Shown here: positions 1 to 64,000 of the stretch, piece by piece
Layout of the letters: each line of letters starts with the position of its first letter
Position numbering within the stretch: the first letter of the stretch is position 1
Assembly (NCBI RefSeq): GCF_002926165.1
Contig: NZ_MAGP01000001.1
Coordinates: 124,001-188,000, forward strand
Length of the DNA stretch: 64,000 nt
Reading direction: 5' to 3'
From: Micromonospora chalcea
GTDB lineage: Bacteria; Actinomycetota; Actinomycetes; Mycobacteriales; Micromonosporaceae
Made by a program: the position numbers and the translations under genes
The notes under the pieces: generated by a model
What the model saw: only the letters and a program-made list of their open reading frames with translations
Database searches by the model: none
Told to the model about the DNA's origin: nothing

Positions 1-1
1 C

Positions 2-550
2 GAGGTGGTCGGCGACGGCCTGGCCCCGGTCGACGAGTACTGCCGCCACCCGGGCCGGTACCTGCCGGAGGTGCTGGAGCTGATGGGTCTGCCGGCGGCG
101 CTCGCCGAGCCGTTCGTGCGGCAGAGCAACCGCCTTGCACACCGGGTCAGCCCGGTCGTCGGCGCGGCGGAGCTGCTGCGCACCCTGCGTCGGCGGGGGA
201 TCGGGCTCGCCGTGGCCACCGGCCGCAGCGGTGTACGCGCCCGGGACCTGCTCGGCCGGCTCGACCTGTTGCCGCTCGTCGACCACGTGGTGGGCTCGGA
301 CGAGGTGCCCCGCCCGAAGCCCGCGCCCGATATCGTACGGCGGGCGCTGCACCTGCTCGGGGCCCGGCCGGAGGAGGCGCTGATGGTCGGCGACGCGCCC
401 AGCGACCTGGCCAGCGCGCGGGCGGCCGGGGTGGCGGCGGTGGCCGCGCTGTGGGGCGAGTCCGACGAGGAGACGCTGCGCGCGGCCGGCCCGGACGTCG
501 TTCTGACCCGGCTCGACGAGCTGCTGCCGCTCTGCCCGGCACGGCGGTGA
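2..550 (+). CDS. HAD-superfamily hydrolase, 5'-truncated by the window edge
   Basis: This is the C-terminal part of a haloacid-dehalogenase-type phosphatase of the phosphoglycolate phosphatase/beta-phosphoglucomutase branch. The frame is open to the left edge, so the GTG at position 5 is probably internal and the N-terminal DxD nucleophile motif lies outside the window. Visible are the motif II region (VATGRSG), the motif III lysine in RPKPAPD and motif IV (MVGDAPSDLASARAAGV), which binds Mg2+. The predicted activity is hydrolysis of a small phosphate ester in the cytoplasm. The substrate cannot be told from sequence. It ends at TGA and is followed by about 300 bases without a gene. Confidence 0.85.
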   Translation, partial: EVVGDGLAPVDEYCRHPGRYLPEVLELMGLPAALAEPFVRQSNRLAHRVSPVVGAAELLRTLRRRGIGLAVATGRSGVRARDLLGRLDLLPLVDHVVGSDEVPRPKPAPDIVRRALHLLGARPEEALMVGDAPSDLASARAAGVAAVAALWGESDEETLRAAGPDVVLTRLDELLPLCPARR

Positions 551-854
551 CGAGCCACACCGGATCCGTGGGCGGGAAGCCGCCCGGAGCCGCCGCCCGC
601 CCGGACGGGACGCCCGGACACCTGGCGTGACCGGGCGACACCCCTGTCGCCGGGCGGTACCCCTGTGGAGGATGGTTTCCCGCCTCGACACCCCCGATTC
701 GTCACCTGATCAGTTGATCGGGGCATCGGTTGCGCGGATGATGTCGGGCGTCGGTCGGCCCGGCTCCGGCCCGTTGCCGCGGACCGACGCCGCGATCAGC
801 CGAGTGGTCCGCCCTTCCCGGCGGCAAACCGCACATGAAGGAGGACCATCCCGG
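551..854. other. Intergenic region upstream of the ABC exporter
   Basis: No convincing gene is seen in these 304 bases. The ABC-transporter frame is open from 627, but that part has no family similarity and no ribosome binding site. A short inverted repeat (GATCA-GT-TGATC) lies at 708-719, about 135 bases before the ABC start, and could be an operator. The stretch ends in a strong Shine-Dalgarno sequence at 838-845. Confidence 0.4.
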
Positions 855-1796
855 ATGCCGGTCATCGAGGTCGATCATCTGCAGAAGCGGTACGGCGAGA
901 AGGTCGCGGTCGACGACGTTTCCTTCACCGTCGAGCAGGGCGAGATCTTCGGCGTCCTCGGCCCGAACGGCGCCGGCAAGACGACCACTGTGGAATGCGT
1001 GCAGGGGTTGCGCCGTCCCGACGGCGGGACCGTCCGGGTGTTCGGGCTGGACCCGGTGCGCGACCGCACCGAGGTGCGCCAGCGCGTCGGCGCCCAGCTC
1101 CAGGAGAGCCAGCTGCCGGACAAGGTGCGGGTGCGGGAGGCGCTGGACCTGTACCGGTCCTTCTACCGCAACCGGGCCGACATCGACGAGCTGCTGACCG
1201 ACCTCGGCCTGGCCGAGCAGCGCAACACCTACTTCCAGAAGCTCTCCGGCGGGCAGAAGCAGCGGCTGTCGGTGGCCCTGGCGCTGGTGGGCAGGCCGGA
1301 GATCGCCATCCTCGACGAGCTGACCACGGGCCTCGACCCGCAGGGCCGCCGGGACACCTGGGATCTCGTCGAGCGGATTCGCGACCGCGGCGTCACCGTC
1401 GTGCTGGTCACCCACTTCATGGAGGAGGCGCAACGACTCTGTGACCGGATCGCGATCATCGACAAGGGGCGGATGGTGGCCATCGACAGCCCCGCTGGCC
1501 TGCTCGCCCGGGTCGGCAGCGAGCACCGGGTGCACTTCCGCCCGGCGGAGCCGGTCGAGGACGCCCTGCTGCTCGCCGCGCCCGACGTGACCGGGGTCAG
1601 CCGCTACGGGGCGGAGGTGACGGTGACCGGCACGAAGGACGTGCTCCAGTCGGTCCTGGCAGTGCTCAACGGGCGCGGGACGACCTACACGGACCTGCGG
1701 GTCGAGCAGCCCACCCTCGACGACGCCTTCGTCGCCCTGACCGGCCGCGGCGGCCGGGCCGCCGCGCAGTCCCCGACCGACGGGAGGTCGTCGTGA
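855..1796 (+). CDS. ABC-2-type exporter, ATP-binding subunit
   Basis: The 313-residue ATPase of a two-gene ABC exporter couples ATP hydrolysis to export by the membrane protein encoded next. Walker A (GPNGAGKTT) is at residues 36-44, the signature LSGGQ at about 130-134, Walker B with the catalytic Glu (AILDELTTGLD) at about 151-161 and the H-loop His at about 187. The C-terminal extension is of the kind seen in drug and polyketide exporters of the DrrA/CcmA type. The ATG at 855 is chosen because AAGGAGGA lies nine bases upstream and family similarity begins there, although the frame is open further upstream. It overlaps the permease by GTGA. The substrate is unknown; drug or lipid export is inference. 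Confidence 0.93.
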   Translation: MPVIEVDHLQKRYGEKVAVDDVSFTVEQGEIFGVLGPNGAGKTTTVECVQGLRRPDGGTVRVFGLDPVRDRTEVRQRVGAQLQESQLPDKVRVREALDLYRSFYRNRADIDELLTDLGLAEQRNTYFQKLSGGQKQRLSVALALVGRPEIAILDELTTGLDPQGRRDTWDLVERIRDRGVTVVLVTHFMEEAQRLCDRIAIIDKGRMVAIDSPAGLLARVGSEHRVHFRPAEPVEDALLLAAPDVTGVSRYGAEVTVTGTKDVLQSVLAVLNGRGTTYTDLRVEQPTLDDAFVALTGRGGRAAAQSPTDGRSS

Positions 1797-2530
1797 GCGC
1801 CCTGTCCAAGCTGATCGCCGTCGAGACGAAGCTGTTCCTCCGGGAGCCCGTGTCGTTGTTCTTCGTCTTCGCCCTGCCGATCGGCCTGATGCTCGTCTTC
1901 GGCCTGCCGCAGCGTGCCGGTACCGCCGCCGACACCGGCCAGCACGCCGAGCAGACGTTCCTGCCGTCGCTCGCGCTGGCTCTCACCATCGGCATGCTCG
2001 CGCTCTTCACCCTGCCGATGGCGCTGGGCATCTACCGGGAACGCCGGATCCTGCGCCGTCTGGCGACCACCCCGGTGCAGCCCGCGCTGCTGCTGGTCGC
2101 CCAGGTCGTGGTCAACCTCGTGATGGGCGTGCTCGGTGCGGTGGTCACCTCGATCGCCGTGCGGTTCCTGCTGGACCAGCCGGCGCCGGCCAACCTGCCC
2201 GGGTTCGTACTGGCCTTCCTCCTCGGGGTCGCGTGCCTGTTCGCCGTCGGCCTGCTGATCGCGGCGCTGGCGCCGTCGGCCCGGGCGGCACAGTCGATCG
2301 GCCCCGCGCTGTTCTTCCCGCTGCTCTTCCTGGCCGGCGCCTGGCTGCCCCGCGACCGGATGCCGGGTGCCCTGGCGGCCGTGGCGGACTACTCGCCGCT
2401 CGGCGCGACCGTCGACACCATCGGCGCGGCGTGGGCGGGGGCCGACCCCGAGCTGCCGCAGCTGATCGCCCTGGCCGTCACGGCCGCCGTCGCCGCCCTG
2501 GGGGCGACGCGGTTCTTCCGCTGGGAGTGA
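1793..2530 (+). CDS. ABC-2-type exporter, permease subunit
   Basis: This 245-residue integral membrane protein has about six hydrophobic segments and the layout of ABC-2 permeases (DrrB/YhhJ type). The N-terminal helix (SLFFVFALPIGLMLVFG) is followed by a large loop, then helices, with a typical proline- and glycine-rich segment near residues 175-195 (LFFPLLFLAGAWLP). Its GTG start overlaps the ATPase stop codon, so the two are translationally coupled and form one transporter. Neighbours do not reveal the substrate. No terminator is obvious downstream. Confidence 0.92.
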   Translation: MSALSKLIAVETKLFLREPVSLFFVFALPIGLMLVFGLPQRAGTAADTGQHAEQTFLPSLALALTIGMLALFTLPMALGIYRERRILRRLATTPVQPALLLVAQVVVNLVMGVLGAVVTSIAVRFLLDQPAPANLPGFVLAFLLGVACLFAVGLLIAALAPSARAAQSIGPALFFPLLFLAGAWLPRDRMPGALAAVADYSPLGATVDTIGAAWAGADPELPQLIALAVTAAVAALGATRFFRWE

Positions 2531-2784
2531 GCCCGCCTCCCGACCGGGCTGGTCCGCCGGCATCGTCGCTGCCCAGGGCCGTTTCTAGGGGTGCGCTAAG
2601 GGTGCTCACGAAATGTGATCTGCACTACGTTCGGAGCTGAACGGGTGGCCGCTCACCGGACAAGGACGTTCGACCGCGGAGCGTCCGTTCACCCGGCAAC
2701 GGGTGTCGTTGGACCTGTGTGGACCGAACCGCGTCGCCCCTGCGGCGGCTCGTGGGGTGTGCGGAATGCGACGGAGGTCGTGCC

Positions 2785-3027
2785 ATGAAGGACGTTTCGC
2801 AAGCTGATCCGGTCGCCCGGGACGCCGCCGGCGTCATCGATGTCGTCCTGGAGGGCGGCCCGGCCGGCCTGCCGGCCGATCTGCGCAGCCGGCGGGTGTC
2901 CAGGGCCGAGAAGAAGATCAAGATCCTGTACTACGGCGGGTACGAGCACTTCGAGCGGGGCGCCGCCGCCGCGACGGTCGAGCCGGTGGTCTTCCGCTGG
3001 ACCGGCCGGACCCGGATCGCCGAGTAG
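2785..3027 (+). CDS. Small conserved actinobacterial protein (DUF5988-like)
   Basis: This is an 80-residue soluble protein of unknown function. It contains VLEGGPAGLPADLR, KIKILYYGGYEHFER and VVFRWTGRTRIAE, a pattern that I associate with the small actinobacterial DUF5988 family; this assignment is from memory and moderate. The ATG at 2785 follows GGAGG at 2773-2777, so it is preferred over the longer reading from 2719. There are no signal peptide, cysteines or membrane segment. It lies 20 bases before the VOC-family gene on the same strand, so the two may be cotranscribed. Confidence 0.65.
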   Translation: MKDVSQADPVARDAAGVIDVVLEGGPAGLPADLRSRRVSRAEKKIKILYYGGYEHFERGAAAATVEPVVFRWTGRTRIAE

Positions 3028-3047
3028 CGAAGGGACGCAGCAGTCTC

Positions 3048-3428
3048 ATGCGGGCACAGGACCAGCGGACGGGACCGCACCTGACGGTCAGCGACACGAG
3101 CGAGGCGATCGCCTTCTACACGGACGTCTTCGACGCCGTGGCCATCCAACGGGAGTGCCTGCTCGACGGGCATGTCGTGCACGCGGAACTGGCCGTCGGC
3201 GGTCATCGCCTGATCGTGAGCGAGTGGTGGGAGGCGGGCGACCCGTCGGTGGCCGCAGACCGTGACGAGGTGTTGACCATCGAGCGGACGGACCCCGAGT
3301 CGGTGCTGCGGCGGGCGGTGGCCGCGGGCGCCCATGTCGAGCCGCCGGCTGCCCCGTCGCACCAGGTCACGTTGCGCGACCCCGCGGGCCTCTGCTGGAC
3401 CGTCGTCGGCCCGCAGCGGGCGGGGTAG
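3048..3428 (+). CDS. VOC/glyoxalase superfamily protein (PhnB-like)
   Basis: This 126-residue single-domain protein has the vicinal-oxygen-chelate fold. It starts with the usual beta-strand and helix (HLTVSDTSEAIAFYTDVFDA) and ends with the PhnB-like closing motif (HQVTLRDPAGLCWTVV). Members are metal-dependent lyases or isomerases, dioxygenases, or binding proteins for drugs such as bleomycin. No substrate can be predicted. The length is normal for the family. It is followed by a strong hairpin terminator. Confidence 0.8.
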   Translation: MRAQDQRTGPHLTVSDTSEAIAFYTDVFDAVAIQRECLLDGHVVHAELAVGGHRLIVSEWWEAGDPSVAADRDEVLTIERTDPESVLRRAVAAGAHVEPPAAPSHQVTLRDPAGLCWTVVGPQRAG

Positions 3429-3448
3429 GGCGAGTCCCGGCGGACCCG

Positions 3449-3499
3449 GGACAGGCCGCGGGAACCCGTGCGTACGGCGCGGGTTCCCGCGGCCTGTCC
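3449..3499 (+). terminator. Strong hairpin after the VOC gene
   Basis: A perfect 20-base-pair stem (3449-3468 with 3480-3499) encloses an 11-base loop. It begins about 20 bases after the VOC stop codon. There is no T-run, as is common for actinobacterial terminators. Confidence 0.75.
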
Positions 3500-3888
3500 G
3501 GCGGGACGTCGCCGGAGTCCGCGCGGTGCGTGGCGCCTGGGCGCTCCTCCGGTCTCCTGGTCAGCCGCGCGGCGGTCCCGCCGACAGTCCGGCTTCCGCC
3601 GTCAGGTCCTGAGTCGTACGCGGGCCGCCGGCGGGGGCGACGATCACCTGATCGTCTGCCGGGCCGACGGTTCCCTCAGCGCCTCCGCCACCAGCGTACG
3701 CAGCCGCCCGGCGGTCGCCCCGGCCGGCACACGCGGCGGTGGGCGTGCACCGTTCGCTGTTGGTGTCGGCCGGAGGTGTCGGATCTGGGCAGGGGTGTTC
3801 GTAGTCAATGAGCGGGGCAGCCCACGAGGCTGCTGGGTGATGCGCCCGTGCGTCCAGGCTGTTGCGGTTGACCATCGAGAGGTAAGGC
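3500..3888. other. Intergenic region with an 18-bp palindrome
   Basis: No supported gene. The overlapping readings here have unnatural composition. A perfect palindrome with eight-base arms (GACGATCA-CC-TGATCGTC, 3639-3656) lies about 230 bases before the reductase gene and could be a regulator site. Confidence 0.4.
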
Positions 3889-4452
3889 ATGGCCAAGCTG
3901 ATCTATGTGAACAACGTGTCGCTCGACGGCTACATGGAGGACGAACGCGGCGCGTTCGCCTGGTTGCCGATGGACGACGAGGTGTTCGTCGTCTACACCG
4001 ATCTCCTGCGGTCCGTGGGCACGTTCCTCTACGGACGGCGGCTGTACGAGGCGATGGCCGTCTGGGAAACCGACGCCGCTCTGGCCGCGCAGTCCGACCT
4101 CATGGCCGACTTCGCAAGCGCCTGGCAGGCAGCGGGAAAGGTCGTGTACTCCACGACCCTCGCCGCGGTGTCGACCGCCGACACCCGGCTCGAACGCCGC
4201 TTCGACCCCGCCGCGGTACGCGAACTGAAGGCCACGGCCGGCAGCGATCTCACCGTTGGAGGTGCAAACCTCGCGGCGCAGGCTCTTGAGGCCGGGCTGG
4301 TCGACGAGTGCCAGCTGTTCGTCTGGCCCGTGGTCGTCGGCGGGGGTAAGCCGGGCCTGCCGACCGGCATGCGCGTCGACCTCGAACTCCTCGACGAGCG
4401 CCGATTCCGAAACGGCGTCGTACACCTCCGCTACCGCCCTGTCGGGCAGTGA
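3889..4452 (+). CDS. Dihydrofolate reductase family protein (RibD C-terminal-like)
   Basis: This 187-residue protein has the fold of the RibD C-terminal domain and dihydrofolate reductase. The N-terminal strand KLIYVNNVSLDGYMED is the family hallmark, FLYGRRLYEAM is the nucleotide-loop region, DLTVGGANLAAQALEAGLVDE matches the conserved GGxxL/A segment, and VVVGGGKPGLP is the second glycine-rich loop. Such stand-alone proteins are predicted NADPH-dependent reductases of unknown physiological substrate; a role in folate or riboflavin synthesis should not be assumed. The ATG has an AGAGGTAAGG ribosome binding site just upstream. Confidence 0.88.
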   Translation: MAKLIYVNNVSLDGYMEDERGAFAWLPMDDEVFVVYTDLLRSVGTFLYGRRLYEAMAVWETDAALAAQSDLMADFASAWQAAGKVVYSTTLAAVSTADTRLERRFDPAAVRELKATAGSDLTVGGANLAAQALEAGLVDECQLFVWPVVVGGGKPGLPTGMRVDLELLDERRFRNGVVHLRYRPVGQ

Positions 4453-4630
4453 ACGACGGCCCGTCCGATCGCCTGCGCTTGCGTGAAGGTGGGGCGCTGA
4501 CGGCTGATCCGACCGGATGAGGTCGACCATCACCCACTCCGGTGAACGCATCCCGGGCGCGGCTCAATCCCCGCTCTCGGTGTTCGGTGTTCGGCAGCGG
4601 CACCGTGGCAGCTTCTGTGACGCTGTCCTG

Positions 4631-6733
4631 GTGAGCGCGCCCGGTGACGAGGCTGTCGAGCTGCGTGTTCACGGGGTCTCCGGCGCGTCGGCGGAGACCA
4701 TCGTCGATCATCCGATCGTGGTGCGGACGGCGTCCATGCTGCTGCTGTTGCCGTTCATGCTGGGCAACCTCGCGGTCTGGCTGCGCCCCACCCTGGCGGA
4801 CCGGTTCGGCCTGCTCGGCGGGTTGTGTCGCCTGCTCGCCGGGTCGCTGACCGTGGCGTTCACGCTCGCGCTGGTCGGGGTGAGCATGAACCTGCCCGGC
4901 TGGCAGTGCGTGCCGTACGTGGAGTGCCGGCAGGGGCGGCCGTACCTGTCCTGGCTGGCGGCGTTGCCGATGGGCCCGCGCCTGGCGGTGCTGGCATTGG
5001 TGCCGCTGCTGGCGTTGCGGGTGTTCTGGGCCGTCGGCGCGCGCTCGGCGCGTGCCTTCGAAGGCTTCGAGGCCACCCCGCCACACGAGCGGCTGCTGGA
5101 GTCGACCGGGAGCCTAGCCGCACCGGGGATCTGGCACGACGAGCGGATGACGTCGTGGCTGCGTCAGATCCATGTCGGGCTGGGCGCCGGCACTGTTTAC
5201 GTCAGCCTGGTCGTCGCGGTGTCACACGATCGGTGGAACGGCGTAGCCGTCGCGCTGCTCGGCCTCACCGGCGGACTCGTGCTGTTCTGCGCGGCGCTGC
5301 TGCTGGTGACAGTGAGCGTGAGGTGGGCCGGCCCGCTGCGACGCCTGCTGTGGATCCTCGTCGCGGTGGCCACCGTGTCGAGTCTCGGATACGCCGTGTC
5401 CCGACGGGAGGTGCCGGTGGTGGTCGGGCAGATGCCCGGCTACGAGGGCGCGGCCGCCGGCTTGGTCACCGCGCAGGGACTGCTGCTGGTCCTGATCGCC
5501 GCGGTGACGCTGGCGCGGCAGCGCACCCGGCCGGCCGGCTCGCGCGCGCTGCTGCGCGGACTCGGCACGCCGCTGGTGGCGGCGATGTCGGTCACGGTCA
5601 CCTCCGCCTACACCACCACGTTGGTGTTCCGCACCGCCGACCATCTCGACCGGGGCCGCATCCCCGACCCGATCCGGCCCAGCCCACCTGCGCTGGGCCC
5701 ACTGGAACCACCGGTGGCGTACTGGTGGGCCGCGCTCGCCGGGCTGGCCGCGTTGCTTGTCGTCACCGCGGCGATTGCCCTCACCCTGCCCGCCGCCCGG
5801 CGCCGTCGTCGGGCGTACGCGCGACGCGTGGTCGAGCGGGACTACCCCGACGCGCCCGCTTCGGCGGCGCCGCGGCTGGCCGCGGTCCGCGACACGGTCG
5901 CCCGCTCCTTCGTCACCGAGGAACTCGGGCCGACCCTGGTCGCGTTCTTCGTGGTCTCCTCACTCGGGCTCGCCACCGTGGCGCTCGACCTCGTCGGGAT
6001 CGGCCCCACACAACTCGCCGCCCGCCTCAATCGGCGCCACGACGTGCTCGCCGTGCTCACCGCATATGTCACCGACATCGGTATCTGGATCATCAGCCTC
6101 ATCGTCGTCGGACTGCTGATCCTGGCCTACCGCGCGTACCGGTCGCCGGAGACCCGCCGGCTCGTCGGCGTGTTGTGGGATCTGGGCACGTTCTGGCCCC
6201 GGACGGTGCACCCGTTCGCACCGCCCTGCTACGCGGCGCGGGCCGTGCCCGAACTGACGCGGCGGGTCTGCGCACTGGCCGCGCATGGGCCCGTGGTGAT
6301 CTCCGGGCACAGCCACGGCTCGGTACTGGCCGCCGCCACCGTCCTGCACCTGCCATCCGAGACTCTGCCACGGATCGCGTTGCTGACCCACGGCAGCCCC
6401 CTGTACCGGATCTATGCCCGCCTCTACCCGGCCTACCTCGGCGAACGGGTGCTGTGCGAGCTCGGTGAGCGGATCGACTGGCGGTGGCGCAACCTGTGGC
6501 GTGATACCGACCCGATCGGCGCGCCGATCTTCGACCATCCCGACCTCACGCCTGGCGTACCTCGGGAGGCCGCAACTGTCGACGTGCGGCTGCGCGATCC
6601 CCGCGGTGTCACCGTGGAGCCGACGGACACCGTTCCGCCCGCGGTGGAACGCCACTGGCCGTATCACACGCAACCGGAGTACCAGGACGCTGTCAGGCTC
6701 CTCGTCGGGAGGATCCGTGGCCGTGCGCCGTAG
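4631..6733 (+). CDS. Membrane protein with split alpha/beta-hydrolase domain
   Basis: This is a protein of about 700 residues, unknown in detail. It opens with a soluble strand (VELRVHGVSG) that resembles the oxyanion strand HG of alpha/beta hydrolases. About 450 residues with roughly eight to ten membrane helices follow. The C-terminal domain carries a nucleophile elbow GHSHG (Ser about 561) and IALLTHGSPLYRIY, like class 3 lipases and serine esterases. I infer a membrane-embedded hydrolase in which the core domain is interrupted by the membrane region. The GTG at 4631 is chosen because similarity to other such proteins begins with the ELRVHGVSG strand; an open frame reaches back to 4517. 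A terminator-like hairpin follows. Confidence 0.72.
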   Translation: MSAPGDEAVELRVHGVSGASAETIVDHPIVVRTASMLLLLPFMLGNLAVWLRPTLADRFGLLGGLCRLLAGSLTVAFTLALVGVSMNLPGWQCVPYVECRQGRPYLSWLAALPMGPRLAVLALVPLLALRVFWAVGARSARAFEGFEATPPHERLLESTGSLAAPGIWHDERMTSWLRQIHVGLGAGTVYVSLVVAVSHDRWNGVAVALLGLTGGLVLFCAALLLVTVSVRWAGPLRRLLWILVAVATVSSLGYAVSRREVPVVVGQMPGYEGAAAGLVTAQGLLLVLIAAVTLARQRTRPAGSRALLRGLGTPLVAAMSVTVTSAYTTTLVFRTADHLDRGRIPDPIRPSPPALGPLEPPVAYWWAALAGLAALLVVTAAIALTLPAARRRRRAYARRVVERDYPDAPASAAPRLAAVRDTVARSFVTEELGPTLVAFFVVSSLGLATVALDLVGIGPTQLAARLNRRHDVLAVLTAYVTDIGIWIISLIVVGLLILAYRAYRSPETRRLVGVLWDLGTFWPRTVHPFAPPCYAARAVPELTRRVCALAAHGPVVISGHSHGSVLAAATVLHLPSETLPRIALLTHGSPLYRIYARLYPAYLGERVLCELGERIDWRWRNLWRDTDPIGAPIFDHPDLTPGVPREAATVDVRLRDPRGVTVEPTDTVPPAVERHWPYHTQPEYQDAVRLLVGRIRGRAP

Positions 6734-6754
6734 GTGGTGAGGTCAGGTTCGGGG

Positions 6755-6794
6755 CGCGGCCTGGACGACCACGGGGGGAGTCGCCCAGGCCGCG
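6755..6794 (+). terminator. Hairpin after the membrane hydrolase
   Basis: A 14-base-pair stem with one A-C mismatch (6755-6768 with 6781-6794) closes a 12-base loop. It begins about 20 bases after the stop codon and ends 44 bases before the next gene. Confidence 0.6.
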
Positions 6795-6838
6795 TCGGTG
6801 GTCAGGTGTGACGACGGTGACAGCGGGTACCCGCGCCC

Positions 6839-7996
6839 GTGAACAACGGGTGGCGGGAGCATCCTCATGCCCGGATCCCTCCCGGAACGTGGCCTGCACC
6901 GGATCGCCGGTGTGGCGGCGGAGGGATCGTCGTGGTGTCGGCCGACATCGGCGCGGGCCACGACGCTGCCGCCGCTGAACTGGCTGCCCGGCTCGCCCTC
7001 GACGGCGTCGAGGTGCACCACCTCAACTTCTTCACGTCCCTGCCCAAGCCCCTGCACGGGATGATCCGCGAAGGTTACCGGTCGCTGTTGCGCTGGTGCC
7101 CGCTCAGCTACGACGCCTTGTTCACGATCACCGACCGTTCGCCACCGCTGGTGGCTATGATCAGGTCCGCCTTACGGTCGGCCCGCCGGCGGATGCTGAT
7201 GCAAATGCCGCCGGACACCCGCCTGGTCGTGTCGACGTTCCCGTTCGCCAACCAGGTCCTCGGCCCGCTGCGCCACAGCGGGAGGCTGAGCACACCGGTC
7301 GTCACCTATGTCACCGACTTCGTCATCCACCCGACCTGGATGGCGACCGGCGTCGACACCTACTGCGTGATCCACGAGGCCACCCAGCAGCAAGCCGCTG
7401 TTCGTGGCGCACCGGACGTCCGACTCGTCGACCCGCTTGTACCCGCCCGCTACCGGCCACCGACGGATGCCACCAGACGCGCCGCCCGCGCCCAGTTCAC
7501 GCTGCCCGAAAAGGGAAGACTAGCGCTCATCGTCGCCGGGTCCTGGGGTGCCGGCGACGTGGCCCGTACCGCCAGGGAGGTGCTGGCCGCCGGCTGTGTC
7601 ACACCGGTGGTGGTATGCGGACGAAACGACAGCCTGCGCCGGCGCCTGGCCGGCTTTCCCGGGCACGTCATGGGCTGGGTCGACGACATGCCCACCCTCA
7701 TGCAGGCGGTGGACCTGATCGTGGAGAACGCTGGTGGCCTCACCTGCCAGCAGGCACTGGCCGCGGGTCTGCCCACCATCACCTATCGCCCGCTTCCCGG
7801 CCACGGCCGAGCCAATGCGCAGGTGCTCGCCGGCGCAGGCCTGACCACCTACGTCCGAAACCCCGCCGACCTGTGCCAGGAGTTGACCCGCACAGCGGCT
7901 TCCGCCCTGCCGGCGTTCACCAGCGCCGACGACATGGCCGCGATCGTGTCCGCGACCCTACGGTCCGGGGCCGGAGTGGATGGGAACCCGCGGTGA
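6839..7996 (+). CDS. MGDG synthase-type glycosyltransferase (GT28-like)
   Basis: This enzyme of about 385 residues has the architecture of monogalactosyldiacylglycerol synthases and processive diacylglycerol glucosyltransferases. The N-terminal acceptor domain contains VVSADIGAGHDAAA (GxGH motif) and VVTYVTDFVIHPTW; the C-terminal nucleotide-sugar domain contains VENAGGLTCQQALAAGLPTI and RPLPGHGRANAQVL. It is predicted to transfer a sugar from a UDP-sugar to a lipid at the cytoplasmic membrane face. The GTG at 6839 has no clear ribosome binding site; the conserved domain begins near 6931, so a shorter form is possible. The 3' end overlaps the transporter gene downstream, which suggests coupling with lipid traffic. 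Confidence 0.82.
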   Translation: MNNGWREHPHARIPPGTWPAPDRRCGGGGIVVVSADIGAGHDAAAAELAARLALDGVEVHHLNFFTSLPKPLHGMIREGYRSLLRWCPLSYDALFTITDRSPPLVAMIRSALRSARRRMLMQMPPDTRLVVSTFPFANQVLGPLRHSGRLSTPVVTYVTDFVIHPTWMATGVDTYCVIHEATQQQAAVRGAPDVRLVDPLVPARYRPPTDATRRAARAQFTLPEKGRLALIVAGSWGAGDVARTAREVLAAGCVTPVVVCGRNDSLRRRLAGFPGHVMGWVDDMPTLMQAVDLIVENAGGLTCQQALAAGLPTITYRPLPGHGRANAQVLAGAGLTTYVRNPADLCQELTRTAASALPAFTSADDMAAIVSATLRSGAGVDGNPR

Positions 7997-8891
7997 CGTC
8001 CCGGCGCTCACCCGCGGACCGCTCCTGCACCCAGCCATGATCTTTTACGCGCTGGCCGGGGCCTTCAGCTTCGCGCTGTCCGCCGCGCTGCATCAGCGCG
8101 CCGCGGCCCAGCAGCCGCGCTTCGCAGCGCTCGACCCGCGGCTGTTGCTGCGGCTGTTCCGCAACCGCCTGTGGCTTTCCGGCTGGATCCCGGACACGGC
8201 CGGAGTCGTCTTCCAGGTGCTCGCGTTGCGTTCCGGCGCGCTCGCGGTCGTGCAACCCATCATGGCCAGCGGGCTGTTCATGGCAGTGCTGATCGAGGCC
8301 GTCATCGCCGGCCAGCGCGTCGCGCGCCGGGACCTGCTCGCGGTTGCGGTGGGGGTGGTGGGCCTGACCGCGTTCCTGCTTCTCGCCGACGTCCGCGCCG
8401 GCGTGACCCGCCCTGCGCCGACGGCCTGGACGGTCGCCATGAGCTGCGCGGTGGCGGCCATTACGGCCTGCGTCCTGGCCGCGCGCCGCCGCCATGGCGC
8501 CGCGCGGGGCCGGGCGCTGGGCGTGGCCAGCGGCGTCGCGTACAGCTTCGCGGCGGCGCTGGTCAAGGACCTCGCCGGCGGCTCCCCGGGCTCCCTGCTG
8601 TCCGCCGTGGTCAGCTGGCGATCCGCGGCGCTGATAGTGGCCGTCGCCATCGGGCTGATCCTGAATCAGGCCGCCTTCCAGCACGGTCGCCTCGCCGCAC
8701 CCCTGACAGCTCTCACGCTCACCGACCCCGTCGTCAGCGTTCTCGTCGCCATCACCGTCTTCCGGGAAACACTCTCCGACGAGCCCATCCGTATCGTCGG
8801 CCTTGTCCTGGCGGCCGTCACGGTCGGCGGCGGCGTGTGGCTCGCTGCTTCCGCCTGCTCGGCGGGATCGGTCGAACACCGCCGACGGTGA
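7980..8891 (+). CDS. DMT/EamA-family transporter
   Basis: This integral membrane protein of 284-303 residues has about nine or ten helices, a basic linker in the middle (ARRRHGAARGRALG), and two EamA-like halves, the second ending in DEPIRIVGLVLAAVTVGGGVWL. Members export or import small metabolites, and some small relatives flip lipid carriers. The ATG at 7980 overlaps the glycosyltransferase stop; the ATG at 8037, directly before the first helix, is an alternative. The overlap with a lipid glycosyltransferase and proximity to a PAP2 phosphatase suggest work on a lipid-linked compound; this is inference. Confidence 0.8.
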   Translation: MGTRGDVPALTRGPLLHPAMIFYALAGAFSFALSAALHQRAAAQQPRFAALDPRLLLRLFRNRLWLSGWIPDTAGVVFQVLALRSGALAVVQPIMASGLFMAVLIEAVIAGQRVARRDLLAVAVGVVGLTAFLLLADVRAGVTRPAPTAWTVAMSCAVAAITACVLAARRRHGAARGRALGVASGVAYSFAAALVKDLAGGSPGSLLSAVVSWRSAALIVAVAIGLILNQAAFQHGRLAAPLTALTLTDPVVSVLVAITVFRETLSDEPIRIVGLVLAAVTVGGGVWLAASACSAGSVEHRRR

Positions 8892-9022
8892 CCGTCACCC
8901 TTCCCGGTGCCTTCGTGGGCGTGCTGCTCGGCGTCGGCACACCCGTCGAGGCGGTCGCCGTCGCGGTGACCATCGAACTGGTCGCCGACGGGCTGCTTCG
9001 CCGGCCGGAACGCCGCGGATAA
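8888..9022 (+). CDS. Small hydrophobic ORF, possible gene remnant
   Basis: This 44-residue reading frame begins with a GTG that overlaps the DMT transporter stop codon (GTGA), so it is positioned for coupled translation. Its sequence (VGVLLGVGTPVEAVAVAVTI) resembles the last helices of flippase-like (UPF0104/AglD) proteins, such as the C-terminus of the fusion protein encoded at 30519-32858. No corresponding upstream part exists here. It may be a leftover C-terminal fragment or a small membrane peptide. Confidence 0.35.
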   Translation: MTVTLPGAFVGVLLGVGTPVEAVAVAVTIELVADGLLRRPERRG

Positions 9023-9064
9023 CCCGATCTCCCCGAGGTCCCGCCACCGAGTCGGCAGGATGAC

Positions 9065-9604
9065 ATGGTGAACTACCGCCTGTTCGAACTCATCAACGAT
9101 CACGCCGGACGCATCGACGGTATCGACGACGTCATGGAGTTCGCCGCGACCAGGCTGCTGTATCTGATCTTCGCAGTCACCGCATTGCTTGCCGTGGTGA
9201 CACTGCGCCGCCGACGAACACGCCCGGTCGTCGAGCTCGGCGCCGCCCTGGTCCTCGCCTTTGCCGCAGCCACCGTCCTGGCGCATTCGAACAGTCAGCA
9301 GCGCCCGTTCCAGAGTCATCACGTGCACCAGCTGATCCCTCACGGTGCGGGAGTTTCGCTGCCCAGCGACCACGCCACCGCCGCGTTCGCGCTGGCGTTC
9401 GGCGCTTACGCCTTCCTGAGCCGCCGGTGGGGCGTGGTACTGGCCGGAGCGGCGCTTGTCGTCGGGGTCGCCCGCGTCTGGGTCGGCGTGCACTACCCAG
9501 GCGACATCCTCGCCGCGGCAGTCATCGCCGGCCTCGCCGTCGTGGCCGTCAGCCTGGCGGGCCACCGCCGGCGTCGACTCGGCGCACCGAGTCGACGAAC
9601 ATAG
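9065..9604 (+). CDS. PAP2-superfamily phosphatase (undecaprenyl-PP phosphatase-like)
   Basis: This is a 179-residue membrane phosphatase with about five helices. The three PAP2 motifs can be followed: a shortened first motif ending in QQRPF, the second as LPSDHATAAF (PSDH instead of the usual PSGH) and the third as ARVWVGVHYPGDILAA with the catalytic His and Asp. Closest in plan is BcrC, which recycles undecaprenyl pyrophosphate on the outer membrane face. The ATG at 9065 follows CAGGATGAC. With the glycosyltransferase and transporter just upstream it makes a plausible envelope-lipid group. The D in place of G in motif 2 is typical of BcrC-like members and does not imply loss of function. Confidence 0.85.
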   Translation: MVNYRLFELINDHAGRIDGIDDVMEFAATRLLYLIFAVTALLAVVTLRRRRTRPVVELGAALVLAFAAATVLAHSNSQQRPFQSHHVHQLIPHGAGVSLPSDHATAAFALAFGAYAFLSRRWGVVLAGAALVVGVARVWVGVHYPGDILAAAVIAGLAVVAVSLAGHRRRRLGAPSRRT

Positions 9605-10349
9605 CGGGGCACCAGTCAGCCGGACCCTGGCTCCGATCATCACATTCACGAGGCGCCACCGCGTGAAGCCTTCGGTAACGACGAGGCCGTCACCCGTGAT
9701 GACCGGCGTATGTCCCAGGACGTGCCTCATGCCGGGCTGCCGCGAGGCAGACCATGCGTTGGGCGCTCTGCTTGTGACGCCCCTGCCATGGCCGTCGCCC
9801 CCGTAGGCGAGGTGCGGGGGCGGTGGCTGTGCCTCGGGGAGCGGGCTGCCCGTTGGGCCCTACGAGGCGTCCGCTTGGCCTGGGCGGTCAGGGGACCCAG
9901 CAGACGGAGGTTGCCGTGGGCCGGGACGCCGGGGTCGGTGGCGCAGAGGAACAGCGTCTGGTCCGGGGTGCCCGGCATGGCGCCTCGTCAGCATGCTCGG
10001 TCCGACCGCCGGGTGGCTCATCCGCTTGATGCCGTGCCCGCGCTCGTACACGTGGTGCCTGTTGCGGCAGGTACCGGACTGCGGATTCCTGATCGGCAGC
10101 TCGCTGACGAGCTGGTTGTTCGGGTGCACGGGTCGCCCTGCACGCCTGCACGGCCGGTGCATGTGGTCACGCACCGACCGTTCTCGGCCCGCCGGAGGTC
10201 ACCCGCAGCGGTGACGCTCCCGCTTCGGTGTCTGGGATCGGCTCGTTTCGGCAAAGATCGGAGGGCGGGGCAGGCGCAGCAAGGGCCCGAATGGGTGTCT
10301 GCCCGCCACATCGACGCTCCGCCAGCAGGGGCGAGTTCCTACGGAGGGT
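9605..10349. other. Long intergenic region with one terminator-like hairpin
   Basis: About 745 bases hold no supported gene. Long open readings exist in several frames on both strands but are rich in Arg, Pro, Cys and His and have no ribosome binding site or known motif. A hairpin with a 13-base-pair stem (9791-9803 with 9815-9827, two G-T pairs) could end the PAP2 transcript. The region may hold decayed genes. Confidence 0.4.
9791..9827 (+). terminator. Hairpin downstream of the PAP2 gene
   Basis: A 13-base-pair stem including two G-T pairs closes an 11-base loop. It is nearly symmetric, so it could act on either strand. Confidence 0.45.
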
Positions 10350-10739
10350 GTGGTGGCCGACGGGAACGCAAGCGACAGGGGCCTACGGCTGGCGGCTGTC
10401 CTGCTGGGCCTGGCCGGGATCTTCGACGCGGTAGCTGGTGCGGCCGACCTGAGCGGCACCCGCTACGTCTCGGTTGCTGACGGTGCCGTGCACGAGCACG
10501 ACCTTACCGGCTGGGCTTGGCTGCATCTGGCCGTCGGGGTGTTCACGGCGCTGGCCGGAGCCCTCGGACCGCTCCGCCGCCGTTGGTCGACGTCCCTGGC
10601 TCTGGCCGCGGTGGTGATCTTCGTCGGGCTCCACCTGTTCTTCCTCACCTATCACCCGATCCGCACGGTGCTGGTGCTCGGACTGGCACTGGCTGCCGCC
10701 CGCTTACTGATCATCAATCGATCTCGCGCTGTGGCTTGA
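10350..10739 (+). CDS. Small four-helix membrane protein
   Basis: This 129-residue protein has four predicted membrane helices and resembles the small DUF7144-like actinobacterial membrane proteins (helix 1 AAVLLGLAGIFDAVAGA, a DLTGWAWLHLAVGV segment, and later VVIFVGLHLFFLTYHP with an aromatic, His-containing end). The function is unknown. GGAGG at 10343-10347 lies directly before two GTG codons (10350 and 10353); 10353 has the better spacing. It is convergent with the hydrolase gene on the minus strand, with 82 bases between them. Confidence 0.7.
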   Translation: MVADGNASDRGLRLAAVLLGLAGIFDAVAGAADLSGTRYVSVADGAVHEHDLTGWAWLHLAVGVFTALAGALGPLRRRWSTSLALAAVVIFVGLHLFFLTYHPIRTVLVLGLALAAARLLIINRSRAVA

Positions 10740-10821
10740 GAGCGTCCGGGCGACGGTACCCGCACGCCTTGGCAAGGCGAGCGGCCGGCTCCGCGGTGGG
10801 CCGGCGACCAACGAGGACGGA

Positions 10822-12459
10822 TCAGTCGGTTGGCCGACACACCTTCCCCGTGAAGGCGGGATCGGGTTGCCGGAACGCGGACCAGGCCGGGTTGGCCGCG
10901 ATGGGCAGGGGCGGGGCCTGCCAGGCGGCGCCGAGACGTTGCAGGAGTGGGTACTCCTCGCGTTCCTGCTGGATCGGTTCGCCGGAGAGGAAGGTCAGGA
11001 GCCGGTCTTCGACCAGGCTGCGGTTGAGAAGACCCCCGTGTACGCCGGGCATCTGGAAGACGGGGATCCCGCTGTAGTCGCCGGGTGGCGCCTCTGCGGC
11101 CGTGGTGGTGGGAATGAAGGCGACCATCCGGATCCCGGGCACCGGACACATGAGTTGGTTACGGTAGAACGGCGCGTCGTCGACCAGGGAGCGGATGAAC
11201 GGTTCGTCGGGCCCGGCATGCGGGCCACCGAACAGACGCATCACGCCGAACACGATTCGAAGCTGCGATCCCGTCGCCACGCCCCAGCCGTGGTTCTCGC
11301 GCGGGGGCGGGTAGTAGGCGCGACCCGCGTTGATCAGGGGACTGAACATGGCCAGCGTGTCGACGGCGGGGTGCGCTCGCTGCTGAAGGTAGGTTCGGGC
11401 GACGATCGCGCCTTCGCTTTCCCCGATCAGGGCGATCGGCCGGCCGGTGCGCTGGTGTAGTCGTCGCACCTGTGCGTCGAGGAGTCCCACGCTGTCCGCC
11501 ACCGAGATCGTGGTGTCGTGCGGCCGGTAGGGCAGGGGTGTGCCGTCCCGGCTCAACCCCCGGTAGGAGAACCTCTCGACACGATTGTCGAGAGGTTGCT
11601 CGCCCCCGTACGACGACCCGTAACCTGCGAGGACGATGACTGCCTGCGGCACGTCGGGCGGCAGCGGGTGGTCGAGGACCACCGCCTCGGCCCGCAGGCT
11701 CTTGTCCGGCACGGCATCCACCATCGGCGGGATGAGCAACGGCACCGCAAGGGCGAGAACCGCCGCGACGGGAGTCGCCGGCACCCTCACCCACCGTGTC
11801 GATGGATTGATCAGCGCGGTACGGACCGTCCGGTTCCACAGCAGCCCGTTGACCACCCCGGCCACGGCGGCCACCGGCACCGACCACCAGCCCGGCAGAC
11901 TCCAGCACAACGCGCCGGCCACGGTCAGCACCACGAAGTTGAGCATCGACCATCCCACCAGCGAGATCGACGGCAGGCCTCGCCACCACGGCCCCACCAC
12001 GGCTGCCCGTTGCAGGAATGGCGCCAGCAGGAACAACGGCACCAGGGAGGCCAGCAGGACCCAGGACAGCGCCACCACCGACGCGGCCACCGAGATCAAG
12101 GCCCACGGGGCGACGAAGACCGCCACCAACGCGGCGAGCCCGACATTCCGTTTCAACAGCCACCGCGCCGGTGGCCGAGGCACCTCAGCCGGCCATGCCA
12201 ACATCACCAGCAGCGTGTGGAAGAGCCCTCGGGCCACCACCAGCAAACTGAGCCAGAACACGAACGACGGCCACGAGTCGTGATAGACATACAGCCACCG
12301 CAGGTCGTGGTAGGTGTCGTACGGCCACACCGCCGCCGCCTGCGGCGCGAGGCCCCGCGCCGCGACGAAACCCAGCGAGACCAAGACGACGGCCTCGACC
12401 GTCGGAGACACCGCGGTCAGCAGCAGCAGGCCCACCAGTCTGCGGTCCGCGACCAGCAC
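10822..12459 (-). CDS. Polytopic membrane protein with C-terminal alpha/beta-hydrolase domain
   Basis: This is a 545-residue protein. The first half (to about residue 270) has about seven hydrophobic helices. The second half is an extracytoplasmic-looking alpha/beta hydrolase with an AVIVLAGYGSSYGG strand, a GESEG nucleophile elbow (PIALIGESEGAIVAR) and a late conserved His (MPGVHGGL). The GTG at 12459 is chosen because CCTCCC on the plus strand (GGGAGG) sits at the right distance and upstream sequence in this frame has no membrane-protein character. Like the protein encoded at 4631, it joins a membrane domain to an esterase-type domain. The substrate, perhaps an envelope lipid or ester, is inferred only. 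Confidence 0.72.
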   Translation of the reverse strand: MLVADRRLVGLLLLTAVSPTVEAVVLVSLGFVAARGLAPQAAAVWPYDTYHDLRWLYVYHDSWPSFVFWLSLLVVARGLFHTLLVMLAWPAEVPRPPARWLLKRNVGLAALVAVFVAPWALISVAASVVALSWVLLASLVPLFLLAPFLQRAAVVGPWWRGLPSISLVGWSMLNFVVLTVAGALCWSLPGWWSVPVAAVAGVVNGLLWNRTVRTALINPSTRWVRVPATPVAAVLALAVPLLIPPMVDAVPDKSLRAEAVVLDHPLPPDVPQAVIVLAGYGSSYGGEQPLDNRVERFSYRGLSRDGTPLPYRPHDTTISVADSVGLLDAQVRRLHQRTGRPIALIGESEGAIVARTYLQQRAHPAVDTLAMFSPLINAGRAYYPPPRENHGWGVATGSQLRIVFGVMRLFGGPHAGPDEPFIRSLVDDAPFYRNQLMCPVPGIRMVAFIPTTTAAEAPPGDYSGIPVFQMPGVHGGLLNRSLVEDRLLTFLSGEPIQQEREEYPLLQRLGAAWQAPPLPIAANPAWSAFRQPDPAFTGKVCRPTD

Positions 12460-13213
12460 GCTGCCTCCCTTGCCGTTGCCTCTGCATGAAGATTTCCGCA
12501 CACCACGCCCAAAGGGCGGCGTATCCCGCAAGCCCGTACCCGATAGGAACAGCACCGCCGCGCCTGCCGGGATGGCCGGACCGCGAAGGTCGCGTTGCTG
12601 GCGCCGCCGGCTGCCCTTCTGGGAGCGGGTTCGGACCCTTGTCAGCGAGTCGACATCCGCGCACCGCGCCGGCTACCCACCACCGGGCGGGCCCTCACCC
12701 TCCGGAAACCTGTCCGACATCGACGCCGCCGGCCGCGGCGGCTGCACCTGCGTCCTCGACGTAGGGACGAAGTTCGGCGACGCATCGCGGCAGCGCGTTC
12801 GAGCACCGCCTGCCGTCGGATCTCCTCGTCTTCGCACCACAGTTGCAGGAATACCCGACGACGGCTTCCCCGACGTGCGCCCGCGTCAGCTCGCGAATGG
12901 GGTACTGCGGGCGTCCCTGGCGTGCCATCCGACCCGGACACCGGCAGGGCTCGATCCCTCACACCGAGCACACTGTTGCCCCCGCCGGTGGCGATCCTCT
13001 ACGGTCTGCTCAAGCGGTGGGCGGTGCGGTCCGCATCCGACCGACACCGCCGGGTGCCCGTCGAGCGGGCCGGGATGGTGGAGTCCCGGGCCACCCGTAG
13101 GCGGCGTCGCGGCGGTCGTGTGACTCCAGCTCGTACTCCGGGTGGTCCTGCCCGGCGCGGCTCCACGCGGAGCCGACGGCGAGCGGGCCACGCCGACCCC
13201 ACCGGAGAATCCC
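12460..13213. other. Divergent intergenic region between membrane hydrolase and urease operon
   Basis: About 750 bases with no confident gene. Open readings on the plus strand are Arg/Pro-rich and unsupported. The minus-strand stretch 12695-12928 carries a possible small, perhaps frameshifted gene, listed separately. The promoter of the urease operon must lie here, but no convincing -35/-10 pair or GlnR box was recognised. Confidence 0.4.
12695..12928 (-). pseudogene. Possible small gene with internal frameshift
   Basis: The reading from an ATG at 12928 starts in a protein-like way (PQYPIRELTRAHVGEAVVGY followed by SCNCG), including two closely spaced cysteines as in a metal site. After about 12830 this frame becomes poor, whereas the neighbouring frame reads EDEEIRRQAVLERAAAMRRR, which looks like an amphipathic helix. 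One base inserted or lost near 12825-12835 would join both parts. I do not recognise a family, and the start lacks a strong ribosome binding site. Confidence 0.3.
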
Positions 13214-13516
13214 GTGTTCCTCAGCCCGCACGAGCAGGACCGCCTGCTCGTCCACGTCGCGGCCGACGTCGCTCGCCGCCGCCGCGAGCGCGGCCTGCGA
13301 CTCAACTATCCCGAAGCCGTCGCGATCATCACCGCTTTCCTTCTCGAAGGGGCCCGTGACGGACGGTCGGTGGTCGACCTCATGTCGGCCGGCCGGAGCG
13401 TGCTCGGCCGCGAGGACGTCCAGGACGGCATCCCCGAGCTGCTGAGGGAGGTGCAGGTGGAGGCGACGTTCCCGGACGGTACCAAGCTCGTGACGGTGCA
13501 CCACCCGATCCCGTGA
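13214..13516 (+). CDS. ureA: Urease gamma subunit
   Basis: The 100-residue gamma subunit of nickel urease is full length. It opens with the family start [22 protein letters not shown] and contains [40 protein letters not shown] and the closing [14 protein letters not shown]. The GTG at 13214 matches this start, with a weak GGAG nine bases upstream; the longer open frame to 13142 is not family-like. It is the first gene of ureABCFGD and overlaps ureB by GTGA. Urease hydrolyses urea to ammonia and carbamate in the cytoplasm. Confidence 0.96.
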
Positions 13517-13893
13517 TCCCCGGGGAGATCCTGCCGGCGGCCGGCCCGGTCGAGATCAACGTGGGCCGGCCGGTGACCACTCTGGTCGTGGTCAACACGG
13601 CCGACCGTCCGGTGCAGGTCGGCTCGCACTACCACTTCGCCGAGGCCAACCCGGCCCTGATGTTCGATCGGGCGCTCGCCTGGGGTCAGCGTCTCGCCGT
13701 TGCGGCGGGCACCTCGGTCCGGTTCGAGCCGGGCGTGAGCCGCACCGTCGAGCTGGTTCCGCTCGGCGGCGCACGCGTCGTGCCCGGCCTGCGCGGCGAG
13801 TGCGCCGGGCCGCTGGACGAAGCGCCACCGGCCGCGCCGGGAACAGACGCGCCGACGAGCGGGGCGCCGACGACCGACGGGCCGACGCGGTGA
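13513..13893 (+). CDS. ureB: Urease beta subunit
   Basis: This 126-residue structural subunit has the canonical start [19 protein letters not shown], the [12 protein letters not shown] segment, [20 protein letters not shown] and the [10 protein letters not shown] region. After about residue 100 there is a low-complexity Pro/Thr/Ala tail ([19 protein letters not shown]), longer than in most UreB proteins and probably disordered. It starts with a GTG overlapping the ureA stop and ends overlapping ureC, so all three structural subunits are translationally coupled. Confidence 0.96.
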
Positions 13894-15593
13894 CCGCCCT
13901 GCGGCGGGACCGCTACATCGATTTGTACGGGCCGACCACCGGCGACCGCATCCGGCTGGCCGACACGAGCCTCCTGATCGAGGTGGAGACCGACCACTGC
14001 GCAGGCGGCGACGAGGCGGTCTTCGGCGGCGGGAAGGTGATCCGCGAGTCGATGGGCCAGTCGCGGGCGACCCGTGCCGAGGGCGCCCTCGACACCGTCA
14101 TCACCGGCGCGGTGGTGCTCGACCACTGGGGGGTGGTCAAGGCCGACGTGGGTCTGCGCGACGGGCGGATCGTGGCGCTGGGCCGGGCCGGCAACCCGGA
14201 CACCATGCCCGGCGTCCACCCCGAGCTGGTCATCGGCCCGGCCACCGAGGTCATCGCCGGGAACGGCCGGATCCTCACGGCCGGCGCCGTCGACACGCAC
14301 GTGCACTTCATCTGCCCGGAGATCGTCACCGAGGCGCTCGCCGGCGGCATCACCACACTCGTCGGCGGCGGCACCGGCCCCGCCGAGGGCACCCGGGCCA
14401 CCACTGTCACCCCGAACGCCTGGCACCTGGCCCGCATGCACGAGGCGCTGGACACGCTGCCGGTCAACGTGCTGCTGCTCGGCAAGGGCAACACCGTCTC
14501 ACCGGAGGCGCTGTGGGAGCAGTTGCGCGCCGGCGCGGGCGGTTTCAAGCTGCACGAGGACTGGGGCACCACACCGGCGGCGATCGACGCCTGCCTGCGG
14601 GTGGCGGACGCCTCCGGGGTGCAGGTCTCCATTCACACCGACACCCTCAACGAGGCCGGTTTCGTGGCCGACACGCTGCGGGCGATCGCCGGCCGGGCCA
14701 TCCACTCGTACCACACCGAGGGCGCGGGAGGCGGGCACGCGCCGGACATCATCACAGTGGCCGGCGAGCCGAACGTGCTGCCGTCGTCGACCAACCCGAC
14801 CCGGCCGTACACCGCCAACACCCTGGCCGAGCACCTGGACATGCTGATGGTCTGCCACCATCTCAACCCGTCCGTGCCGGAGGACCTGGCCTTCGCCGAG
14901 AGCCGCATCCGGCCGTCCACCATGGCCGCCGAGGACCTGCTGCACGACCTCGGCGCGATCTCCATCATCGGCTCCGACTCGCAGGCGATGGGCCGGGTGG
15001 GCGAGGTGATCCTGCGAACCTGGCAGAGCGCGCACGTCATGAAGGAGCGGGTCGGCGCGCTACCCGGCGACGGCGCGGCCGACAACCACCGGGCCCGCCG
15101 GTACGTGGCGAAGTACACCATCTGCGCGGCGATGGCGAACGGGCTGGACCGGGAGATCGGCTCGGTCGAGCCGGGCAAGCTGGCCGACCTGGTGCTGTGG
15201 GATCCGGCGTTCTTCGGCGTACGACCGCACCTGGTGCTCAAGGGCGGCATGATCTCGTACGCCCAGATGGGTGACGCCAACGCGTCCATCCCGACGCCGC
15301 AGCCGGTGCTGCCACGCCCGATGTTCGGGGCATACGGCGCCGCGGCGGCTGCGACCAGCCTGGCGTTCGTCGCGCCGGCCGCCCTCGACGCCGGGCTGCG
15401 CCTGGACGTGCGGCGGCGGGTGGTGCCCGTCGCGGACGTGCGCTCGCGGGGCAAGGCCGACCTGCCGGAGAACGACGCGATGCCCCGGATCGAGGTGGAC
15501 CCGGACACGTTCACCGTGCGGATCGACGGTCAGGTGGTGGAGCCGGACCCGGTGACACGCCTGCCGATGGCCCAGCGGTACTTCCTGTTCTGA
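13890..15593 (+). CDS. ureC: Urease alpha (catalytic) subunit
   Basis: The 567-residue catalytic subunit contains the complete active site: the nickel-binding HVH pair ([10 protein letters not shown]), the lysine that becomes carbamylated ([12 protein letters not shown]), the later nickel and substrate His residues ([12 protein letters not shown] and the [13 protein letters not shown] segment), the mobile flap [20 protein letters not shown] with its reactive Cys and catalytic His, and the metal Asp in [12 protein letters not shown]. The GTG at 13890 overlaps the ureB stop by four bases. The length is normal. No residue expected for activity is missing, so this should be an active urease once nickel is inserted. 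Confidence 0.98.
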
Positions 15594-16282
15594 TGACGAC
15601 GTCGAGCCTGCTCCTGCTGGTGGCCGACGGTCGCTTCCCGGCCGGCGCGCACGCCCACTCCGGCGGCCTGGAGGCGGCCGTCGCCGCCGGCCGGGTCACC
15701 GACCTGGCCACGTTGGAGGCGTTCCTGGCCGGCCGGCTGGCCACCGCCGGGCTGGTCGGTGCGGCGTTCGCAGCGGCGGCGCACCGGGCGGTGACGTCGG
15801 GTTCCGCCGTACGCGGGTCCACGCTGGCGTTGCTCGACGCGGAGCTGGACGCCCGGACGGCGGCGCCGGCGCTGCGTACGGTGTCCCGCCGCCAGGGACG
15901 GGCCCTGCTGCGCGCGGGCCGGGCCATCTGGCCGGAGGCGTCCTTCGACGACCTGCCCGCCACACCCGGCGGAGCGCACCAGCCGTTGGTGCTCGGGCTG
16001 CTCTGCGCCGCCGCGGGCCTGAGCCGCGCAGAGACCGCCACCGTCGCCGTCCACGGGACGGTGACCGGTGCGGCCAGTGCGGCGGTACGCCTGCTCGGCC
16101 TCGACCCGTACCGGGTCCAGGCCCTGCTTGTGGGTCTCGCCGGCCGGTGTGACGGCATCGCCGCGGCGGCGGCCCGGGCCGCCGACGACCCACCCGAGCG
16201 GCCGGCCGCGGCGGCCGCCCCGCTTGCCGACATCCATGCCGAAGCTCATGCCACCTGGGAGGTGCGTCTCTTTGCGTCCTGA
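15593..16282 (+). CDS. ureF: Urease accessory protein UreF
   Basis: UreF (229 residues) is the all-helical accessory protein that joins UreD and UreG on apo-urease and acts as activator or checkpoint of UreG GTP hydrolysis. The N-terminal signature [24 protein letters not shown] is partly conserved, followed by the helical body and the C-terminal [15 protein letters not shown]-like segment. Its ATG shares one base with the ureC stop. Its 3' end carries the ribosome binding site of ureG. Confidence 0.93.
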
Positions 16283-17030
16283 CACCGTTGCGCCCGAGGC
16301 CGACCGGAATCCTGCCCCGCACGACGAGACCGTTCCGCACACCCACCCCGAGCCGGGGGTGGACCCGCATCCGCCGCTGGCCCAAGCCGGCCGGGCGCTG
16401 CGCGTCGGCATCGGCGGGCCGGTCGGGTCCGGCAAGACCGCCCTGGTGGCGGCCCTGTGCCGGGCGTTCGCCGGGGAGCTGCGACTCGGCGTGGTCACAA
16501 ACGACATCTACACGACCGAGGACGCCGACTTCCTCAAGCGGGCCGGTGTGCTGGACCCGGCCCGGATCCGCGCCGTGGAGACCGGTTGCTGCCCGCACAC
16601 CGCCATCCGGGACGACATCGGGGCCAACCTCGACGCCGTGGACGAGCTGGCCGAGGCGGTCGGCCCGCTGGACCTGGTGCTCATCGAGAGCGGCGGGGAC
16701 AACCTGACCGCCACGTTCAGCAGAGGGCTGGTGGACCGGCAGATATTCGTGGTCGACGTGGCCGGCGGGGACAAGGTGCCGCGCAAGGGCGGACCCGGGG
16801 TGACGTCCGCCGACCTGCTCGTGATCAACAAGACCGACCTGGCCCCCATGGTGGGCGCGGACCTGGCCGTCATGGACCGGGACGCGCGGGCCCGGCGCGG
16901 CGACCTGCCGACCGTGTTCCTGTCGATCGTCGGCGACCCGGCGGCGGGACGGGTCGCCGACTGGATCCGCCACGAACTGGCCCACCACGCGGCTCTGCAC
17001 CCGGTCGCCGCGCGGGGCGGCCCGGCCTGA
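16272..17030 (+). CDS. ureG: Urease accessory GTPase UreG with His-rich N-terminus
   Basis: UreG is the SIMIBI-class GTPase that delivers nickel. Visible are the P-loop [14 protein letters not shown], the metal-binding CPH in [23 protein letters not shown] and the guanine-specific NKTD. I place the start at TTG 16272, inside ureF, because GGGAGG lies nine bases upstream and no ATG or GTG is available in the right place (about 252 residues). The N-terminal 40 residues before the GTPase core contain several His-Pro and His-Thr repeats ([14 protein letters not shown]). Since no ureE is present, this tail may hold nickel. The stop overlaps ureD by one base. Confidence 0.94.
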
Positions 17031-17767
17031 TGCGCGCGTACGCCCGGCTGGTGGCCCGGGCCGACGGCCGGGGCGGCACGGTCCTCGCCGAGCTGCGCGG
17101 TGAGACACCGCTGCTGCTGCGGCAGACGCCCGGGCGCGGTCGGGCCGTGACGGTGTACGTGGTCGGCGGGGCGGCCGGCCCGCTCGCCGGCGACGACCTG
17201 CGGCTGGAGATCGACGTGGGACCGGGGGCGGCGGTGCGGCTGCACACCGTCGCCGCCTCGGTCGCCCTGCCCGGCCGGCCCGGCGTCGTGTCGCGGATGG
17301 TGGTGCGTGCCGTGGTGCGCGACGGCGGCGCGCTGCACTGGCTGCCCGAGCAACTGGTCGCCGCGGCCGGCTGCGCCCACCTCGCCGAGTCCCGGGTCGA
17401 GGTGGCCGCCGGGGCGAGGCTGACGTGGCGCGACGAGGTGATCTGCGGCCGGTACGGCGAGGCGCCGGGCAGCGCGGTCGTGCACACCCGGGTCGACTAC
17501 GACGGCCGTCCGTTGCTGCGCCAGTCGCTTGCCGTGGGACCGGGCGCGCCCGGCTGGGCCGGCCCCGCGGTGCTCGGCGGCGCGCCGGCCACCGGGTCAC
17601 TGCTGGTGGTGGACCCGTCGCTGCCCCACGAGTCCGCGACGGTCGAGGGCACCGTCGCCCGGCTGCCCCTGGCGGGCGGTCCGGCGACACTGTGGACCGC
17701 CACCGCTGCCGACGCGCACACGCTGCGCGCCCACCTCGAAGGCGAGCCGCTGCTCACCGAGGTGTAG
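17030..17767 (+). CDS. ureD: Urease accessory protein UreD/UreH
   Basis: This 245-residue beta-rich protein forms the scaffold that binds apo-urease and receives UreF and UreG. The family pattern is present in order: GGAAGPLAGDDLRLEIDVGPGA, VRLHTVAASVALPG and the conserved HWLPEQLVAAAGC, then ARLTWRDEVICGRYGE. It is the last gene of the operon. Its 3' end overlaps the end of the convergent marR gene by 14 bases, and no separate terminator is visible. Confidence 0.93.
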   Translation: MRAYARLVARADGRGGTVLAELRGETPLLLRQTPGRGRAVTVYVVGGAAGPLAGDDLRLEIDVGPGAAVRLHTVAASVALPGRPGVVSRMVVRAVVRDGGALHWLPEQLVAAAGCAHLAESRVEVAAGARLTWRDEVICGRYGEAPGSAVVHTRVDYDGRPLLRQSLAVGPGAPGWAGPAVLGGAPATGSLLVVDPSLPHESATVEGTVARLPLAGGPATLWTATAADAHTLRAHLEGEPLLTEV

Positions 17768-18230
17768 TGAGGCGAAGGCCGGCCGTCTCAGCGTCATCGC
17801 GCCGAGCCGCCGGGTCGAGGCGGGCGATCAGGTCGGCGAGGTGGTCGAGCAGGGCGGTGTCGGCCGGTACGCCCGCCTCGGCGAGGCTGGTGCGGACCCG
17901 CTCGTCGAGGCGGGCGTGCTCGCGGCGGCCTCGGGCGGTCAGGTGGGCCCGGATGCGTCGCCGGTCCAGCGGGTCGATCCGCCGGAACACCAGGTTCCGG
18001 TCGACGAGCTGGTCGACCAGCTTGGTGAGGGTCCCCGGCGGCAACGACGCCTCGGCGGACACTTCGCTCATCGGATGGCCCTGCCCGTCGGCGAGCAGGC
18101 AGAGCACCCGCCACGCCTCGGTGGTCAGGTCGTCGTCGGCCAGCACGGCGGCCAACCGGCGGGAGAGCAGCCGTTCGGCGCGGGTGAGCGAGCGCAGCAG
18201 ATCGGCTGGCGCCCCGGGCACGTCTGACAT
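17754..18230 (-). CDS. MarR-family transcriptional regulator
   Basis: This 158-residue winged-helix protein shows the MarR pattern: a first helix (DLLRSLTRAERLLSRRLAAVL), EAWRVLCLLADGQGHPMSEV, a recognition helix region (ASLPPGTLTKLVDQLVDR) and the wing RRIDPLDRRRIRAHLTARGR. The ATG at 18230 has AGGGAG upstream. It is divergent from the sensor-like gene at 18327. A near-perfect inverted repeat between them (18256-18284, CCATGG arms) is a candidate autoregulatory operator. Its position between urease and urea-uptake genes suggests local control, but the ligand is unknown. Confidence 0.88.
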   Translation of the reverse strand: MSDVPGAPADLLRSLTRAERLLSRRLAAVLADDDLTTEAWRVLCLLADGQGHPMSEVSAEASLPPGTLTKLVDQLVDRNLVFRRIDPLDRRRIRAHLTARGRREHARLDERVRTSLAEAGVPADTALLDHLADLIARLDPAARRDDAETAGLRLTTPR

Positions 18231-18255
18231 GGAACTCCCTGGGCCGGTGGCCCTG

Positions 18256-18284
18256 CCATGGTAGCGACTCGTCCCGCTCCATGG
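18256..18284. promoter_or_regulatory. Inverted repeat in the marR/sensor divergent region
   Basis: CCATGGTAGC and GCTCCATGG face each other across ten bases, a near-perfect inverted repeat with one base skipped. It lies in the 96-base gap between divergent genes, where a MarR protein would typically bind. Confidence 0.4.
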
Positions 18285-18326
18285 AGAGCTATGGTTTTCC
18301 CACGTCGGCCGGGCAATCATGGGCTC

Positions 18327-19409
18327 ATGTCCGCGCCGGCCCCGCCGTGGCTCACAGTCGATCGGGCCGTGGTCAGCATCGCGCTGGTGTACCCGATGCG
18401 CGGGCCGGCGGGAATGTTCGGCCCGACCTGCGAACTCTGCGCCCAGCTCGCGGTCGAGGAGATCAACGCCGGTGGCGGGGTGCTGGGCCGCGAGGTGCGG
18501 CTGGTGCCGGTCGACGGTGGCGCACCGCCGGCCGAGGTGGCCGCCCAGGTGGAGGCGCTGGTGTCGGTGGGCGCCGTGCAGGGCGTGACCGGCTGGCACA
18601 TCTCCTCGGTGCGGCAGGCGCTCGCGCCCCGGGTCGCGCACCGCGTGCCGTACGTCTACACCGCCCTGTACGAGGGCGGTGAACGTACCGAAGGGGTCTA
18701 TCTGACCAGCGAGACGCCGGACGCCCAGCTGTGGCCCGCGATGCGGCTGCTCGCGGGGGAGCAGGGCGCGCGCCGCTGGTTCGTGGTCGGCAACGACTAC
18801 GTGTGGCCCCGGCGCACCGCGCGGGCGGCCCAGCGGTACGCGCTGCGCGGCGGTGGTCGCGTGGTGGGGCAGGCGTTCCTGCCGTTGGAGACACACGACT
18901 TCGACGACGTGTTGCGCCGGATCGAGCGCAGCGAGGCCGACGCGGTGGTGATGCTGCTCGTCGGCGCGGACGCGGTGCGGTTCAACCGGGCGTTCGCGCG
19001 TGCCGCGATGGACCAGCGCTGCCTGCGGCTGAGTACCCTGATGGACGAGAACATGCTGCTGGCCAGCGGGGCGGGCGCGACGCGGCGGCTCTACAGCACG
19101 GCGGGCTTCTTCGCCGGCCTCGTGACGCCGGAGAACCTCGACTTCCACGGCGAGTTCGCCCGCCGGTTCGGGGTGGAGGCGCCGCCGCTGGGCAGCCTGG
19201 GGGAGTCCTGCTACGAGGGCGTGATGCTGCTCGCCGCGCTGATCGGGCAGGCCCGCACCCTCGACGTGCGGGCGATCGAGACGGCTGCCGACACGGTGGC
19301 GTACCACGGGCCGCGCGGCCGGCTGCAGCTGCGTCGACGGCACGTGCGCCAGCGGATCTACCTCGCCGAGGCAGACGGTCTCGACTTCACAGTGCTCGCC
19401 CAGCTCTGA
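18327..19409 (+). CDS. Cytoplasmic periplasmic-binding-like protein (amide/urea sensor candidate)
   Basis: This is a protein of about 360 residues with the type I binding-protein fold (Peripla_BP_5) and clear likeness to UrtA and AmiC: YPMRGPAGMFGPTCELCAQL, VEEINAGGGVLGREVRLVPVD and RWFVVGNDYVWPRRTARAA. Unlike the urtA product it has no signal peptide or lipobox; the start at ATG 18327 leads almost directly into the first beta strand. It would stay in the cytoplasm, as does AmiC, the amide-binding negative regulator of Pseudomonas. Lying between urease, marR and urtABCDE, it may sense urea or a short-chain amide. Longer starts (18258, 18291) are possible but add no signal peptide. Confidence 0.8.
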   Translation: MSAPAPPWLTVDRAVVSIALVYPMRGPAGMFGPTCELCAQLAVEEINAGGGVLGREVRLVPVDGGAPPAEVAAQVEALVSVGAVQGVTGWHISSVRQALAPRVAHRVPYVYTALYEGGERTEGVYLTSETPDAQLWPAMRLLAGEQGARRWFVVGNDYVWPRRTARAAQRYALRGGGRVVGQAFLPLETHDFDDVLRRIERSEADAVVMLLVGADAVRFNRAFARAAMDQRCLRLSTLMDENMLLASGAGATRRLYSTAGFFAGLVTPENLDFHGEFARRFGVEAPPLGSLGESCYEGVMLLAALIGQARTLDVRAIETAADTVAYHGPRGRLQLRRRHVRQRIYLAEADGLDFTVLAQL

Positions 19410-19426
19410 CCGCCCGGTACCGGCCC

Positions 19427-19477
19427 TTGACACGTCCACCCGGCCCGGCCCTAAGATACTTCCTGCGTGAAGTATCT
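19427..19477 (+). promoter_or_regulatory. Promoter TTGACA/TAAGAT overlapped by a perfect palindromic operator
   Basis: TTGACA at 19427-19432 and TAAGAT at 19452-19457 are separated by 19 bases. The -10 element runs into a perfect inverted repeat, AGATACTTC (19454-19462) and GAAGTATCT (19469-19477) with six bases between. A protein on this site would block the promoter. The repeat is AT-rich against its surroundings. MarR-type regulators bind sites of this shape, but the binder is not known. Confidence 0.6.
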
Positions 19478-19570
19478 ACCCCAGGGGTGGATACCGCGAA
19501 TGTCTGTCCACCGTCGGCGGAATCTGTCCGCCGACCATTGTGGTGGCGCAATTCTTCACCGAATTCATCA

Positions 19571-19606
19571 CGGCTGGCACCGCCTCGCACGGGGCGGTGT
19601 CAGCCG
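19571..19606 (+). promoter_or_regulatory. Long leader hairpin (attenuator or terminator candidate)
   Basis: Arms of 14 bases (19571-19584 and 19593-19606, one G-T pair) close an eight-base loop. It lies about 210 bases before urtA. It could end a short transcript from the upstream promoter or take part in leader control. Confidence 0.45.
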
Positions 19607-19636
19607 TTGCGGCGTGCGTTCTCTCCGGGTTTCCGG

Positions 19637-19663
19637 GAAACAGTCAATTAAGGACCGGGAAAC
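19637..19663 (+). promoter_or_regulatory. Possible GlnR box
   Basis: GAAAC at 19637, TTAAG at 19648 and GAAAC at 19659 are spaced by exactly 11 bases each. This is the spacing of the actinobacterial GlnR consensus (gTnAC-n6-GAAAC repeated). The two GAAAC elements are exact; the middle element keeps only T and A. Control of urea uptake by the nitrogen regulator GlnR is known in actinomycetes, so the site is plausible. Confidence 0.4.
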
Positions 19664-19813
19664 GTCCGCGCAATCATGCCGGTCAACGCTTTGCGTGCCC
19701 ATAGCCGATGCGATGACCACAGGCGACGTCCACCCGTCGACCCCGGCATCGCCAACTCCACCGGACCGCACCGACCGTCCTTTCGCTACTTGAGCGCACC
19801 GCAGGGAGATTAG

Positions 19814-21058
19814 ATGTCACTTCTTTGGGGCCGCCGCATCCTGGCGGGGGCCATGATCCTCGTCGCCGCGGTCGCCGTGACCGCGTGCGGCAGCAAGACC
19901 AGTGACGAGGGCGGCGCGGCCGGCGTCACCGCCGACGTCTCCGGCGACACCGTCAAGGTGGGCCTGCTCAACTCGCTCTCCGGCACCATGGCGATCAGCG
20001 AGGTCACCGTCCGCGACTCCATCATGCTCGCCGTCGAGGAGATCAATGCGGCCGGCGGCGTCCTCGGCAAGAAGATCCAGCCGATCGGGGAGGACGGCGC
20101 CTCGGACTGGCCCACCTTCGCGGAGAAGGCCGAGAAGCTGATCTCCGAGGACCGGGTCGCGGCCGTTTTCGGGTGCTGGACGTCGGCCAGCCGCAAGGCG
20201 GTCAAGCCGGTGTTCGAGAAGAACAAGGCGCTGCTGTTCTACCCGGTGCAGTACGAGGGCCTGGAACAGTCGCCCTACATCTTCTACACGGGCGCGACGA
20301 CAAACCAGCAGATCGTCCCCGGGCTCGACTACCTCAAGGCCCAGGGAACGAAATCGGTCTACCTGGTCGGCAGCGACTACGTCTTCCCGCGAACGGCGAA
20401 CAAAATCATCAAGGCGTACGCGGCGGCGAACGGCATGACTGTGGTCGGTGAGGATTACGCGCCGCTCGGGTCCACCGAATTCGGCACGATCGTCAACAAG
20501 GTCAGGTCGTCCGGCGCGAAGGCGGTCTTCAACACCCTCAACGGCGACAGCAACGTGGCGTTCTTCAAGGAGTACAAGTCGGCCGGGCTCACCGCCGCCG
20601 CGATGCCTGTGGTGTCGGTGTCCATCGCCGAGGAGGAGGTCAAGAGCATCGGCACCCAGTACCTGGAGGGTCAGCTGACCGCCTGGAACTACTACCAGAC
20701 CACGCCCGGCGCGGCGAACGGCAAGTTCGTGGCCGCGTACAAGGCGAAGTACGGCGCGGACAAGCCGACGAGCGACCCGATGGAGGCCGCCTACGTCAGC
20801 GTCTACCTGTGGAAGGCGATGGTCGAGAAGGCCGGCGCGTTCGACGTGGAGAAGGTCCGTGGCGCCTCCGACGGCATCACCTTCGAGGCGCCGGAGGGCC
20901 TGGTCACCGTCGACGGCAAGACCCAGCACATCGCCAAGACCGCCCGCATCGGCAAGGTCGGCGCGGACGGCCTGATCACCGAGGTGTGGAACTCCGGCAA
21001 GCCGATCGCGCCGGACCCGTACCTGAAGACCTATCCGTGGGCGAGCGGCCTGAGCTGA
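19814..21058 (+). CDS. urtA: Urea ABC transporter, substrate-binding lipoprotein
   Basis: This 414-residue lipoprotein captures urea outside the membrane for UrtBCDE. A short signal peptide with hydrophobic core ends in the lipobox VTAC (Cys about 25). The mature part is a type I binding protein with the UrtA-specific segments [54 protein letters not shown] and [16 protein letters not shown], and an ending like UrtA ([11 protein letters not shown]). The ATG at 19814 follows CAGGGAGATT. A GC hairpin directly after the gene separates it from urtB. Confidence 0.95.
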
Positions 21059-21066
21059 CGACGCCG

Positions 21067-21095
21067 GCCCCGGGCGGGGTGGCCCCGCCCGGGGC
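21067..21095 (+). terminator. Intercistronic hairpin between urtA and urtB
   Basis: A perfect 13-base-pair stem (21067-21079 with 21083-21095) has a three-base loop and starts nine bases after the urtA stop. In binding-protein operons such hairpins usually stabilise the first message or end part of the transcripts, giving more binding protein than permease. Confidence 0.7.
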
Positions 21096-21123
21096 TTCGA
21101 CCAGCAGTACGGGAGTACCCACC

Positions 21124-22011
21124 GTGACAGTCCTCTTCGGTCAACTCTTCACCGGCATCAGCATCGGCGCGGTGCTGCTGCTCATCGCGCTCGGGCTGGC
21201 GCTGACCTTCGGCCAGATGAACGTCATCAACATGGCGCACGGCGAGTTCATCATGGCCGGCGCGTACACCACGTACGTGCTGCAACAGAGCATCACCGGC
21301 GCCGGCCTGTCGCTGCTGGTCGCGCTGCCGGTGGCGTTCGTGGTCGCCGGCACGATGGGGGTGCTGCTGGAGATCCTGCTGATCCGCCGGCTCTACGCCC
21401 GTCCGCTGGACACCCTGCTGGTCACCTGGGGCGTGTCCCTGATGCTGCAACAGCTCGCCCGGGACGTCTTCGGCAGTCCGAACGTGCAGACCCGCGCGCC
21501 GGACCTGCTCACCGGCAACGTGGCCCTGCCCGGCGGGCTGACGGTCGCCAACAACCGGCTGTTCATCCTGGCCCTGGCCCTGGCCGCCGTCGCCGCCCTC
21601 ACGCTGGCGCTGCGGTTCACCCCGCTCGGGCGCCGGATCCGCGCGGTCGTGCAGAACCGCGACCTCGCCGCGGTGTCCGGCATCCCCACCGCGCGGGTCG
21701 ACCGGACGACCTTCTTTCTCGGCTCGGGCCTGGCCGGGCTCGCCGGGGTGGCGCTCACCCTTCTCGGCCCGATCGGCCCGACCATGGGCACCAACCTGAT
21801 CATCGACGCCTTCCTGGTCGTCGTGGTCGGCGGGATCGGTCAGCTCAAGGGCAGCGTGATCGTCGCCTTCGCCCTCGGGGTCCTCCAGGCCACCGGGGAG
21901 TACCTCACGACCCTCAGCGTCGCCAAGGTGATCGTCTTCGTGGCGATCGTCGCGTTCCTCCAGTGGCGGCCACAGGGCCTGTTCACCCTGCGGACCAGGA
22001 GCCTCGCATGA
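21124..22011 (+). CDS. urtB: Urea ABC transporter, permease UrtB
   Basis: This 295-residue membrane permease is of the LivH type. It begins LFGQLFTGISIGAVLLLIALG and contains the urea-subfamily segment FGQMNVINMAHGEFIMAGAY, then GRRIRAVVQNRDLAAVSGI (the coupling loop that contacts the ATPases) and VVVVGGIGQLKGSVIVAF. The GTG at 21124 is chosen because the first helix starts there and GGGAG is nearby; upstream sequence in frame belongs to the urtA 3' region. The stop overlaps urtC by four bases. Confidence 0.94.
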   Translation: MTVLFGQLFTGISIGAVLLLIALGLALTFGQMNVINMAHGEFIMAGAYTTYVLQQSITGAGLSLLVALPVAFVVAGTMGVLLEILLIRRLYARPLDTLLVTWGVSLMLQQLARDVFGSPNVQTRAPDLLTGNVALPGGLTVANNRLFILALALAAVAALTLALRFTPLGRRIRAVVQNRDLAAVSGIPTARVDRTTFFLGSGLAGLAGVALTLLGPIGPTMGTNLIIDAFLVVVVGGIGQLKGSVIVAFALGVLQATGEYLTTLSVAKVIVFVAIVAFLQWRPQGLFTLRTRSLA

Positions 22012-23138
22012 CCGCCGTGACACCCGCGCCGCCGAGCACCGCCGGCGCACCGGCCCCGGCCGACGTCGCGCCTGGGAGCCGGCCCGGTGGCCGGTCCCGG
22101 CTGCGCCCGGCCGCGGGGTTCGCGTTCGGCGCGGCGCTGCTGTTCGCCGTCGCGCCGCTGGCGCTGTCGGACTTCCGGCTGGCCCTGCTCGCCAAATACC
22201 TGTGCGTCGCCATGGTGGCCGTCGGCATCGGCATCGCCTGGGGGCGCGGCGGCATGCTCACCCTCGGCCAGGGCGTCTTCTTCGGCCTGGGCGGCTACGC
22301 GATGGCCATGCACCTCAAGCTCGCCGACGCGGGTCCCGGTGGGATGCCCGACTTCATGCAGCTGTACGGGCAGCTCGACGAACTACCGGTCTGGTGGCGG
22401 CCGTTCGCCAGCCCGTGGTTCGCGCTGCCGGCCACGGTTCTGCTGCCGATGGCCGTCGCGTTCGGGCTCGGCTCCCTGGTGTTCCGCCGCCGGGTGCGGG
22501 GCGCGTACTTCGCCATCCTCAGCCAGGCGCTCGCCGCCGCCATGGTGATCCTGTTGATCGGCCAGCAGGGGACCACCGGCGGCACCAACGGGCTCACCGA
22601 CATCCAGGGCTTCTTCGGTTACGACCTGGACGACCCGGTCAACCAGCGGATGGTCTACTTCATCATCGCCGGCGTCCTGCTCGCGCTGCTCGCGCTGGCC
22701 CGCCAGATCGTCCACAGCCGCTACGGGGAACTGCTGGTGGCGGTGCGGGACAGCGAGGAGCGGGTCCGCTTCCTCGGCTACGACCCGGCGTCGGTCAAGC
22801 TCGTCGCCTACGTGGTGGCGGCGGGTATGGCGGGCCTCGCCGGCGCGCTGTTCGTGCCGGCGGTGGGCATCATCTCGCCCGCCCTCATCGGCATCGTCCC
22901 GTCGATCGAGTTCGTCATCGGTGTGGCGGTGGGCGGCCGGGCCACGCTGCTCGGGCCGGTGCTCGGCGCGGTGGCGGTGGCCTGGGCGCGTACCGCCCTC
23001 TCCGAACGTTTCCCGGGCACCTGGACGTACCTGCAGGGTCTGCTCTTCGTGGTGGTGGTGGCGTTCCTTCCCGGCGGCCTGGCGTCGCTGTGGGCGCTGG
23101 CCCGCCGCCGCGCCGAGCGGGCGGAGGTGCACCAGTGA
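22008..23138 (+). CDS. urtC: Urea ABC transporter, permease UrtC
   Basis: This 376-residue membrane permease is of the LivM type with a Pro/Ala-rich N-terminal tail of about 40 residues before the first helix. Family marks are YLCVAMVAVGIGIAWGRGGM, LTLGQGVFFGLGGYAMAMHL and GTTGGTNGLTDIQGFFG, then LLVAVRDSEERVRFLGYDPA (ATPase-contact loop) and VPSIEFVIGVAVGGRATLLG. The ATG at 22008 overlaps the urtB stop. Together with UrtB it forms the membrane channel. Confidence 0.94.
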   Translation: MTAVTPAPPSTAGAPAPADVAPGSRPGGRSRLRPAAGFAFGAALLFAVAPLALSDFRLALLAKYLCVAMVAVGIGIAWGRGGMLTLGQGVFFGLGGYAMAMHLKLADAGPGGMPDFMQLYGQLDELPVWWRPFASPWFALPATVLLPMAVAFGLGSLVFRRRVRGAYFAILSQALAAAMVILLIGQQGTTGGTNGLTDIQGFFGYDLDDPVNQRMVYFIIAGVLLALLALARQIVHSRYGELLVAVRDSEERVRFLGYDPASVKLVAYVVAAGMAGLAGALFVPAVGIISPALIGIVPSIEFVIGVAVGGRATLLGPVLGAVAVAWARTALSERFPGTWTYLQGLLFVVVVAFLPGGLASLWALARRRAERAEVHQ

Positions 23139-23911
23139 GCGACGACCGGCTGGACGGGCTGTCCGTCCGTGACGTGCGGGTCAGCTTCGACGGCTTCACC
23201 GCCGTCGACGGCGTCTCGCTGGAGGTGCCCGCCGGTGACATCCGGTTCCTGATCGGGCCGAACGGCGCCGGCAAGACCACCCTGGTCGACGCGATCACCG
23301 GTCTGGTGCGGGCCACCGGCTCGGTGCGCTTCGGCGACCAGGAGCTGCTGGGTCGCCCGGTGCACCGGATCAGCCGGCTCGGCGTCGGCCGGACGTTCCA
23401 GACGTCGACGGTCTTCGAGGAGCTGTCGGTCGTGCAGAACCTCGACATCGCCGCGGGCGCCCGCCGGAGCTGGGCCACCCTGGCCCGGTGCCGTCGGGGG
23501 ATCCCCGACGAGGTGGCCGCCGCGCTGGAGACCATCGGGCTGGCCGGCCGGGCCGACCAGCTCGCCGGCACGCTCGCGCACGGCCAGAAGCAGTGGCTGG
23601 AGATCGGCATGCTGCTGGTGCAGGACGCGCGGCTGCTGCTGCTCGACGAGCCGGTCGCCGGGATGAGCCACGAGGAGCGCGACGCCACGGGCGCCCTGCT
23701 GGAGACGGTGAGCCGGGATCGCACGGTGGTGGTGATCGAGCACGACATGGACTTCCTGCGCCGTTTCGCGCGCAGCGTCACCGTGCTGCACGCGGGGAGG
23801 GTGCTCAGCGAGGGCACGGTTGCGCAGGTCCAGGCGGACCCGCGCGTGCAGGAGGTCTACCTCGGCCACCCGGTCGACGCCGGTTCGGTCCCCAGTCCTC
23901 TGGAGGCATGA
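23135..23911 (+). CDS. urtD: Urea ABC transporter, ATPase UrtD
   Basis: This 258-residue ATPase is of the LivG type. Walker A is GPNGAGKTTL, the Q-loop region is GVGRTFQTSTVFEELSVVQN, the signature is modified to LAHGQKQWLEIGMLL as is usual in UrtD, and Walker B is LLLLDEPVAGMSHEE. The switch His follows in VVVIEHDMDFLRRFA. The GTG at 23135 overlaps the urtC stop by GTGA, and the end overlaps urtE. Confidence 0.95.
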   Translation: MSDDRLDGLSVRDVRVSFDGFTAVDGVSLEVPAGDIRFLIGPNGAGKTTLVDAITGLVRATGSVRFGDQELLGRPVHRISRLGVGRTFQTSTVFEELSVVQNLDIAAGARRSWATLARCRRGIPDEVAAALETIGLAGRADQLAGTLAHGQKQWLEIGMLLVQDARLLLLDEPVAGMSHEERDATGALLETVSRDRTVVVIEHDMDFLRRFARSVTVLHAGRVLSEGTVAQVQADPRVQEVYLGHPVDAGSVPSPLEA

Positions 23912-24603
23912 TGCTGACCCTGCGTGGGGTGCACGCCGGATACGGGCGTTCCCGGGTGCTGCACGGCGTGGACCTCGCCGTCCCGCCCGACGGGGTGGCC
24001 GCGGTGCTCGGGCACAACGGCGCCGGCAAGAGCACCCTGCTGCGGGTCGCGGCGGGCCTGCTGCGCCCGAGCGCCGGCACCGTCGAGCTGGACGGCGAGG
24101 ACGTCACCCGTCTCGCGCCGCACGAGCGGGTGGCGCGTGGCATGGCGTACGTCCCGCAGGGCCAGCAGTGCTTCCCGCACCTGACGGCGGCGGAGAACCT
24201 GCGCCTCGTCGCCGACGCCCGGCGCGACGGCGCGGTGGCGACGGCGGAGGCGCTGGATCTGTTCCCGGCGCTGCGTCCGCTGCTGCGGCGGCGGGCCGGG
24301 CTCCTCTCCGGCGGCCAGCGTCAGCAACTCGCCATCGCCCGCGCGTTGATCACCCGGCCCCGGCTGCTCATGCTCGACGAGCCGACCGAGGGCATCCAGC
24401 CGTCGGTGGTCGCCGAGATCCAGGAGCGGATCGTCGAGCTGACCCGGCAGTCCGGCTTCAGCGTGCTGCTCGTCGAGCAGCATCTCGGGTTCGCGCTGCG
24501 GGTGGCGAACCGCTATCACGTCCTCGAATCCGGCCGGGTCACCTCGCACGGCGACGGGGGAGTGACGGCGGAGCGGGAGGTACGGGCGGCTCTCGCGGTC
24601 TGA
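23908..24603 (+). CDS. urtE: Urea ABC transporter, ATPase UrtE
   Basis: This ATPase of 230-231 residues is of the LivF type. Walker A is GHNGAGKSTLL, the Q-loop YVPQGQQCFPHLTAAENL is characteristic of UrtE, the signature is LLSGGQRQQLAIARAL and Walker B is LLMLDEPTEGIQPSVV. Two ATG codons stand side by side (23908 and 23911). TGGAGG at 23901-23906 fits the second better, but the first overlaps the urtD stop. It is the last gene of the operon. Confidence 0.95.
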   Translation: MMLTLRGVHAGYGRSRVLHGVDLAVPPDGVAAVLGHNGAGKSTLLRVAAGLLRPSAGTVELDGEDVTRLAPHERVARGMAYVPQGQQCFPHLTAAENLRLVADARRDGAVATAEALDLFPALRPLLRRRAGLLSGGQRQQLAIARALITRPRLLMLDEPTEGIQPSVVAEIQERIVELTRQSGFSVLLVEQHLGFALRVANRYHVLESGRVTSHGDGGVTAEREVRAALAV

Positions 24604-24619
24604 TCCGGGACGGGTCCGA

Positions 24620-24648
24620 TTTACATTGACGGTGGTCTTTACTAAGAT
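24620..24648 (+). promoter_or_regulatory. Predicted promoter of the AA10 gene
   Basis: TTTACA (24620-24625) and TAAGAT (24643-24648) are spaced by 17 bases, about 140 bases before the monooxygenase start. The segment is clearly richer in A and T than its surroundings. Confidence 0.5.
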
Positions 24649-24785
24649 CGTGGCTGGGAGTCGCCAAGCGCTGCTGGGCAGCAGTGCCGTCCACCTGGTG
24701 GGCGGCTTGAATCGATCGGCGTCACCTTCTCCGGGGTGGGCACCCAGCGAGGGCCACTGGGCGTCGGCGCATCCACTGGAGCATC

Positions 24786-25808
24786 ATGAAAATCTCACGG
24801 ACAGCACGCCGTCTGGGACTGGCCGCGGCCGCAGTTCTCGTCGCCTCGTTCACGATGGTCGTGGTCAACCAGGCCGGTCCGGCCTCGGCGCACGGATCGG
24901 TCACCAACCCGCCGTCACGCAACTACGGATGTTACGAGCGCTGGGGTTCCGACCACCTCAACCCCACGATGGCCCAGACCGACCCGATGTGCTGGCAGGC
25001 GTGGCAGGCCAACCCGAACACCATGTGGAACTGGAACGGCCTGTACCGCGAGAACGTCGGCGGCAACCACCAGGCCGCCGTGCCGGACGGGCAGCTGTGC
25101 AGCGGTGGTCGCACCCAGAACGGCCTGTACGCCTCGCTCGACGCGGTCGGCGCGTGGACCGCGAAGTCGATGCCGAACAACTTCACGCTGACGCTGACCG
25201 ACGGCGCCAAGCACGGTGCCGACTACATGTTGATCTACATCACCAAGCAGGGTTTCGACCCGACCACCCAGCCCCTCACCTGGAACAGCCTCGAACTGGT
25301 GCTGCGCACCGGCAGCTACCCGACCACCGGGCTCTACGAGGCGCAGGTGAACGCGGGCAACCGCACCGGGCGGCACGTCGTCTACACCATCTGGCAGGCG
25401 TCCCACCTCGACCAGCCGTACTACCTCTGCAGTGACGTGATCTTCGGCGGCGGCAACAACCCGCCGCCGACGACCCCGCCGCCGACCACGGCGCCGCCGG
25501 CCGGCAGCGGCGCCTGCACCGCCACCTACCGCAAGACCAGCGAGTGGTCCGGTGGCTTCGGCGCCGATGTCACCGTCCAGGCCGGCAACGCCGCCATCTC
25601 CGGATGGACTGTGGCGTGGACCTGGCCCAACGGCCAGAGCATCACCAACGCCTGGAACGCGACGGTCACCTCCAGCGGCTCGTCGGTCTCCGCGTCGAAC
25701 GTCGCCTACAACGGTTCCCTGAGCGCCAACGCCAGTACCAGCTTCGGCTTCAACGCCTCCTGGAACGGCACCAACTCCGCACCCACCCTCACCTGCACCG
25801 CCCGGTAA
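24786..25808 (+). CDS. Secreted AA10 lytic polysaccharide monooxygenase with CBM2
   Basis: This 340-residue copper enzyme cleaves crystalline polysaccharide oxidatively outside the cell. A signal peptide of 35 residues is predicted to be cut at ASA, exposing His36 as the N-terminal copper ligand (HGSVTNPPSR). The second histidine-brace residue is probably His143 in LTDGAKHGADYMLIY. The catalytic domain ends near residue 224 (LCSDVIFGGG), followed by a Pro/Thr linker and a C-terminal CBM2 (about 243-340) with conserved Trp residues for cellulose binding. The domain order resembles cellulose-active CelS2-type enzymes, so cellulose is the likely substrate. A strong terminator follows. Confidence 0.94.
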   Translation: MKISRTARRLGLAAAAVLVASFTMVVVNQAGPASAHGSVTNPPSRNYGCYERWGSDHLNPTMAQTDPMCWQAWQANPNTMWNWNGLYRENVGGNHQAAVPDGQLCSGGRTQNGLYASLDAVGAWTAKSMPNNFTLTLTDGAKHGADYMLIYITKQGFDPTTQPLTWNSLELVLRTGSYPTTGLYEAQVNAGNRTGRHVVYTIWQASHLDQPYYLCSDVIFGGGNNPPPTTPPPTTAPPAGSGACTATYRKTSEWSGGFGADVTVQAGNAAISGWTVAWTWPNGQSITNAWNATVTSSGSSVSASNVAYNGSLSANASTSFGFNASWNGTNSAPTLTCTAR

Positions 25809-25816
25809 CAGCGTCT

Positions 25817-25851
25817 GCGGTGGGGTGGCGCGGCACGCGCCACCCCACCGC
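25817..25851 (+). terminator. Terminator of the AA10 gene
   Basis: A perfect 16-base-pair stem (25817-25832 with 25836-25851) has a three-base loop and starts eight bases after the stop codon. Confidence 0.8.
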
Positions 25852-25902
25852 CGGCAGGGCCCTGCGCCAGCATCAGGAACCGCGACGAGGTGAGGAACGA
25901 CA

Positions 25903-26487
25903 ATGATTTCCCGGGTAGGCGTCGGCGGCTGGTACCGAAGCGTCTTCGTGTGGATCGAGGTGTGCCTGCTTGCCGCGTCGCTCGGTGTGGCAGCCCTGGT
26001 CACCTCGACCACCCCGAGGACGGACCCGGCAGTTCTCCGCCAGGAGATCCTGACCCGGATGCGTACGACCCTCGAGCAGGCGGACCCGAAAGATCATCAG
26101 CACGCCGGGCACACCGCCCCACAGGCGCCGGCCGGAGAGCAGGCGCCGCCGGCGATCGTCTGCGGAGTCCATGTCTACGGTTACGAGCCCACCGGGGCCG
26201 CCACACTGGCCGACGTCGAGACGGTCTACGGCTTCCACCTCTGCGGCGTCGCCGAACAGAAGCGCCACTGGGACGGGGCGGTGAAGCTGGTCGGCCCGGT
26301 GATCATGGACATGACCACCCAACCTCCCGGCATTCAGGTGGTCGAGGCGACCGCCGACGTCAGGTTCGTCGACCGGCTACGGGAGATGTTCCCCGACAAG
26401 TACGAGGAACTGGCGCTCAGGGAGGCGTTGCCCGCATCGGAGATGGCCGACCTGCGACGCCGGTACGACGCCGCCGCCGGCCTCTGA
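25903..26487 (+). CDS. Unknown membrane-anchored protein
   Basis: This 194-residue protein has one hydrophobic helix near the N-terminus (VFVWIEVCLLAASLGVAALV) followed by an extracytoplasmic part. Residues 60-80 are rich in His, Gln and Pro (DHQHAGHTAPQAP). The rest is a compact domain with VCGVHVYGYEPTGAATLADVE and two Cys that could pair. I do not recognise the family. GAGGTGAGGA precedes the ATG. It is convergent with the tetR gene. The His-rich segment could bind metal, but this is only a possibility. Confidence 0.65.
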   Translation: MISRVGVGGWYRSVFVWIEVCLLAASLGVAALVTSTTPRTDPAVLRQEILTRMRTTLEQADPKDHQHAGHTAPQAPAGEQAPPAIVCGVHVYGYEPTGAATLADVETVYGFHLCGVAEQKRHWDGAVKLVGPVIMDMTTQPPGIQVVEATADVRFVDRLREMFPDKYEELALREALPASEMADLRRRYDAAAGL

Positions 26488-26596
26488 CCACGCCGGACGG
26501 CCGACACCCGCCGGCGGGCAAGCGGCCTGGCCGGCAGCAGATCGTCACCGGAGGGGATGCTCTCCTTCCGCCGTCTGTGGCAGCTGTTGCGCCGGT

Positions 26597-27196
26597 TCAC
26601 GCCCGCGGCGGGTCCAAAAAGCGTTGTGCCAGATCGGCGAGGGTGTCGGCGGTGGTGTCGACGGGCGCGGTCGGCAGCACGATGTGGCTGACGACCAGTC
26701 GCGCGAGGGATTCGGCGCCGACGGTGACGTCATCGGCCGGCACCCGGGGCAGGTGCGTGCCCGCCCACTCTCTCAGCACCGTGACGGCGGCGGCCAGGGC
26801 CAGGTCGGCGCGGGTGGTCAGGTAGGGGAGCAGGGCGTCGGTGCCTCGGGCGCTGTTGAGGACGGTTTTGACCAGCGGGTCGGTGCCGGCCTGCGTCAAC
26901 ACGAACGTGACCGCGGCGTGGACGGCGGCCCGCACGTCGCCGCCGTGTGCGGACAACGCCTCCCGTACGCCGTCCGTGAACCGGTCGATCTCGCGGTGTG
27001 CGATGGCCTCGCCGAGTCCGGCCTTGTTGGTGAACTCGTTGTAGAGCGTCTGCCTGCTCACGCCCACGCGGGCCGCCACGTCGGCCATTCGTACCGCGTC
27101 CCAGCCGCGGTCGATCGCCAGGTCGCGGCCGGCCTTGAGGACCGCGTCGCGCAGGTGGCGGCGCGCGGTGTGGCGATAAGGCGGAGGGTCGACCAT
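26597..27196 (-). CDS. TetR-family regulator beside alkB
   Basis: This 199-residue regulator has an N-terminal helix-turn-helix (DAVRMADVAARVGVSRQTLY with NEFTNKAGLGEA) and a helical ligand domain. It is divergent from alkB with 129 bases between, the arrangement of AlkX-type repressors that respond to fatty acids and control alkane hydroxylase genes in actinobacteria. The gap holds no perfect palindrome, only a weak TGTCA/TGACA pair. Control of alkB is inferred from position. Confidence 0.88.
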   Translation of the reverse strand: MVDPPPYRHTARRHLRDAVLKAGRDLAIDRGWDAVRMADVAARVGVSRQTLYNEFTNKAGLGEAIAHREIDRFTDGVREALSAHGGDVRAAVHAAVTFVLTQAGTDPLVKTVLNSARGTDALLPYLTTRADLALAAAVTVLREWAGTHLPRVPADDVTVGAESLARLVVSHIVLPTAPVDTTADTLADLAQRFLDPPRA

Positions 27197-27325
27197 GGTG
27201 CGCCGAGTCTATCGACTGGACACATGCGCCTTGCATGCCCACCAAATTTACGCGGGGCCAGATATTGTCAAGCATGGGTATCCGTGTGACAGTCGACGCA
27301 GCGCTCGACACTCCGGAGGCGGCAC

Positions 27326-28483
27326 ATGCAGACCTCGATCGATGCTCCAGCGGTCGCCGCCGGTTGGCATGACGGCAAGAAGCACCTGTGGCCACTGGCT
27401 CTTCTCGTGCCGGTGCTGCCGTTCCTGGCGTACGCGTTGTGGCAGGCCGGCGCGGGACCCGCTGCCTGGTGGCTCACCCCGGCGGTGGTCTTCGGACTCA
27501 TCCCGGTCATCGACGTGCTGCTCGGTGACGACGGGGAGAACCCGCCCGACGACGTCGCCCGGCGGTTGCAGGAGGTCCGTTACTACCGCTGGATCACGTT
27601 CCTGTTCCTGCCGGTGCAGTACGCCGCCCTGCTGCTCGGAGCATGGGTCTGGACGCGTGGCGGCCTCGGTCTCGCCGGCGCCGCCGGCCTGGTCGCCACC
27701 ATCGGAATCGTCAACGGACTGGCCATCAACACCGCACACGAGCTCGGCCACAAGCGCGAAACGGTCGAGCGGTGGATGTCGAAGATCGCGCTCGCGCCCA
27801 CCGGGTACGGCCACTTCTACGTCGAGCACAACCGCGGACACCATGTCCGTGTCGCCACACCGGAGGACCCGGCCAGCGCCAGGCTGGGGGAGAGCTTCTA
27901 CTCGTTCTGGCCACGTACGGTCTGGGGCAGCCTCATCTCGGCGTGGCGGCTGGAGACCGGCCGCTTCCGGCTGCGGCGCAAGAGTCCGTGGACGCTGCGC
28001 AACAACCTGCTCAACGCCGGGCTCATGACCGTCGTGCTCTTCGCCCTGCTGATCGCGGTGTTCGGGTGGCGGCTCGTGCCCTTCCTGCTCCTACAGGCGA
28101 TCGTCGGCTTCTCGCTGCTGGAAGCGGTCAACTATCTCGAGCATTACGGACTGTGCCGCCGGCGCACGGCCACCGGCCGCTTCGAGAAGGTCGACCCACG
28201 GCACAGCTGGAACAGCGACCGCGTCGTCACCAACGTGTTCCTCTTCCAGCTGCAACGCCACAGCGACCACCACGCCAACCCGCTGCGCCGCTACCAGACG
28301 CTGGGCAGCTTCGACGTCTCGCCGCGGCTGCCCGGAGGCTACGCCTCGATGGTGTTGCTCGCTCTCGTTCCGCCGCTGTGGTACCGGGTGATGAACCCGC
28401 GGGTTCTGGCGCACTACGGCGGCGACCTGAACCTCGCCAATCGCAACCCCCGCGCCGAGGCCCGACTGCGACGCCGCTACTAG
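27326..28483 (+). CDS. alkB: Alkane 1-monooxygenase
   Basis: This 385-residue integral membrane non-heme diiron enzyme hydroxylates n-alkanes at the terminal carbon. The histidine boxes are all present: HELGHK, EHNRGHHV and LQRHSDHH, together with the conserved NYLEHYG. About six membrane helices bring the boxes to the cytoplasmic side. A GGAGG site precedes the ATG. Electrons must come from a rubredoxin; none is fused to the C-terminus and none is found within the window, so the partner must be elsewhere. It may be controlled by the divergent TetR protein. Confidence 0.95.
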   Translation: MQTSIDAPAVAAGWHDGKKHLWPLALLVPVLPFLAYALWQAGAGPAAWWLTPAVVFGLIPVIDVLLGDDGENPPDDVARRLQEVRYYRWITFLFLPVQYAALLLGAWVWTRGGLGLAGAAGLVATIGIVNGLAINTAHELGHKRETVERWMSKIALAPTGYGHFYVEHNRGHHVRVATPEDPASARLGESFYSFWPRTVWGSLISAWRLETGRFRLRRKSPWTLRNNLLNAGLMTVVLFALLIAVFGWRLVPFLLLQAIVGFSLLEAVNYLEHYGLCRRRTATGRFEKVDPRHSWNSDRVVTNVFLFQLQRHSDHHANPLRRYQTLGSFDVSPRLPGGYASMVLLALVPPLWYRVMNPRVLAHYGGDLNLANRNPRAEARLRRRY

Positions 28484-28583
28484 ACCTCGGCCCTGCGGCG
28501 CGAATTGCGAGCACCCTTCTTATTTACATCGACCGGGATTACGCTCTGGGCCAGTCCTGAGGTGGATCACATCGGAGGTTCCT

Positions 28584-28667
28584 ATGAGGAGAATGACCGT
28601 CCGTCGCACTTCTGCGCTCCGCCTGGTGTCGGGCGCACGCCGGCTGTGGATCGAGTGGTGCTGGTAA
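28584..28667 (+). CDS. 27-residue Trp-rich, basic mini-ORF with strong ribosome binding site
   Basis: A perfect Shine-Dalgarno (CGGAGG at 28572-28577) stands six bases before an ATG that opens a 27-codon frame ending in TAA. The peptide has many Arg residues in its first two thirds and ends in LWIEWCW, with three Trp and one Cys in the last seven residues. A GC-rich hairpin follows 10 bases later, and then the TPR gene. It could be a regulatory leader peptide for the TPR gene, or a precursor or signal peptide. No modifying enzyme is nearby. The family is not recognised. Confidence 0.5.
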   Translation: MRRMTVRRTSALRLVSGARRLWIEWCW

Positions 28668-28677
28668 CTGCCGGTCC

Positions 28678-28701
28678 GGCGGGCGCTTCCGGGCGCCCGC
28701 C
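28678..28701 (+). promoter_or_regulatory. Hairpin between the mini-ORF and the TPR gene
   Basis: Nine-base arms (28678-28686 and 28693-28701) close a six-base loop. It stands 10 bases after the mini-ORF stop and 9 bases before the first GTG of the TPR gene, the layout expected of an attenuator; it may equally sequester the next start region. Confidence 0.4.
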
Positions 28702-28710
28702 CCTGCGGCG

Positions 28711-30426
28711 GTGGGCCCTGCGGTGACCGGCGGGCCGGAACGTTACGACTGCCACCGCGACCACGGGCCGTACGCCGGGGTCTCGGTCTTTCTGGGTCGG
28801 GTCGCCGCCGACCGGCCCCGCCTGGCGGCCCGGCACGCGGTCGAACTGCGCGCGATCGCCCCCCGGCTCGATCCGGCGGCCCGGCCGGCCGCCGAGGAGG
28901 AGCCCATCCGCTTCCACCCCGCCCGCCGTACCGCCTGCCTGGCCTACGGCGCGGCGGAGCTGGTGGCGGCCTGGGCCGGCACGCTCCGGCGGCCGGTGAC
29001 CGTCCGGTTCGATCACGTCGCCAGCGCCGACGAGACGACCACCGAGCTGCTGGACGCGCTGGCCCGCCGGCTCGGGCCTTCCCCGGTGCGCCTCGACCTG
29101 CGCGACGAGGGCGCCCCCGACCCGGCGCCCGACGGGCGCACCCCGCAGGCGCTGCGGCGGGCCCTGGGCGACAGCCTGGCCCGCGGCTACTACCACCACG
29201 CGGCCCGGGTCGCCCGGCGCGGGCGGGCGACGGTCACCCCCGACGGCGACCTGCGGCACTGGTGGGCGTTCACCACCGGCCTGGCCACCGCCCTGGCGGC
29301 CCTGAACCGGGCCGCCGAGGCGCTCGACCTCTACGACGAGGCGCGGGCCGTCACCGACGATCCGAAGATCACGATGTCGGCGGCGTACGCCACCGCCATG
29401 CTGCACGCCCGGCACCTGCCGGCGGCCGAGCAGGACCCGGCGCTGGCCCGGCAGTGGCTGGAGCGGGCGCTGTACCTCGCCGCCGAGCTGGCCGACCCAC
29501 GCCAGCGGCTGTTGTCGACGGTCTTCTACGAGCAGGGCCTGGCGCTGCTGGACAGCCGGGCCGGCCGGCCCGACCAGGCGCTGCGGCTCGTCGACGACGG
29601 AGCGGGGCGGCTGACGGCCGCGCTCGGGCCCGGCGAACGCCCGCAGGACCTGGCCCGGCTGCGCCACAACCGGGCGCAGGTTCACCTCGCGCTGGGCGAC
29701 CCGGCGCGGGCGCTGGCCGACCTGGACACCGTGATCGCGCACGACCCGGACAACTGCGAGTACTACGTGGACCGCGCCGCCCTCTACCGGGCGGCGGGCC
29801 GGACCCGGGCCGCGATCAGGGACTACGACGCCGCCATCCGGCTGGGACCGCACCTGCCCGAGGCGTACTACAACCGGGCCGTGCTCCACCAGGAGCGGGG
29901 CCGCCCCGAGCGGGCGCGCGCCGACCTGGAGCGGGTGCTCGCCATCGAACCCGGGCACCTCGACGCCCGGATCGCCCTGGTCAACCTGCACGTGGAGCGC
30001 GGCGAGCTCGACGCCGCCGAGGCCGGCGCACGGGCCGGGCTGGCCGGCGCTCCGCACGAGCCCGCGTTGCTGTGCACCCTGGGCCTGATTCTCGCCGAGC
30101 GCGGCCGGCCCGCCGAGGCCGACGAACTGCTCACCCGGGCCCTGAGCGGGGACCCCGAGCTGGTGGAGGCGTGGACGAACCGGGCCGCCGCCCGGTTCGA
30201 GCGCGGCGACGTGGCCGCCGCGCTCGCCGACCTGAACCGGGCGGTGGCGCTGTCGGAGGCCCCCGTGCCGCGCTACAACCGGGGCACGGCCCTGACCCGG
30301 CTGGGTCGGTGGGACGAGGCGGCCCGCGACTTCGCCCATGCGCTCGCCCAGCCCGGCCTGGACCGGGCCCTGCGCCGGGATCTGCGCGCGGAACTCGCCC
30401 GCTGTCGCCGGGCGCTGGCCGGCTGA
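28711..30426 (+). CDS. Tetratricopeptide-repeat protein
   Basis: This is a protein of about 571 residues. Residues 1-150 form an N-terminal domain of unknown type (HRDHGPYAGVSVFLGRVAADR and a His/Arg-rich segment). From about residue 190 to the end there are eight or more tetratricopeptide repeats, such as CEYYVDRAALYRAAGRTRAA and PEAYYNRAVLHQERGRPERA, which form a superhelical protein-binding surface. There are no signal peptide or membrane helices. GTG 28711 and GTG 28723 are both possible starts, without a clear ribosome binding site, so translation may depend on the upstream mini-ORF. It is presumably a scaffold; the partner is unknown. Confidence 0.8.
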   Translation: MGPAVTGGPERYDCHRDHGPYAGVSVFLGRVAADRPRLAARHAVELRAIAPRLDPAARPAAEEEPIRFHPARRTACLAYGAAELVAAWAGTLRRPVTVRFDHVASADETTTELLDALARRLGPSPVRLDLRDEGAPDPAPDGRTPQALRRALGDSLARGYYHHAARVARRGRATVTPDGDLRHWWAFTTGLATALAALNRAAEALDLYDEARAVTDDPKITMSAAYATAMLHARHLPAAEQDPALARQWLERALYLAAELADPRQRLLSTVFYEQGLALLDSRAGRPDQALRLVDDGAGRLTAALGPGERPQDLARLRHNRAQVHLALGDPARALADLDTVIAHDPDNCEYYVDRAALYRAAGRTRAAIRDYDAAIRLGPHLPEAYYNRAVLHQERGRPERARADLERVLAIEPGHLDARIALVNLHVERGELDAAEAGARAGLAGAPHEPALLCTLGLILAERGRPAEADELLTRALSGDPELVEAWTNRAAARFERGDVAAALADLNRAVALSEAPVPRYNRGTALTRLGRWDEAARDFAHALAQPGLDRALRRDLRAELARCRRALAG

Positions 30427-30518
30427 CCCGGCCGGGCGTAGCTCGGGAGACTGCCGAAGACGCGCGGATCGCCACTGCCGCTCCGGCCCCGCCCACGATC
30501 GCCCGCCGTCGCCGACGT

Positions 30519-32858
30519 TCACAGCAGCCGGCGCCGGGTCAGGAGCCGGAAGGCCAGATATCCCGGCGGTACCGGGAGCCAGAACGTCGCGAGACGGTAG
30601 ATCAGGGTGCCCGCGACGGCGGCGTCCAGTGGCACTCCGTAGAGCAGCAGACCGGAGACGAGCGCGGCTTCGGTGGCGCCGAGCCCGCCGGGGGTGGGCG
30701 CGGCGGACGAGACACCCTCGCCGACGAGGCAGACCAGGATCACCGGGGGCAGGTGGACCAGCGGGACCGGGCCGGCGGCGATCAGCGCGACGTAGAGACA
30801 GAGGCCATAGGTGAGGGTGAGCGCCGTCGACGCGACGACGAGCCACCGCAGCCCGTGCTGGTGGCGCAGTTCGCGCAGCGCGGTCACGACCTGGCCGGCC
30901 GCGGCGCGTCCACGCCGCCGGACCCGGGGTACGGCGAGCACGCCGGCGAGGACCAGCAGCACGGCCAGGGCGCCCAGTAGCAGCGGCAGTGCCCTGGCCG
31001 CGTCGTGGGTGAGGATGCGGGCGGGCTGGCGTGCGAACGGCAGCAGCACCGGCAGCAGCAGCACGACGGACACCACGCCGGCGGCGCGGGAGACGGCCAC
31101 GGCGGTGCCCGCGTCAGCGGCGACGAGTCCCTTCTGGTGCAGGTAACGCAGGCTGAGCGCGGCGCCGCCGAGGCTGCCGGGCGCCAGCCGGTTGGCGAAC
31201 GACGCGGCCACCTGCACCAGGGTGGCCTCGCCCAGCGGGACCCGGCCGGCCGTGGCCAACCGGAGCACGAGACCGCTGAGCAGGTAGGTCAGGGCGGAGC
31301 CGAGCAGCGTCGCGGCGACCGCTACCGGGTTGGCGTGCACGATCAGACCCAGGGCGGTGCGGATCTCGCCGAGCTGGGGGAGCAGCAGGTGCACGACCAA
31401 CCCCAGGACCAGCAGCTCCAGGACGGTGCGGCGGCTGATCCGGACCACCTTCGCCGCCGGGCGGTCGCGGTCCGGGCTGCGTCGCAGGATCTCCTGGCGA
31501 AGGCTGTCGAGCATGCCGGGCCGGGCGCGCAGGGCGGTCCGGCCGGCGCGGGACAGCACCGCGGGTTGCAGGAACGGCACGCTGTCCGCGACCGCCGCGA
31601 CACCCAGGTGGTCGATCGCCGCATCGACCACGCCGGCCGGGTCGACCCGGCCGGCCAGGGCGACCATCAGCTCGACGACGTCGCGGGCCCGCTGCTCGGC
31701 CGAGGCGTCGTCGGCGCCGAAGCCCAGGTCCACCAGGTAGACGTGGTCCCGGCCGACGAGCACATTCGCGGCCCGCAGGTCCCGGTGCGCGATGCCCACC
31801 CGGTGCAGACGCGCCACCTGGTCCCAGGCGTCGCGTACGGCGGCAAGCGGAACCGGCCCGACGACGGCGTCCAGCGGGGCGGCGTCGATGAACTCCTGCA
31901 CCAGCACGGCGTCGCCGCCGGGCGCGGCGGCGGTCGTGACGACGGCCGGTATCCGCACGCCGGCACGCGCGGCGAGCAGGGTCAGACAGGTCTCGTGTTC
32001 GCTCTGCTGCCGTGCGCTCAGGTACGGCGGCGCGTCGGCCACGTGGCGGTAGCGCATCCGCCGGTAGAGCTTGTAGACCCAGTCCGCGTCGCGTTGCTCG
32101 CCACCGGTCACCTTGACGAACAGTCGCCGACCGCCGGTGGTGACCGCCTGCCACGGCTGCGAGCCACGGGCGTCGCCGTGGATCGGCGCCAACCATGCCA
32201 CCTCGATCCCGCGCCGCCGCAGCGTCGCCCGCAGTGCGGGCACCGACCGTTGCGGCCCGACCTCGCCGACCACGAGTCGGGTCAGACACACCGCGAGCCA
32301 GCCGACGAGGACACCGCCGGCCACATCGATCGGCAGATGCGCTCCGACGTGGATCCGCGCGACGGCGACCAGCCCGATCACCACCCAGGCGGCGCGGCGC
32401 CATCGGGGGCCGCCGGCCCGCGCGGCGACGAGCGCCAGGGCGGTGGCGACCGCGACGTGTCCCGACGGGTACCCGAGGCGTCCGGTGATCGTCTCGCGCA
32501 GGACCACGTCGGTGAACAGCGCCGCGGGCCGCTGCCGGGCGACCGCGGCCTTGACGGCTGTCGCGAGCCAGTACGCCAGATTCCCGGCCAGCAGGAGAGT
32601 CCACGCGGCGCCGATGCGGCGTGCGATGACGGCTGCTGCGGCGGCGACGAACACCGCCGGGTACGAGCCGAGCTGCATGACCAGGACCAGGACCGGGGTC
32701 AGCCCGGCCGGAAGGTGGTTGAGCAGGGTGAACAGGTCCTGCTCCCAGCGAGGCACCCGGTGGCTGCGTACGGCCGCGCTGAGCGCCGCCAGAAGGCACG
32801 CCGAGACGGTCAGGCTGACCAGCAACGCCGGCGACGGGCGATGCGTACGCGCTCCCAC
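30519..32858 (-). CDS. Three-domain fusion: PAP2 phosphatase, kinase-like domain, flippase-like membrane domain
   Basis: This is a 779-residue protein. Residues 1-200 are a PAP2 phosphatase with all motifs (KAAVARQRP, YPSGHV, ARIHVGAHLPIDVAGG). Residues about 215-430 are a cytoplasmic kinase-like domain with a catalytic loop HRDLRAANVLVG and a DFG-like VDLGFG, similar to lipopolysaccharide or aminoglycoside kinases. Residues about 470-779 are a UPF0104/LPG-synthase-type flippase domain with the signature VSSAAPTPGGLGATEAAL. Together this suggests a single protein that dephosphorylates, phosphorylates or flips an isoprenoid or phospholipid. It is divergent from the DedA gene. The exact reaction is unknown. 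Confidence 0.82.
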   Translation of the reverse strand: MGARTHRPSPALLVSLTVSACLLAALSAAVRSHRVPRWEQDLFTLLNHLPAGLTPVLVLVMQLGSYPAVFVAAAAAVIARRIGAAWTLLLAGNLAYWLATAVKAAVARQRPAALFTDVVLRETITGRLGYPSGHVAVATALALVAARAGGPRWRRAAWVVIGLVAVARIHVGAHLPIDVAGGVLVGWLAVCLTRLVVGEVGPQRSVPALRATLRRRGIEVAWLAPIHGDARGSQPWQAVTTGGRRLFVKVTGGEQRDADWVYKLYRRMRYRHVADAPPYLSARQQSEHETCLTLLAARAGVRIPAVVTTAAAPGGDAVLVQEFIDAAPLDAVVGPVPLAAVRDAWDQVARLHRVGIAHRDLRAANVLVGRDHVYLVDLGFGADDASAEQRARDVVELMVALAGRVDPAGVVDAAIDHLGVAAVADSVPFLQPAVLSRAGRTALRARPGMLDSLRQEILRRSPDRDRPAAKVVRISRRTVLELLVLGLVVHLLLPQLGEIRTALGLIVHANPVAVAATLLGSALTYLLSGLVLRLATAGRVPLGEATLVQVAASFANRLAPGSLGGAALSLRYLHQKGLVAADAGTAVAVSRAAGVVSVVLLLPVLLPFARQPARILTHDAARALPLLLGALAVLLVLAGVLAVPRVRRRGRAAAGQVVTALRELRHQHGLRWLVVASTALTLTYGLCLYVALIAAGPVPLVHLPPVILVCLVGEGVSSAAPTPGGLGATEAALVSGLLLYGVPLDAAVAGTLIYRLATFWLPVPPGYLAFRLLTRRRLL

Positions 32859-32977
32859 CGGTCCTCGGCCGCCCCTCGTCCGGCACCGTCCCTGCCGTCG
32901 ACCCGAACCCTACGGTTCGTCCGCCCGCGGGAGGCGCTTCTCTCTCACCGGCCACTCTCCGGGGGGACAATCATCGG

Positions 32978-33634
32978 GTGGACAGGATCCTGGCGGTGCT
33001 CGTGGGGCTGCCGCCGCTGCTCGTCCTGACCCTGGTGGTCGTCCTGCCGGCCCTGGAGTCCTCGACGCTGCTCGGGCTGGTCGTACCGGGTGAGACAGCG
33101 ATCCTGATCGGCGGGCTGGTGGCCCACGGTGGCGCGCTGCCGCTGTGGGCGGTGGTGGCCGCCGGCGCGGCCGGGGCCTGCCTCGGTGACCAGGCCGGGT
33201 ACGCCCTCGGCCGCCGCTACGGCGCGGGTGTGCTCGCCCGCGCCCCGCGAGTGCTGCGCCGGCGCCTCGACATCGCGCGGGCCCGCCGCCTGGTCGCCCG
33301 CCGCGGGGCGTGGGCGGTGCTCATCGGACGCTGGGTGGCGGTGCTGCGCGCCGTGGTTCCCATGATCGCCGGCGCCGGTGGGATGCGGTGGCCGGTGTTC
33401 CTGCGGGCGAACCTGGCCGGCGGGCTGGTGTGGGCGACGGCCGTGGCGCTGCTGGGCTACCTGGGCGCCGCCTCCTACCGCTATCTGGAACGGGAACTGG
33501 GCATCGGGGAGTGGGCGCTGCTGGCCCTGATCGGCGTCGGCGTGGCGCTGCGGGCGTGGCAGAGGGCACGGCGCGAGCCGGCCGACGGTGAGCGGGGAGG
33601 CCAATCACCCGCGCGCGGTGGGGCGGATCGGTAG
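32978..33634 (+). CDS. DedA-family membrane protein
   Basis: This 218-residue DedA (SNARE-associated, VTT) protein has about five membrane helices. Conserved parts are LESSTLLGLVVPGETAIL, GDQAGYALGRRYG and GRWVAVLRAVVPMIAGAGGM, the last matching the GRF-x-P-x-x-R motif with changes (GRWVAVLR). Family members move undecaprenyl phosphate or phospholipids across the membrane. The GTG at 32978 follows GGGGGGAC. It is divergent from the PAP2-kinase-flippase fusion, another lipid-carrier protein, which supports a shared role in recycling lipid carriers. Confidence 0.87.
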   Translation: MDRILAVLVGLPPLLVLTLVVVLPALESSTLLGLVVPGETAILIGGLVAHGGALPLWAVVAAGAAGACLGDQAGYALGRRYGAGVLARAPRVLRRRLDIARARRLVARRGAWAVLIGRWVAVLRAVVPMIAGAGGMRWPVFLRANLAGGLVWATAVALLGYLGAASYRYLERELGIGEWALLALIGVGVALRAWQRARREPADGERGGQSPARGGADR

Positions 33635-33673
33635 CGTCACTCGTGGGGGTGGCCGGCGACCGCGGAGTGCGCA

Positions 33674-36214
<2,541 letters not shown>

Positions 36215-36242
36215 CGGTCTCGCGTCCATCGGTGATCGCCTA

Positions 36243-36288
36243 TTGACAAACAATATTAACAATTGGACCCTGCTGAGAGAGCGCTCTC
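36243..36288 (+). promoter_or_regulatory. AT-rich promoter region with GAGAGCGCTCTC operator
   Basis: A strongly AT-rich patch starting TTGACA (36243-36248) is followed by a perfect 12-base palindrome GAGAGCGCTCTC (36277-36288), about 30 bases before the glucanase start. The core AGAGCGCTCT resembles sites of LacI-type repressors of glucan genes such as CebR (GGGAGCGCTCCC), so oligosaccharide induction is plausible. Confidence 0.5.
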
Positions 36289-36316
36289 CCGTCCCTGTCT
36301 CCAGCGAGGTGTCGCC

Positions 36317-37909
36317 ATGCGTCTTCGAAGAAAGCTGCTCGCCGCCGCGTCCGCACTGCTCGCCGGGCTCGCGGGCACCGTCGTCGCCACGCCCGCCCAC
36401 GCGGTCGGACCGGCGTTGCTACCCGTCACCGTCACCAACACCACCGGTCGCACCGACCCGGTCTACCTCTACGTCATCGGCGTCCAGCTCTCCTCCGGCC
36501 GGCTCGGCTACGTCACCGCCGGCGGCGCCTTCGTGCCGTGGAGCGGCGGGCAGATCCCGCCGTCGCCCGCGCCGGACGTCTCCATACCGGGCCCCGGCAA
36601 CGGCGGCAGCACCACGATCCAGTTCCCCCGGGGCTTCTCCGGCCGGGCCTACTTCGCCCTCGGGCAGAAGCTGAAGTTCTTCCTCACCCCGGACGGACTG
36701 GTGCAGCCCGCGCCCTGGGCGGCCGGTGACGCGAACCGCGACATCCTCTTCGACTGGAGCGAGTTCACCTACAACGACTCCGGGCTGTGGCTCAACAGCT
36801 CCCAGGTCGACATGTTCGCGATCCCGCACGCGGTCACGGTGACCGGCGCCAACGGCGTCACCAAGCGCACCGGCGACGTGGTGGCCAACGGACGCAACGC
36901 GGTCATCGACGGCATCCGGGCGCAGCCGGGCTGGGCCAACACCGTCCACACCCGCTCCGACGGGACCGTGCTGCGCGTCCTGGCCCCGGGGAAGGCGGCC
37001 GGGGCCGGCCTGTTGAGCACCACCTACCTGGACTCCTACATCGCCTCCGCGTGGAACGCGTACACCACGAAGACGCTGACCGTGGCGCCCTTCGCCGACC
37101 AGCCGGCCATCCGGTACTACGGCCGTACCTCGGGCAACACCATGACCTTCACAAACGGCAGCGGCCAGGTGGTCGCCTCCTTCAACCGGCCCTCCTCGGC
37201 CAGCGTCTGGGGATGCGACGGCGACCTGCCCGCGCCGAACGACCAGGTGGTCGGCCCGATCTCGCGCACGCTCTGCGCCGCCCTCAACCGAGGCACGCTC
37301 GGCACCATCGACACCCAGCCCAGCACGAACGCCGCCGACTTCTACCGCAGCAACCCCACCAACCAGTACGCCCGCCTGATCCACGCCAACATGACCGACG
37401 GCCGGGCGTACGCGTTCGCCTTCGACGACGTCGGCGGATTCGAGTCACTGGTGCACGACGGCGACCCCCGTTCGGCCGGACTGATCCTCAGCCCGTTCAC
37501 CGGCGGTGGGGGCGGCAACCCGACCACCGGGGTGCCCGTGGTCAGCAACTGGAACAACAAGTGCATCGACGTGCCGAGCTCCAACTTCGTCGACCGCGCG
37601 CCGCTGCAGATGTGGAACTGCAACAACACCAACGCGCAGAAGTGGACGTTCAGCGGCACGGCGCTGAAGAGCCAGAACAACAAGTGCATGGACGTCGACG
37701 CCGGGTCCACCGCCAACGGGGCGGTGGTGCAGCTCTACACCTGCAACGGCACCGGCGCCCAGCAGTTCACCCTGAACTCGGCCGGGGACCTGGTCAACCT
37801 TCAGGCCGACAAGTGCGTCGACAGCAAGGACCGGAACGGCAGCGACGGCGCGAGGCTCCAGCTCTGGGACTGCACGGGCACGGCCGGCCAGAAGTGGCGC
37901 AAGGGCTGA
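36317..37909 (+). CDS. Secreted GH64 endo-beta-1,3-glucanase with ricin-type lectin domain
   Basis: This 530-residue secreted enzyme has a signal peptide ending at THA-like PAHA (about residue 30). The GH64 domain (about 35-395) contains FDWSEFTYND followed 16 residues after the Glu by the Asp in SSQVDMF, the spacing of the catalytic Glu and Asp of laminaripentaose-producing beta-1,3-glucanases. After a Gly-rich linker, residues about 405-530 form a ricin-type CBM13 with repeated Q-x-W motifs (QKWTFSG, QQFTLNS, QKWRKG). It should cleave beta-1,3-glucan such as fungal wall glucan. The ATG at 36317 is chosen for the signal peptide. Confidence 0.92.
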   Translation: MRLRRKLLAAASALLAGLAGTVVATPAHAVGPALLPVTVTNTTGRTDPVYLYVIGVQLSSGRLGYVTAGGAFVPWSGGQIPPSPAPDVSIPGPGNGGSTTIQFPRGFSGRAYFALGQKLKFFLTPDGLVQPAPWAAGDANRDILFDWSEFTYNDSGLWLNSSQVDMFAIPHAVTVTGANGVTKRTGDVVANGRNAVIDGIRAQPGWANTVHTRSDGTVLRVLAPGKAAGAGLLSTTYLDSYIASAWNAYTTKTLTVAPFADQPAIRYYGRTSGNTMTFTNGSGQVVASFNRPSSASVWGCDGDLPAPNDQVVGPISRTLCAALNRGTLGTIDTQPSTNAADFYRSNPTNQYARLIHANMTDGRAYAFAFDDVGGFESLVHDGDPRSAGLILSPFTGGGGGNPTTGVPVVSNWNNKCIDVPSSNFVDRAPLQMWNCNNTNAQKWTFSGTALKSQNNKCMDVDAGSTANGAVVQLYTCNGTGAQQFTLNSAGDLVNLQADKCVDSKDRNGSDGARLQLWDCTGTAGQKWRKG

Positions 37910-38032
37910 CCGGCCCTGCGACGGGGGGCGGGGGCCGACCACGAGTCGCTCCCGCCACCCGCCGCGACGGCTCGCTGTCCCGCAGGGCGGACGCGCCGAC
38001 CACGTCGGCTCACTGCCCCATACGATGGACAA

Positions 38033-38230
38033 CGGTGCTGGTTCGCCGTGCCCGTGAAGGGTGTGGCGTCGTAAGAGGGAACCCGGTGTGAGTCCGGGAC
38101 TGCCCCGCAGCGGTGAGTGGGAACGACAGCCGTCATCGAAGCACTGGACCGTGAGGTCTGGGAAGCGACGGCCAGTAGGTGACCGGGTGGATCCGGTCGC
38201 GCCCGCGAGTCCGAAGACCTGCCCGCACCG
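38033..38230 (+). ncRNA. Cobalamin riboswitch upstream of metE
   Basis: The conserved core of cobalamin riboswitches is readable in order: AGAGGGAACCCGGTG, then GTCCGGGACTGCCCCGCA, GCGGTGAGTGGGAACGACA, and the closing CGAGTCCGAAGACCTGCC. The outer stem is CGGTGC/GCACCG (38033-38038 with 38225-38230). Directly after it, a hairpin at 38231-38250 contains CGGTGC again, which could pair with the 3' strand of the outer stem and act as a switch. When B12 is plentiful the B12-independent enzyme MetE is expected to be shut off. Confidence 0.93.
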
Positions 38231-38250
38231 CGCGCACCGTCCGGTGCGCG
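38231..38250 (+). promoter_or_regulatory. Expression-platform hairpin of the metE riboswitch
   Basis: Nine-base arms (38231-38239 and 38242-38250) form a compact GC hairpin just after the aptamer. Its 3' arm contains CGGTGC, complementary to the 3' strand of the aptamer outer stem, so the two structures can exclude each other. Confidence 0.45.
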
Positions 38251-38356
38251 CCGCCGACGGTCGCTCGGGACGGCCGGTGCGGAAGCCGGTACGCCGTCTG
38301 TACCCCTTCCCTCCCCGCCTCGATCGGCCTCGTGTGCTTCGAGGGAAGGGATCTCC

Positions 38357-40606
38357 ATGAGTACCGCATTCGGTCAGAGCACCGTGCTGGGCTATCCACG
38401 TATCGGGGGCAACCGGCAACTCAAGAGGGCCGTCGAGGCCTACTGGGCGGGCCGGATCGACGCCGAGGAGTTGGCGGCGACCTCTGCCGCGCTACGGGCG
38501 AAGGTGTGGCGGACGCTGCGCGACGCGCGCCTGGACGCGATCCCGTCCAACACGTTCTCCTACTACGACCACGTGCTGGACACGGCCGTCGCCGTCGGCG
38601 CGATCCCGCGCCGGTTCGCCCGTCTCGGCCTCGGCGACCTCGGCACCTATTTCGCCATGGCCCGGGGCGTCGATGCCGAGCCGGCGCTCGAACTGACGAA
38701 GTGGTTCGACACCAACTACCACTATCTGGTTCCCGAGATCGGCTCCGACACCACCTTCGCGGCGAATCCCGACAAGGCGCTGCGCGAGTACCGCGAGGCC
38801 CGCGAGCTGGGAATCGACAGCCGGCCGGTGCTGGTCGGGCCGGCCACATTCCTGCTGCTGGCCAAGCCCACCGAGGCCCGCGGCGAACCGTTCGACCGGC
38901 TGACCGACCTGGTCGACGTGTACGCCGGCATCCTGCGATCCCTCGCCGCGGCGGGCGTGCGATGGGTGCAGCTGGACGAACCCGCCTACGTCGCCGACCG
39001 GAGCGCCACCGAGATCGACGCGCTGCGGGAGGCGTACACCCGGCTCGGCGCGGTGGAACAGCGGCCGGCGATCTTCGTCGCCACCTATTTCGGCGAGCTC
39101 GGTGACGCGCTGCCCGCCCTGCTCGACACGCCGGTCGAAGCGGTCGGCGTGGATCTGGTTGCCGGGCCCGGCAACCTGCGGCGGCTGGCCGGTGCGGGAG
39201 CACTGCGCGGCAAGACGATCGTGGCCGGCCTCGTCGACGGCCGCAACGTCTGGCGTACCGACCTGCGGGCCGCCGTGGCGGCCGGTGCCGCCGTCACCGC
39301 CCTCGCCGACCACGTCGCCGTGTCCACCTCGTGCTCGCTGCTGCACGTGCCGGAGGACCTGTCCGCCGAGACCGCTCTCGACCCGGCGCTGCGTCAGCGG
39401 CTCGCCTTCGCCCGGCAGAAGGTCGATGAGGTCGTCCGGCTCGGCCGCGCGCTGCGCAACGGCACCACGTCCCTGCCCGAGCCGCTGCCGCCCACCCCTG
39501 CCGCCTGGCGCGACGACACCGTACGCGGCCGGCTCGCCGCGCTGCGCGCCACGGATCGGCAGCGCGGCGCGTACCCGGAGCGTGCGGCGGCACAGCAGGC
39601 CCGGCTGAACCTGCCGCCCCTCCCGACCACGACCATCGGATCGTTCCCGCAGACCGACGACCTGCGCCGCGCGCGTGCCGAGCACCGGGCCGGGCGTCTC
39701 GACGACGCCGCCTACACGCAGCGGATGCGCGCCGAGGTCGAGCACGTCGTCCGGCTCCAGGAGCGGCTGGGCCTGGACGTGCTCGTGCACGGCGAGCCGG
39801 AACGAAACGACATGGTCCAGTACTTCGGCGAGCAGCTGGACGGGTTCGCCGCCACCGAACACGGCTGGGTCCAGTCCTACGGCTCCCGATGCGTGCGTCC
39901 GCCCGTCATCTACGGCGACGTGGCACGCAGGGCGCCGATGACCGTCAACTGGTCCACCTACGCGCAGTCGCTGACCGACCGGCCGGTCAAGGGCATGCTC
40001 ACCGGCCCGGTCACGATCCTGGCCTGGTCGTTCGTCCGCAGCGACCAGCCACTGGCAGACACCGCGGACCAGGTCGCGCTCGCCCTGCGCGACGAGTGCC
40101 GTGATCTCGAGGCAGCCGGTATCCGGGTCATCCAGGTCGACGAGCCGGCGCTGCGTGAGACGCTGCCACTGCGCAGGGCGGAGCAGAAGGCGTACCTGGA
40201 CTGGGCAGTCGGGGCGTTCCGCCTGGCCACCTGCGGAGTCGCCGACGACACCCAGATCCACACCCACCTGTGCTACTCGGAGTTCGGGGAGGTGATCACG
40301 GCCATCGACGCCCTCGACGCCGACGTCACGAGCATCGAGGCATCCCGCTCCCGGATGGAGGTCCTCGACGACCTCGCCGCGATCGGATACCGCCGGGGTG
40401 TGGGGCCCGGCGTCTGGGACATCCACTCACCCCGGGTGCCGTCCCACGACGAGGTCGTCGGCGCGCTGCGCCGGGCCGTGGCCGCGGTGCCGGCCGAGCG
40501 GCTGTGGGTGAACCCCGACTGCGGCCTCAAGACGCGCGGCTATCCCGAGGTCGAGGCGTCCCTCCAGCACCTGGTCGCCGCCGCGGCCGAGCTGCGCGGA
40601 CGCTGA
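38357..40606 (+). CDS. metE: Cobalamin-independent methionine synthase
   Basis: This 749-residue zinc enzyme transfers a methyl group from methyl-tetrahydrofolate polyglutamate to homocysteine. The N-terminal domain starts with [20 protein letters not shown]. The C-terminal domain has [13 protein letters not shown], and the zinc ligands are in HTHLCYSEF (His and Cys), a Glu near there, and [10 protein letters not shown] (Cys). The length is normal. It is preceded by a cobalamin riboswitch, the classical control of metE in B12-using bacteria, and followed by a terminator. Its presence implies that the cell normally uses or expects B12 as an alternative. Confidence 0.97.
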
Positions 40607-40614
40607 GCCGCCGG

Positions 40615-40644
40615 CCGGGCGGAACGCCGCGCCGTTCCGCCCGG
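40615..40644 (+). terminator. Terminator of metE
   Basis: A perfect 12-base-pair stem (40615-40626 with 40633-40644) closes a six-base loop eight bases after the metE stop. Confidence 0.75.
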
Positions 40645-40726
40645 CCCGGGCCCGGTTCAGCCCTTGACAGGCCGTGCCCCGAGCGCCGAGGCTGCATGAA
40701 GTGATGTATGTCGATGTTACGGGGGC

Positions 40727-42361
40727 ATGATGCGACGCAGGATCTTCGCGCTGGCTACAGCAGCCGCGGTCGTCGTCGGCGGGGCCATGACGATGGCGCT
40801 GCGGCCGGCCTACGCCGCGACGGCGTGCACGGTGGACTACACCATCACCCGGGAGTGGTCCAGCGGCTTCTGGGCCGAGCTCACCGTCACCAACCTGGGC
40901 GCTCCCGTCACCGACTGGTGGCTGCGGTTCCGGCAGGCGAACGGTCAGACGATCACCATGGGCCTCGACCGGCTGCCGGACGGATACACGCTGGGCAGCG
41001 GCGAGATGTATCCGATGACCATGCTCCGTCCGCCGGCGGGATCCACGCTGCCGACCGGCGCCTCGGTGACGGTGCGGTTCGGCGGCAACTACCAGGGTGC
41101 CGACCCCGAGCCGACCGACTGGGTGTTGAGCGGCCAGCCGTGCGACGGGGACGGCGCCGACCCGACCGGCTCGTCGCCGCCGCCGGCCTCGGGGAGCCCG
41201 CGGCCCAGCCCACTGCCGGGCGGGCCGTCGGTGGCGCTCACCTCGCCCCTGCCCAATGACTTCTTCGCCGCGCCGGGCGTCATCCCGATCCGTGCCGAGG
41301 CCACGGCGGCGCCCGGCCGGCGGATCGAGCGGGTCGAGTTCCGGGAGCGCGGCAGGCTGCTCGCCGTGGACACCACCGCGCCGTACGCGTTCGACTGGCG
41401 CGGCGTGCCGCCGAACAGCGGCACCCGCCTCACCGCCACCGCCTACGACAGCAGCGGCGCCCAGGCCGGCGCCGAGGTCCGCGGCATCCGGGTGCTCCCG
41501 CCGCAGGCACCCGGCGACGCGCCTGCGCTGAAGGCGTTCGGCAACCGCATCCTCACGGTCGCAGCCAGTCCGAGGCCGTACCGGCCCCGTGGAATCATCC
41601 GATCGGCCGCGCCCGGCGAATGCGCATGGGGACCGATCCACTGGGACGGCCCGGTCGACGACGCGTCGGTAGGCGCGCTGCGGGCCCGCGGCGTCAACGC
41701 GGTACGGGTCGTGCTGAGCGACGCCTGCTACGCCTACACCGGCAGCCCTGCCGACAGGCAGAACCGGGTCGGCTACCTCGACGAGGCGGCCCGGTACGTC
41801 GACCGGCTCGTCGGGGCCGGCATCACACCCGTCGTGTCGCTGCAGCAGAGCGACATCTCCGCCACCCGCACGTTCTGGAGCGCGGCGGCGGAGGTGTTCG
41901 GCGACGACAACGCAGTGGTCTTCGACATCTCGCCGTACGACTTCCCGGCGGCCGGCGGCACCGATCCCGCGGCGGTCTGGACCTGCTGGCGCGACGGCGG
42001 ATCCGAGTGCGCCGGCGCCGGTCTGCCGAACTTCGGCGTGCAGGAGCAGATCCGCCTGCTTCGCGTCCAGGGCTCGTTCGACCTGGTCCTCGCCGCCGGG
42101 ATCGACGGCGGCAACGATCTGAGCCGGTGGCTGGAATATCGCCCGGCTGACCCGGACGGCCGCAGCGTGGCCGCCGCCTGGCGCGTCGACGACCGCTCGG
42201 CCTGCGCCACGCCGGCCTGCTGGCGGTCCACGCTGCTCCCGGTCGCCGCCCAGGTGCCGCTGGTCGCCACCGACGTCAGCGCCGGCTCGGGGGCGCCGAC
42301 GTTCGTACCGCGGACTGTCGCCTGGCTCGACCAGCACGGCATCGGCCACCTGCGCCGGTGA
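40727..42361 (+). CDS. Secreted CBM2 protein with GH5-like barrel lacking catalytic acids
   Basis: This is a 544-residue secreted protein. A signal peptide (to about residue 30) is followed by a CBM2 (about 31-140, with VDYTITREWSSGFWAELTV), a Pro/Ser linker, an Ig-like domain (about 165-260, RIERVEFRERGRLLAVDTTA) and a C-terminal domain like a GH5 barrel (RGIIRSA, then GPVDDASVGALRARGVNAVR). The place where GH5 enzymes carry NEP reads VVFDISPYDFP, and the place of the nucleophile Glu reads VATDVSAGSG. Both catalytic Glu residues therefore seem absent. I infer a cellulose-binding pseudo-enzyme. The start is either of two adjacent ATG codons (40727, 40730). Confidence 0.75.
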   Translation: MMRRRIFALATAAAVVVGGAMTMALRPAYAATACTVDYTITREWSSGFWAELTVTNLGAPVTDWWLRFRQANGQTITMGLDRLPDGYTLGSGEMYPMTMLRPPAGSTLPTGASVTVRFGGNYQGADPEPTDWVLSGQPCDGDGADPTGSSPPPASGSPRPSPLPGGPSVALTSPLPNDFFAAPGVIPIRAEATAAPGRRIERVEFRERGRLLAVDTTAPYAFDWRGVPPNSGTRLTATAYDSSGAQAGAEVRGIRVLPPQAPGDAPALKAFGNRILTVAASPRPYRPRGIIRSAAPGECAWGPIHWDGPVDDASVGALRARGVNAVRVVLSDACYAYTGSPADRQNRVGYLDEAARYVDRLVGAGITPVVSLQQSDISATRTFWSAAAEVFGDDNAVVFDISPYDFPAAGGTDPAAVWTCWRDGGSECAGAGLPNFGVQEQIRLLRVQGSFDLVLAAGIDGGNDLSRWLEYRPADPDGRSVAAAWRVDDRSACATPACWRSTLLPVAAQVPLVATDVSAGSGAPTFVPRTVAWLDQHGIGHLRR

Positions 42362-42394
42362 CCGGGGGAGGGGAGGTCGCGGCCGGAGGGCCGG

Positions 42395-42433
42395 TCAGAC
42401 GGCCGCGCGCGCCCACTGCTGGTTGGTGCCGCT
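42395..42433 (-). pseudogene. Remnant of a ricin-type lectin C-terminus
   Basis: On the minus strand this short stretch reads GSGTNQQWARAAV and a stop. It matches the last residues of the GH5/ricin protein encoded at 52180-53709 (TGANQQWSRTTV), and the DNA match continues about 16 bases past the stop codon. No upstream part of a lectin gene remains. Confidence 0.6.
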
Positions 42434-42547
42434 GCCTCTCCTACCCGTACGACCCCTCGACCGGGTCGGCGTGGGCGGGACATCGCACATCGAGCCGTCC
42501 ATCGACGTTCATCCAACAGATCGGCGTGCGTAAGCTCCGCACGGTCG

Positions 42548-42582
42548 GATCCATGGAACCTACGGAGGAGGTTCCATGGATC
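42548..42582 (+). promoter_or_regulatory. Perfect hairpin holding the start codon and Shine-Dalgarno of the PhoX-like gene
   Basis: Two 13-base arms (42548-42560 and 42570-42582) are exact reverse complements. The nine-base loop contains GGAGG, the ribosome binding site, and the ATG at 42576-42578 lies inside the 3' arm. The structure should expose the binding site but hide the start codon. As DNA it is also a good palindromic operator. Confidence 0.7.
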
Positions 42583-43736
42583 GTCGAACGATGTTGCGGG
42601 CCACTGTTGTCGGTGCGGGCGCTGTCGCCCTGCCGTTCACGGCGTGGTCGGCGGCGTACGGAGCCCCGGCACAGAACGCGGCGGGGCCCTACGGCGGGCT
42701 TCAGGCAGCCGACGCCAACGGCATCCAGCTGCCGGCCGGGTTCACCAGCTCGATCGTCGCGCGGTCCCGGCGGACGGTGCCGGGGACGTCGTACACCTGG
42801 CACGACGCCCCGGACGGCGGCGCCGTGTTCCCGAACGGCACCGGCTGGATCTACGTGTCGAACTCCGAGGTGTCGGCCGGTGCGGGTGGCGGCGCCTCAC
42901 GCCTCGTCTTCAACTCCAGCGGCGCCGTGGTCGGGGCGTCGCGGATCCTCTCCGGCACCAACAACAACTGCGCCGGTGGGAAGACACCGTGGAACACCTG
43001 GCTCTCCTGCGAGGAGGTGTCCCTGGGCCGGGTCTTCGAGACGTACCCCCTCGGCGGGACCGCGGTGGCGCGTCCCGCGATGGGCCGGTTCAAGCATGAG
43101 GCGGCCGCGGCCGACCCGGTCCGCCGGGTCGTCTACCTGACCGAGGACGAGACCGACGGCAAGTTCTACCGCTTCGTGCCGGCCACCTGGGGCGACCTGT
43201 CCGCCGGAACCCTCCAGGTCCTCCGCGCCGGTACGGCCACCTCCGGCACGTTCACCTGGGCCACGGTGCCCGACCCGGACGGCTCGCCCACCCCGACCCG
43301 GCAGCAGGTGTCCGGCGCGAAGACGTTCAACGGTGGCGAGGGCTGTCACTACGCGGACGACACCGTCTGGTTCACCACGAAGGGCGACAACCGCGTGTGG
43401 CAGGTCAACCTGGCGGCCGGCACGTACGAGCTCGCCTACGACGACAACCTGGTCAGTCCGGGCACCCCTCCGCTGACCGGCGTCGACAACATCACCGGGT
43501 CCACTGCAGGTGACCTCTACGTAGCCGAGGACGGCGGCAACATGGAGATCTGCATGATCACGCCGGACGACAAGATCTCGGTCTTCCTGCGGATCACCGG
43601 ACAGAGCGGTTCGGAGATCACCGGGCCGGCGTTCACCCCGGCGGGGGACCGGCTGTACTTCTCCTCGCAACGCGGCACGACCGGCTCGTCGTCCGGCGGC
43701 ATCACCTACTGCGTCACCGGTCCGTTCCGCCGTTGA
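42576..43736 (+). CDS. Tat-exported PhoX-like (DUF839) phosphatase-type protein
   Basis: This 386-residue protein has a twin-arginine signal (MDRRTMLRATVVGAGAVAL) and a beta-propeller of the PhoX/DUF839 family. Conserved parts include TPWNTWLSCEEVSLGRVFE, with the Cys-Glu-Glu of the metal centre, RFKHEAAAADPVRRVVYLTEDE, and VDNITGSTAGDLYVAEDGGN. PhoX proteins are iron- and calcium-dependent phosphomonoesterases exported folded. This member is shorter than typical PhoX (over 500 residues), as are many actinobacterial DUF839 proteins, so activity is probable but unproven. Its start codon is inside a perfect hairpin. A long terminator follows. Confidence 0.85.
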   Translation: MDRRTMLRATVVGAGAVALPFTAWSAAYGAPAQNAAGPYGGLQAADANGIQLPAGFTSSIVARSRRTVPGTSYTWHDAPDGGAVFPNGTGWIYVSNSEVSAGAGGGASRLVFNSSGAVVGASRILSGTNNNCAGGKTPWNTWLSCEEVSLGRVFETYPLGGTAVARPAMGRFKHEAAAADPVRRVVYLTEDETDGKFYRFVPATWGDLSAGTLQVLRAGTATSGTFTWATVPDPDGSPTPTRQQVSGAKTFNGGEGCHYADDTVWFTTKGDNRVWQVNLAAGTYELAYDDNLVSPGTPPLTGVDNITGSTAGDLYVAEDGGNMEICMITPDDKISVFLRITGQSGSEITGPAFTPAGDRLYFSSQRGTTGSSSGGITYCVTGPFRR

Positions 43737-43767
43737 CCGGCTCCCGGTCCCGCCGGCAGTGACCACA

Positions 43768-43807
43768 CGGTGAGGGACGCCCGGTCCTCACCGGGCGTCC
43801 TTCACCG
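43768..43807 (+). terminator. Terminator of the PhoX-like gene
   Basis: An 18-base-pair stem (43768-43785 with 43790-43807, one G-T pair) has a four-base loop and starts about 30 bases after the stop codon. Confidence 0.8.
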
Positions 43808-43958
43808 GCGTGCTCCACGCGGACGCGCCGGGACGACGGCCTCTCAACGTCGGGGTGTGAAACCGCCGATTCCGCCGGCCGTCACGGCACGTGGCCGGTT
43901 CCTGGCGCATTGACATCGGCGCACCGGCCACAGCAGACTGTCGCGACAACTCAACCAC

Positions 43959-44063
43959 CGCGTGTACGTGCGGGGGAAGACCGGTCGAAATCCGGCGCTG
44001 GCCCGCAACGGTAGGCCGCCCAGAGAACTCTGCGGCGGCGAGCCCGAATACCCGTCGTACGCG
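43959..44063 (+). ncRNA. Cobalamin riboswitch upstream of the first capture-protein pair
   Basis: The core reads CGGGGGAAGACCGGTCGAAA, then TCCGGCGCTGGCCCGCAACG, GTAGGCCGCCC and the closing GAGCCCGAATACC, the actinobacterial form of the cobalamin aptamer. Outer strands CGCGTGT (43959) and ATACGCG-like GTACGCG (to 44063) pair. A terminator-like hairpin follows at 44104. It is predicted to repress the downstream operon when adenosyl- or methylcobalamin is abundant. Confidence 0.9.
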
Positions 44064-44103
44064 TGCAACCGCTCCCCACCCGTCGTGGCCCACGGGTCGG
44101 AGT

Positions 44104-44136
44104 CCCGGACGGCCCCGCGTACTGCGGTCGTCCGGG
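44104..44136 (+). terminator. Riboswitch expression-platform hairpin
   Basis: Eleven-base arms (44104-44114 and 44126-44136, one G-T pair) close an 11-base loop and are followed by CTTTCG. It lies between the aptamer and the start of the next gene, as expected for a terminator controlled by the riboswitch. Confidence 0.5.
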
Positions 44137-44171
44137 CTTTCGACGACCGCCGGGCCGGAAAGGCGCTTCCG

Positions 44172-45215
44172 ATGGTCGTCCGCCGAAGCCGGCACCGCCT
44201 GCTCGCGCTCCTCTGCGGCGTACTCGCCGCTCTCACCCTCACCGCACCGGCCGTCGCCGCCCCCGGGCGCGCCGCCCTCACCCGCCCGGAGGCCGCCGCC
44301 GGCTGGCTCGCCCGGCAACTCGTCGACGGCGAACGCTTCGAGGCGGTCTTCGACGGTGTCGCCTACCCCGACCAGGGGCTGACCCTCGACGCCGTGTTCG
44401 CCTTCGCCGCCGCCGGCGTGGCCGACGACCACGGCGCCGGCGCGCTGGCCTGGGTCACCCGGCCGGACATCCGCGACGGCTATCTCGGCGACGGCGTCTC
44501 CGAGGCGTACGCGGGCGCGACCGCCAAGCTCGCCCTCGCCGTGCAGGTGCGCGGCGGCGACCCGGCCGACGTCGGCGGGGTGGACCTGATCGCCCGGCTG
44601 CGTTCGCTGCAGACGCCGGCCGGCCGGTTCAGCGACCGGTCCGCGTACGGCGACTACAGCAACGCGTTCAGCCAGTCCTTCGCGCTGCTGGCGCTGGACC
44701 GTACGGCGGCCGGGGCGCCTCCGGCGGCGGCCGCCTGGCTGGCCGGCACCCGGTGCCCGGACGGTGGCTACCCGCTGCTGCCCGCCCAACCGGTCTGCAC
44801 GTCCGACGTGGACGCCACCGCGCTCGTGACGCAGGCGCTGCGCGCCGCGGACCGTCCGGCCGACGCCGCCGCCGGGCTGCGCTGGCTGGTGTCCGTTCAG
44901 CGTGCCGACGGCGGCTTCGCCAACGCGGCCGGCACACCGAACGCCAACAGCACCGGCCTCGCCGCGCAGGCCCTGCGCGACGGTCACCGGCTGCCGGCCT
45001 GGGCGCGGTCCCGGGCGTTCCTCGCCGGACTCCAGGTCGGCTGCGCCGGGGCGCCCGCCGACCGGGGCGCCGTCGACTTCGACGGTGGCGGCTTCGACCC
45101 GGCCACCGCGCCCCGGGCCACCGCCCAGGCCGTCCTCGGTCTCACCGGGATCGGGTACGCCCGTCTGTCCGCCGCCGGCGCCGACCCCGGCGCACCGGTG
45201 CTCGCCTGCCCGTGA
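44172..45215 (+). CDS. Secreted alpha/alpha-barrel protein, intrinsic factor-like N-domain
   Basis: This 347-residue protein has a signal peptide (cut near APAVAA, residue 35) and repeated helix pairs of the terpenoid cyclase/prenyltransferase toroid: ALTRPEAAAGWLARQL, YAGATAKLALAVQVRGGDP, YSNAFSQSFALLALDRT and PNANSTGLAAQALRDG. The repeats and the WL..Q.. motifs match the alpha6/alpha6 barrel of eukaryotic cobalamin binders (intrinsic factor, transcobalamin). The control by a cobalamin riboswitch and the DUF4430 partner 35 bases downstream support cobalamin binding outside the cell. The ATG at 44172 is chosen for the signal peptide. Binding is inferred, not shown. Confidence 0.82.
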   Translation: MVVRRSRHRLLALLCGVLAALTLTAPAVAAPGRAALTRPEAAAGWLARQLVDGERFEAVFDGVAYPDQGLTLDAVFAFAAAGVADDHGAGALAWVTRPDIRDGYLGDGVSEAYAGATAKLALAVQVRGGDPADVGGVDLIARLRSLQTPAGRFSDRSAYGDYSNAFSQSFALLALDRTAAGAPPAAAAWLAGTRCPDGGYPLLPAQPVCTSDVDATALVTQALRAADRPADAAAGLRWLVSVQRADGGFANAAGTPNANSTGLAAQALRDGHRLPAWARSRAFLAGLQVGCAGAPADRGAVDFDGGGFDPATAPRATAQAVLGLTGIGYARLSAAGADPGAPVLACP

Positions 45216-45250
45216 ACCGCCTCGCCGCTCACCCGATCACAGGAGGACCC

Positions 45251-45736
45251 GTGTTCCGTCACCGTCCCACCGCCCGCACCTGGATGGCCGGCCTGCTGGC
45301 CGCCGTCGTGGCCGGCGTCGCGCTGACCGCAGTCGAACCCGCGCCCCGGTCGGCGCACGCCGCCGCCTGCGCCGGCACCTCGGGAGTCACTGTGGTCGTC
45401 GACTTCGCCGCGCTCGGCGGCGGCGTACAGGTCGCCTGTGCGCCGGGCGATCCGGCCACCGGCCTGGCCGCGCTTCAGGCCGCCGGCTTCACCGTCACCG
45501 GCACCGCCCGCTGGGGCCTGGCCTTCGTCTGCCGGATCAACGGCAAGCCCACCGCCGCGACCGAGCCGTGCGTCAACACCCCGCCGGCCACCGCGTACTG
45601 GTCGTACTGGCACGCGTCCAGCGGTGGCTCCTGGTCCTACAGCACGTCGGGGGCGACCGGCTACAACCCCGCGCCGGGCAGCGTTGAGGGCTGGTCCTTC
45701 GGCGCCGGCTCCCCGCCGAGCATCGCCGCTCCCTGA
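45251..45736 (+). CDS. Secreted DUF4430 protein, intrinsic factor-like C-domain
   Basis: This is a 161-residue secreted protein. A signal peptide (to about residue 38) is followed by one DUF4430 domain: SGVTVVVDFAALGGGVQVAC, GLAALQAAGFTVTGT, FVCRINGKPTAA, a pair of Cys, and YWSYWHASSGGSWSYS, then EGWSF. DUF4430 is the C-terminal beta domain of intrinsic factor and transcobalamin, which closes over the corrin ring. The GTG at 45251 has AGGAGG upstream. It is co-transcribed with the alpha/alpha-barrel gene, so the two may form a split cobalamin binder. It has no membrane anchor. Confidence 0.85.
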   Translation: MFRHRPTARTWMAGLLAAVVAGVALTAVEPAPRSAHAAACAGTSGVTVVVDFAALGGGVQVACAPGDPATGLAALQAAGFTVTGTARWGLAFVCRINGKPTAATEPCVNTPPATAYWSYWHASSGGSWSYSTSGATGYNPAPGSVEGWSFGAGSPPSIAAP

Positions 45737-45853
45737 CCCGCCGGCTGCGAACGGTGTGACCAGCGGCGCGCCGGGTACCGGCAGCTGCTCTGGCGTCGTC
45801 GCGCGCCCGGGCGGTACGGTGTCGGCACCCGGTGCGCCGGGCACAACTGCATA

Positions 45854-45948
45854 CGTCCCGTGTGGGGGGAAGCCGGTTCGAAGCCGGCGCTGACCCGCAA
45901 CCGTGAGCGAGAGTCCCTTTCGCGAGCCGGAATGCCCCGCCCGGGACG
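45854..45948 (+). ncRNA. Cobalamin riboswitch upstream of the anchored capture/ECF operon
   Basis: The core reads GTGGGGGGAAGCCGGTTCGA, then AGCCGGCGCTGACCCGCAAC, CGTGAGCGAGAG and GAGCCGGAATGCC. The outer stem CGTCCCG/CGGGACG (45854-45860 with 45942-45948) is perfect. It lies about 150 bases before the LPXTG protein gene, with GC-rich inverted sequences (about 46002-46041) that could be its expression platform. It should control all five downstream genes. Confidence 0.92.
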
Positions 45949-46095
45949 AGCGGCTTCCACTGTCGAGGTCTACAGGGTGAAGTCCGGGCCGCCGAGGTCC
46001 GACCACCCCGCCCACCGCAGCACGCGGAGCGGGGTGTCCGTCTCTCGGGGTGCTTTCCGGAGGTTTCACCGACCGCTCTGCGAAAGGCACCCCTG

Positions 46096-47550
46096 ATGCC
46101 CCTGTCCCGGCGTCTCACCACCGGTCTCGGTACAGCCACGGTGACGGCTCTCGCCGCGATCACCGGCGCTCCGTCGGCCGTTGTCGCGGCACCCGCCCCG
46201 GCCCACGTCACCGCCGCCCGCGACGCCGCCTCCTGGCTGGCCGGCGAGTTCACCGACGGGGCGCTGCCCGGCCCGTTCGCCCCCGAGGACTGGGGGCTGA
46301 CCATCGACGGCCTGGTCGCGCTGTCCGTCACCGGCGTCGACGCACCGACCCGGCAGGCGGCGACCGCGCAGGTCGCGACACACGTACGGTCCTACAACAG
46401 CTACGACGACTGGGGCATCGAGGGCTTCACCGACGGCGGGGCCACCGCCAAACTGCTCTACGCCGCGGCCGCCGCCGACGCGGACCCCACCGACTTCGGC
46501 GGCTACGACCTGCGGGCGGAAACCCTGTCACTGATCGCCACGGCCGACGCCGGGCACCAGCGGGGACGGATCACCAGCCGTACCACCGCCGACAGCGGCC
46601 CGGACGCCAGCAACACCTTCGACCAGTCCTTCGCCGTGCTCGGCCTGGCCCGCAGCGGCGACCTGCCACAGGATCCGGTGGACTTCCTGATCCGGCAGCA
46701 GTGCGCGGCGGGCGGCTTCCGGCTCTACCCGGACGCCGCCGACGGGCCGTCGCCGTCCTGCGACGACCAGCCCGGCGCCACCCTCGACGTCGACTCGACC
46801 GCGATGGCCGTGCAGGCGTTGCTGGCCGCCGCCGAGGACGGCGCCACGGGCGCCGGCGACGCCGCCCGCAAGGGCGCCGATTGGCTGGTCACCCAGCAGC
46901 ACGCCGATGGTTCCTTCGGCGGCTCGGGACCGACCACCGGCGCGAACTCCAACAGCACCGGCCTGGCCGGGCAGGCCCTCGCCGCCGCCGGCCGCGACGA
47001 CGAGGCCGCCCGGGCGGCGACGGCCCTGGCCGCGCTGCAGCTCACCGCGGGCAACGGTGGCGCGGCCTCCGCCGACGCCGGCGCGATCGCCTACAACACC
47101 GACGGATTCACGGCTGCCTCGGCGGCCGGGATCACCGACACCGACCGGGACCAGTGGCGCCGGGCCACCGCGCAGGCCCTGCTCGGGCTGGCCCAGGTCC
47201 CGCTGGGCCGGATCGGCCTCGACCCGCCGCCCACGTCGACTCCCACCCCGACCGGCACGGCCTCGCCCACCGCGCCGTCCACGCCCTCCGCGTCTCCCAC
47301 GCTCACCACGTCGCCTCCACCGACCGGCACCGCCGGCCCGACGCCGAGCGTGACCAGCCCTGCGGCGACACCCGCGCCCACGACCGCGGCGCCGGCCACC
47401 GCCGCGCCGCCGAGCACGACCCCGGCCGCGTCCGGGCCGGGCGGGCTGCCGACGACCGGCGCGGCGATCGGTAGCTACCTGCTGATCGCGCTGCTGCTGA
47501 TCGGTGGCGGAGTGACACTGCTCGTGCTCGGCCGACGGCGGGCGGGATGA
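46096..47550 (+). CDS. Cell-wall-anchored (LPXTG) alpha/alpha-barrel protein, intrinsic factor-like
   Basis: This is a 484-residue protein with signal peptide (to about residue 34), a helical toroid domain (about 38-375; for example DAASWLAGEF, DGGATAKLLYAAAAADADP, NTFDQSFAVLGLARSGDLP, NSNSTGLAGQALAAAGRD), a Pro/Thr/Ser-rich wall-spanning linker, and a sortase signal LPTTG followed by a hydrophobic helix and RRR. It is a paralogue of the protein encoded at 44172 but fixed to the cell wall. It follows a cobalamin riboswitch and overlaps the membrane-anchored DUF4430 gene by ATGA. I infer surface capture of cobalamin. Confidence 0.85.
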   Translation: MPLSRRLTTGLGTATVTALAAITGAPSAVVAAPAPAHVTAARDAASWLAGEFTDGALPGPFAPEDWGLTIDGLVALSVTGVDAPTRQAATAQVATHVRSYNSYDDWGIEGFTDGGATAKLLYAAAAADADPTDFGGYDLRAETLSLIATADAGHQRGRITSRTTADSGPDASNTFDQSFAVLGLARSGDLPQDPVDFLIRQQCAAGGFRLYPDAADGPSPSCDDQPGATLDVDSTAMAVQALLAAAEDGATGAGDAARKGADWLVTQQHADGSFGGSGPTTGANSNSTGLAGQALAAAGRDDEAARAATALAALQLTAGNGGAASADAGAIAYNTDGFTAASAAGITDTDRDQWRRATAQALLGLAQVPLGRIGLDPPPTSTPTPTGTASPTAPSTPSASPTLTTSPPPTGTAGPTPSVTSPAATPAPTTAAPATAAPPSTTPAASGPGGLPTTGAAIGSYLLIALLLIGGGVTLLVLGRRRAG

Positions 47551-48443
47551 GCCTCCGCGCCGCCCGTGGCGCGCTGGCCGTCGCCCTGGTCACCGCCTGC
47601 ACCACGATCGGACCGGGCAGTCCTGCGGTGGCCGCCGGGTCGGCCGGCTACTGCCCGGACGCCTCCGGGGTCACAGTCGTGGTGGACTTCAACGAACTCG
47701 GCGGCGGGACGGTGGTGCGGTGCGCGCCGGGCACCCAGGCCACCGGCCTCGCGGCGCTCAAGAACGCGGGCTTCCCGATCACCGGAACCCTGCGCTGGGG
47801 CGAGGGGTTCATCTGCCGGATCGACGGCAAGCCGTCGGCTGCGACGGAGAAGTGCGTCGACACCCCGCCTGCGAGCGCCTACTGGTCGTACTGGCACGCC
47901 CCGAACGGCGGCAACTGGACGTACAGCGACAAGGGCGTGCTCAACCGCAAGCCGGCGGCCGGCAGCTTCGAGGGCTGGTCGTTCTCCCTCAACCGTAACG
48001 CCGACGACGCGCCCCGTCCCGGCGTCGCGCCGAAACGCCCCGCACCGCTACCGCCACCACCGCCGCCGCCCACGGGCGGTGAGCCGGCGGCGCCACCACC
48101 GGCGGGAGGAACCGTCGCACCGCCGCCGGTCGCCGGTGGCCGGCCCGGCGAGCCCACCCGGCCGGGCGGCACCTCCGGCCCGCCGGTCTCCGCCGGCCCG
48201 CCGACCTCCGCCGGCACGTCACCGACGGCCGGTACGCCGACCCTGACGGCGACGCCGGGCGCTGCCATCGGCACGGCACCGCAGGGCTCCTCCGACGAGC
48301 CGGTGGTGACGGATGTCGCCGCGTCCCGTGACGACGACGGCCTGCCACTGGGCACGATCGCCGGGGTGCTTCTGCTCGCCCTGCTCGCCACCGGCGCGCT
48401 GGTCGCGGCCCGACGACGCCGTGCCGCCGACCCGGATGACTGA
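47547..48443 (+). CDS. Membrane-anchored DUF4430 protein
   Basis: This 298-residue protein is arranged as signal peptide, DUF4430 domain (about 33-145: SGVTVVVDFNELGGGTVVRC, FICRIDGKPSAA, YWSYWHAPNGGNWTYS, EGWSF), Pro-rich linker with poly-Pro, and a C-terminal membrane helix (GTIAGVLLLALLATGALVAA) ending in Arg residues. LVTAC in the signal region also resembles a lipobox, so the N-terminus might be lipidated. It is the anchored paralogue of the protein encoded at 45251 and is coupled to the LPXTG protein. It could hand cobalamin from the wall to the transporter. Confidence 0.83.
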   Translation: MSLRAARGALAVALVTACTTIGPGSPAVAAGSAGYCPDASGVTVVVDFNELGGGTVVRCAPGTQATGLAALKNAGFPITGTLRWGEGFICRIDGKPSAATEKCVDTPPASAYWSYWHAPNGGNWTYSDKGVLNRKPAAGSFEGWSFSLNRNADDAPRPGVAPKRPAPLPPPPPPPTGGEPAAPPPAGGTVAPPPVAGGRPGEPTRPGGTSGPPVSAGPPTSAGTSPTAGTPTLTATPGAAIGTAPQGSSDEPVVTDVAASRDDDGLPLGTIAGVLLLALLATGALVAARRRRAADPDD

Positions 48444-49680
48444 CGTCACGGTCACCGGGGCGCGGCCGGCTGACGCCCGTCGTCTGCCGGGCCGGTGGCC
48501 GATGTGGTGGCTGCCCCGGGGGCTGCACCCCGGCGCGTGGTGGCTGTGGGCGCTCGGCCTGGCCACCGCGGCCAGCCACACCACGAACCCGCTGCCGTTG
48601 GCCCTGCTCGTCGCCGTCGCCGGTCGGGTGCTGGGGCGCCGCCGGGGCGACGCGCCGTGGGCGTTGGCGTTCCGCATGTACGTCTGGCTCGGCGCGGTGA
48701 TCGTCACGATGCGGGTGGTGTTCCGGATCGTGTTCGGCGGCGGCCAGGGCGACCACATCCTGGTCCGGCTGCCGGAGATCCCGCTGCCCGCGTGGGCGGC
48801 GGGCATCCGCCTGTTCGGACCGGTCGCCGCCGAGCAGATCCTCGGTGGCTTCTACGACGGGCTGCGGCTGGCGACGATGCTGATCTGCCTCGGTGCGGCG
48901 AACGCCCTGGCCAACCCGAAGCGGCTGCTCAAGGCCGTACCCGGAGCGCTGTACGCGATCGGCACCGCCGTCGTGGTCGCGTTGTCGGTCGCCCCGCAGC
49001 TGGTGGAGAGCGTGCTACGGGTCCGCCGGGCCCGGCGGCTGCGCGGCGCGTCCGCCCGCGGGATGAGGGCGCTGCGCGGGATCGCCCTGCCGGTGCTGGC
49101 CGACGCGTTGGACCGGTCCCTGGCCCTCGCGGCCGCGATGGACTCCCGTGGTTACGGCCGCACCGCGGCGGTGCCCGCCGGGCAGCGAACCGTCACCGGG
49201 GCGCTCGTCCTCGGCGGGCTGGTCGGCGTCTGCGCCGGCACCTACGGGCTGCTCGACACCGCCGCACCCGGCTACCTGGGGCTGCCGATGCTCCTGGCCG
49301 GACTGACCGCCGCCGTGACCGGCATGCTGCTGGCCGGTCGCCGGGTCCGCCGCAGCCGGTACCGACCGGACCGCTGGCGCCCGGCCGAGCTGCTCGTGGC
49401 CGGCTGCGGGGTGGCCGCCGCGGCACTGACCATGCTCGCCGGCTCGGTGGACCCGGAACTGCTCTACCCGCCGGTCAGCCCGCTCACCTGGCCCCAGCTG
49501 ACCCCGCTGATGCTTCTCGCCGTCGGCGTCGCGGCGGCACCCGCCTGGCTGGCGCCGCCACCACCGCCGACAGTAAGTGCCGGACGCCCGCCGGCGGTGG
49601 ACCGGCCCATCCCCGTCACGGACGTGCCGGCAGACGGAGTGCGCGCCGCGAGGGCATCGACACCGGGAGACCGCCCATGA
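48436..49680 (+). CDS. ECF transporter T component (CbiQ-like)
   Basis: This 414-residue membrane protein is of the energy-coupling transmembrane component family. Helices near the N-terminus (HPGAWWLWALGLATAASHTTNP) lead to the cytoplasmic coupling region with two Ala-Arg-Gly-type motifs (RRARRLRGASARG and ALAAAMDSRGYGRT), which bind the ATPases. The C-terminal part adds further helices and a disordered tail, making it longer than typical EcfT (about 260). It overlaps the DUF4430 gene by eight bases and the ATPase gene by ATGA. It links ATP hydrolysis to the S component encoded last. Confidence 0.88.
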   Translation: MTDVTVTGARPADARRLPGRWPMWWLPRGLHPGAWWLWALGLATAASHTTNPLPLALLVAVAGRVLGRRRGDAPWALAFRMYVWLGAVIVTMRVVFRIVFGGGQGDHILVRLPEIPLPAWAAGIRLFGPVAAEQILGGFYDGLRLATMLICLGAANALANPKRLLKAVPGALYAIGTAVVVALSVAPQLVESVLRVRRARRLRGASARGMRALRGIALPVLADALDRSLALAAAMDSRGYGRTAAVPAGQRTVTGALVLGGLVGVCAGTYGLLDTAAPGYLGLPMLLAGLTAAVTGMLLAGRRVRRSRYRPDRWRPAELLVAGCGVAAAALTMLAGSVDPELLYPPVSPLTWPQLTPLMLLAVGVAAAPAWLAPPPPPTVSAGRPPAVDRPIPVTDVPADGVRAARASTPGDRP

Positions 49681-51308
49681 TCACTTTCGACCGGGTCACC
49701 GTCCACTATGCCGAGGGCGGCCCGCCACCGTTGCGGGATGTGACGTTTCGCGTCGAGGAAGGTGAACTCTGCCTGGTCGCGGGCCGTACCGGTGCCGGAA
49801 AGTCGACGCTGCTGCGGGCGATCAACGGTCTCGTCCCACACTTCACCGGCGGCACCCTGCACGGCGCCGTCACCGTCGACGGCAGGGACACCCGCACGCA
49901 CCCGCCGCGCGATCTCGCCGACGTCGTCGGCGTGGTCGGCCAGGACCCGTTGGCCGGCTTCGTCACCGACACCGTCGAGGAGGAACTGGCGTACGGGATG
50001 GAGCAGCTCGCCCTGCCACCCGCGGTGATGCGTAAGCGGGTGGAGGAGACGCTGGACCTGCTCGGCATCGCCGACCTGCGCGACCGGCCCCTGCGGACGC
50101 TGTCCGGCGGTCAGCAACAGCGGGTCGCCATCGGCGCGGTGCTCACGGCGCACCCCCGTGTGCTGGTGCTCGACGAACCCACCTCCGCGCTGGACCCCAC
50201 CGCCGCGGAGGACGTGCTCGCCACCGTCACCCGGCTGGTGCACGACCTCGGAGTGACAGTGGTGCTGGCCGAGCACCGGCTGGAGCGCGTCCTGCAGTAC
50301 GCCGACCGGCTGCTGTACCTCCCCGGCGACGGCCATGTCCACGACGGGACGCCGGCGACCGGGCTGGCCCACATCGACATCGCGCCACCCCTGATCGAGC
50401 TGGGTCGCCTCGCCGGCTGGACACCGCTGCCGTTGTCGGTCCGTGACGCCCGCCGACGGGCGTCCGACCTCCGGCACCGGCTCGCCGGCGTGGCGCCGCC
50501 GCCGGTCCCGGCGGGCGCGGACACCGGTCCCACGCTGACCGCGCGGAAGATCGTCGTACGGTATCCGGGCACCGTCGCGGTGGCCGGCGTCGACCTCGAT
50601 CTGCGCGCCGGCCGGGTCGTCGCGTTGATGGGCCGCAACGGATCCGGCAAGTCCAGCCTGCTCTGGGCGGTGCAGGGCAGCGGCCCACGCCACGGCGGCA
50701 CCGTCGCCGTGACCGGGCCGAAGGGCACCGTCGACCCGAAGGCCCTGCCGGCCGGTCAGGCCCGCCGGCACGTCGGCCTCGTCCCGCAGGACTCCGGTGA
50801 CCTGCTCTACCTGGAGACAGTCGACGCGGAGTGCGCCCAGGCCGACCGGGAGACCGGCGTGCCGGCCGGCACCTGCCGGGCGCTGGTGGACCAGCTCGTC
50901 CCCGGACTGCCCGGTGACCGGCACCCCCGGGACCTGTCCGAGGGACAGCGGCTCGCCCTCGCACTCGCCGTGCAGCTCACCGCCGCTCCGCCGGTGGTCC
51001 TGCTCGACGAGCCGACCCGCGGCCTGGACTACCATGCCAAGCGGCAGTTCACCGCCGTCGCCCGGATGCTGGCCGGCAGCGGCCGAGCCGTGGTGGTCGC
51101 CACCCACGACGTCGAACTCGTCGCGACCCTCGCCGACCGGGTGATCGTGATGGCCGAAGGGGAGATCGTCTCCGACGGCACCACCGCAGAGGTCATGCTC
51201 GCCTCGCCGGCGTTCGCGCCGCAGGTGGCCAAGGTCCTCGCCCCCGCCCCCTGGCTGACAGTGGAACAGGTCGCCGCCGCGCTCGACGAGACCAGGGCAC
51301 CGGCATGA
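49677..51308 (+). CDS. ECF transporter ATPase with two ABC domains
   Basis: This 543-residue protein has two complete ABC domains in tandem. The first has Walker A AGRTGAGKSTLL, a Q-loop VVGQDPLAGFVTDTVEEELA with the ECF-specific acidic helix, signature TLSGGQQQRVAIG and Walker B VLVLDEPTSALDP. The second has Walker A GRNGSGKSSLL, signature DLSEGQRLALALA and Walker B VVLLDEPTRGLDY. It corresponds to EcfA and EcfA' fused. It overlaps its neighbours on both sides by ATGA. It powers uptake through the T and S components. Confidence 0.92.
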   Translation: MITFDRVTVHYAEGGPPPLRDVTFRVEEGELCLVAGRTGAGKSTLLRAINGLVPHFTGGTLHGAVTVDGRDTRTHPPRDLADVVGVVGQDPLAGFVTDTVEEELAYGMEQLALPPAVMRKRVEETLDLLGIADLRDRPLRTLSGGQQQRVAIGAVLTAHPRVLVLDEPTSALDPTAAEDVLATVTRLVHDLGVTVVLAEHRLERVLQYADRLLYLPGDGHVHDGTPATGLAHIDIAPPLIELGRLAGWTPLPLSVRDARRRASDLRHRLAGVAPPPVPAGADTGPTLTARKIVVRYPGTVAVAGVDLDLRAGRVVALMGRNGSGKSSLLWAVQGSGPRHGGTVAVTGPKGTVDPKALPAGQARRHVGLVPQDSGDLLYLETVDAECAQADRETGVPAGTCRALVDQLVPGLPGDRHPRDLSEGQRLALALAVQLTAAPPVVLLDEPTRGLDYHAKRQFTAVARMLAGSGRAVVVATHDVELVATLADRVIVMAEGEIVSDGTTAEVMLASPAFAPQVAKVLAPAPWLTVEQVAAALDETRAPA

Positions 51309-52159
51309 GCGTGCTGCGGGTCGCCCCGCGTACCGCTGTGGTGCTGACCCTCGCCTCGGCCGCCGCGCTGGCCACCTTCACCTGGCCGTTCTTCGTCCCC
51401 GCACACCCGGAGAGCACCGCCCGCACCGGCGAGGCGCCGCTGGTCTTCATCGTCATGCTGCCGGTACTCGTGGCGCTCGTCCTCGCCGAACTCACCTCCG
51501 GCGGCATCGACAGCAAAGCCCTGGCGATGCTCGGCGTACTCGCCGCCGTCAACGCCGCCCTGCGCCCCCTGGGTGCGGGGACCGCGGGCATCGAGACCGT
51601 GTTCTTCCTGCTCGTCCTGGCCGGCCGGGTCTTCGGACCCGGGTTCGGGTTCCTGCTCGGTGCCACGTCGCTGTTCGCCTCCGCCCTGCTCACCGCAGGC
51701 GTCGGGCCGTGGCTGCCGTTCCAGATGCTCTGCGCCTCGTGGATCGGCCTCGGCGCCGGCCTGCTTCCGGCCCGGCTGCGAGGCCGCGCCGAGGTCGCCG
51801 TCCTGGCCGGGTACGGGATGCTCGCCGCCTACGGCTACGGCCTGCTGATGAACCTGTGGTTCTGGCCGTTCAGCGTCGGCGCGGACACCCAGCTGTCCTA
51901 CGTCGCCGGCGCCCCCGTACTGGAGAACCTGCACCGTCTCGCCCTGTTCACCGCCGTCACGTCCACCTTCGGCTGGGACACCGGCCGCGCGATCACCACC
52001 GCCGTGGCGATAGTCCTCGCCGGTCCCGCCGTCCTCGCCGCGCTGCGCCGCGCCGTCCGGCGGGCCGCGTTCGGCGCGCCGGTCACCTTCGCCGCGGCGT
52101 CCGACAGGCCCGCGGCGAAGGTGACCGGCATCCCGCAGTCCTCCTCGCAGGCGACGTAG
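51305..52159 (+). CDS. ECF transporter substrate-specific (S) component
   Basis: This 284-residue membrane protein has about six or seven helices, consistent with an S component: LPVLVALVLAELTSGGIDSKALAMLG, an inner LAVLRPLGAG-like turn (NAALRPLGAGTAGIE) and GRVFGPGFGFLLGATSLFASALL. It closes the operon downstream of a cobalamin riboswitch and two cobalamin-binder-like pairs, so cobalamin or a precursor corrinoid is the inferred substrate. A cytoplasmic tail of about 30 residues follows the last helix. Confidence 0.82.
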   Translation: MSVLRVAPRTAVVLTLASAAALATFTWPFFVPAHPESTARTGEAPLVFIVMLPVLVALVLAELTSGGIDSKALAMLGVLAAVNAALRPLGAGTAGIETVFFLLVLAGRVFGPGFGFLLGATSLFASALLTAGVGPWLPFQMLCASWIGLGAGLLPARLRGRAEVAVLAGYGMLAAYGYGLLMNLWFWPFSVGADTQLSYVAGAPVLENLHRLALFTAVTSTFGWDTGRAITTAVAIVLAGPAVLAALRRAVRRAAFGAPVTFAAASDRPAAKVTGIPQSSSQAT

Positions 52160-52179
52160 GGCGCCGGCCGGAGGGTCGG

Positions 52180-53709
52180 TCAGACGGTCGTACGCGACCA
52201 CTGCTGGTTGGCGCCGGTGTTGCACGCGTACTGCTTGAGGACCACACCGTCAGCGGTCGATGCGGCCGGTACGTCCACGCACTTGCCGCTGTGCCGTGCC
52301 CGGAGTTGGAAGTAGCTGCCGCCTGTGACCATCTGGAACTGCTGGTTGGTGCCGGTGCCGCAGGTGTACTGGATCAGTTCGGCGCCGTCGGCGGTGGACG
52401 CGCTCACGACGTCGAGGCACTTTCCGCTGTTGCGGCTGACGAGTCGCCAGTAGCCGTTGCCGGCGTCCTGGAACTGCCACTGTTGCCACGTGTTGCCGTT
52501 GTACGTGTACTGGCCGACGCGCGCGCCGTTGTCGGTGTTCGGTTGCTGGACGTCCATGGCCTTGCCGCTGTGTCGCACGGTGATCCGGTAGAACGTGTCA
52601 GTCGACGGCGGGGGCGTCGTGGGGCCGCCGTCGATGGTGTCGCCCCAGGCGTACCGGATCTGGTCGGCGCCGGAGGTGTTGCGGACGGTCAGGTTGAGGT
52701 CGGTGCCGCTACCGCTGAGCGAGTACATCGAGTACCAGTCGTAGCCGATGGTGCCGGGCTTGCCGCCGAGCGCGGGCCAGTAGGTGCCGCCCATCCGGTT
52801 GTCGCGCATGACCTGGGCCATGGCGCGGATGTGGCGCACGAAGTTGTCGGTGCTGTTCGCGTCGGCGTAGTTGCGGCCGTCGTTCATGGGTGCGCCGAAC
52901 TCGGTGGCGACCGCCCGCGACGCGCAGTTGCCGAGGCGGGTCTGGATGTGGCTCCGGAAGGCGTCGTAGGTCATCTCGCCGTAGAAGAAGGCGTAGTGGT
53001 GGAACGACAGCAGCGTCGAGGCGAATCGGCTGTCGTTGCAGATGTCGCGCAGGTCCTGACTGAACCCGGTGCCCCCGATGAGCACCCGGCTGGGCACCGC
53101 CGAGTAGTGGTAGCTGAGCCAGTTGGCCGCGACGTTGCGCCACTCCGTCGAGCTGTAGCCGTGGGGCTCGTTCATCGGCTCGAAGTAGACGTTGGAGTTC
53201 GAGCCGTACGTGTTGGTCACCGTGGACCACATCGCGTTCCACGCGGCGAGGTTCGTGATCCGGCCGCCGGAGGCGGCGCCGTCCTCCCAGTAGGCGAGGA
53301 TGACCTTGAAACCGCGGGCGGTGGCGGCGTCGATGGCGCCCCGGTAGGCCTCCCACCACGCCGTTCCTACCGTGTGGGTGTTGATGGGTAGCCGGACGGT
53401 GTTGACGCCCATGGTGGAAGCCATGTCGTCGTAGAGGGCGTTGGCCTTGGCCCGCACCGTCGCGTTGCTGTCGGAGGAGCTGAGGCCCTGCACGACGAGG
53501 GGACCGGTGCTGAAGTTGTCACCCAGCACGGCCCAGTTCATGCCTCGGAACTGGTTCGTGGCGGCGACGGCGGGCGACGACATGACGACGCCGCCGCCGA
53601 CCATCGCCGTCGTCGCGGCCACCAACACGATCAGCAGCCGGCGTAGTGACCTGGTGCTCCGCGCCGAGAAGTGGTCAATCACTGATCCGGCCTCCCTGGG
53701 TTCGGACAT
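52180..53709 (-). CDS. Secreted GH5-family glycoside hydrolase with ricin-type lectin domain
   Basis: This is a protein of about 500 residues. A signal peptide near residues 20-48 is followed by a GH5-like barrel (RGMNWAVLGDNF, VNTVRLPINTHT) with the acid/base Glu in EPMNEPHGYSS and the nucleophile Glu in AVATEFGAPMN. After a short Pro/Thr linker, residues about 375-509 form a ricin-type CBM13 with three QxW repeats (WQQWQFQD, NQQFQMVT, NQQWSRTTV). The substrate subfamily is uncertain. The first codon may be the ATG at 53709 or an internal start nearer the signal peptide. The gene points away from the conflict genes and towards the ECF operon. Confidence 0.88.
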   Translation of the reverse strand: MSEPREAGSVIDHFSARSTRSLRRLLIVLVAATTAMVGGGVVMSSPAVAATNQFRGMNWAVLGDNFSTGPLVVQGLSSSDSNATVRAKANALYDDMASTMGVNTVRLPINTHTVGTAWWEAYRGAIDAATARGFKVILAYWEDGAASGGRITNLAAWNAMWSTVTNTYGSNSNVYFEPMNEPHGYSSTEWRNVAANWLSYHYSAVPSRVLIGGTGFSQDLRDICNDSRFASTLLSFHHYAFFYGEMTYDAFRSHIQTRLGNCASRAVATEFGAPMNDGRNYADANSTDNFVRHIRAMAQVMRDNRMGGTYWPALGGKPGTIGYDWYSMYSLSGSGTDLNLTVRNTSGADQIRYAWGDTIDGGPTTPPPSTDTFYRITVRHSGKAMDVQQPNTDNGARVGQYTYNGNTWQQWQFQDAGNGYWRLVSRNSGKCLDVVSASTADGAELIQYTCGTGTNQQFQMVTGGSYFQLRARHSGKCVDVPAASTADGVVLKQYACNTGANQQWSRTTV

Positions 53710-53772
53710 CAGACTGATCGCCGAGGCCGCTGCTGCCCGCCGTGGTGCAAGTCCTCCCCGCCTGCGACCCTT

Positions 53773-53784
53773 GTTAACGCTAAC
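53773..53784 (-). promoter_or_regulatory. GTTAACGCTAAC element upstream of the GH5 gene
   Basis: An AT-rich element with GTTA/TAAC ends lies about 65 bases before the GH5 start on the minus strand. Similar elements often occur before actinobacterial glycoside-hydrolase genes and may be bound by a LacI-type repressor. Confidence 0.35.
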
Positions 53785-54088
53785 ATGGATAAATCATACG
53801 CAGCCCAGGGCTTCGTGGTTGGCGTAGTTGACGTGCCACCCGAGCATGTCCGGCGCGTCACTCCGAGGCGGGCGCATGTCATCCGGTTGTTGAGTGCGCG
53901 TTGCGGACAAGTGTTGGCTATCGCATTTGGAGCGTCAAGGAATCGACGGATCTCGTTCCTGTCCCCGCGTTGGGGGAGATCTGCGCTGCCCTCTCTGTGC
54001 CGCCAATGTGATCGGGAGCCCCAATCTCGGCGCGGACGAGCTGCTGGGAGATCGAGGTCGTGTCCGGCTGCGGTAAGCAGCCAGTGTG

Positions 54089-54150
54089 TCCAAGATCTGA
54101 CTGTGCACGCCGAGGTGCATCGGCTTGGCTTACCTGACACAGATCTTGGA
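54089..54150. repeat. 11-bp inverted repeat before the conflict island
   Basis: TCCAAGATCTG and CAGATCTTGGA are exact reverse complements separated by 40 bases. The pair lies 55 bases before the EACC1 gene. It may be an operator pair, a terminator or the footprint of a lost mobile element. Confidence 0.4.
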
Positions 54151-54205
54151 GGGCTGATGCGGCCAGCGCTGGCGCTCCCGAATAAGCCGATTTGCGAGGA
54201 TGGCG

Positions 54206-54592
54206 ATGCGTGCAGCAATCAGTCTGACGGGACCGGAATCGGCCTGGGAAGCCAACAGTCTCGCCTCATGGCTGCGCGACGATCCACAGCTACGCCGCTA
54301 CGGACACGCCGAACTGGCACCGCCTGCGGTCGGCAGTATGGGTGCGGGCGAGGTTGTCACTGTTGTGCTGACCCAACTCGCCGGCGTCGTCAGTTTGGTC
54401 ACCGCCTACCTGCAGTGGCGTCAGGCGGCACATCGCCAGGTTTCTGGCGCGCGGCTACGGGTTGGTAAGGCAGAGATTGAATTGGACGAAATTCGCTCTC
54501 TAAAGGACTACCGCGAACCGATCGAGCAGTTCTTGCAGCGCTTGAAGGAACTTGAGAGTGAGGGGCCGGGCCTGACCGATGAAGCTTCCTGA
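54206..54592 (+). CDS. EACC1-type effector-associated adaptor protein
   Basis: This 128-residue protein resembles effector-associated constant component 1 of actinobacterial conflict systems: SWLRDDPQLRRYGHAELAPP, a Gly-rich GSMGAGEVVTVVLTQL and a hydrophobic helix (LAGVVSLVTAYLQWRQ), then a charged helix. Such proteins accompany effectors with caspase, trypsin or other domains. The ATG at 54206 is preferred because GAGG lies six bases upstream; ATG 54200 is too close. It overlaps the caspase gene by 14 bases, so the two are coupled. The family assignment is from remembered pattern and should be tested by profile search. Confidence 0.72.
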   Translation: MRAAISLTGPESAWEANSLASWLRDDPQLRRYGHAELAPPAVGSMGAGEVVTVVLTQLAGVVSLVTAYLQWRQAAHRQVSGARLRVGKAEIELDEIRSLKDYREPIEQFLQRLKELESEGPGLTDEAS

Positions 54593-57287
54593 CGCACAAC
54601 GGTCCTGGGTCGTTCTCCTCGGTGTTTCTGCCTATAACCGGATGCCTTCGCTACCGACGGTGAGGAACAACTTGCTCGCTTTGCAGGATCTCTTCACCGA
54701 CAGCAGCCTCCTCGGAATAGCGCCCGAGAACTGTGTGCTCTGCCTCGATCCGAAGACGGTGGACGAGGTGCTCGATGTGGTGCATCGGTCAGCGACGGCT
54801 GCGCAGGACACCCTCTTGATCTACTTCGCGGGTCACGGTGTACTCGATGGCAGGACTGCCGAACTCCATTTGTGCCTGCCCGACGGTGATCCCGCGAACC
54901 TCCACAAGACGGTGCGATATGCCGATCTTCGAAGGCTGATCAACGCTTCCAGGTGTGAGCGGAAAGTGGTCATCCTGGACTGTTGCTACAGTGGAAGTGC
55001 AATCAACGCGATGAGTGACGAGCAGGCCCATGTCGCCGAACAGAGTCGCATTGAGGGCACGTACGTCATGACCTCCACGTCGCATAGAGATGCGGCGATG
55101 GCCCCGGCTGACGCCGACTACACCGCCTTCACTGGTGAGCTGATCGGTGCCCTCGCCTCGGGCCTGCCCGATGCGCCCGAACTCATCGACGTCGACTCGC
55201 TGTACTTTCACTTGCGCAATGAGTTGGGAGCAAAGAACTTTCCTATTCCGCACCAGCGATCGAGAAATGAAGGACGCAAGATCGTTCTTGCTCGTAACAG
55301 ATTTTTGGATGCCCCCATTGAAACGGCAAATGTTTCGGACCCCGGTCTGCCGGAGCTTCCTGTCGGGCACGAGGCGGCGCTGTGGGCCCCGCCACCGACC
55401 GTGGCTGCGGACCTGGCGGCGATGCGTCAGCAGGGTGAGTCGGCGCAGGCCGACCGCCTACTCGATGCCCTTGCTGTTCGACGGCCGGACCAAGAGGTCG
55501 CGGCGCTGGTCGCGGTGCTCGGCGAGCGCTCATGCCACGGGGACGTCGACCGGTTGCTGCGGGCGGCGGCCCTGCGGTCCAGGCAGGATCTTGCCCCGTT
55601 GCTGTCGGCTTTTCATGAGATGGATCTTCATGTCGCGGCCAAGCGGCTGATTCATCACCTCGCGGACTCCTCTGGTTCCCATATCGCTGCCGTGGCCCGC
55701 GACTTCCAACAAGCCGGAAAGTCCGACTTGATCCCCGATCTGCTCGATGCTGCAGTCGGTCGGGCCAGCAGCGCGGCACCCCTTGTGGCACTCATCACCG
55801 CCCTCTGGACTTCCGGGCTGCAGGGCGAGGTCGACAGTCTCCTGGAGCGCAACGCGTCGCGATTCACGACGGCCCTCGTCGTCGAACTCGGCGACGCGTT
55901 CCGCACGGCAGGCCGGGAGGATGAGGCGTTCAGGCTCTACGCCCGTGCGACGGAGGAGATTGCCTCCAGAGAACCAAGCGACGTCGCGTCGATCGCCTTC
56001 GCGATGCGTAAGGCAGGAAAACTGACCCAGGCGGACAGCCTGCTCCGGACTGCCGTGCGAGGGGCTGCAGGCGATCCGGTCCGGCTCCGGCAACTCTTCA
56101 GCAACGTGGCCGTCCTCGACGCGGTGGTGGCAGAAAACATGCTCCTGAGCTACTGGATCCCCGCGACGGCGGAGGAAGTGGGATCACTCGCAAGGCTGCT
56201 CCGAGAGGCGGGTCACCATCGGGAGTCGAGCGACGTGTGTGCCCGCGCGGCGGTCCACCTGTCGGCGGCGGAAACGCTGTCGCTCGTCGAGCGTCTGCGG
56301 GAGGAGGGGCGCCCCCTTGACGCCAACAGAATGCTGAATTCTGCCGGTGGCCACTCGCCTCGGCCGCACGTCGCCGCAGACCTCCTGGCGCTGCTGAGCG
56401 AGCGGGGCAAGGGTGCCGACTTCGACCGGCTCATTGCCATCCTGCACCAGGAAAAGATCGTAAAAGAGGTACTGAGTCGGCTCCTGTCGACCGGCAGATC
56501 CAAGGCCGTTTCCGACTTGATAGTCGGCAGCAAAAGGCACGGAGGCGGTTTGGCGTCGCTGCTGCTTGATAATGACGCCGCACTAGTGGCTAAGATACTG
56601 GAGTGGCTGAATCCGGCAAGTTTCGCGCAACTCCTTGACGAGGTCGGCCCCGAGGCGGCTCCAACGTACCTGGTGGCCGTCCGTCCGGAGACCGTCGCTG
56701 CGCTCGTGTCAGCAGAAAACCTGCCGATCGTTTCCGGAGAGATCGCCAAGGTGGTCGCGGACTTTATGCTGATTCCAAACAACAGGGCCATTGCCGAATT
56801 ATTGGACCCGGCATCATTGGCTGGACTGGTGACTCTGGTGGGGGCGAGTCGAGGAGCCAGCCTCATTAGACCGACGACACCCGATCGTGCCGTCAAAGTG
56901 CTGACCGCCGTCTCGCAAGAATTGGCGGCCCGCATTCTGGAGGCAACCCCGACTACGCGGGCCAGGGAGATCATCGAATACGCCGGGAAGGATCAGGCAG
57001 TAAGTTGGTTGCGGCTCCTTCCCGAGCGAGAATCGGCGCGCATGCTGACCGCCATGCCTGGCGAAGAGATCGTCGAGTGGCTCCAGATGTGGTCGCCGGA
57101 AGAGATCGGTGAGATTCTGGTCGTTCTTCCGAGCGACGTGGCGGTGAAGGTGTTGACGGTCGTTCGTGCGGAGGTTGCCGCCGAATGGCTCAGTTGCCTT
57201 GGGGTGCGGGGAAAAACCTTGTTCAGCGCAATGCCGTGGGGCTGGCGCATTGGAGTCAAACGGCACATGGGTGGCTATCGATCCTGA
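54579..57287 (+). CDS. Caspase-domain protein with long helical-repeat region (conflict effector)
   Basis: This is a 902-residue protein. Residues 1-250 form a caspase-like (C14) peptidase domain with the catalytic His in LLIYFAGHGVLDG (His86) and the Cys in VVILDCCYSGSA (Cys136). Residues about 280-640 are TPR- or HEAT-like helices, and about 640-880 contain repeats of MgtE_N/FliG-like type (AARILEATPTTRAREIIEYA, ESARMLTAMPGEEIVEWLQM). There is no signal peptide. Caspase effectors beside EACC1 proteins are thought to cleave host proteins when triggered. Codon use and base composition differ visibly from neighbouring genes (many A/T third positions), a sign of transfer. The trigger and target are unknown. 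Confidence 0.85.
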   Translation: MKLPDAQRSWVVLLGVSAYNRMPSLPTVRNNLLALQDLFTDSSLLGIAPENCVLCLDPKTVDEVLDVVHRSATAAQDTLLIYFAGHGVLDGRTAELHLCLPDGDPANLHKTVRYADLRRLINASRCERKVVILDCCYSGSAINAMSDEQAHVAEQSRIEGTYVMTSTSHRDAAMAPADADYTAFTGELIGALASGLPDAPELIDVDSLYFHLRNELGAKNFPIPHQRSRNEGRKIVLARNRFLDAPIETANVSDPGLPELPVGHEAALWAPPPTVAADLAAMRQQGESAQADRLLDALAVRRPDQEVAALVAVLGERSCHGDVDRLLRAAALRSRQDLAPLLSAFHEMDLHVAAKRLIHHLADSSGSHIAAVARDFQQAGKSDLIPDLLDAAVGRASSAAPLVALITALWTSGLQGEVDSLLERNASRFTTALVVELGDAFRTAGREDEAFRLYARATEEIASREPSDVASIAFAMRKAGKLTQADSLLRTAVRGAAGDPVRLRQLFSNVAVLDAVVAENMLLSYWIPATAEEVGSLARLLREAGHHRESSDVCARAAVHLSAAETLSLVERLREEGRPLDANRMLNSAGGHSPRPHVAADLLALLSERGKGADFDRLIAILHQEKIVKEVLSRLLSTGRSKAVSDLIVGSKRHGGGLASLLLDNDAALVAKILEWLNPASFAQLLDEVGPEAAPTYLVAVRPETVAALVSAENLPIVSGEIAKVVADFMLIPNNRAIAELLDPASLAGLVTLVGASRGASLIRPTTPDRAVKVLTAVSQELAARILEATPTTRAREIIEYAGKDQAVSWLRLLPERESARMLTAMPGEEIVEWLQMWSPEEIGEILVVLPSDVAVKVLTVVRAEVAAEWLSCLGVRGKTLFSAMPWGWRIGVKRHMGGYRS

Positions 57288-57671
57288 GAGGCCGGGTCAT
57301 CCATTGAGCCCTTTCATCGTGCGTAGCGCGCCGCTCCTCCGGGTGTCACACCGGCGAGCGCCGCCCGTCGTCGCGCTCGGCGGGCGGGCGCGGCGGAGGC
57401 GTCGGATACTGGGTCGATGACCAACCCCGACCTCGATCCCGAGGTGTACCCGCCGATCGACCCGCGTGAGGACGTGCCGGACGATCCCGGCGAACTCCTC
57501 CCGGACACGCCCGGTGAGCTGCCCGAGGCGCCGGTCGAGCCGATGCCCGACGACGGGGAGCCCGGGGGTGTGCCCGAACCGGCCTGACCGGCCCGGCGCC
57601 GGGGTGCCCGATAGATCGACGATGGTGGATAATCTTGCGGTGACCGGCGCGCGGACCGCAGGGGAGACCGG
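57288..57671. other. Intergenic region with one small acidic ORF
   Basis: GC content returns to the high local level here. The only coding candidate is the small acidic ORF at 57417-57587. No clear terminator is seen after the caspase gene. Confidence 0.5.
57417..57587 (+). CDS. Small acidic proline-rich protein
   Basis: This 56-residue frame encodes a strongly acidic, Pro-rich sequence (for example DLDPEVYPPIDPREDVPDD and LPDTPGELPEAPVEP) with no hydrophobic segment and high third-position GC. It is likely disordered. The nearest GGAGG is 20 bases upstream, so the start is uncertain. I do not recognise a family. It may be a real small protein or a chance frame on the complement of GC-rich sequence. 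Confidence 0.4.
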   Translation: MTNPDLDPEVYPPIDPREDVPDDPGELLPDTPGELPEAPVEPMPDDGEPGGVPEPA

Positions 57672-58880
57672 ATGAGAATCGTCGACGCCCGGGTGATCGT
57701 GACCTGCCCCGGCCGGAACTTCGTGACCCTGAAGGTCGTGACCGACGCCGGAGTCACCGGCGTCGGTGATGCCACCCTCAACGGCCGGGAACTGGCCGTC
57801 GCGTCCTACCTGCGCGACCACGTCGTGCCGCTGCTGATCGGGCGGGACCCGGCCCGGATCGAGGACACCTGGCAGTACCTCTACCAGGGGTCGTACTGGC
57901 GGCGCGGGCCGGTCACGATGAGCGCCGTCGCCGCCGTGGACACCGCGCTGTGGGACATCAAGGGCAAGGTCGCCGGGCTGCCGGTCTACCAGTTGCTCGG
58001 CGGCCGGTCCCGCGAGGGCGTGACCGTGTACGGGCACGCCAACGGCGAGACGGTCGACGAGGTGCTGACCGAGGTCGCCCGTTTCGTCGACCTCGGCTAC
58101 CGCGCGGTGCGGGTGCAGTGCGGCGTGCCCGGCCTGCCCCGGACGTACGGCGTCAGCGCCGACAAGATGTTCTACGAGCCCGCCGACGCTGCACTGCCGA
58201 CCGAGACGACCTGGTCCACCGAGGCGTACCTGGCCCACGTGCCGGGCGTGTTCGCCCGGGTCCGAGAGGAGTTCGGGCCCACCCTCCGGCTGCTGCACGA
58301 CGTGCACCACCGGCTCACCCCGATCGAGGCGGCGCGGCTCGGCAAGAGCCTGGAGCCGTACGCGTTGACCTGGATGGAGGATCCGGTCCCGGCGGACCTG
58401 CAGGAGGGCTTCCGGCTCATCCGCTCGCACACCACCACGCCGATCGCCGTCGGCGAGGTCTTCAGCAGCATCTGGGACGCCGCCCAGCTCATCCGGGAAC
58501 AGCTCATCGACTACGTGCGTACGACTGTGGTCCACGCCGGCGGGATCACCCACCTGCGACGCATCTTCGACCTCGCCGCGCTGCACCACGTCCGCAGCGG
58601 CTCGCACGGAGCCACCGACCTCTCCCCGGTCTGCATGGCCGCCGCGCTGCACCTGGACATCGCCATCCCCAACTTCGGTCTGCAGGAGTACATGCGGCAC
58701 ACCGAGGCGACGGACGAGGTTTTCCCGCACGGCTATCACTACGACGGCGGCTACCTGCATCCGGCCGAGACTCCGGGGCTCGGCGTGGACATCGACGAGC
58801 AGGCCGCGGCCCGCTACCCGTACGCGCCGGCCTACCTGCCGGTGAACCGGCTGACGGACGGCACCGTGCACCCCTGGTGA
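57672..58880 (+). CDS. manD: Mannonate dehydratase-like enolase-superfamily enzyme
   Basis: This 402-residue enzyme is of the ManD/RspA subgroup. It starts [20 protein letters not shown] and contains the ManD-typical [13 protein letters not shown] loop, metal ligands Asp in [10 protein letters not shown], Glu in [10 protein letters not shown] and Glu in [11 protein letters not shown], and the C-terminal [20 protein letters not shown]. ManD dehydrates D-mannonate to 2-keto-3-deoxygluconate in glucuronate breakdown; related subgroup members act weakly or on gluconate. The ATG has a GGGGAGA site upstream. Its convergent neighbour encodes GH67 alpha-glucuronidase, which releases (methyl)glucuronate, so the pathway fits. 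Confidence 0.9.
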
Positions 58881-58890
58881 GCGCGCCGGT

Positions 58891-61002
58891 TCAGTGGATG
58901 CGGCGACCGTGCGCGTCCGGGATCCCGGACTTGCGGAAGAAGTACGTGTTGATCTGGTCCCGCCACTCGACGGCGCTGCGGAGCTGCTCGTCGAGGCGCT
59001 CGGCGACCCGGTCGTGGACGGCCGGGTCGACCGCCCCGGCGACGAGCCGCCACCGCTCCCGCATCGCCATCACCTCCTCGACCCCGGCGAAGTGCGTGTC
59101 GTAGATGTGCTGGATCACGGTACGGCCGCTGTGCAGCACGTGCCGGTAGGGCACGTGATGGAAGAACAGCAGCAGTTCGTCGGGGCAGCGTTCGCGGGAC
59201 TCGTACACCTCGGACCACGGCGGCGGGTACTGGCCGGTGAAGCCGGTCCCGGTCGCCCGGGTCCGGTCCACCCCGACGCCGTCGCGGTCGGCGAAGTGGT
59301 AGGTGCCCCACGGGGTGTACTCGTAGCCGTCCACGTCCGGGCCGTAGTGGTGGCCGGGCCGCACCATGAACCCGACGCCGAGCGGGGCGGTGTAGCGCTC
59401 GTAGGTGCGCCAGGAATCGTCCATGATCGCGTGCATCGTGCGCCGCAGCGCTTCCGGGTCGCCGGTGGTCACCGGCAGCCACGTCAGGTCGATCCACTCG
59501 TCGAGGATCGCGCCGGGATCCAGCAGCGGATCCCAGGCGAGCCGGCCGAAGGCGTACAGGTTCGCCTGGGCCAGCGGGTGCCCGGTCCAGAACGGGTCGT
59601 CGCCCACGTTGGACACGGCGACCAGGCCGCCACCGGCGCCCGCCCGTCCGGCCGCAATGTCGGCGATCGTGTCGCCGGCCGCGCCCCGGGGCCGGAACCG
59701 CAGCACCTCGCTCCACCAGGGGCCGAGGTAGCAGACGTGCCGCTGCTGGCCGGTGTACTCCTGCGTCGCCTGCACCTCCACCGCCAGCCGGGTAGCAGGC
59801 ATCGCGGCGAGCACCGGGGACACCGGTTCGCGTGGCTGGAAGTCGATCGGGCCGAACTTCACCTGGACGATCACGTTGTCGGCGAATCGTCCGTCCAGCG
59901 GCGCGAAGTGGTCGTGGGCGGCCCGGGCGCGGTCGGTCGACCGGTCCCGCCAGTCCTGGTGGTGGTCGTAGACGAACGCCCGCCAGCGCACCACGCCGCC
60001 GTGTGGCGCGAGCGCCTCGGCGAGCAGGTTCGCGCCGTCGGCGTGGTCGCGCCCGTACGCGAAGGGGCCGGGCCGGCCCTCGGAGTCGGCCTTCACCAGG
60101 TAGCCGCCGAAGTCGGGAATCCGCCGGTACACCCGCCGGGTGGCGGCGGCCCACCAGTCCCGTACCCGCTCGTCCAGCGGATCGGCGGTGGGCAGGCCGC
60201 CGAGGACCACCGGGGCGGCGAAGGTCACCGCCAGATGCACCCGGATGCCGTACGGGCGGAACACCTCGGCGATCTCCGCGACGTCGCCGAGCCGGTCGGT
60301 CAGCAGCAGCGCCTCGGTGTCGTGCACGTTGACGTTGTTCACGCAGATCGCGTTGACGCCGCAGGCGGCGAGCAGGCGGGCGTAGTCGCGGAGCCGGGCG
60401 GGCTCGCGCCGGGTGGCGCCGTCGCGCCAGAACAGGGAGCCGCCGGCGTAGCCCCGCTCGACCTGGCCCGACACCGGGTGTACGGCCACGTTGTCCCAGT
60501 GGTCGAGCATGCGCCGGTCCAGCGCCGGCCGGTGCCGACTCGCCGGAAGGCCGTCGTGGAAGGCCGCCGCGCCGAGCCGGACCACGTGGAACATCCCGTA
60601 CAGCAGGCCGGCCGGCGCGTCGGCGAGGACCACTGTCACGCCGCTCGCCCGCGTCAGCAGGTACCCCTCGTCGCCGAGCGCGCCGTCGCCGGTGCCGTTC
60701 ACCGCCGGTGTCGCGCCGAGCCGGGCCGCCTCCGCCGCCGCGTTCGGCACCGGGCCGGCGCCGCGCAGGGCCAGCACCAGGTCGGCGTCGACAGGCCACG
60801 GTGGCCCGTGCCAGAGCCGTCCGCCGTAGCGGGCGCAGGCCCGGCTCACCTCGTCGAGGACGGTGTCGACCAGGAGCCCGTCCCCGTGCACCAGCACCGG
60901 CCGGGAACCGAGTTCGCGGAAGACCGCGGGCGGGAGCCAGGCGGCGTGCCAGGCCGACTCGCCGCTGTCGGCCGACAAGCGGCCGGTGACCGGGACGCTC
61001 AC
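58891..61002 (-). CDS. GH67 alpha-glucuronidase
   Basis: This 703-residue enzyme removes (4-O-methyl-)glucuronic acid from xylo-oligosaccharides. The catalytic residues lie in the usual segments: Glu in YLVKADSEGRPGPFAYG, Asp in VKFGPIDFQPREPVS and Glu in EVQATQEYTGQQ. The enzyme has no signal peptide and should act in the cytoplasm on imported aldouronic acids. The GTG at 61002 overlaps the stop of the DUF624 gene (GTGA), and the longer open frame upstream is not family-like. It is the last gene visible of the minus-strand operon. Confidence 0.95.
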   Translation of the reverse strand: MSVPVTGRLSADSGESAWHAAWLPPAVFRELGSRPVLVHGDGLLVDTVLDEVSRACARYGGRLWHGPPWPVDADLVLALRGAGPVPNAAAEAARLGATPAVNGTGDGALGDEGYLLTRASGVTVVLADAPAGLLYGMFHVVRLGAAAFHDGLPASRHRPALDRRMLDHWDNVAVHPVSGQVERGYAGGSLFWRDGATRREPARLRDYARLLAACGVNAICVNNVNVHDTEALLLTDRLGDVAEIAEVFRPYGIRVHLAVTFAAPVVLGGLPTADPLDERVRDWWAAATRRVYRRIPDFGGYLVKADSEGRPGPFAYGRDHADGANLLAEALAPHGGVVRWRAFVYDHHQDWRDRSTDRARAAHDHFAPLDGRFADNVIVQVKFGPIDFQPREPVSPVLAAMPATRLAVEVQATQEYTGQQRHVCYLGPWWSEVLRFRPRGAAGDTIADIAAGRAGAGGGLVAVSNVGDDPFWTGHPLAQANLYAFGRLAWDPLLDPGAILDEWIDLTWLPVTTGDPEALRRTMHAIMDDSWRTYERYTAPLGVGFMVRPGHHYGPDVDGYEYTPWGTYHFADRDGVGVDRTRATGTGFTGQYPPPWSEVYESRERCPDELLLFFHHVPYRHVLHSGRTVIQHIYDTHFAGVEEVMAMRERWRLVAGAVDPAVHDRVAERLDEQLRSAVEWRDQINTYFFRKSGIPDAHGRRIH

Positions 61003-61688
61003 GCGGTGAACTCCGCCCGGATGTCGTCGATCATGGGAGCACCGATCCGCAGCAGCGCCAGCACCAGGAGCGCGGCGAGCAGGGCGAGCACCGCCTCGGA
61101 GAACACCGCGGTGACGCCGGCGGCGGCGACCAGCAGCGCGACGTTGCCGAACGTGACGCCGGGCTTGCGCGCCACGTAGTAGACGGCGAGCCGGAGCACG
61201 TCGCGGGTGCGGAAGGTGAACAGCGAGACGATCACCAGCGCGTTGACCCCGACCAGGATCACCCCCGCCCCGACCACGACGAGCGGCACGGCCCACCAGC
61301 CGGGGACGGCGGCGGCGGGCAGGTTCGCCAGGTTGAGCGCGATGACTGCGAGCCACAGCAGCGTCGGCGCCCAGACGCGCAGCACGCCCGCCAGGTTCTC
61401 CCGGTAGGCCCGGCGGAACGCGGCGGCGGGACGGAGATCGGTCAGGTCGGGGCGCTGGTGCCGCAGCGTGTGCAGCGCGGCCGAGACGGCCGGACCGACC
61501 GGCAGCGCGGCGGCGGCGACCAGTGGAAGGTTGCTGCTGTCGCGGTCGAGCAGCACGAGCACGGCCAGACCGGGCAGCGTGCTCACCAGGAGCAGCAGTT
61601 CGACCACGAGCAGGGTGTGGACCGTCGCGGCGGCCCGCGACAACGGCCCGTCGCCGAACTCCCGCAGCCCGCCGGTCGCGCCGGTCAC
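60999..61688 (-). CDS. DUF624 (YesL-like) membrane protein
   Basis: This is a 229-residue membrane protein with about five helices. YesL/DUF624 proteins occur in operons of carbohydrate ABC transporters and glycoside hydrolases; their function is unclear. Conserved features here are LVVVELLLLVSTLPGLAVLV near the N-terminus, FRRAYRENLAGVLRVWAP and LFTFRTRDVLRLAVYY. The GTG at 61688 overlaps the GH39 stop and marks the likely start; an in-frame extension to 61730 is not needed. It is coupled at both ends. Confidence 0.85.
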   Translation of the reverse strand: MTGATGGLREFGDGPLSRAAATVHTLLVVELLLLVSTLPGLAVLVLLDRDSSNLPLVAAAALPVGPAVSAALHTLRHQRPDLTDLRPAAAFRRAYRENLAGVLRVWAPTLLWLAVIALNLANLPAAAVPGWWAVPLVVVGAGVILVGVNALVIVSLFTFRTRDVLRLAVYYVARKPGVTFGNVALLVAAAGVTAVFSEAVLALLAALLVLALLRIGAPMIDDIRAEFTA

Positions 61689-63211
61689 CGTCGGTCCTCG
61701 TGCGGGTCGAGCAACCTGTCGTCCCACCACGGCGGCGTCTCGTCCACTACCGGGGTCAGCTCGGCGAGAGTCACCTCGTGCCGGGCGAGGACGAGGTCGA
61801 GGTCCGCCCGCCCGCCCGCGACCGGCACTGCCCGATGGGTACGGGCCGGCTCGGCGGCCTCCCGCAACGCGTCGAGCTGCCGTGGCCGGGGTGAGTGCGG
61901 GCTGCCCATCTCCCGCCAGGCCGCGAAGGCGTTGCCGGCGTCCTCACTCACTGCCGAGCGGAGCAGGAACGCCGACGCGGTGCCCGGCGGGCCGATCGGA
62001 ACGGACAGCGACAGGGTGTGCCGCTCGGGTACCGGCTCGCGGCCGGTCACGTCCACCGGGGCCCAGGCCAGGACCGCGACCCGGCCGTCGGGGTGCCGGG
62101 TGACGAGATGGTCCGGCCCGCGCGCGAGCACCTCGTCGCCGAGCCGGGCCATGAACGCGTACAGATGGTAGGTGGGTTTCTTGATCTGCCGGTGGGTGAG
62201 CAGGCCGAAGCCGCCGTGCAGCGGCGCGGTCGGCACCCCCTCCTCCTCGAACACGTCGCTGAAGGTCCAGTAGGAGAAGGAGTCGACCAGATACCCGCCG
62301 CCGGCCAGCACCGGAGCGAGGTAGGCGGCGTGGAAGGCCGTGTCGTGGATCGGGTTGTCCGGCCGGTAGGAGGAGTTGAACTCGGTGATGTGCACCGGGT
62401 GGTCGGCCAGCGCGGTGCCGGCCAGGTGCCGGCGGGGCGCGGCGAACTGCTCCAGCAGCTCCGTGGCCGGAGCCAGGGTCTGCCGGGTGCCGAACGGCAG
62501 GTGCCGCGCCGGGCCGGAGGTGTAGGCGTGCCGGCTGACGAAGTCGACGGGTACGTCGCGGTCGGTGACGAACTCGGCGAACGGCTTCAGCCACTCGTCG
62601 GCGCCGGGGGACAGGGCCGGGCCGCCGACCTGGAGCGCCGCGTCGACGTCCTTGACGGCGTGCGCCGAGACCTCGTACAGGCGGTGGTAGGCGTCCTGGT
62701 CGGCGCCCTGCCAGAACGCCGGCAGGTTGGGCTCGTTCCACACCTCGATCGGCCAGCCGCGCACCTCGTCGAGGCCGTACCTGTCGACCAGGTGGGTCAC
62801 CGTGGCGCGCACCAGGTCACCCCATTCGGTGTACGACCGGGGCGGCGTCACCTTTCCCCGCCACCAGAACACGGTCTGGTCGCCGGAGGCGAGCGCCGAG
62901 GGCATGAACCCCAGCTCCACGAAGGGTCGGATGCCCAGCGCGAGGTAGGCGTCGACGACCTGGTCCACGTAGGTGAAGGCGTGCCGCACCCGGCGCTCGC
63001 CCCGGTATTCGTACGGGCGGTGCACGCCGACGCCGTCGCTGAGCAGCCCGTGGCCGCGGATGTGCCGGAAGCCGATGTCCTGCTGCACCAGCGCCAGCGA
63101 GTCCTGATAGTCACGTCGCAGAGCCAGGTCGAACCGGCCGGTGCCCACGCAGGTACGCCAGGCGTCGGTCAGCCGGCCGGCAGGCCGGTCGGGGACGAGG
63201 AGCCGCGTCAT
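61685..63211 (-). CDS. GH39 beta-xylosidase-type glycoside hydrolase
   Basis: This 508-residue enzyme has a GH39-like barrel: GFRHIRGHGLLSDGVGVHRP and FVELGFMPSALASGDQTVFW, the acid/base Glu in EVWNEPNLPAFWQG, the nucleophile Glu in VHITEFNSSYRPDNP, and YLVDSFSYWTFSDVFEEEG. A C-terminal beta domain follows. There is no signal peptide. It is predicted to release xylose from the non-reducing ends of xylo-oligosaccharides. The ATG at 63211 overlaps the stop of the solute-binding protein gene by ATGA, so it belongs to the same operon. Confidence 0.93.
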   Translation of the reverse strand: MTRLLVPDRPAGRLTDAWRTCVGTGRFDLALRRDYQDSLALVQQDIGFRHIRGHGLLSDGVGVHRPYEYRGERRVRHAFTYVDQVVDAYLALGIRPFVELGFMPSALASGDQTVFWWRGKVTPPRSYTEWGDLVRATVTHLVDRYGLDEVRGWPIEVWNEPNLPAFWQGADQDAYHRLYEVSAHAVKDVDAALQVGGPALSPGADEWLKPFAEFVTDRDVPVDFVSRHAYTSGPARHLPFGTRQTLAPATELLEQFAAPRRHLAGTALADHPVHITEFNSSYRPDNPIHDTAFHAAYLAPVLAGGGYLVDSFSYWTFSDVFEEEGVPTAPLHGGFGLLTHRQIKKPTYHLYAFMARLGDEVLARGPDHLVTRHPDGRVAVLAWAPVDVTGREPVPERHTLSLSVPIGPPGTASAFLLRSAVSEDAGNAFAAWREMGSPHSPRPRQLDALREAAEPARTHRAVPVAGGRADLDLVLARHEVTLAELTPVVDETPPWWDDRLLDPHEDRR

Positions 63212-64000
63212 CCGTGGTTCTTGCGGTACCGGTCGTACGCCTTGTTGACCAGGTCGATGTAGGCCTGCGCGTTCTTGCCCTTCAGCTCCGAGACGTAGGC
63301 GTCCCACTCGCTCAGCGGCCGCTGGCCGAGGGCGAACTTCAGCGTGTTCTGGGTGACGTGGTCCTTCAGTGCGGTCGCCCAGAGCGTCGTCTGCTCCCGC
63401 TCTTCGTCGCTGAGCGGCGCGGGTGGCGGCGTCACCCAGGGCGCGGCCTTGCGGGCGTTCATCTCCTTCTGGAACTCCAGTTCCTCGGGCGAGAAGAACG
63501 ACTGCACCAGGTCGAGCTTGCCGCCGTAGGCGAAGACGCCGTTGTAGAAGCCGAAGTCCTTCTGCAGATGCTTGGTGCCCTTGGGGTTGAGGCCGATGAC
63601 GTTGACGTCCGGGGCGAGGGTGCGCTTGCCCGAGCCGTCCTTGGTGTACGTGGTTCCCTCGACGCCCCACTTGGCGAACTCCTGGCCGGCGTCGGAGTAC
63701 CAGAGCCAGTCGACGAACTGCATCATGGCCACGAAGTTCTTGCCGTCGCGCGCCTTGCTGGAGATCATCACGCCGTTCTCCAGCCGGCTCGCCGGGTTGA
63801 CCGCTCCGGCCGGCCCGACCGGGAAGAGGATCTTGCCGAGCCGGGCGTTCGGGTTGATCTTCGCGATGTCCGGGCGGTAGTCGTTCACCAGGGTCTGCGC
63901 GTTCGTGCTGATCACGAAGGACTTGCCGCTGGCGAGCTTCTGCCGGGCCTGGTCGTCTGTCTGGGTGAACGTCTCCGGGTCGAGCAGCCCCTCGGCGACC
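63208..64000 (-). CDS. Carbohydrate ABC transporter solute-binding protein, cut by the window end
   Basis: This is the C-terminal part (about 263 residues) of an extracellular family 1-type solute-binding protein resembling LplA/LipO. The frame continues upstream beyond 64000, so the signal peptide is not visible. Recognisable parts are SRLENGVMISSKARDGKNFV, FVDWLWYSDAGQEFAKWGVE and the C-terminal helix PLSEWDAYVSELKGKNAQAY. It would bind (methyl-glucurono)xylo-oligosaccharides, judging from the coupled GH39 and GH67 genes. Permease genes are expected beyond the window. Confidence 0.88.
   Translation of the reverse strand, partial: VAEGLLDPETFTQTDDQARQKLASGKSFVISTNAQTLVNDYRPDIAKINPNARLGKILFPVGPAGAVNPASRLENGVMISSKARDGKNFVAMMQFVDWLWYSDAGQEFAKWGVEGTTYTKDGSGKRTLAPDVNVIGLNPKGTKHLQKDFGFYNGVFAYGGKLDLVQSFFSPEELEFQKEMNARKAAPWVTPPPAPLSDEEREQTTLWATALKDHVTQNTLKFALGQRPLSEWDAYVSELKGKNAQAYIDLVNKAYDRYRKNHG

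Follow-up and report, generated by a model that had tools for sequence, protein, structure and literature searches.

The window, i.e., the whole stretch of 64,000 nt that was analyzed, carries two gene pairs and an ECF transporter, all on the + strand. Riboswitch 1 (43950..44073; 35.6 bits with the covariance model of Rfam RF00174) is the leader of pair 1, and riboswitch 2 (45843..45958; 34.5 bits) serves as leader for both pair 2 and the transporter genes. Both exceed the RF00174 gathering score of 31.5 and stand directly before a barrel gene, which confirms that each of the two pairs of barrel and small-domain genes noted in a preliminary description of this DNA lies behind a cobalamin riboswitch. 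Pair 1 comprises B1 (44172..45215), an alpha/alpha-toroid protein by profile, and D1 (45251..45736), a DUF4430-like protein of the transcobalamin-type beta-grasp class by profile comparison. Pair 2 comprises B2 (46096..47550), a second toroid protein by profile, with a Thr/Pro-rich stalk, and D2 (47547..48443), with a beta-grasp domain of the same type, a Pro-rich stalk, and a C-terminal transmembrane helix. The four proteins are probably exported, as judged from signal peptides called by eye in the translations. A separate unit with the same regulatory logic carries a third cobalamin riboswitch (38022..38240, 98.3 bits with RF00174), with a MetE-like gene, named by eye from its ORF, downstream (38357-40606).

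The start of D1 was shifted from 45212 to the GTG at 45251, which is preceded by AGGAGG. D1 most likely begins there, and hence B1 and D1 do not overlap. With the chosen starts, overlaps are found at B2/D2, D2/T, T/A, and A/S, so that the overlaps described previously hold for pair 2 and the transporter but not for pair 1. The C-terminal region of B2 (47446..47547) has the features of a sortase substrate, namely LPTTG, a hydrophobic helix, and a basic RRR tail, and there are five sortase matches in the genome. The initial view of a surface-bound system is thus consistent with the B2 tail and the D2 helix of pair 2, but no anchor was seen in D1 or at the C terminus of B1.

The transporter consists of an EcfT-type transmembrane coupling protein of the CbiQ family (48436..49680; Pfam CbiQ, 7.6e-6), an EcfA with two ABC ATPase domains on a single chain (49677..51308; Pfam ABC_tran, 6.7e-49, two stretches), and an S component, the substrate-binding membrane protein (51305..52159; Pfam ECF_trnsprt, 1.8e-8). 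All these matches are above the Pfam cut-offs, in agreement with the complete ECF transporter proposed earlier; those of the NCBIfam ECF ATPase models to EcfA are under cut-off. Pfam listed no CbiM or CbiN match for the S component, and an 11-member profile of this component found no solved S component in the PDB, CbrT included, up to E 10.

Folds and partnership of the exported proteins

A profile of 45 barrels matches squalene-hopene cyclase at 2.8e-23, which supports the original assignment of the B proteins to the alpha/alpha barrels. Seven residues (D71, K119, Q177, D233, N284, N286, and T288) are identical in all 45 aligned sequences. Class II terpene cyclases such as squalene-hopene cyclase have the catalytic motif DxDD, which was not found in B1 or B2: the corresponding site reads DVDAT in B1 and DVDST in B2, retaining the DxD part. 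The Pfam family Cobalamin_bind (PF01122, cut-off 25) gave matches under cut-off for B2 (11.4 bits, E 0.15) and for a natural one-chain B-D fusion of a relative, L103 (12.8 bits), and no match at E 1 for B1. When the model of L103 was searched with VIA, terpene cyclases and sugar epimerases ranked first, terpene cyclases being nearest to the toroid by whole-domain Z (24.6), and neither transcobalamin nor intrinsic factor was among the best 50 matches listed, an absence on which we base no conclusion. These carriers were also absent among the matches listed for the B profile against the PDB and among the best 60 of 94 matches of a joint B and D profile.

The small proteins had been described as exported DUF4430 proteins, a name that the Pfam family itself does not support, as neither D1 nor D2 gave a PF14478 match with an E of 1 or below. 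There is no PF14478 match elsewhere in the genome either, and the family is visible in just 2 of the 18 D domains scanned (best E 0.056). Direct Pfam assignment was hence rejected, and we turned to comparisons of profiles and structures. By hhalign, the D profile matches DUF4430 with a probability of 95.9 over 100 columns, at a score of 50 where the best of 60 column shuffles reached 10.6. Of the 32 D proteins, 18 entered the D alignment (A1), from which permuted, partial, and some other sequences were left out, and the DUF4430 alignment (A2) comprises 16 of the 30 DUF4430 loci plus one gene of G171, L084 being left out as a near-copy and the others for a wrong reading frame or for lack of a row; in a further alignment (A8), the row L103:7190-7363 covers part of the domain only. 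The D profile also recovers three PF14478 genes at identical places (in G099, G027, and G153), and in one genome a gene above the PF14478 cut-off lies directly behind a barrel.

Structure points in the same direction. We modelled the D2 of the window itself (pLDDT 89.6), and in the VIA search rows 1-15 belong to haptocorrin, transcobalamin, intrinsic factor, and the bacterial structure 3u7z, a solved structure titled putative metal-binding protein, with Z of 10.0-10.9; the next family has Z 7.4. With Foldseek, every match of this model had an E above 0.001, and in the search of the D sequence profile against the PDB transcobalamin and intrinsic factor were absent among the matches listed. As judged from profiles and predicted structure, the D domains are kin to the beta domains of all three animal cobalamin carriers. 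This agrees with the earlier proposal that the two domains of the animal carriers occur here on separate chains.

Natural fusions support a partnership of B and D. We identified twelve, including two near-copies, and seven relatives have the two domains fused into a single chain in the order seen in the animal carriers. For L103, which is 96% identical to the fusion L105, Foldseek gave transcobalamin or intrinsic factor for each of the ten best matches in the PDB, with E from 2.7e-8 to 5.7e-7 over 474-489 columns. The structural match to intrinsic factor on which the first interpretation hinged was thus recovered, in a relative rather than in the chains of the window. The domain orientation of this model is unlike that of holo-transcobalamin (TM 0.34-0.40, rmsd 20-23), and hence a corrin-sized cleft is not seen in it. 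Over 65 loci, one of which was entered with its D duplicated (minimum distance 0.00), the mirror distances of B and D correlate with r 0.85. Correlations with EcfT reached r 0.82 and 0.90 as well, and the partial r was 0.46, which makes co-variation of B and D a weak indication from sequence.

Related loci and genomic context

We compared the window with 33 loci from a sample of the phylum (32 genomes, G171 being represented twice) and with 79 others; one search retained 80 of 350 matches. Several loci are close relatives, L113 and L117 cover overlapping parts of the same contig, and the genes are uncurated mechanical ORFs. All five genes (B, D, T, A, and S) are present in 24/33 and 64/79 loci, counts that are conditional on D because all loci were fetched by this domain. 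Among the 20 loci with two pairs, window included, 16 have an unanchored pair 1, a wall-sorting signal on B2, and a membrane helix on D2. Allowing up to three substitutions, we counted the riboswitch core motif 151 times in 1.59 Mb (the window and 112 loci) and never in 0.92 Mb of shuffled sequence built from 60 of these 113. It lies less than 1 kb upstream of a B or D domain, on the same strand, in 26/33 and 73/79 loci, and was not found in place in 7/33 and 6/79. Five loci without the core in place (L104, L148, L149, L168, and L171) sit at or near contig ends.

Some relatives have rearranged both domains. In the NCBIfam families SCO2321_fam (NF053823) and SCO2322_fam (NF040672), B and D, respectively, are circularly permuted, and the proteins of locus L060 match these families at 1e-187 and 2e-68. 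The proteins of the window give partial matches, under the cut-offs of 300 and 85: B1 and B2 score 106.6 bits (1.3e-30) and 73.9 bits (1.1e-20) with the former, D1 and D2 30.5 and 37.6 bits with the latter.

The genome of the window encodes MetH and a second candidate importer, of the binding-protein type, led by a cobalamin riboswitch; CbiC was searched and not found. A link between the D domain and the loss of CbiC was considered and rejected, as CbiC is above cut-off in 9 of 38 D-bearing genomes and 44 of 160 others (Fisher p 0.69), three genomes with a PF14478 gene as sole match being counted among the 160. Excluding family f4 gives 2/31 versus 44/160 (p 0.011), but this exclusion was chosen post hoc and ignores kinship, and we thus give the value no weight.

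A putative split clamp and its alternatives

We consider it probable that the locus encodes a B12-regulated corrinoid uptake system, with capture by two chains followed by ECF import, whose most likely purpose is to scavenge B12. Support comes from the genes, the riboswitch matches, the kinship and predicted fold of D, the fusions, the anchor motifs, and the conserved gene set, and the toroid fold of B is predicted in a relative. From these we infer the ligand, its binding, the order of loading, the opening, and the hand-over to the ECF importer. When B12 is scarce, both riboswitches would permit gene expression. Each pair would form a transcobalamin-like clamp split over two chains: the beta-grasp domain of D would take the corrinoid, and the toroid of B would then shut over the ligand. 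The unanchored pair 1 may bind corrinoids outside or inside the wall. Pair 2 would be fixed, with B2 on the wall via sortase and D2 in the membrane beside the transporter; from this pair the S component (51305-52159) would receive the corrinoid for import with EcfT and the double EcfA. With its halves on separate chains, the clamp could open without proteolysis. More tentatively, the pairs might work as a two-stage, proteolysis-free relay, from a released B1/D1 scavenger to the B2/D2 tied to wall and membrane, which would open next to the S component. Reversibility would then stem from the division of the transcobalamin clamp into two chains. In SCO2321/SCO2322, both partner domains are circularly permuted and the operon has been retained. 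When human transcobalamin is produced in two separate chains, these come together only if cobalamin is present (PMC5599065).

The same machine may instead serve a corrinoid different from B12 (cobinamide, incomplete corrinoids, or cobamides with other lower bases), with B12 being taken by a separate importer. This is a narrower case that overlaps with the preferred reading, and we regard it as possible rather than probable. The second candidate importer behind a riboswitch would fit, as would an S component of unassigned type, and the ECF-CbrT of Lactobacillus delbrueckii accepts both cobalamin and cobinamide (PMC5997447). However, there is no pointer to a particular corrinoid, and riboswitch control is compatible with any. 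A surface store or sink, which would keep B12 away from neighbours and pass little of it directly to the importer, might explain why pair 1 is unanchored and pair 2 held on long stalks; it is unlikely given the overlap of the D2 and T genes and the co-occurrence of the five genes in the related loci.

Two other readings move away from corrinoid capture. The importer could carry cobalt or another metal under B12 control, B and D being accessory surface proteins: EcfT is in the CbiQ family, the metal importers Cbi/NikMNQO are of the ECF type (PMC2667541), and 3u7z is titled as metal-binding. Yet the S component is of the ECF_trnsprt type with no CbiM/CbiN match listed, a toroid and beta-grasp clamp would presumably be needless for a metal ion, and the domains resemble corrinoid carriers, by Foldseek for L103 and by VIA for D2, which makes this quite improbable. 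Alternatively, the barrel could be a terpene-cyclase-like or glycan-acting enzyme that frees or alters a substrate which D merely binds. Such an enzyme would fit the retained DxD and the proximity of the barrel to terpene cyclases, squalene-hopene cyclase included, in both the profile and the Z comparison, but DVDAT and DVDST depart from DxDD, the seven invariant residues argue against it, and the fusion L103 finds the carriers first by Foldseek. We regard it as highly improbable.

Comparison with known systems

Burroughs et al. (2007) predicted B12 scavengers from transcobalamin-like SLBB/DUF4430 domains associated with toroids and CbiO/CbiQ (PMC1796856), and the idea presented here is thus not new in kind. 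As in our locus, the proteins of that clade are exported, several have Gram-positive anchors, and they occur in operons with CbiO/CbiQ; the toroid precedes or follows the beta-grasp domain, and the operon sometimes has a second paralogue (PMC1796856). The window shares the anchors, in pair 2, and the T and A genes in the operon, and export as judged by eye. The clade was described in low-GC Gram-positives and planctomycetes, and more rarely in euryarchaea (PMC1796856), whereas the branch of the window is found in Actinomycetota, has D domains under the Pfam cut-off, mostly keeps the two halves in separate genes, and adds cobalamin riboswitches, two-tier anchoring, and circular permutations in relatives. 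The split branch of this putative clamp is, to our knowledge, new, and the general idea dates from 2007.

Concerning import, ECF-CbrT has the ECF architecture for corrinoids that we propose here, but is predicted to share its ECF module with other S components (PMC5997447), whereas T, A, and S lie together in the window. In the same phylum, the freshwater acI Actinobacteria have ECF modules behind cobalamin riboswitches, regarded as putative cobalamin transporters, in passages that mention no surface toroid or beta-grasp partner (PMC5301498). The locus is a riboswitch-marked candidate for catching corrinoids at the wall of Actinomycetota, a process for which the cited studies, as far as they are used here, report no experiment in this phylum. 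SCO2321_fam and SCO2322_fam have the neighbouring genes and domains of the window under names that give no function, and SCO2321 was termed hypothetical in a 2022 paper (PMC9237094). Both would become testable halves of a B12 clamp, and the double circular permutation provides a natural test for which parts of the clamp matter.

Animal transcobalamin, intrinsic factor, and haptocorrin likewise combine an alpha/alpha toroid with a transcobalamin-type beta-grasp domain. In contrast to them, the window has two chains, wall and membrane anchors in pair 2, and a tie to an ECF importer, and its barrels, like L103, lack a PF01122 match at cut-off. The animal carriers free B12 only upon proteolysis (PMC11107200). 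With a natural split counterpart of transcobalamin, the release of tightly held B12 without digestion becomes directly testable.

Layout of the locus and its riboswitches

The preliminary description proposed a split bacterial counterpart of intrinsic factor and transcobalamin, led by riboswitches and joined to an ECF transporter for B12 capture and uptake. The locus comprises two gene pairs on the forward strand, each encoding an exported alpha/alpha-toroid protein (the barrels B1 and B2) and a small exported beta-grasp partner (D1 and D2). Behind the first cobalamin riboswitch lie B1 (44172-45215) and then D1 (45251-45736), whose start was reset from an AGGAGG site. The second precedes B2 (46096-47550), D2 (47547-48443), EcfT (48436-49680), a double EcfA (49677-51308), and the S component (51305-52159). 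Both riboswitches score above the Rfam curated score, and the run of gene pairs into a complete transporter is real. A third cobalamin riboswitch (98.3 bits) lies upstream of the locus, ahead of a gene that resembles MetE by eye.

The region 43900-52200 is 89.7% identical to the Micromonospora marina locus L137 across 8.3 kb, and the window is of the Micromonospora type. The neighboring genes (40727-42361, 42576-43736, and 52180-53709) match CBM2 and Ig domains, PhoX, and GH5 with a ricin-type lectin, respectively, with no obvious B12 connection. Elsewhere, 54579-57287 (+) encodes a caspase-type peptidase domain, with an MgtE N-domain match close to the protein's end, and 14045-14331 (-) matches 5_ureB_sRNA in Rfam (44.6 bits, cut-off 40), which may merely be conserved urease coding sequence on the opposite strand.

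Kinship of the two chains with cobalamin carriers

The D proteins had been labeled DUF4430 (PF14478). At the Pfam level this label did not stand, since D1 and D2 were not called and the model touched just 2 of 18 D domains (best E 0.056), but kinship was recovered by profile-profile score and by the predicted fold of D2. The profile of 18 D domains aligned with 17 DUF4430 domains over 100 columns (hhalign probability 95.9), scoring 50, against at most 10.6 for column-shuffled alignments (n=60) and 4.8 for the reversed one. Three genes (genomes G099, G027, and G153) were found by both the D profile and PF14478 at the same positions. We modeled the window's own D2 from a 52-row alignment (pLDDT 89.6). 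Its best nine Foldseek matches are all transcobalamin, with modest E values (1.6e-3 to 1.7e-2), and VIA rows 1-15 comprise haptocorrin, transcobalamin, intrinsic factor, and 3u7z, a bacterial protein (Z 10.0-10.9), after which the next family drops to Z 7.4.

The barrel profiles fall among the alpha/alpha toroids, closest to squalene-hopene cyclase, and Pfam Cobalamin_bind (animal) scored under its cut-off on them. Squalene-hopene-type cyclases carry the motif DxDD; this position reads DVDAT or DVDST in the window barrels. Nine polar residues (D71, K119, Q177, D233, Q268, N284, N286, T288, and Q315, B2 numbering) are identical in 45/45 aligned barrels, as are cysteines 203 and 222. We infer that the invariant polar residues line the toroid lumen.

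In 12 natural ORFs, both domains are part of a single polypeptide, which supports a partnership of B and D. The toroid precedes D, as in transcobalamin, in seven fusions (L033, L044, L052, L095, L103, L105, and L130, with L103 and L105 being near-copies), and follows it in five (L096, L110, L157, L159, and L160). L110:4086-6908 encodes a single 940-aa D-B-B chain with two barrels and an LAxTG signal at its end. The L103 fusion, from a Nocardioidaceae MAG, was modeled with a 79-row alignment including both window pairs (pLDDT 82.1, pTM 0.69). A Foldseek search of 350,542 PDB chains put transcobalamin and intrinsic factor in all of the first ten places (E 2.7e-8 to 5.7e-7), with alignments of 474-489 columns that span both domains in order. 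The expected structural match to intrinsic factor was thus seen in a relative of the window chains. The whole model superposes badly on the animal carriers (TM 0.34-0.40 by query length, rmsd 20-23). Its domain placement therefore differs from that of the animal proteins, and a binding cleft is not evident in the model. Terpene cyclases are the closest structures to the L103 toroid by Z (24.6), and neither transcobalamin nor intrinsic factor is among the best 50 VIA rows.

Spread, anchoring, and circular permutation

Among 198 Actinomycetota genomes, D was found in 33 by single-sequence search and in 41 by profile, 3 of the latter matching at a PF14478 gene only. Patterns from six D domains, run against bacterial and archaeal genomes, gave 350 relatives, and the titles of the 79 loci kept are actinobacterial throughout. 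The set B, D, T, A, and S is complete in 24/33 loci of the phylum sample and 64/79 kept loci. In 26/33 and 73/79, respectively, a B or D domain is preceded on its own strand by a riboswitch core at a distance below 1 kb; 0.92 Mb of shuffled sequence gave 0 matches. At the stricter Rfam curated score, a riboswitch heads the module in 3/9 and 7/10 scanned loci. Two loci have other layouts. L046:5034-8512 (-) has a D domain with a lipobox-like signal (LAAC, by eye), adjoining an ORF of 1008 aa that has matches to both an ATPase and an S component; neither barrel nor riboswitch core was found in this 16.5 kb locus, and its D perhaps acts alone as a lipoprotein. L032:7134-14137 has the order D-T-A-S-B, directly followed by a gene above the Pfam DUF4430 cut-off, which may be a second, classical beta-grasp partner of its barrel.

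We called anchors by a simple hydropathy and motif rule in loci that have two or more B genes and two or more D genes on the forward strand. In 16 of these 20 loci (window included), B1 and D1 have no anchor, B2 has a C-terminal LPxTG or LAxTG with a hydrophobic helix, and D2 has a C-terminal transmembrane helix. The window's own genome has five sortase matches. Across 18 two-pair loci, mean differences are 0.26 and 0.34 within the barrel classes against 0.59 between the two barrels of a genome, and 0.19 and 0.17 against 0.37 for the D domains. Because differences within classes are smaller than those between classes in one genome, pair 1 and pair 2 are taken to be old paralogues of each other.

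The barrel is permuted, its first profile third matching after the rest, in 8 of 123 classed barrel ORFs: six in genomes of family f4 (L049, L057, L060, L061, L062, and L064), plus L035 and L037, where D is straight. The applied threshold marks D as permuted in L055 and L060. L061, L062, and L064 show the same arrangement of D, with the second half matching less strongly (E 2e-3 to 3e-3); the genome search gave a permuted D in G107 and again in G062, the genome of L055. The L060 proteins match SCO2321_fam (1e-187) and SCO2322_fam (2e-68), NCBIfam families without stated function, as do the L061 barrel (SCO2321_fam, 1.6e-177) and the L055 D (SCO2322_fam, 2.7e-51). Judged by sequence, both families are circular permutants of transcobalamin-type halves, in agreement with the partial matches that the window proteins gave to them. 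Permutation of the beta-grasp has a precedent in E1 enzymes, according to PMC1949818. In PMC9237094, SCO2321 is listed as hypothetical and as having a signal sequence.

Corrinoid supply and relation to known systems

MetH is present in the own genome (GCF_002926165.1) and a search there for CbiC did not find it, so the organism probably needs corrinoid uptake. On its contig C122 (L181:6528-9609), a cobalamin riboswitch precedes the gene of a Peripla_BP_2 binding protein (2.9e-38) that matches the BtuF model at 6.4e-19, under the cut-off and second to TIGR04281, accompanied by an ORF resembling an ABC ATPase by eye. These genes are a candidate second corrinoid importer, which counts against a unique role for the B/D-ECF locus. 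Contig C97 has strong cobalamin riboswitches at 36657 and 39406 (86.7 and 82.9 bits).

Architecture and kinship give good support to the reading as a split B12 clamp, with a putative corrinoid ligand and a putative hand-over. Transcobalamin made as separate alpha and beta domains requires added cobalamin to assemble, and splitting reduces its affinity (parts of PMC5599065). From this behavior we infer a loading order and a reopening: D would load the corrinoid first, B would then close over it, and a clamp on two chains, not one, could open again and pass its cargo to the S component.

For freshwater acI Actinobacteria, PMC5301498 reports ECF modules located downstream of cobalamin riboswitches. 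Among open-access journal articles, seen as search listings and passages, we found neither an account of the actinobacterial branch nor a B12 role assigned to SCO2321/SCO2322. For bacteria, fusions of a toroid with a transcobalamin-like domain, with either one first, were described by Burroughs, Balaji, Iyer, and Aravind (2007; PMC1796856). Those proteins are exported, several of them have an anchor, and their operons include CbiO and CbiQ and at times a second paralogue. Key enzymes of B12 synthesis are usually missing from their hosts, and the role proposed was B12 scavenging. The hosts named there are low-GC Gram-positives, planctomycetes, and less often euryarchaea, whereas the present branch is actinobacterial. 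The locus thus extends a type of system already predicted in 2007, rather than founding a new one.
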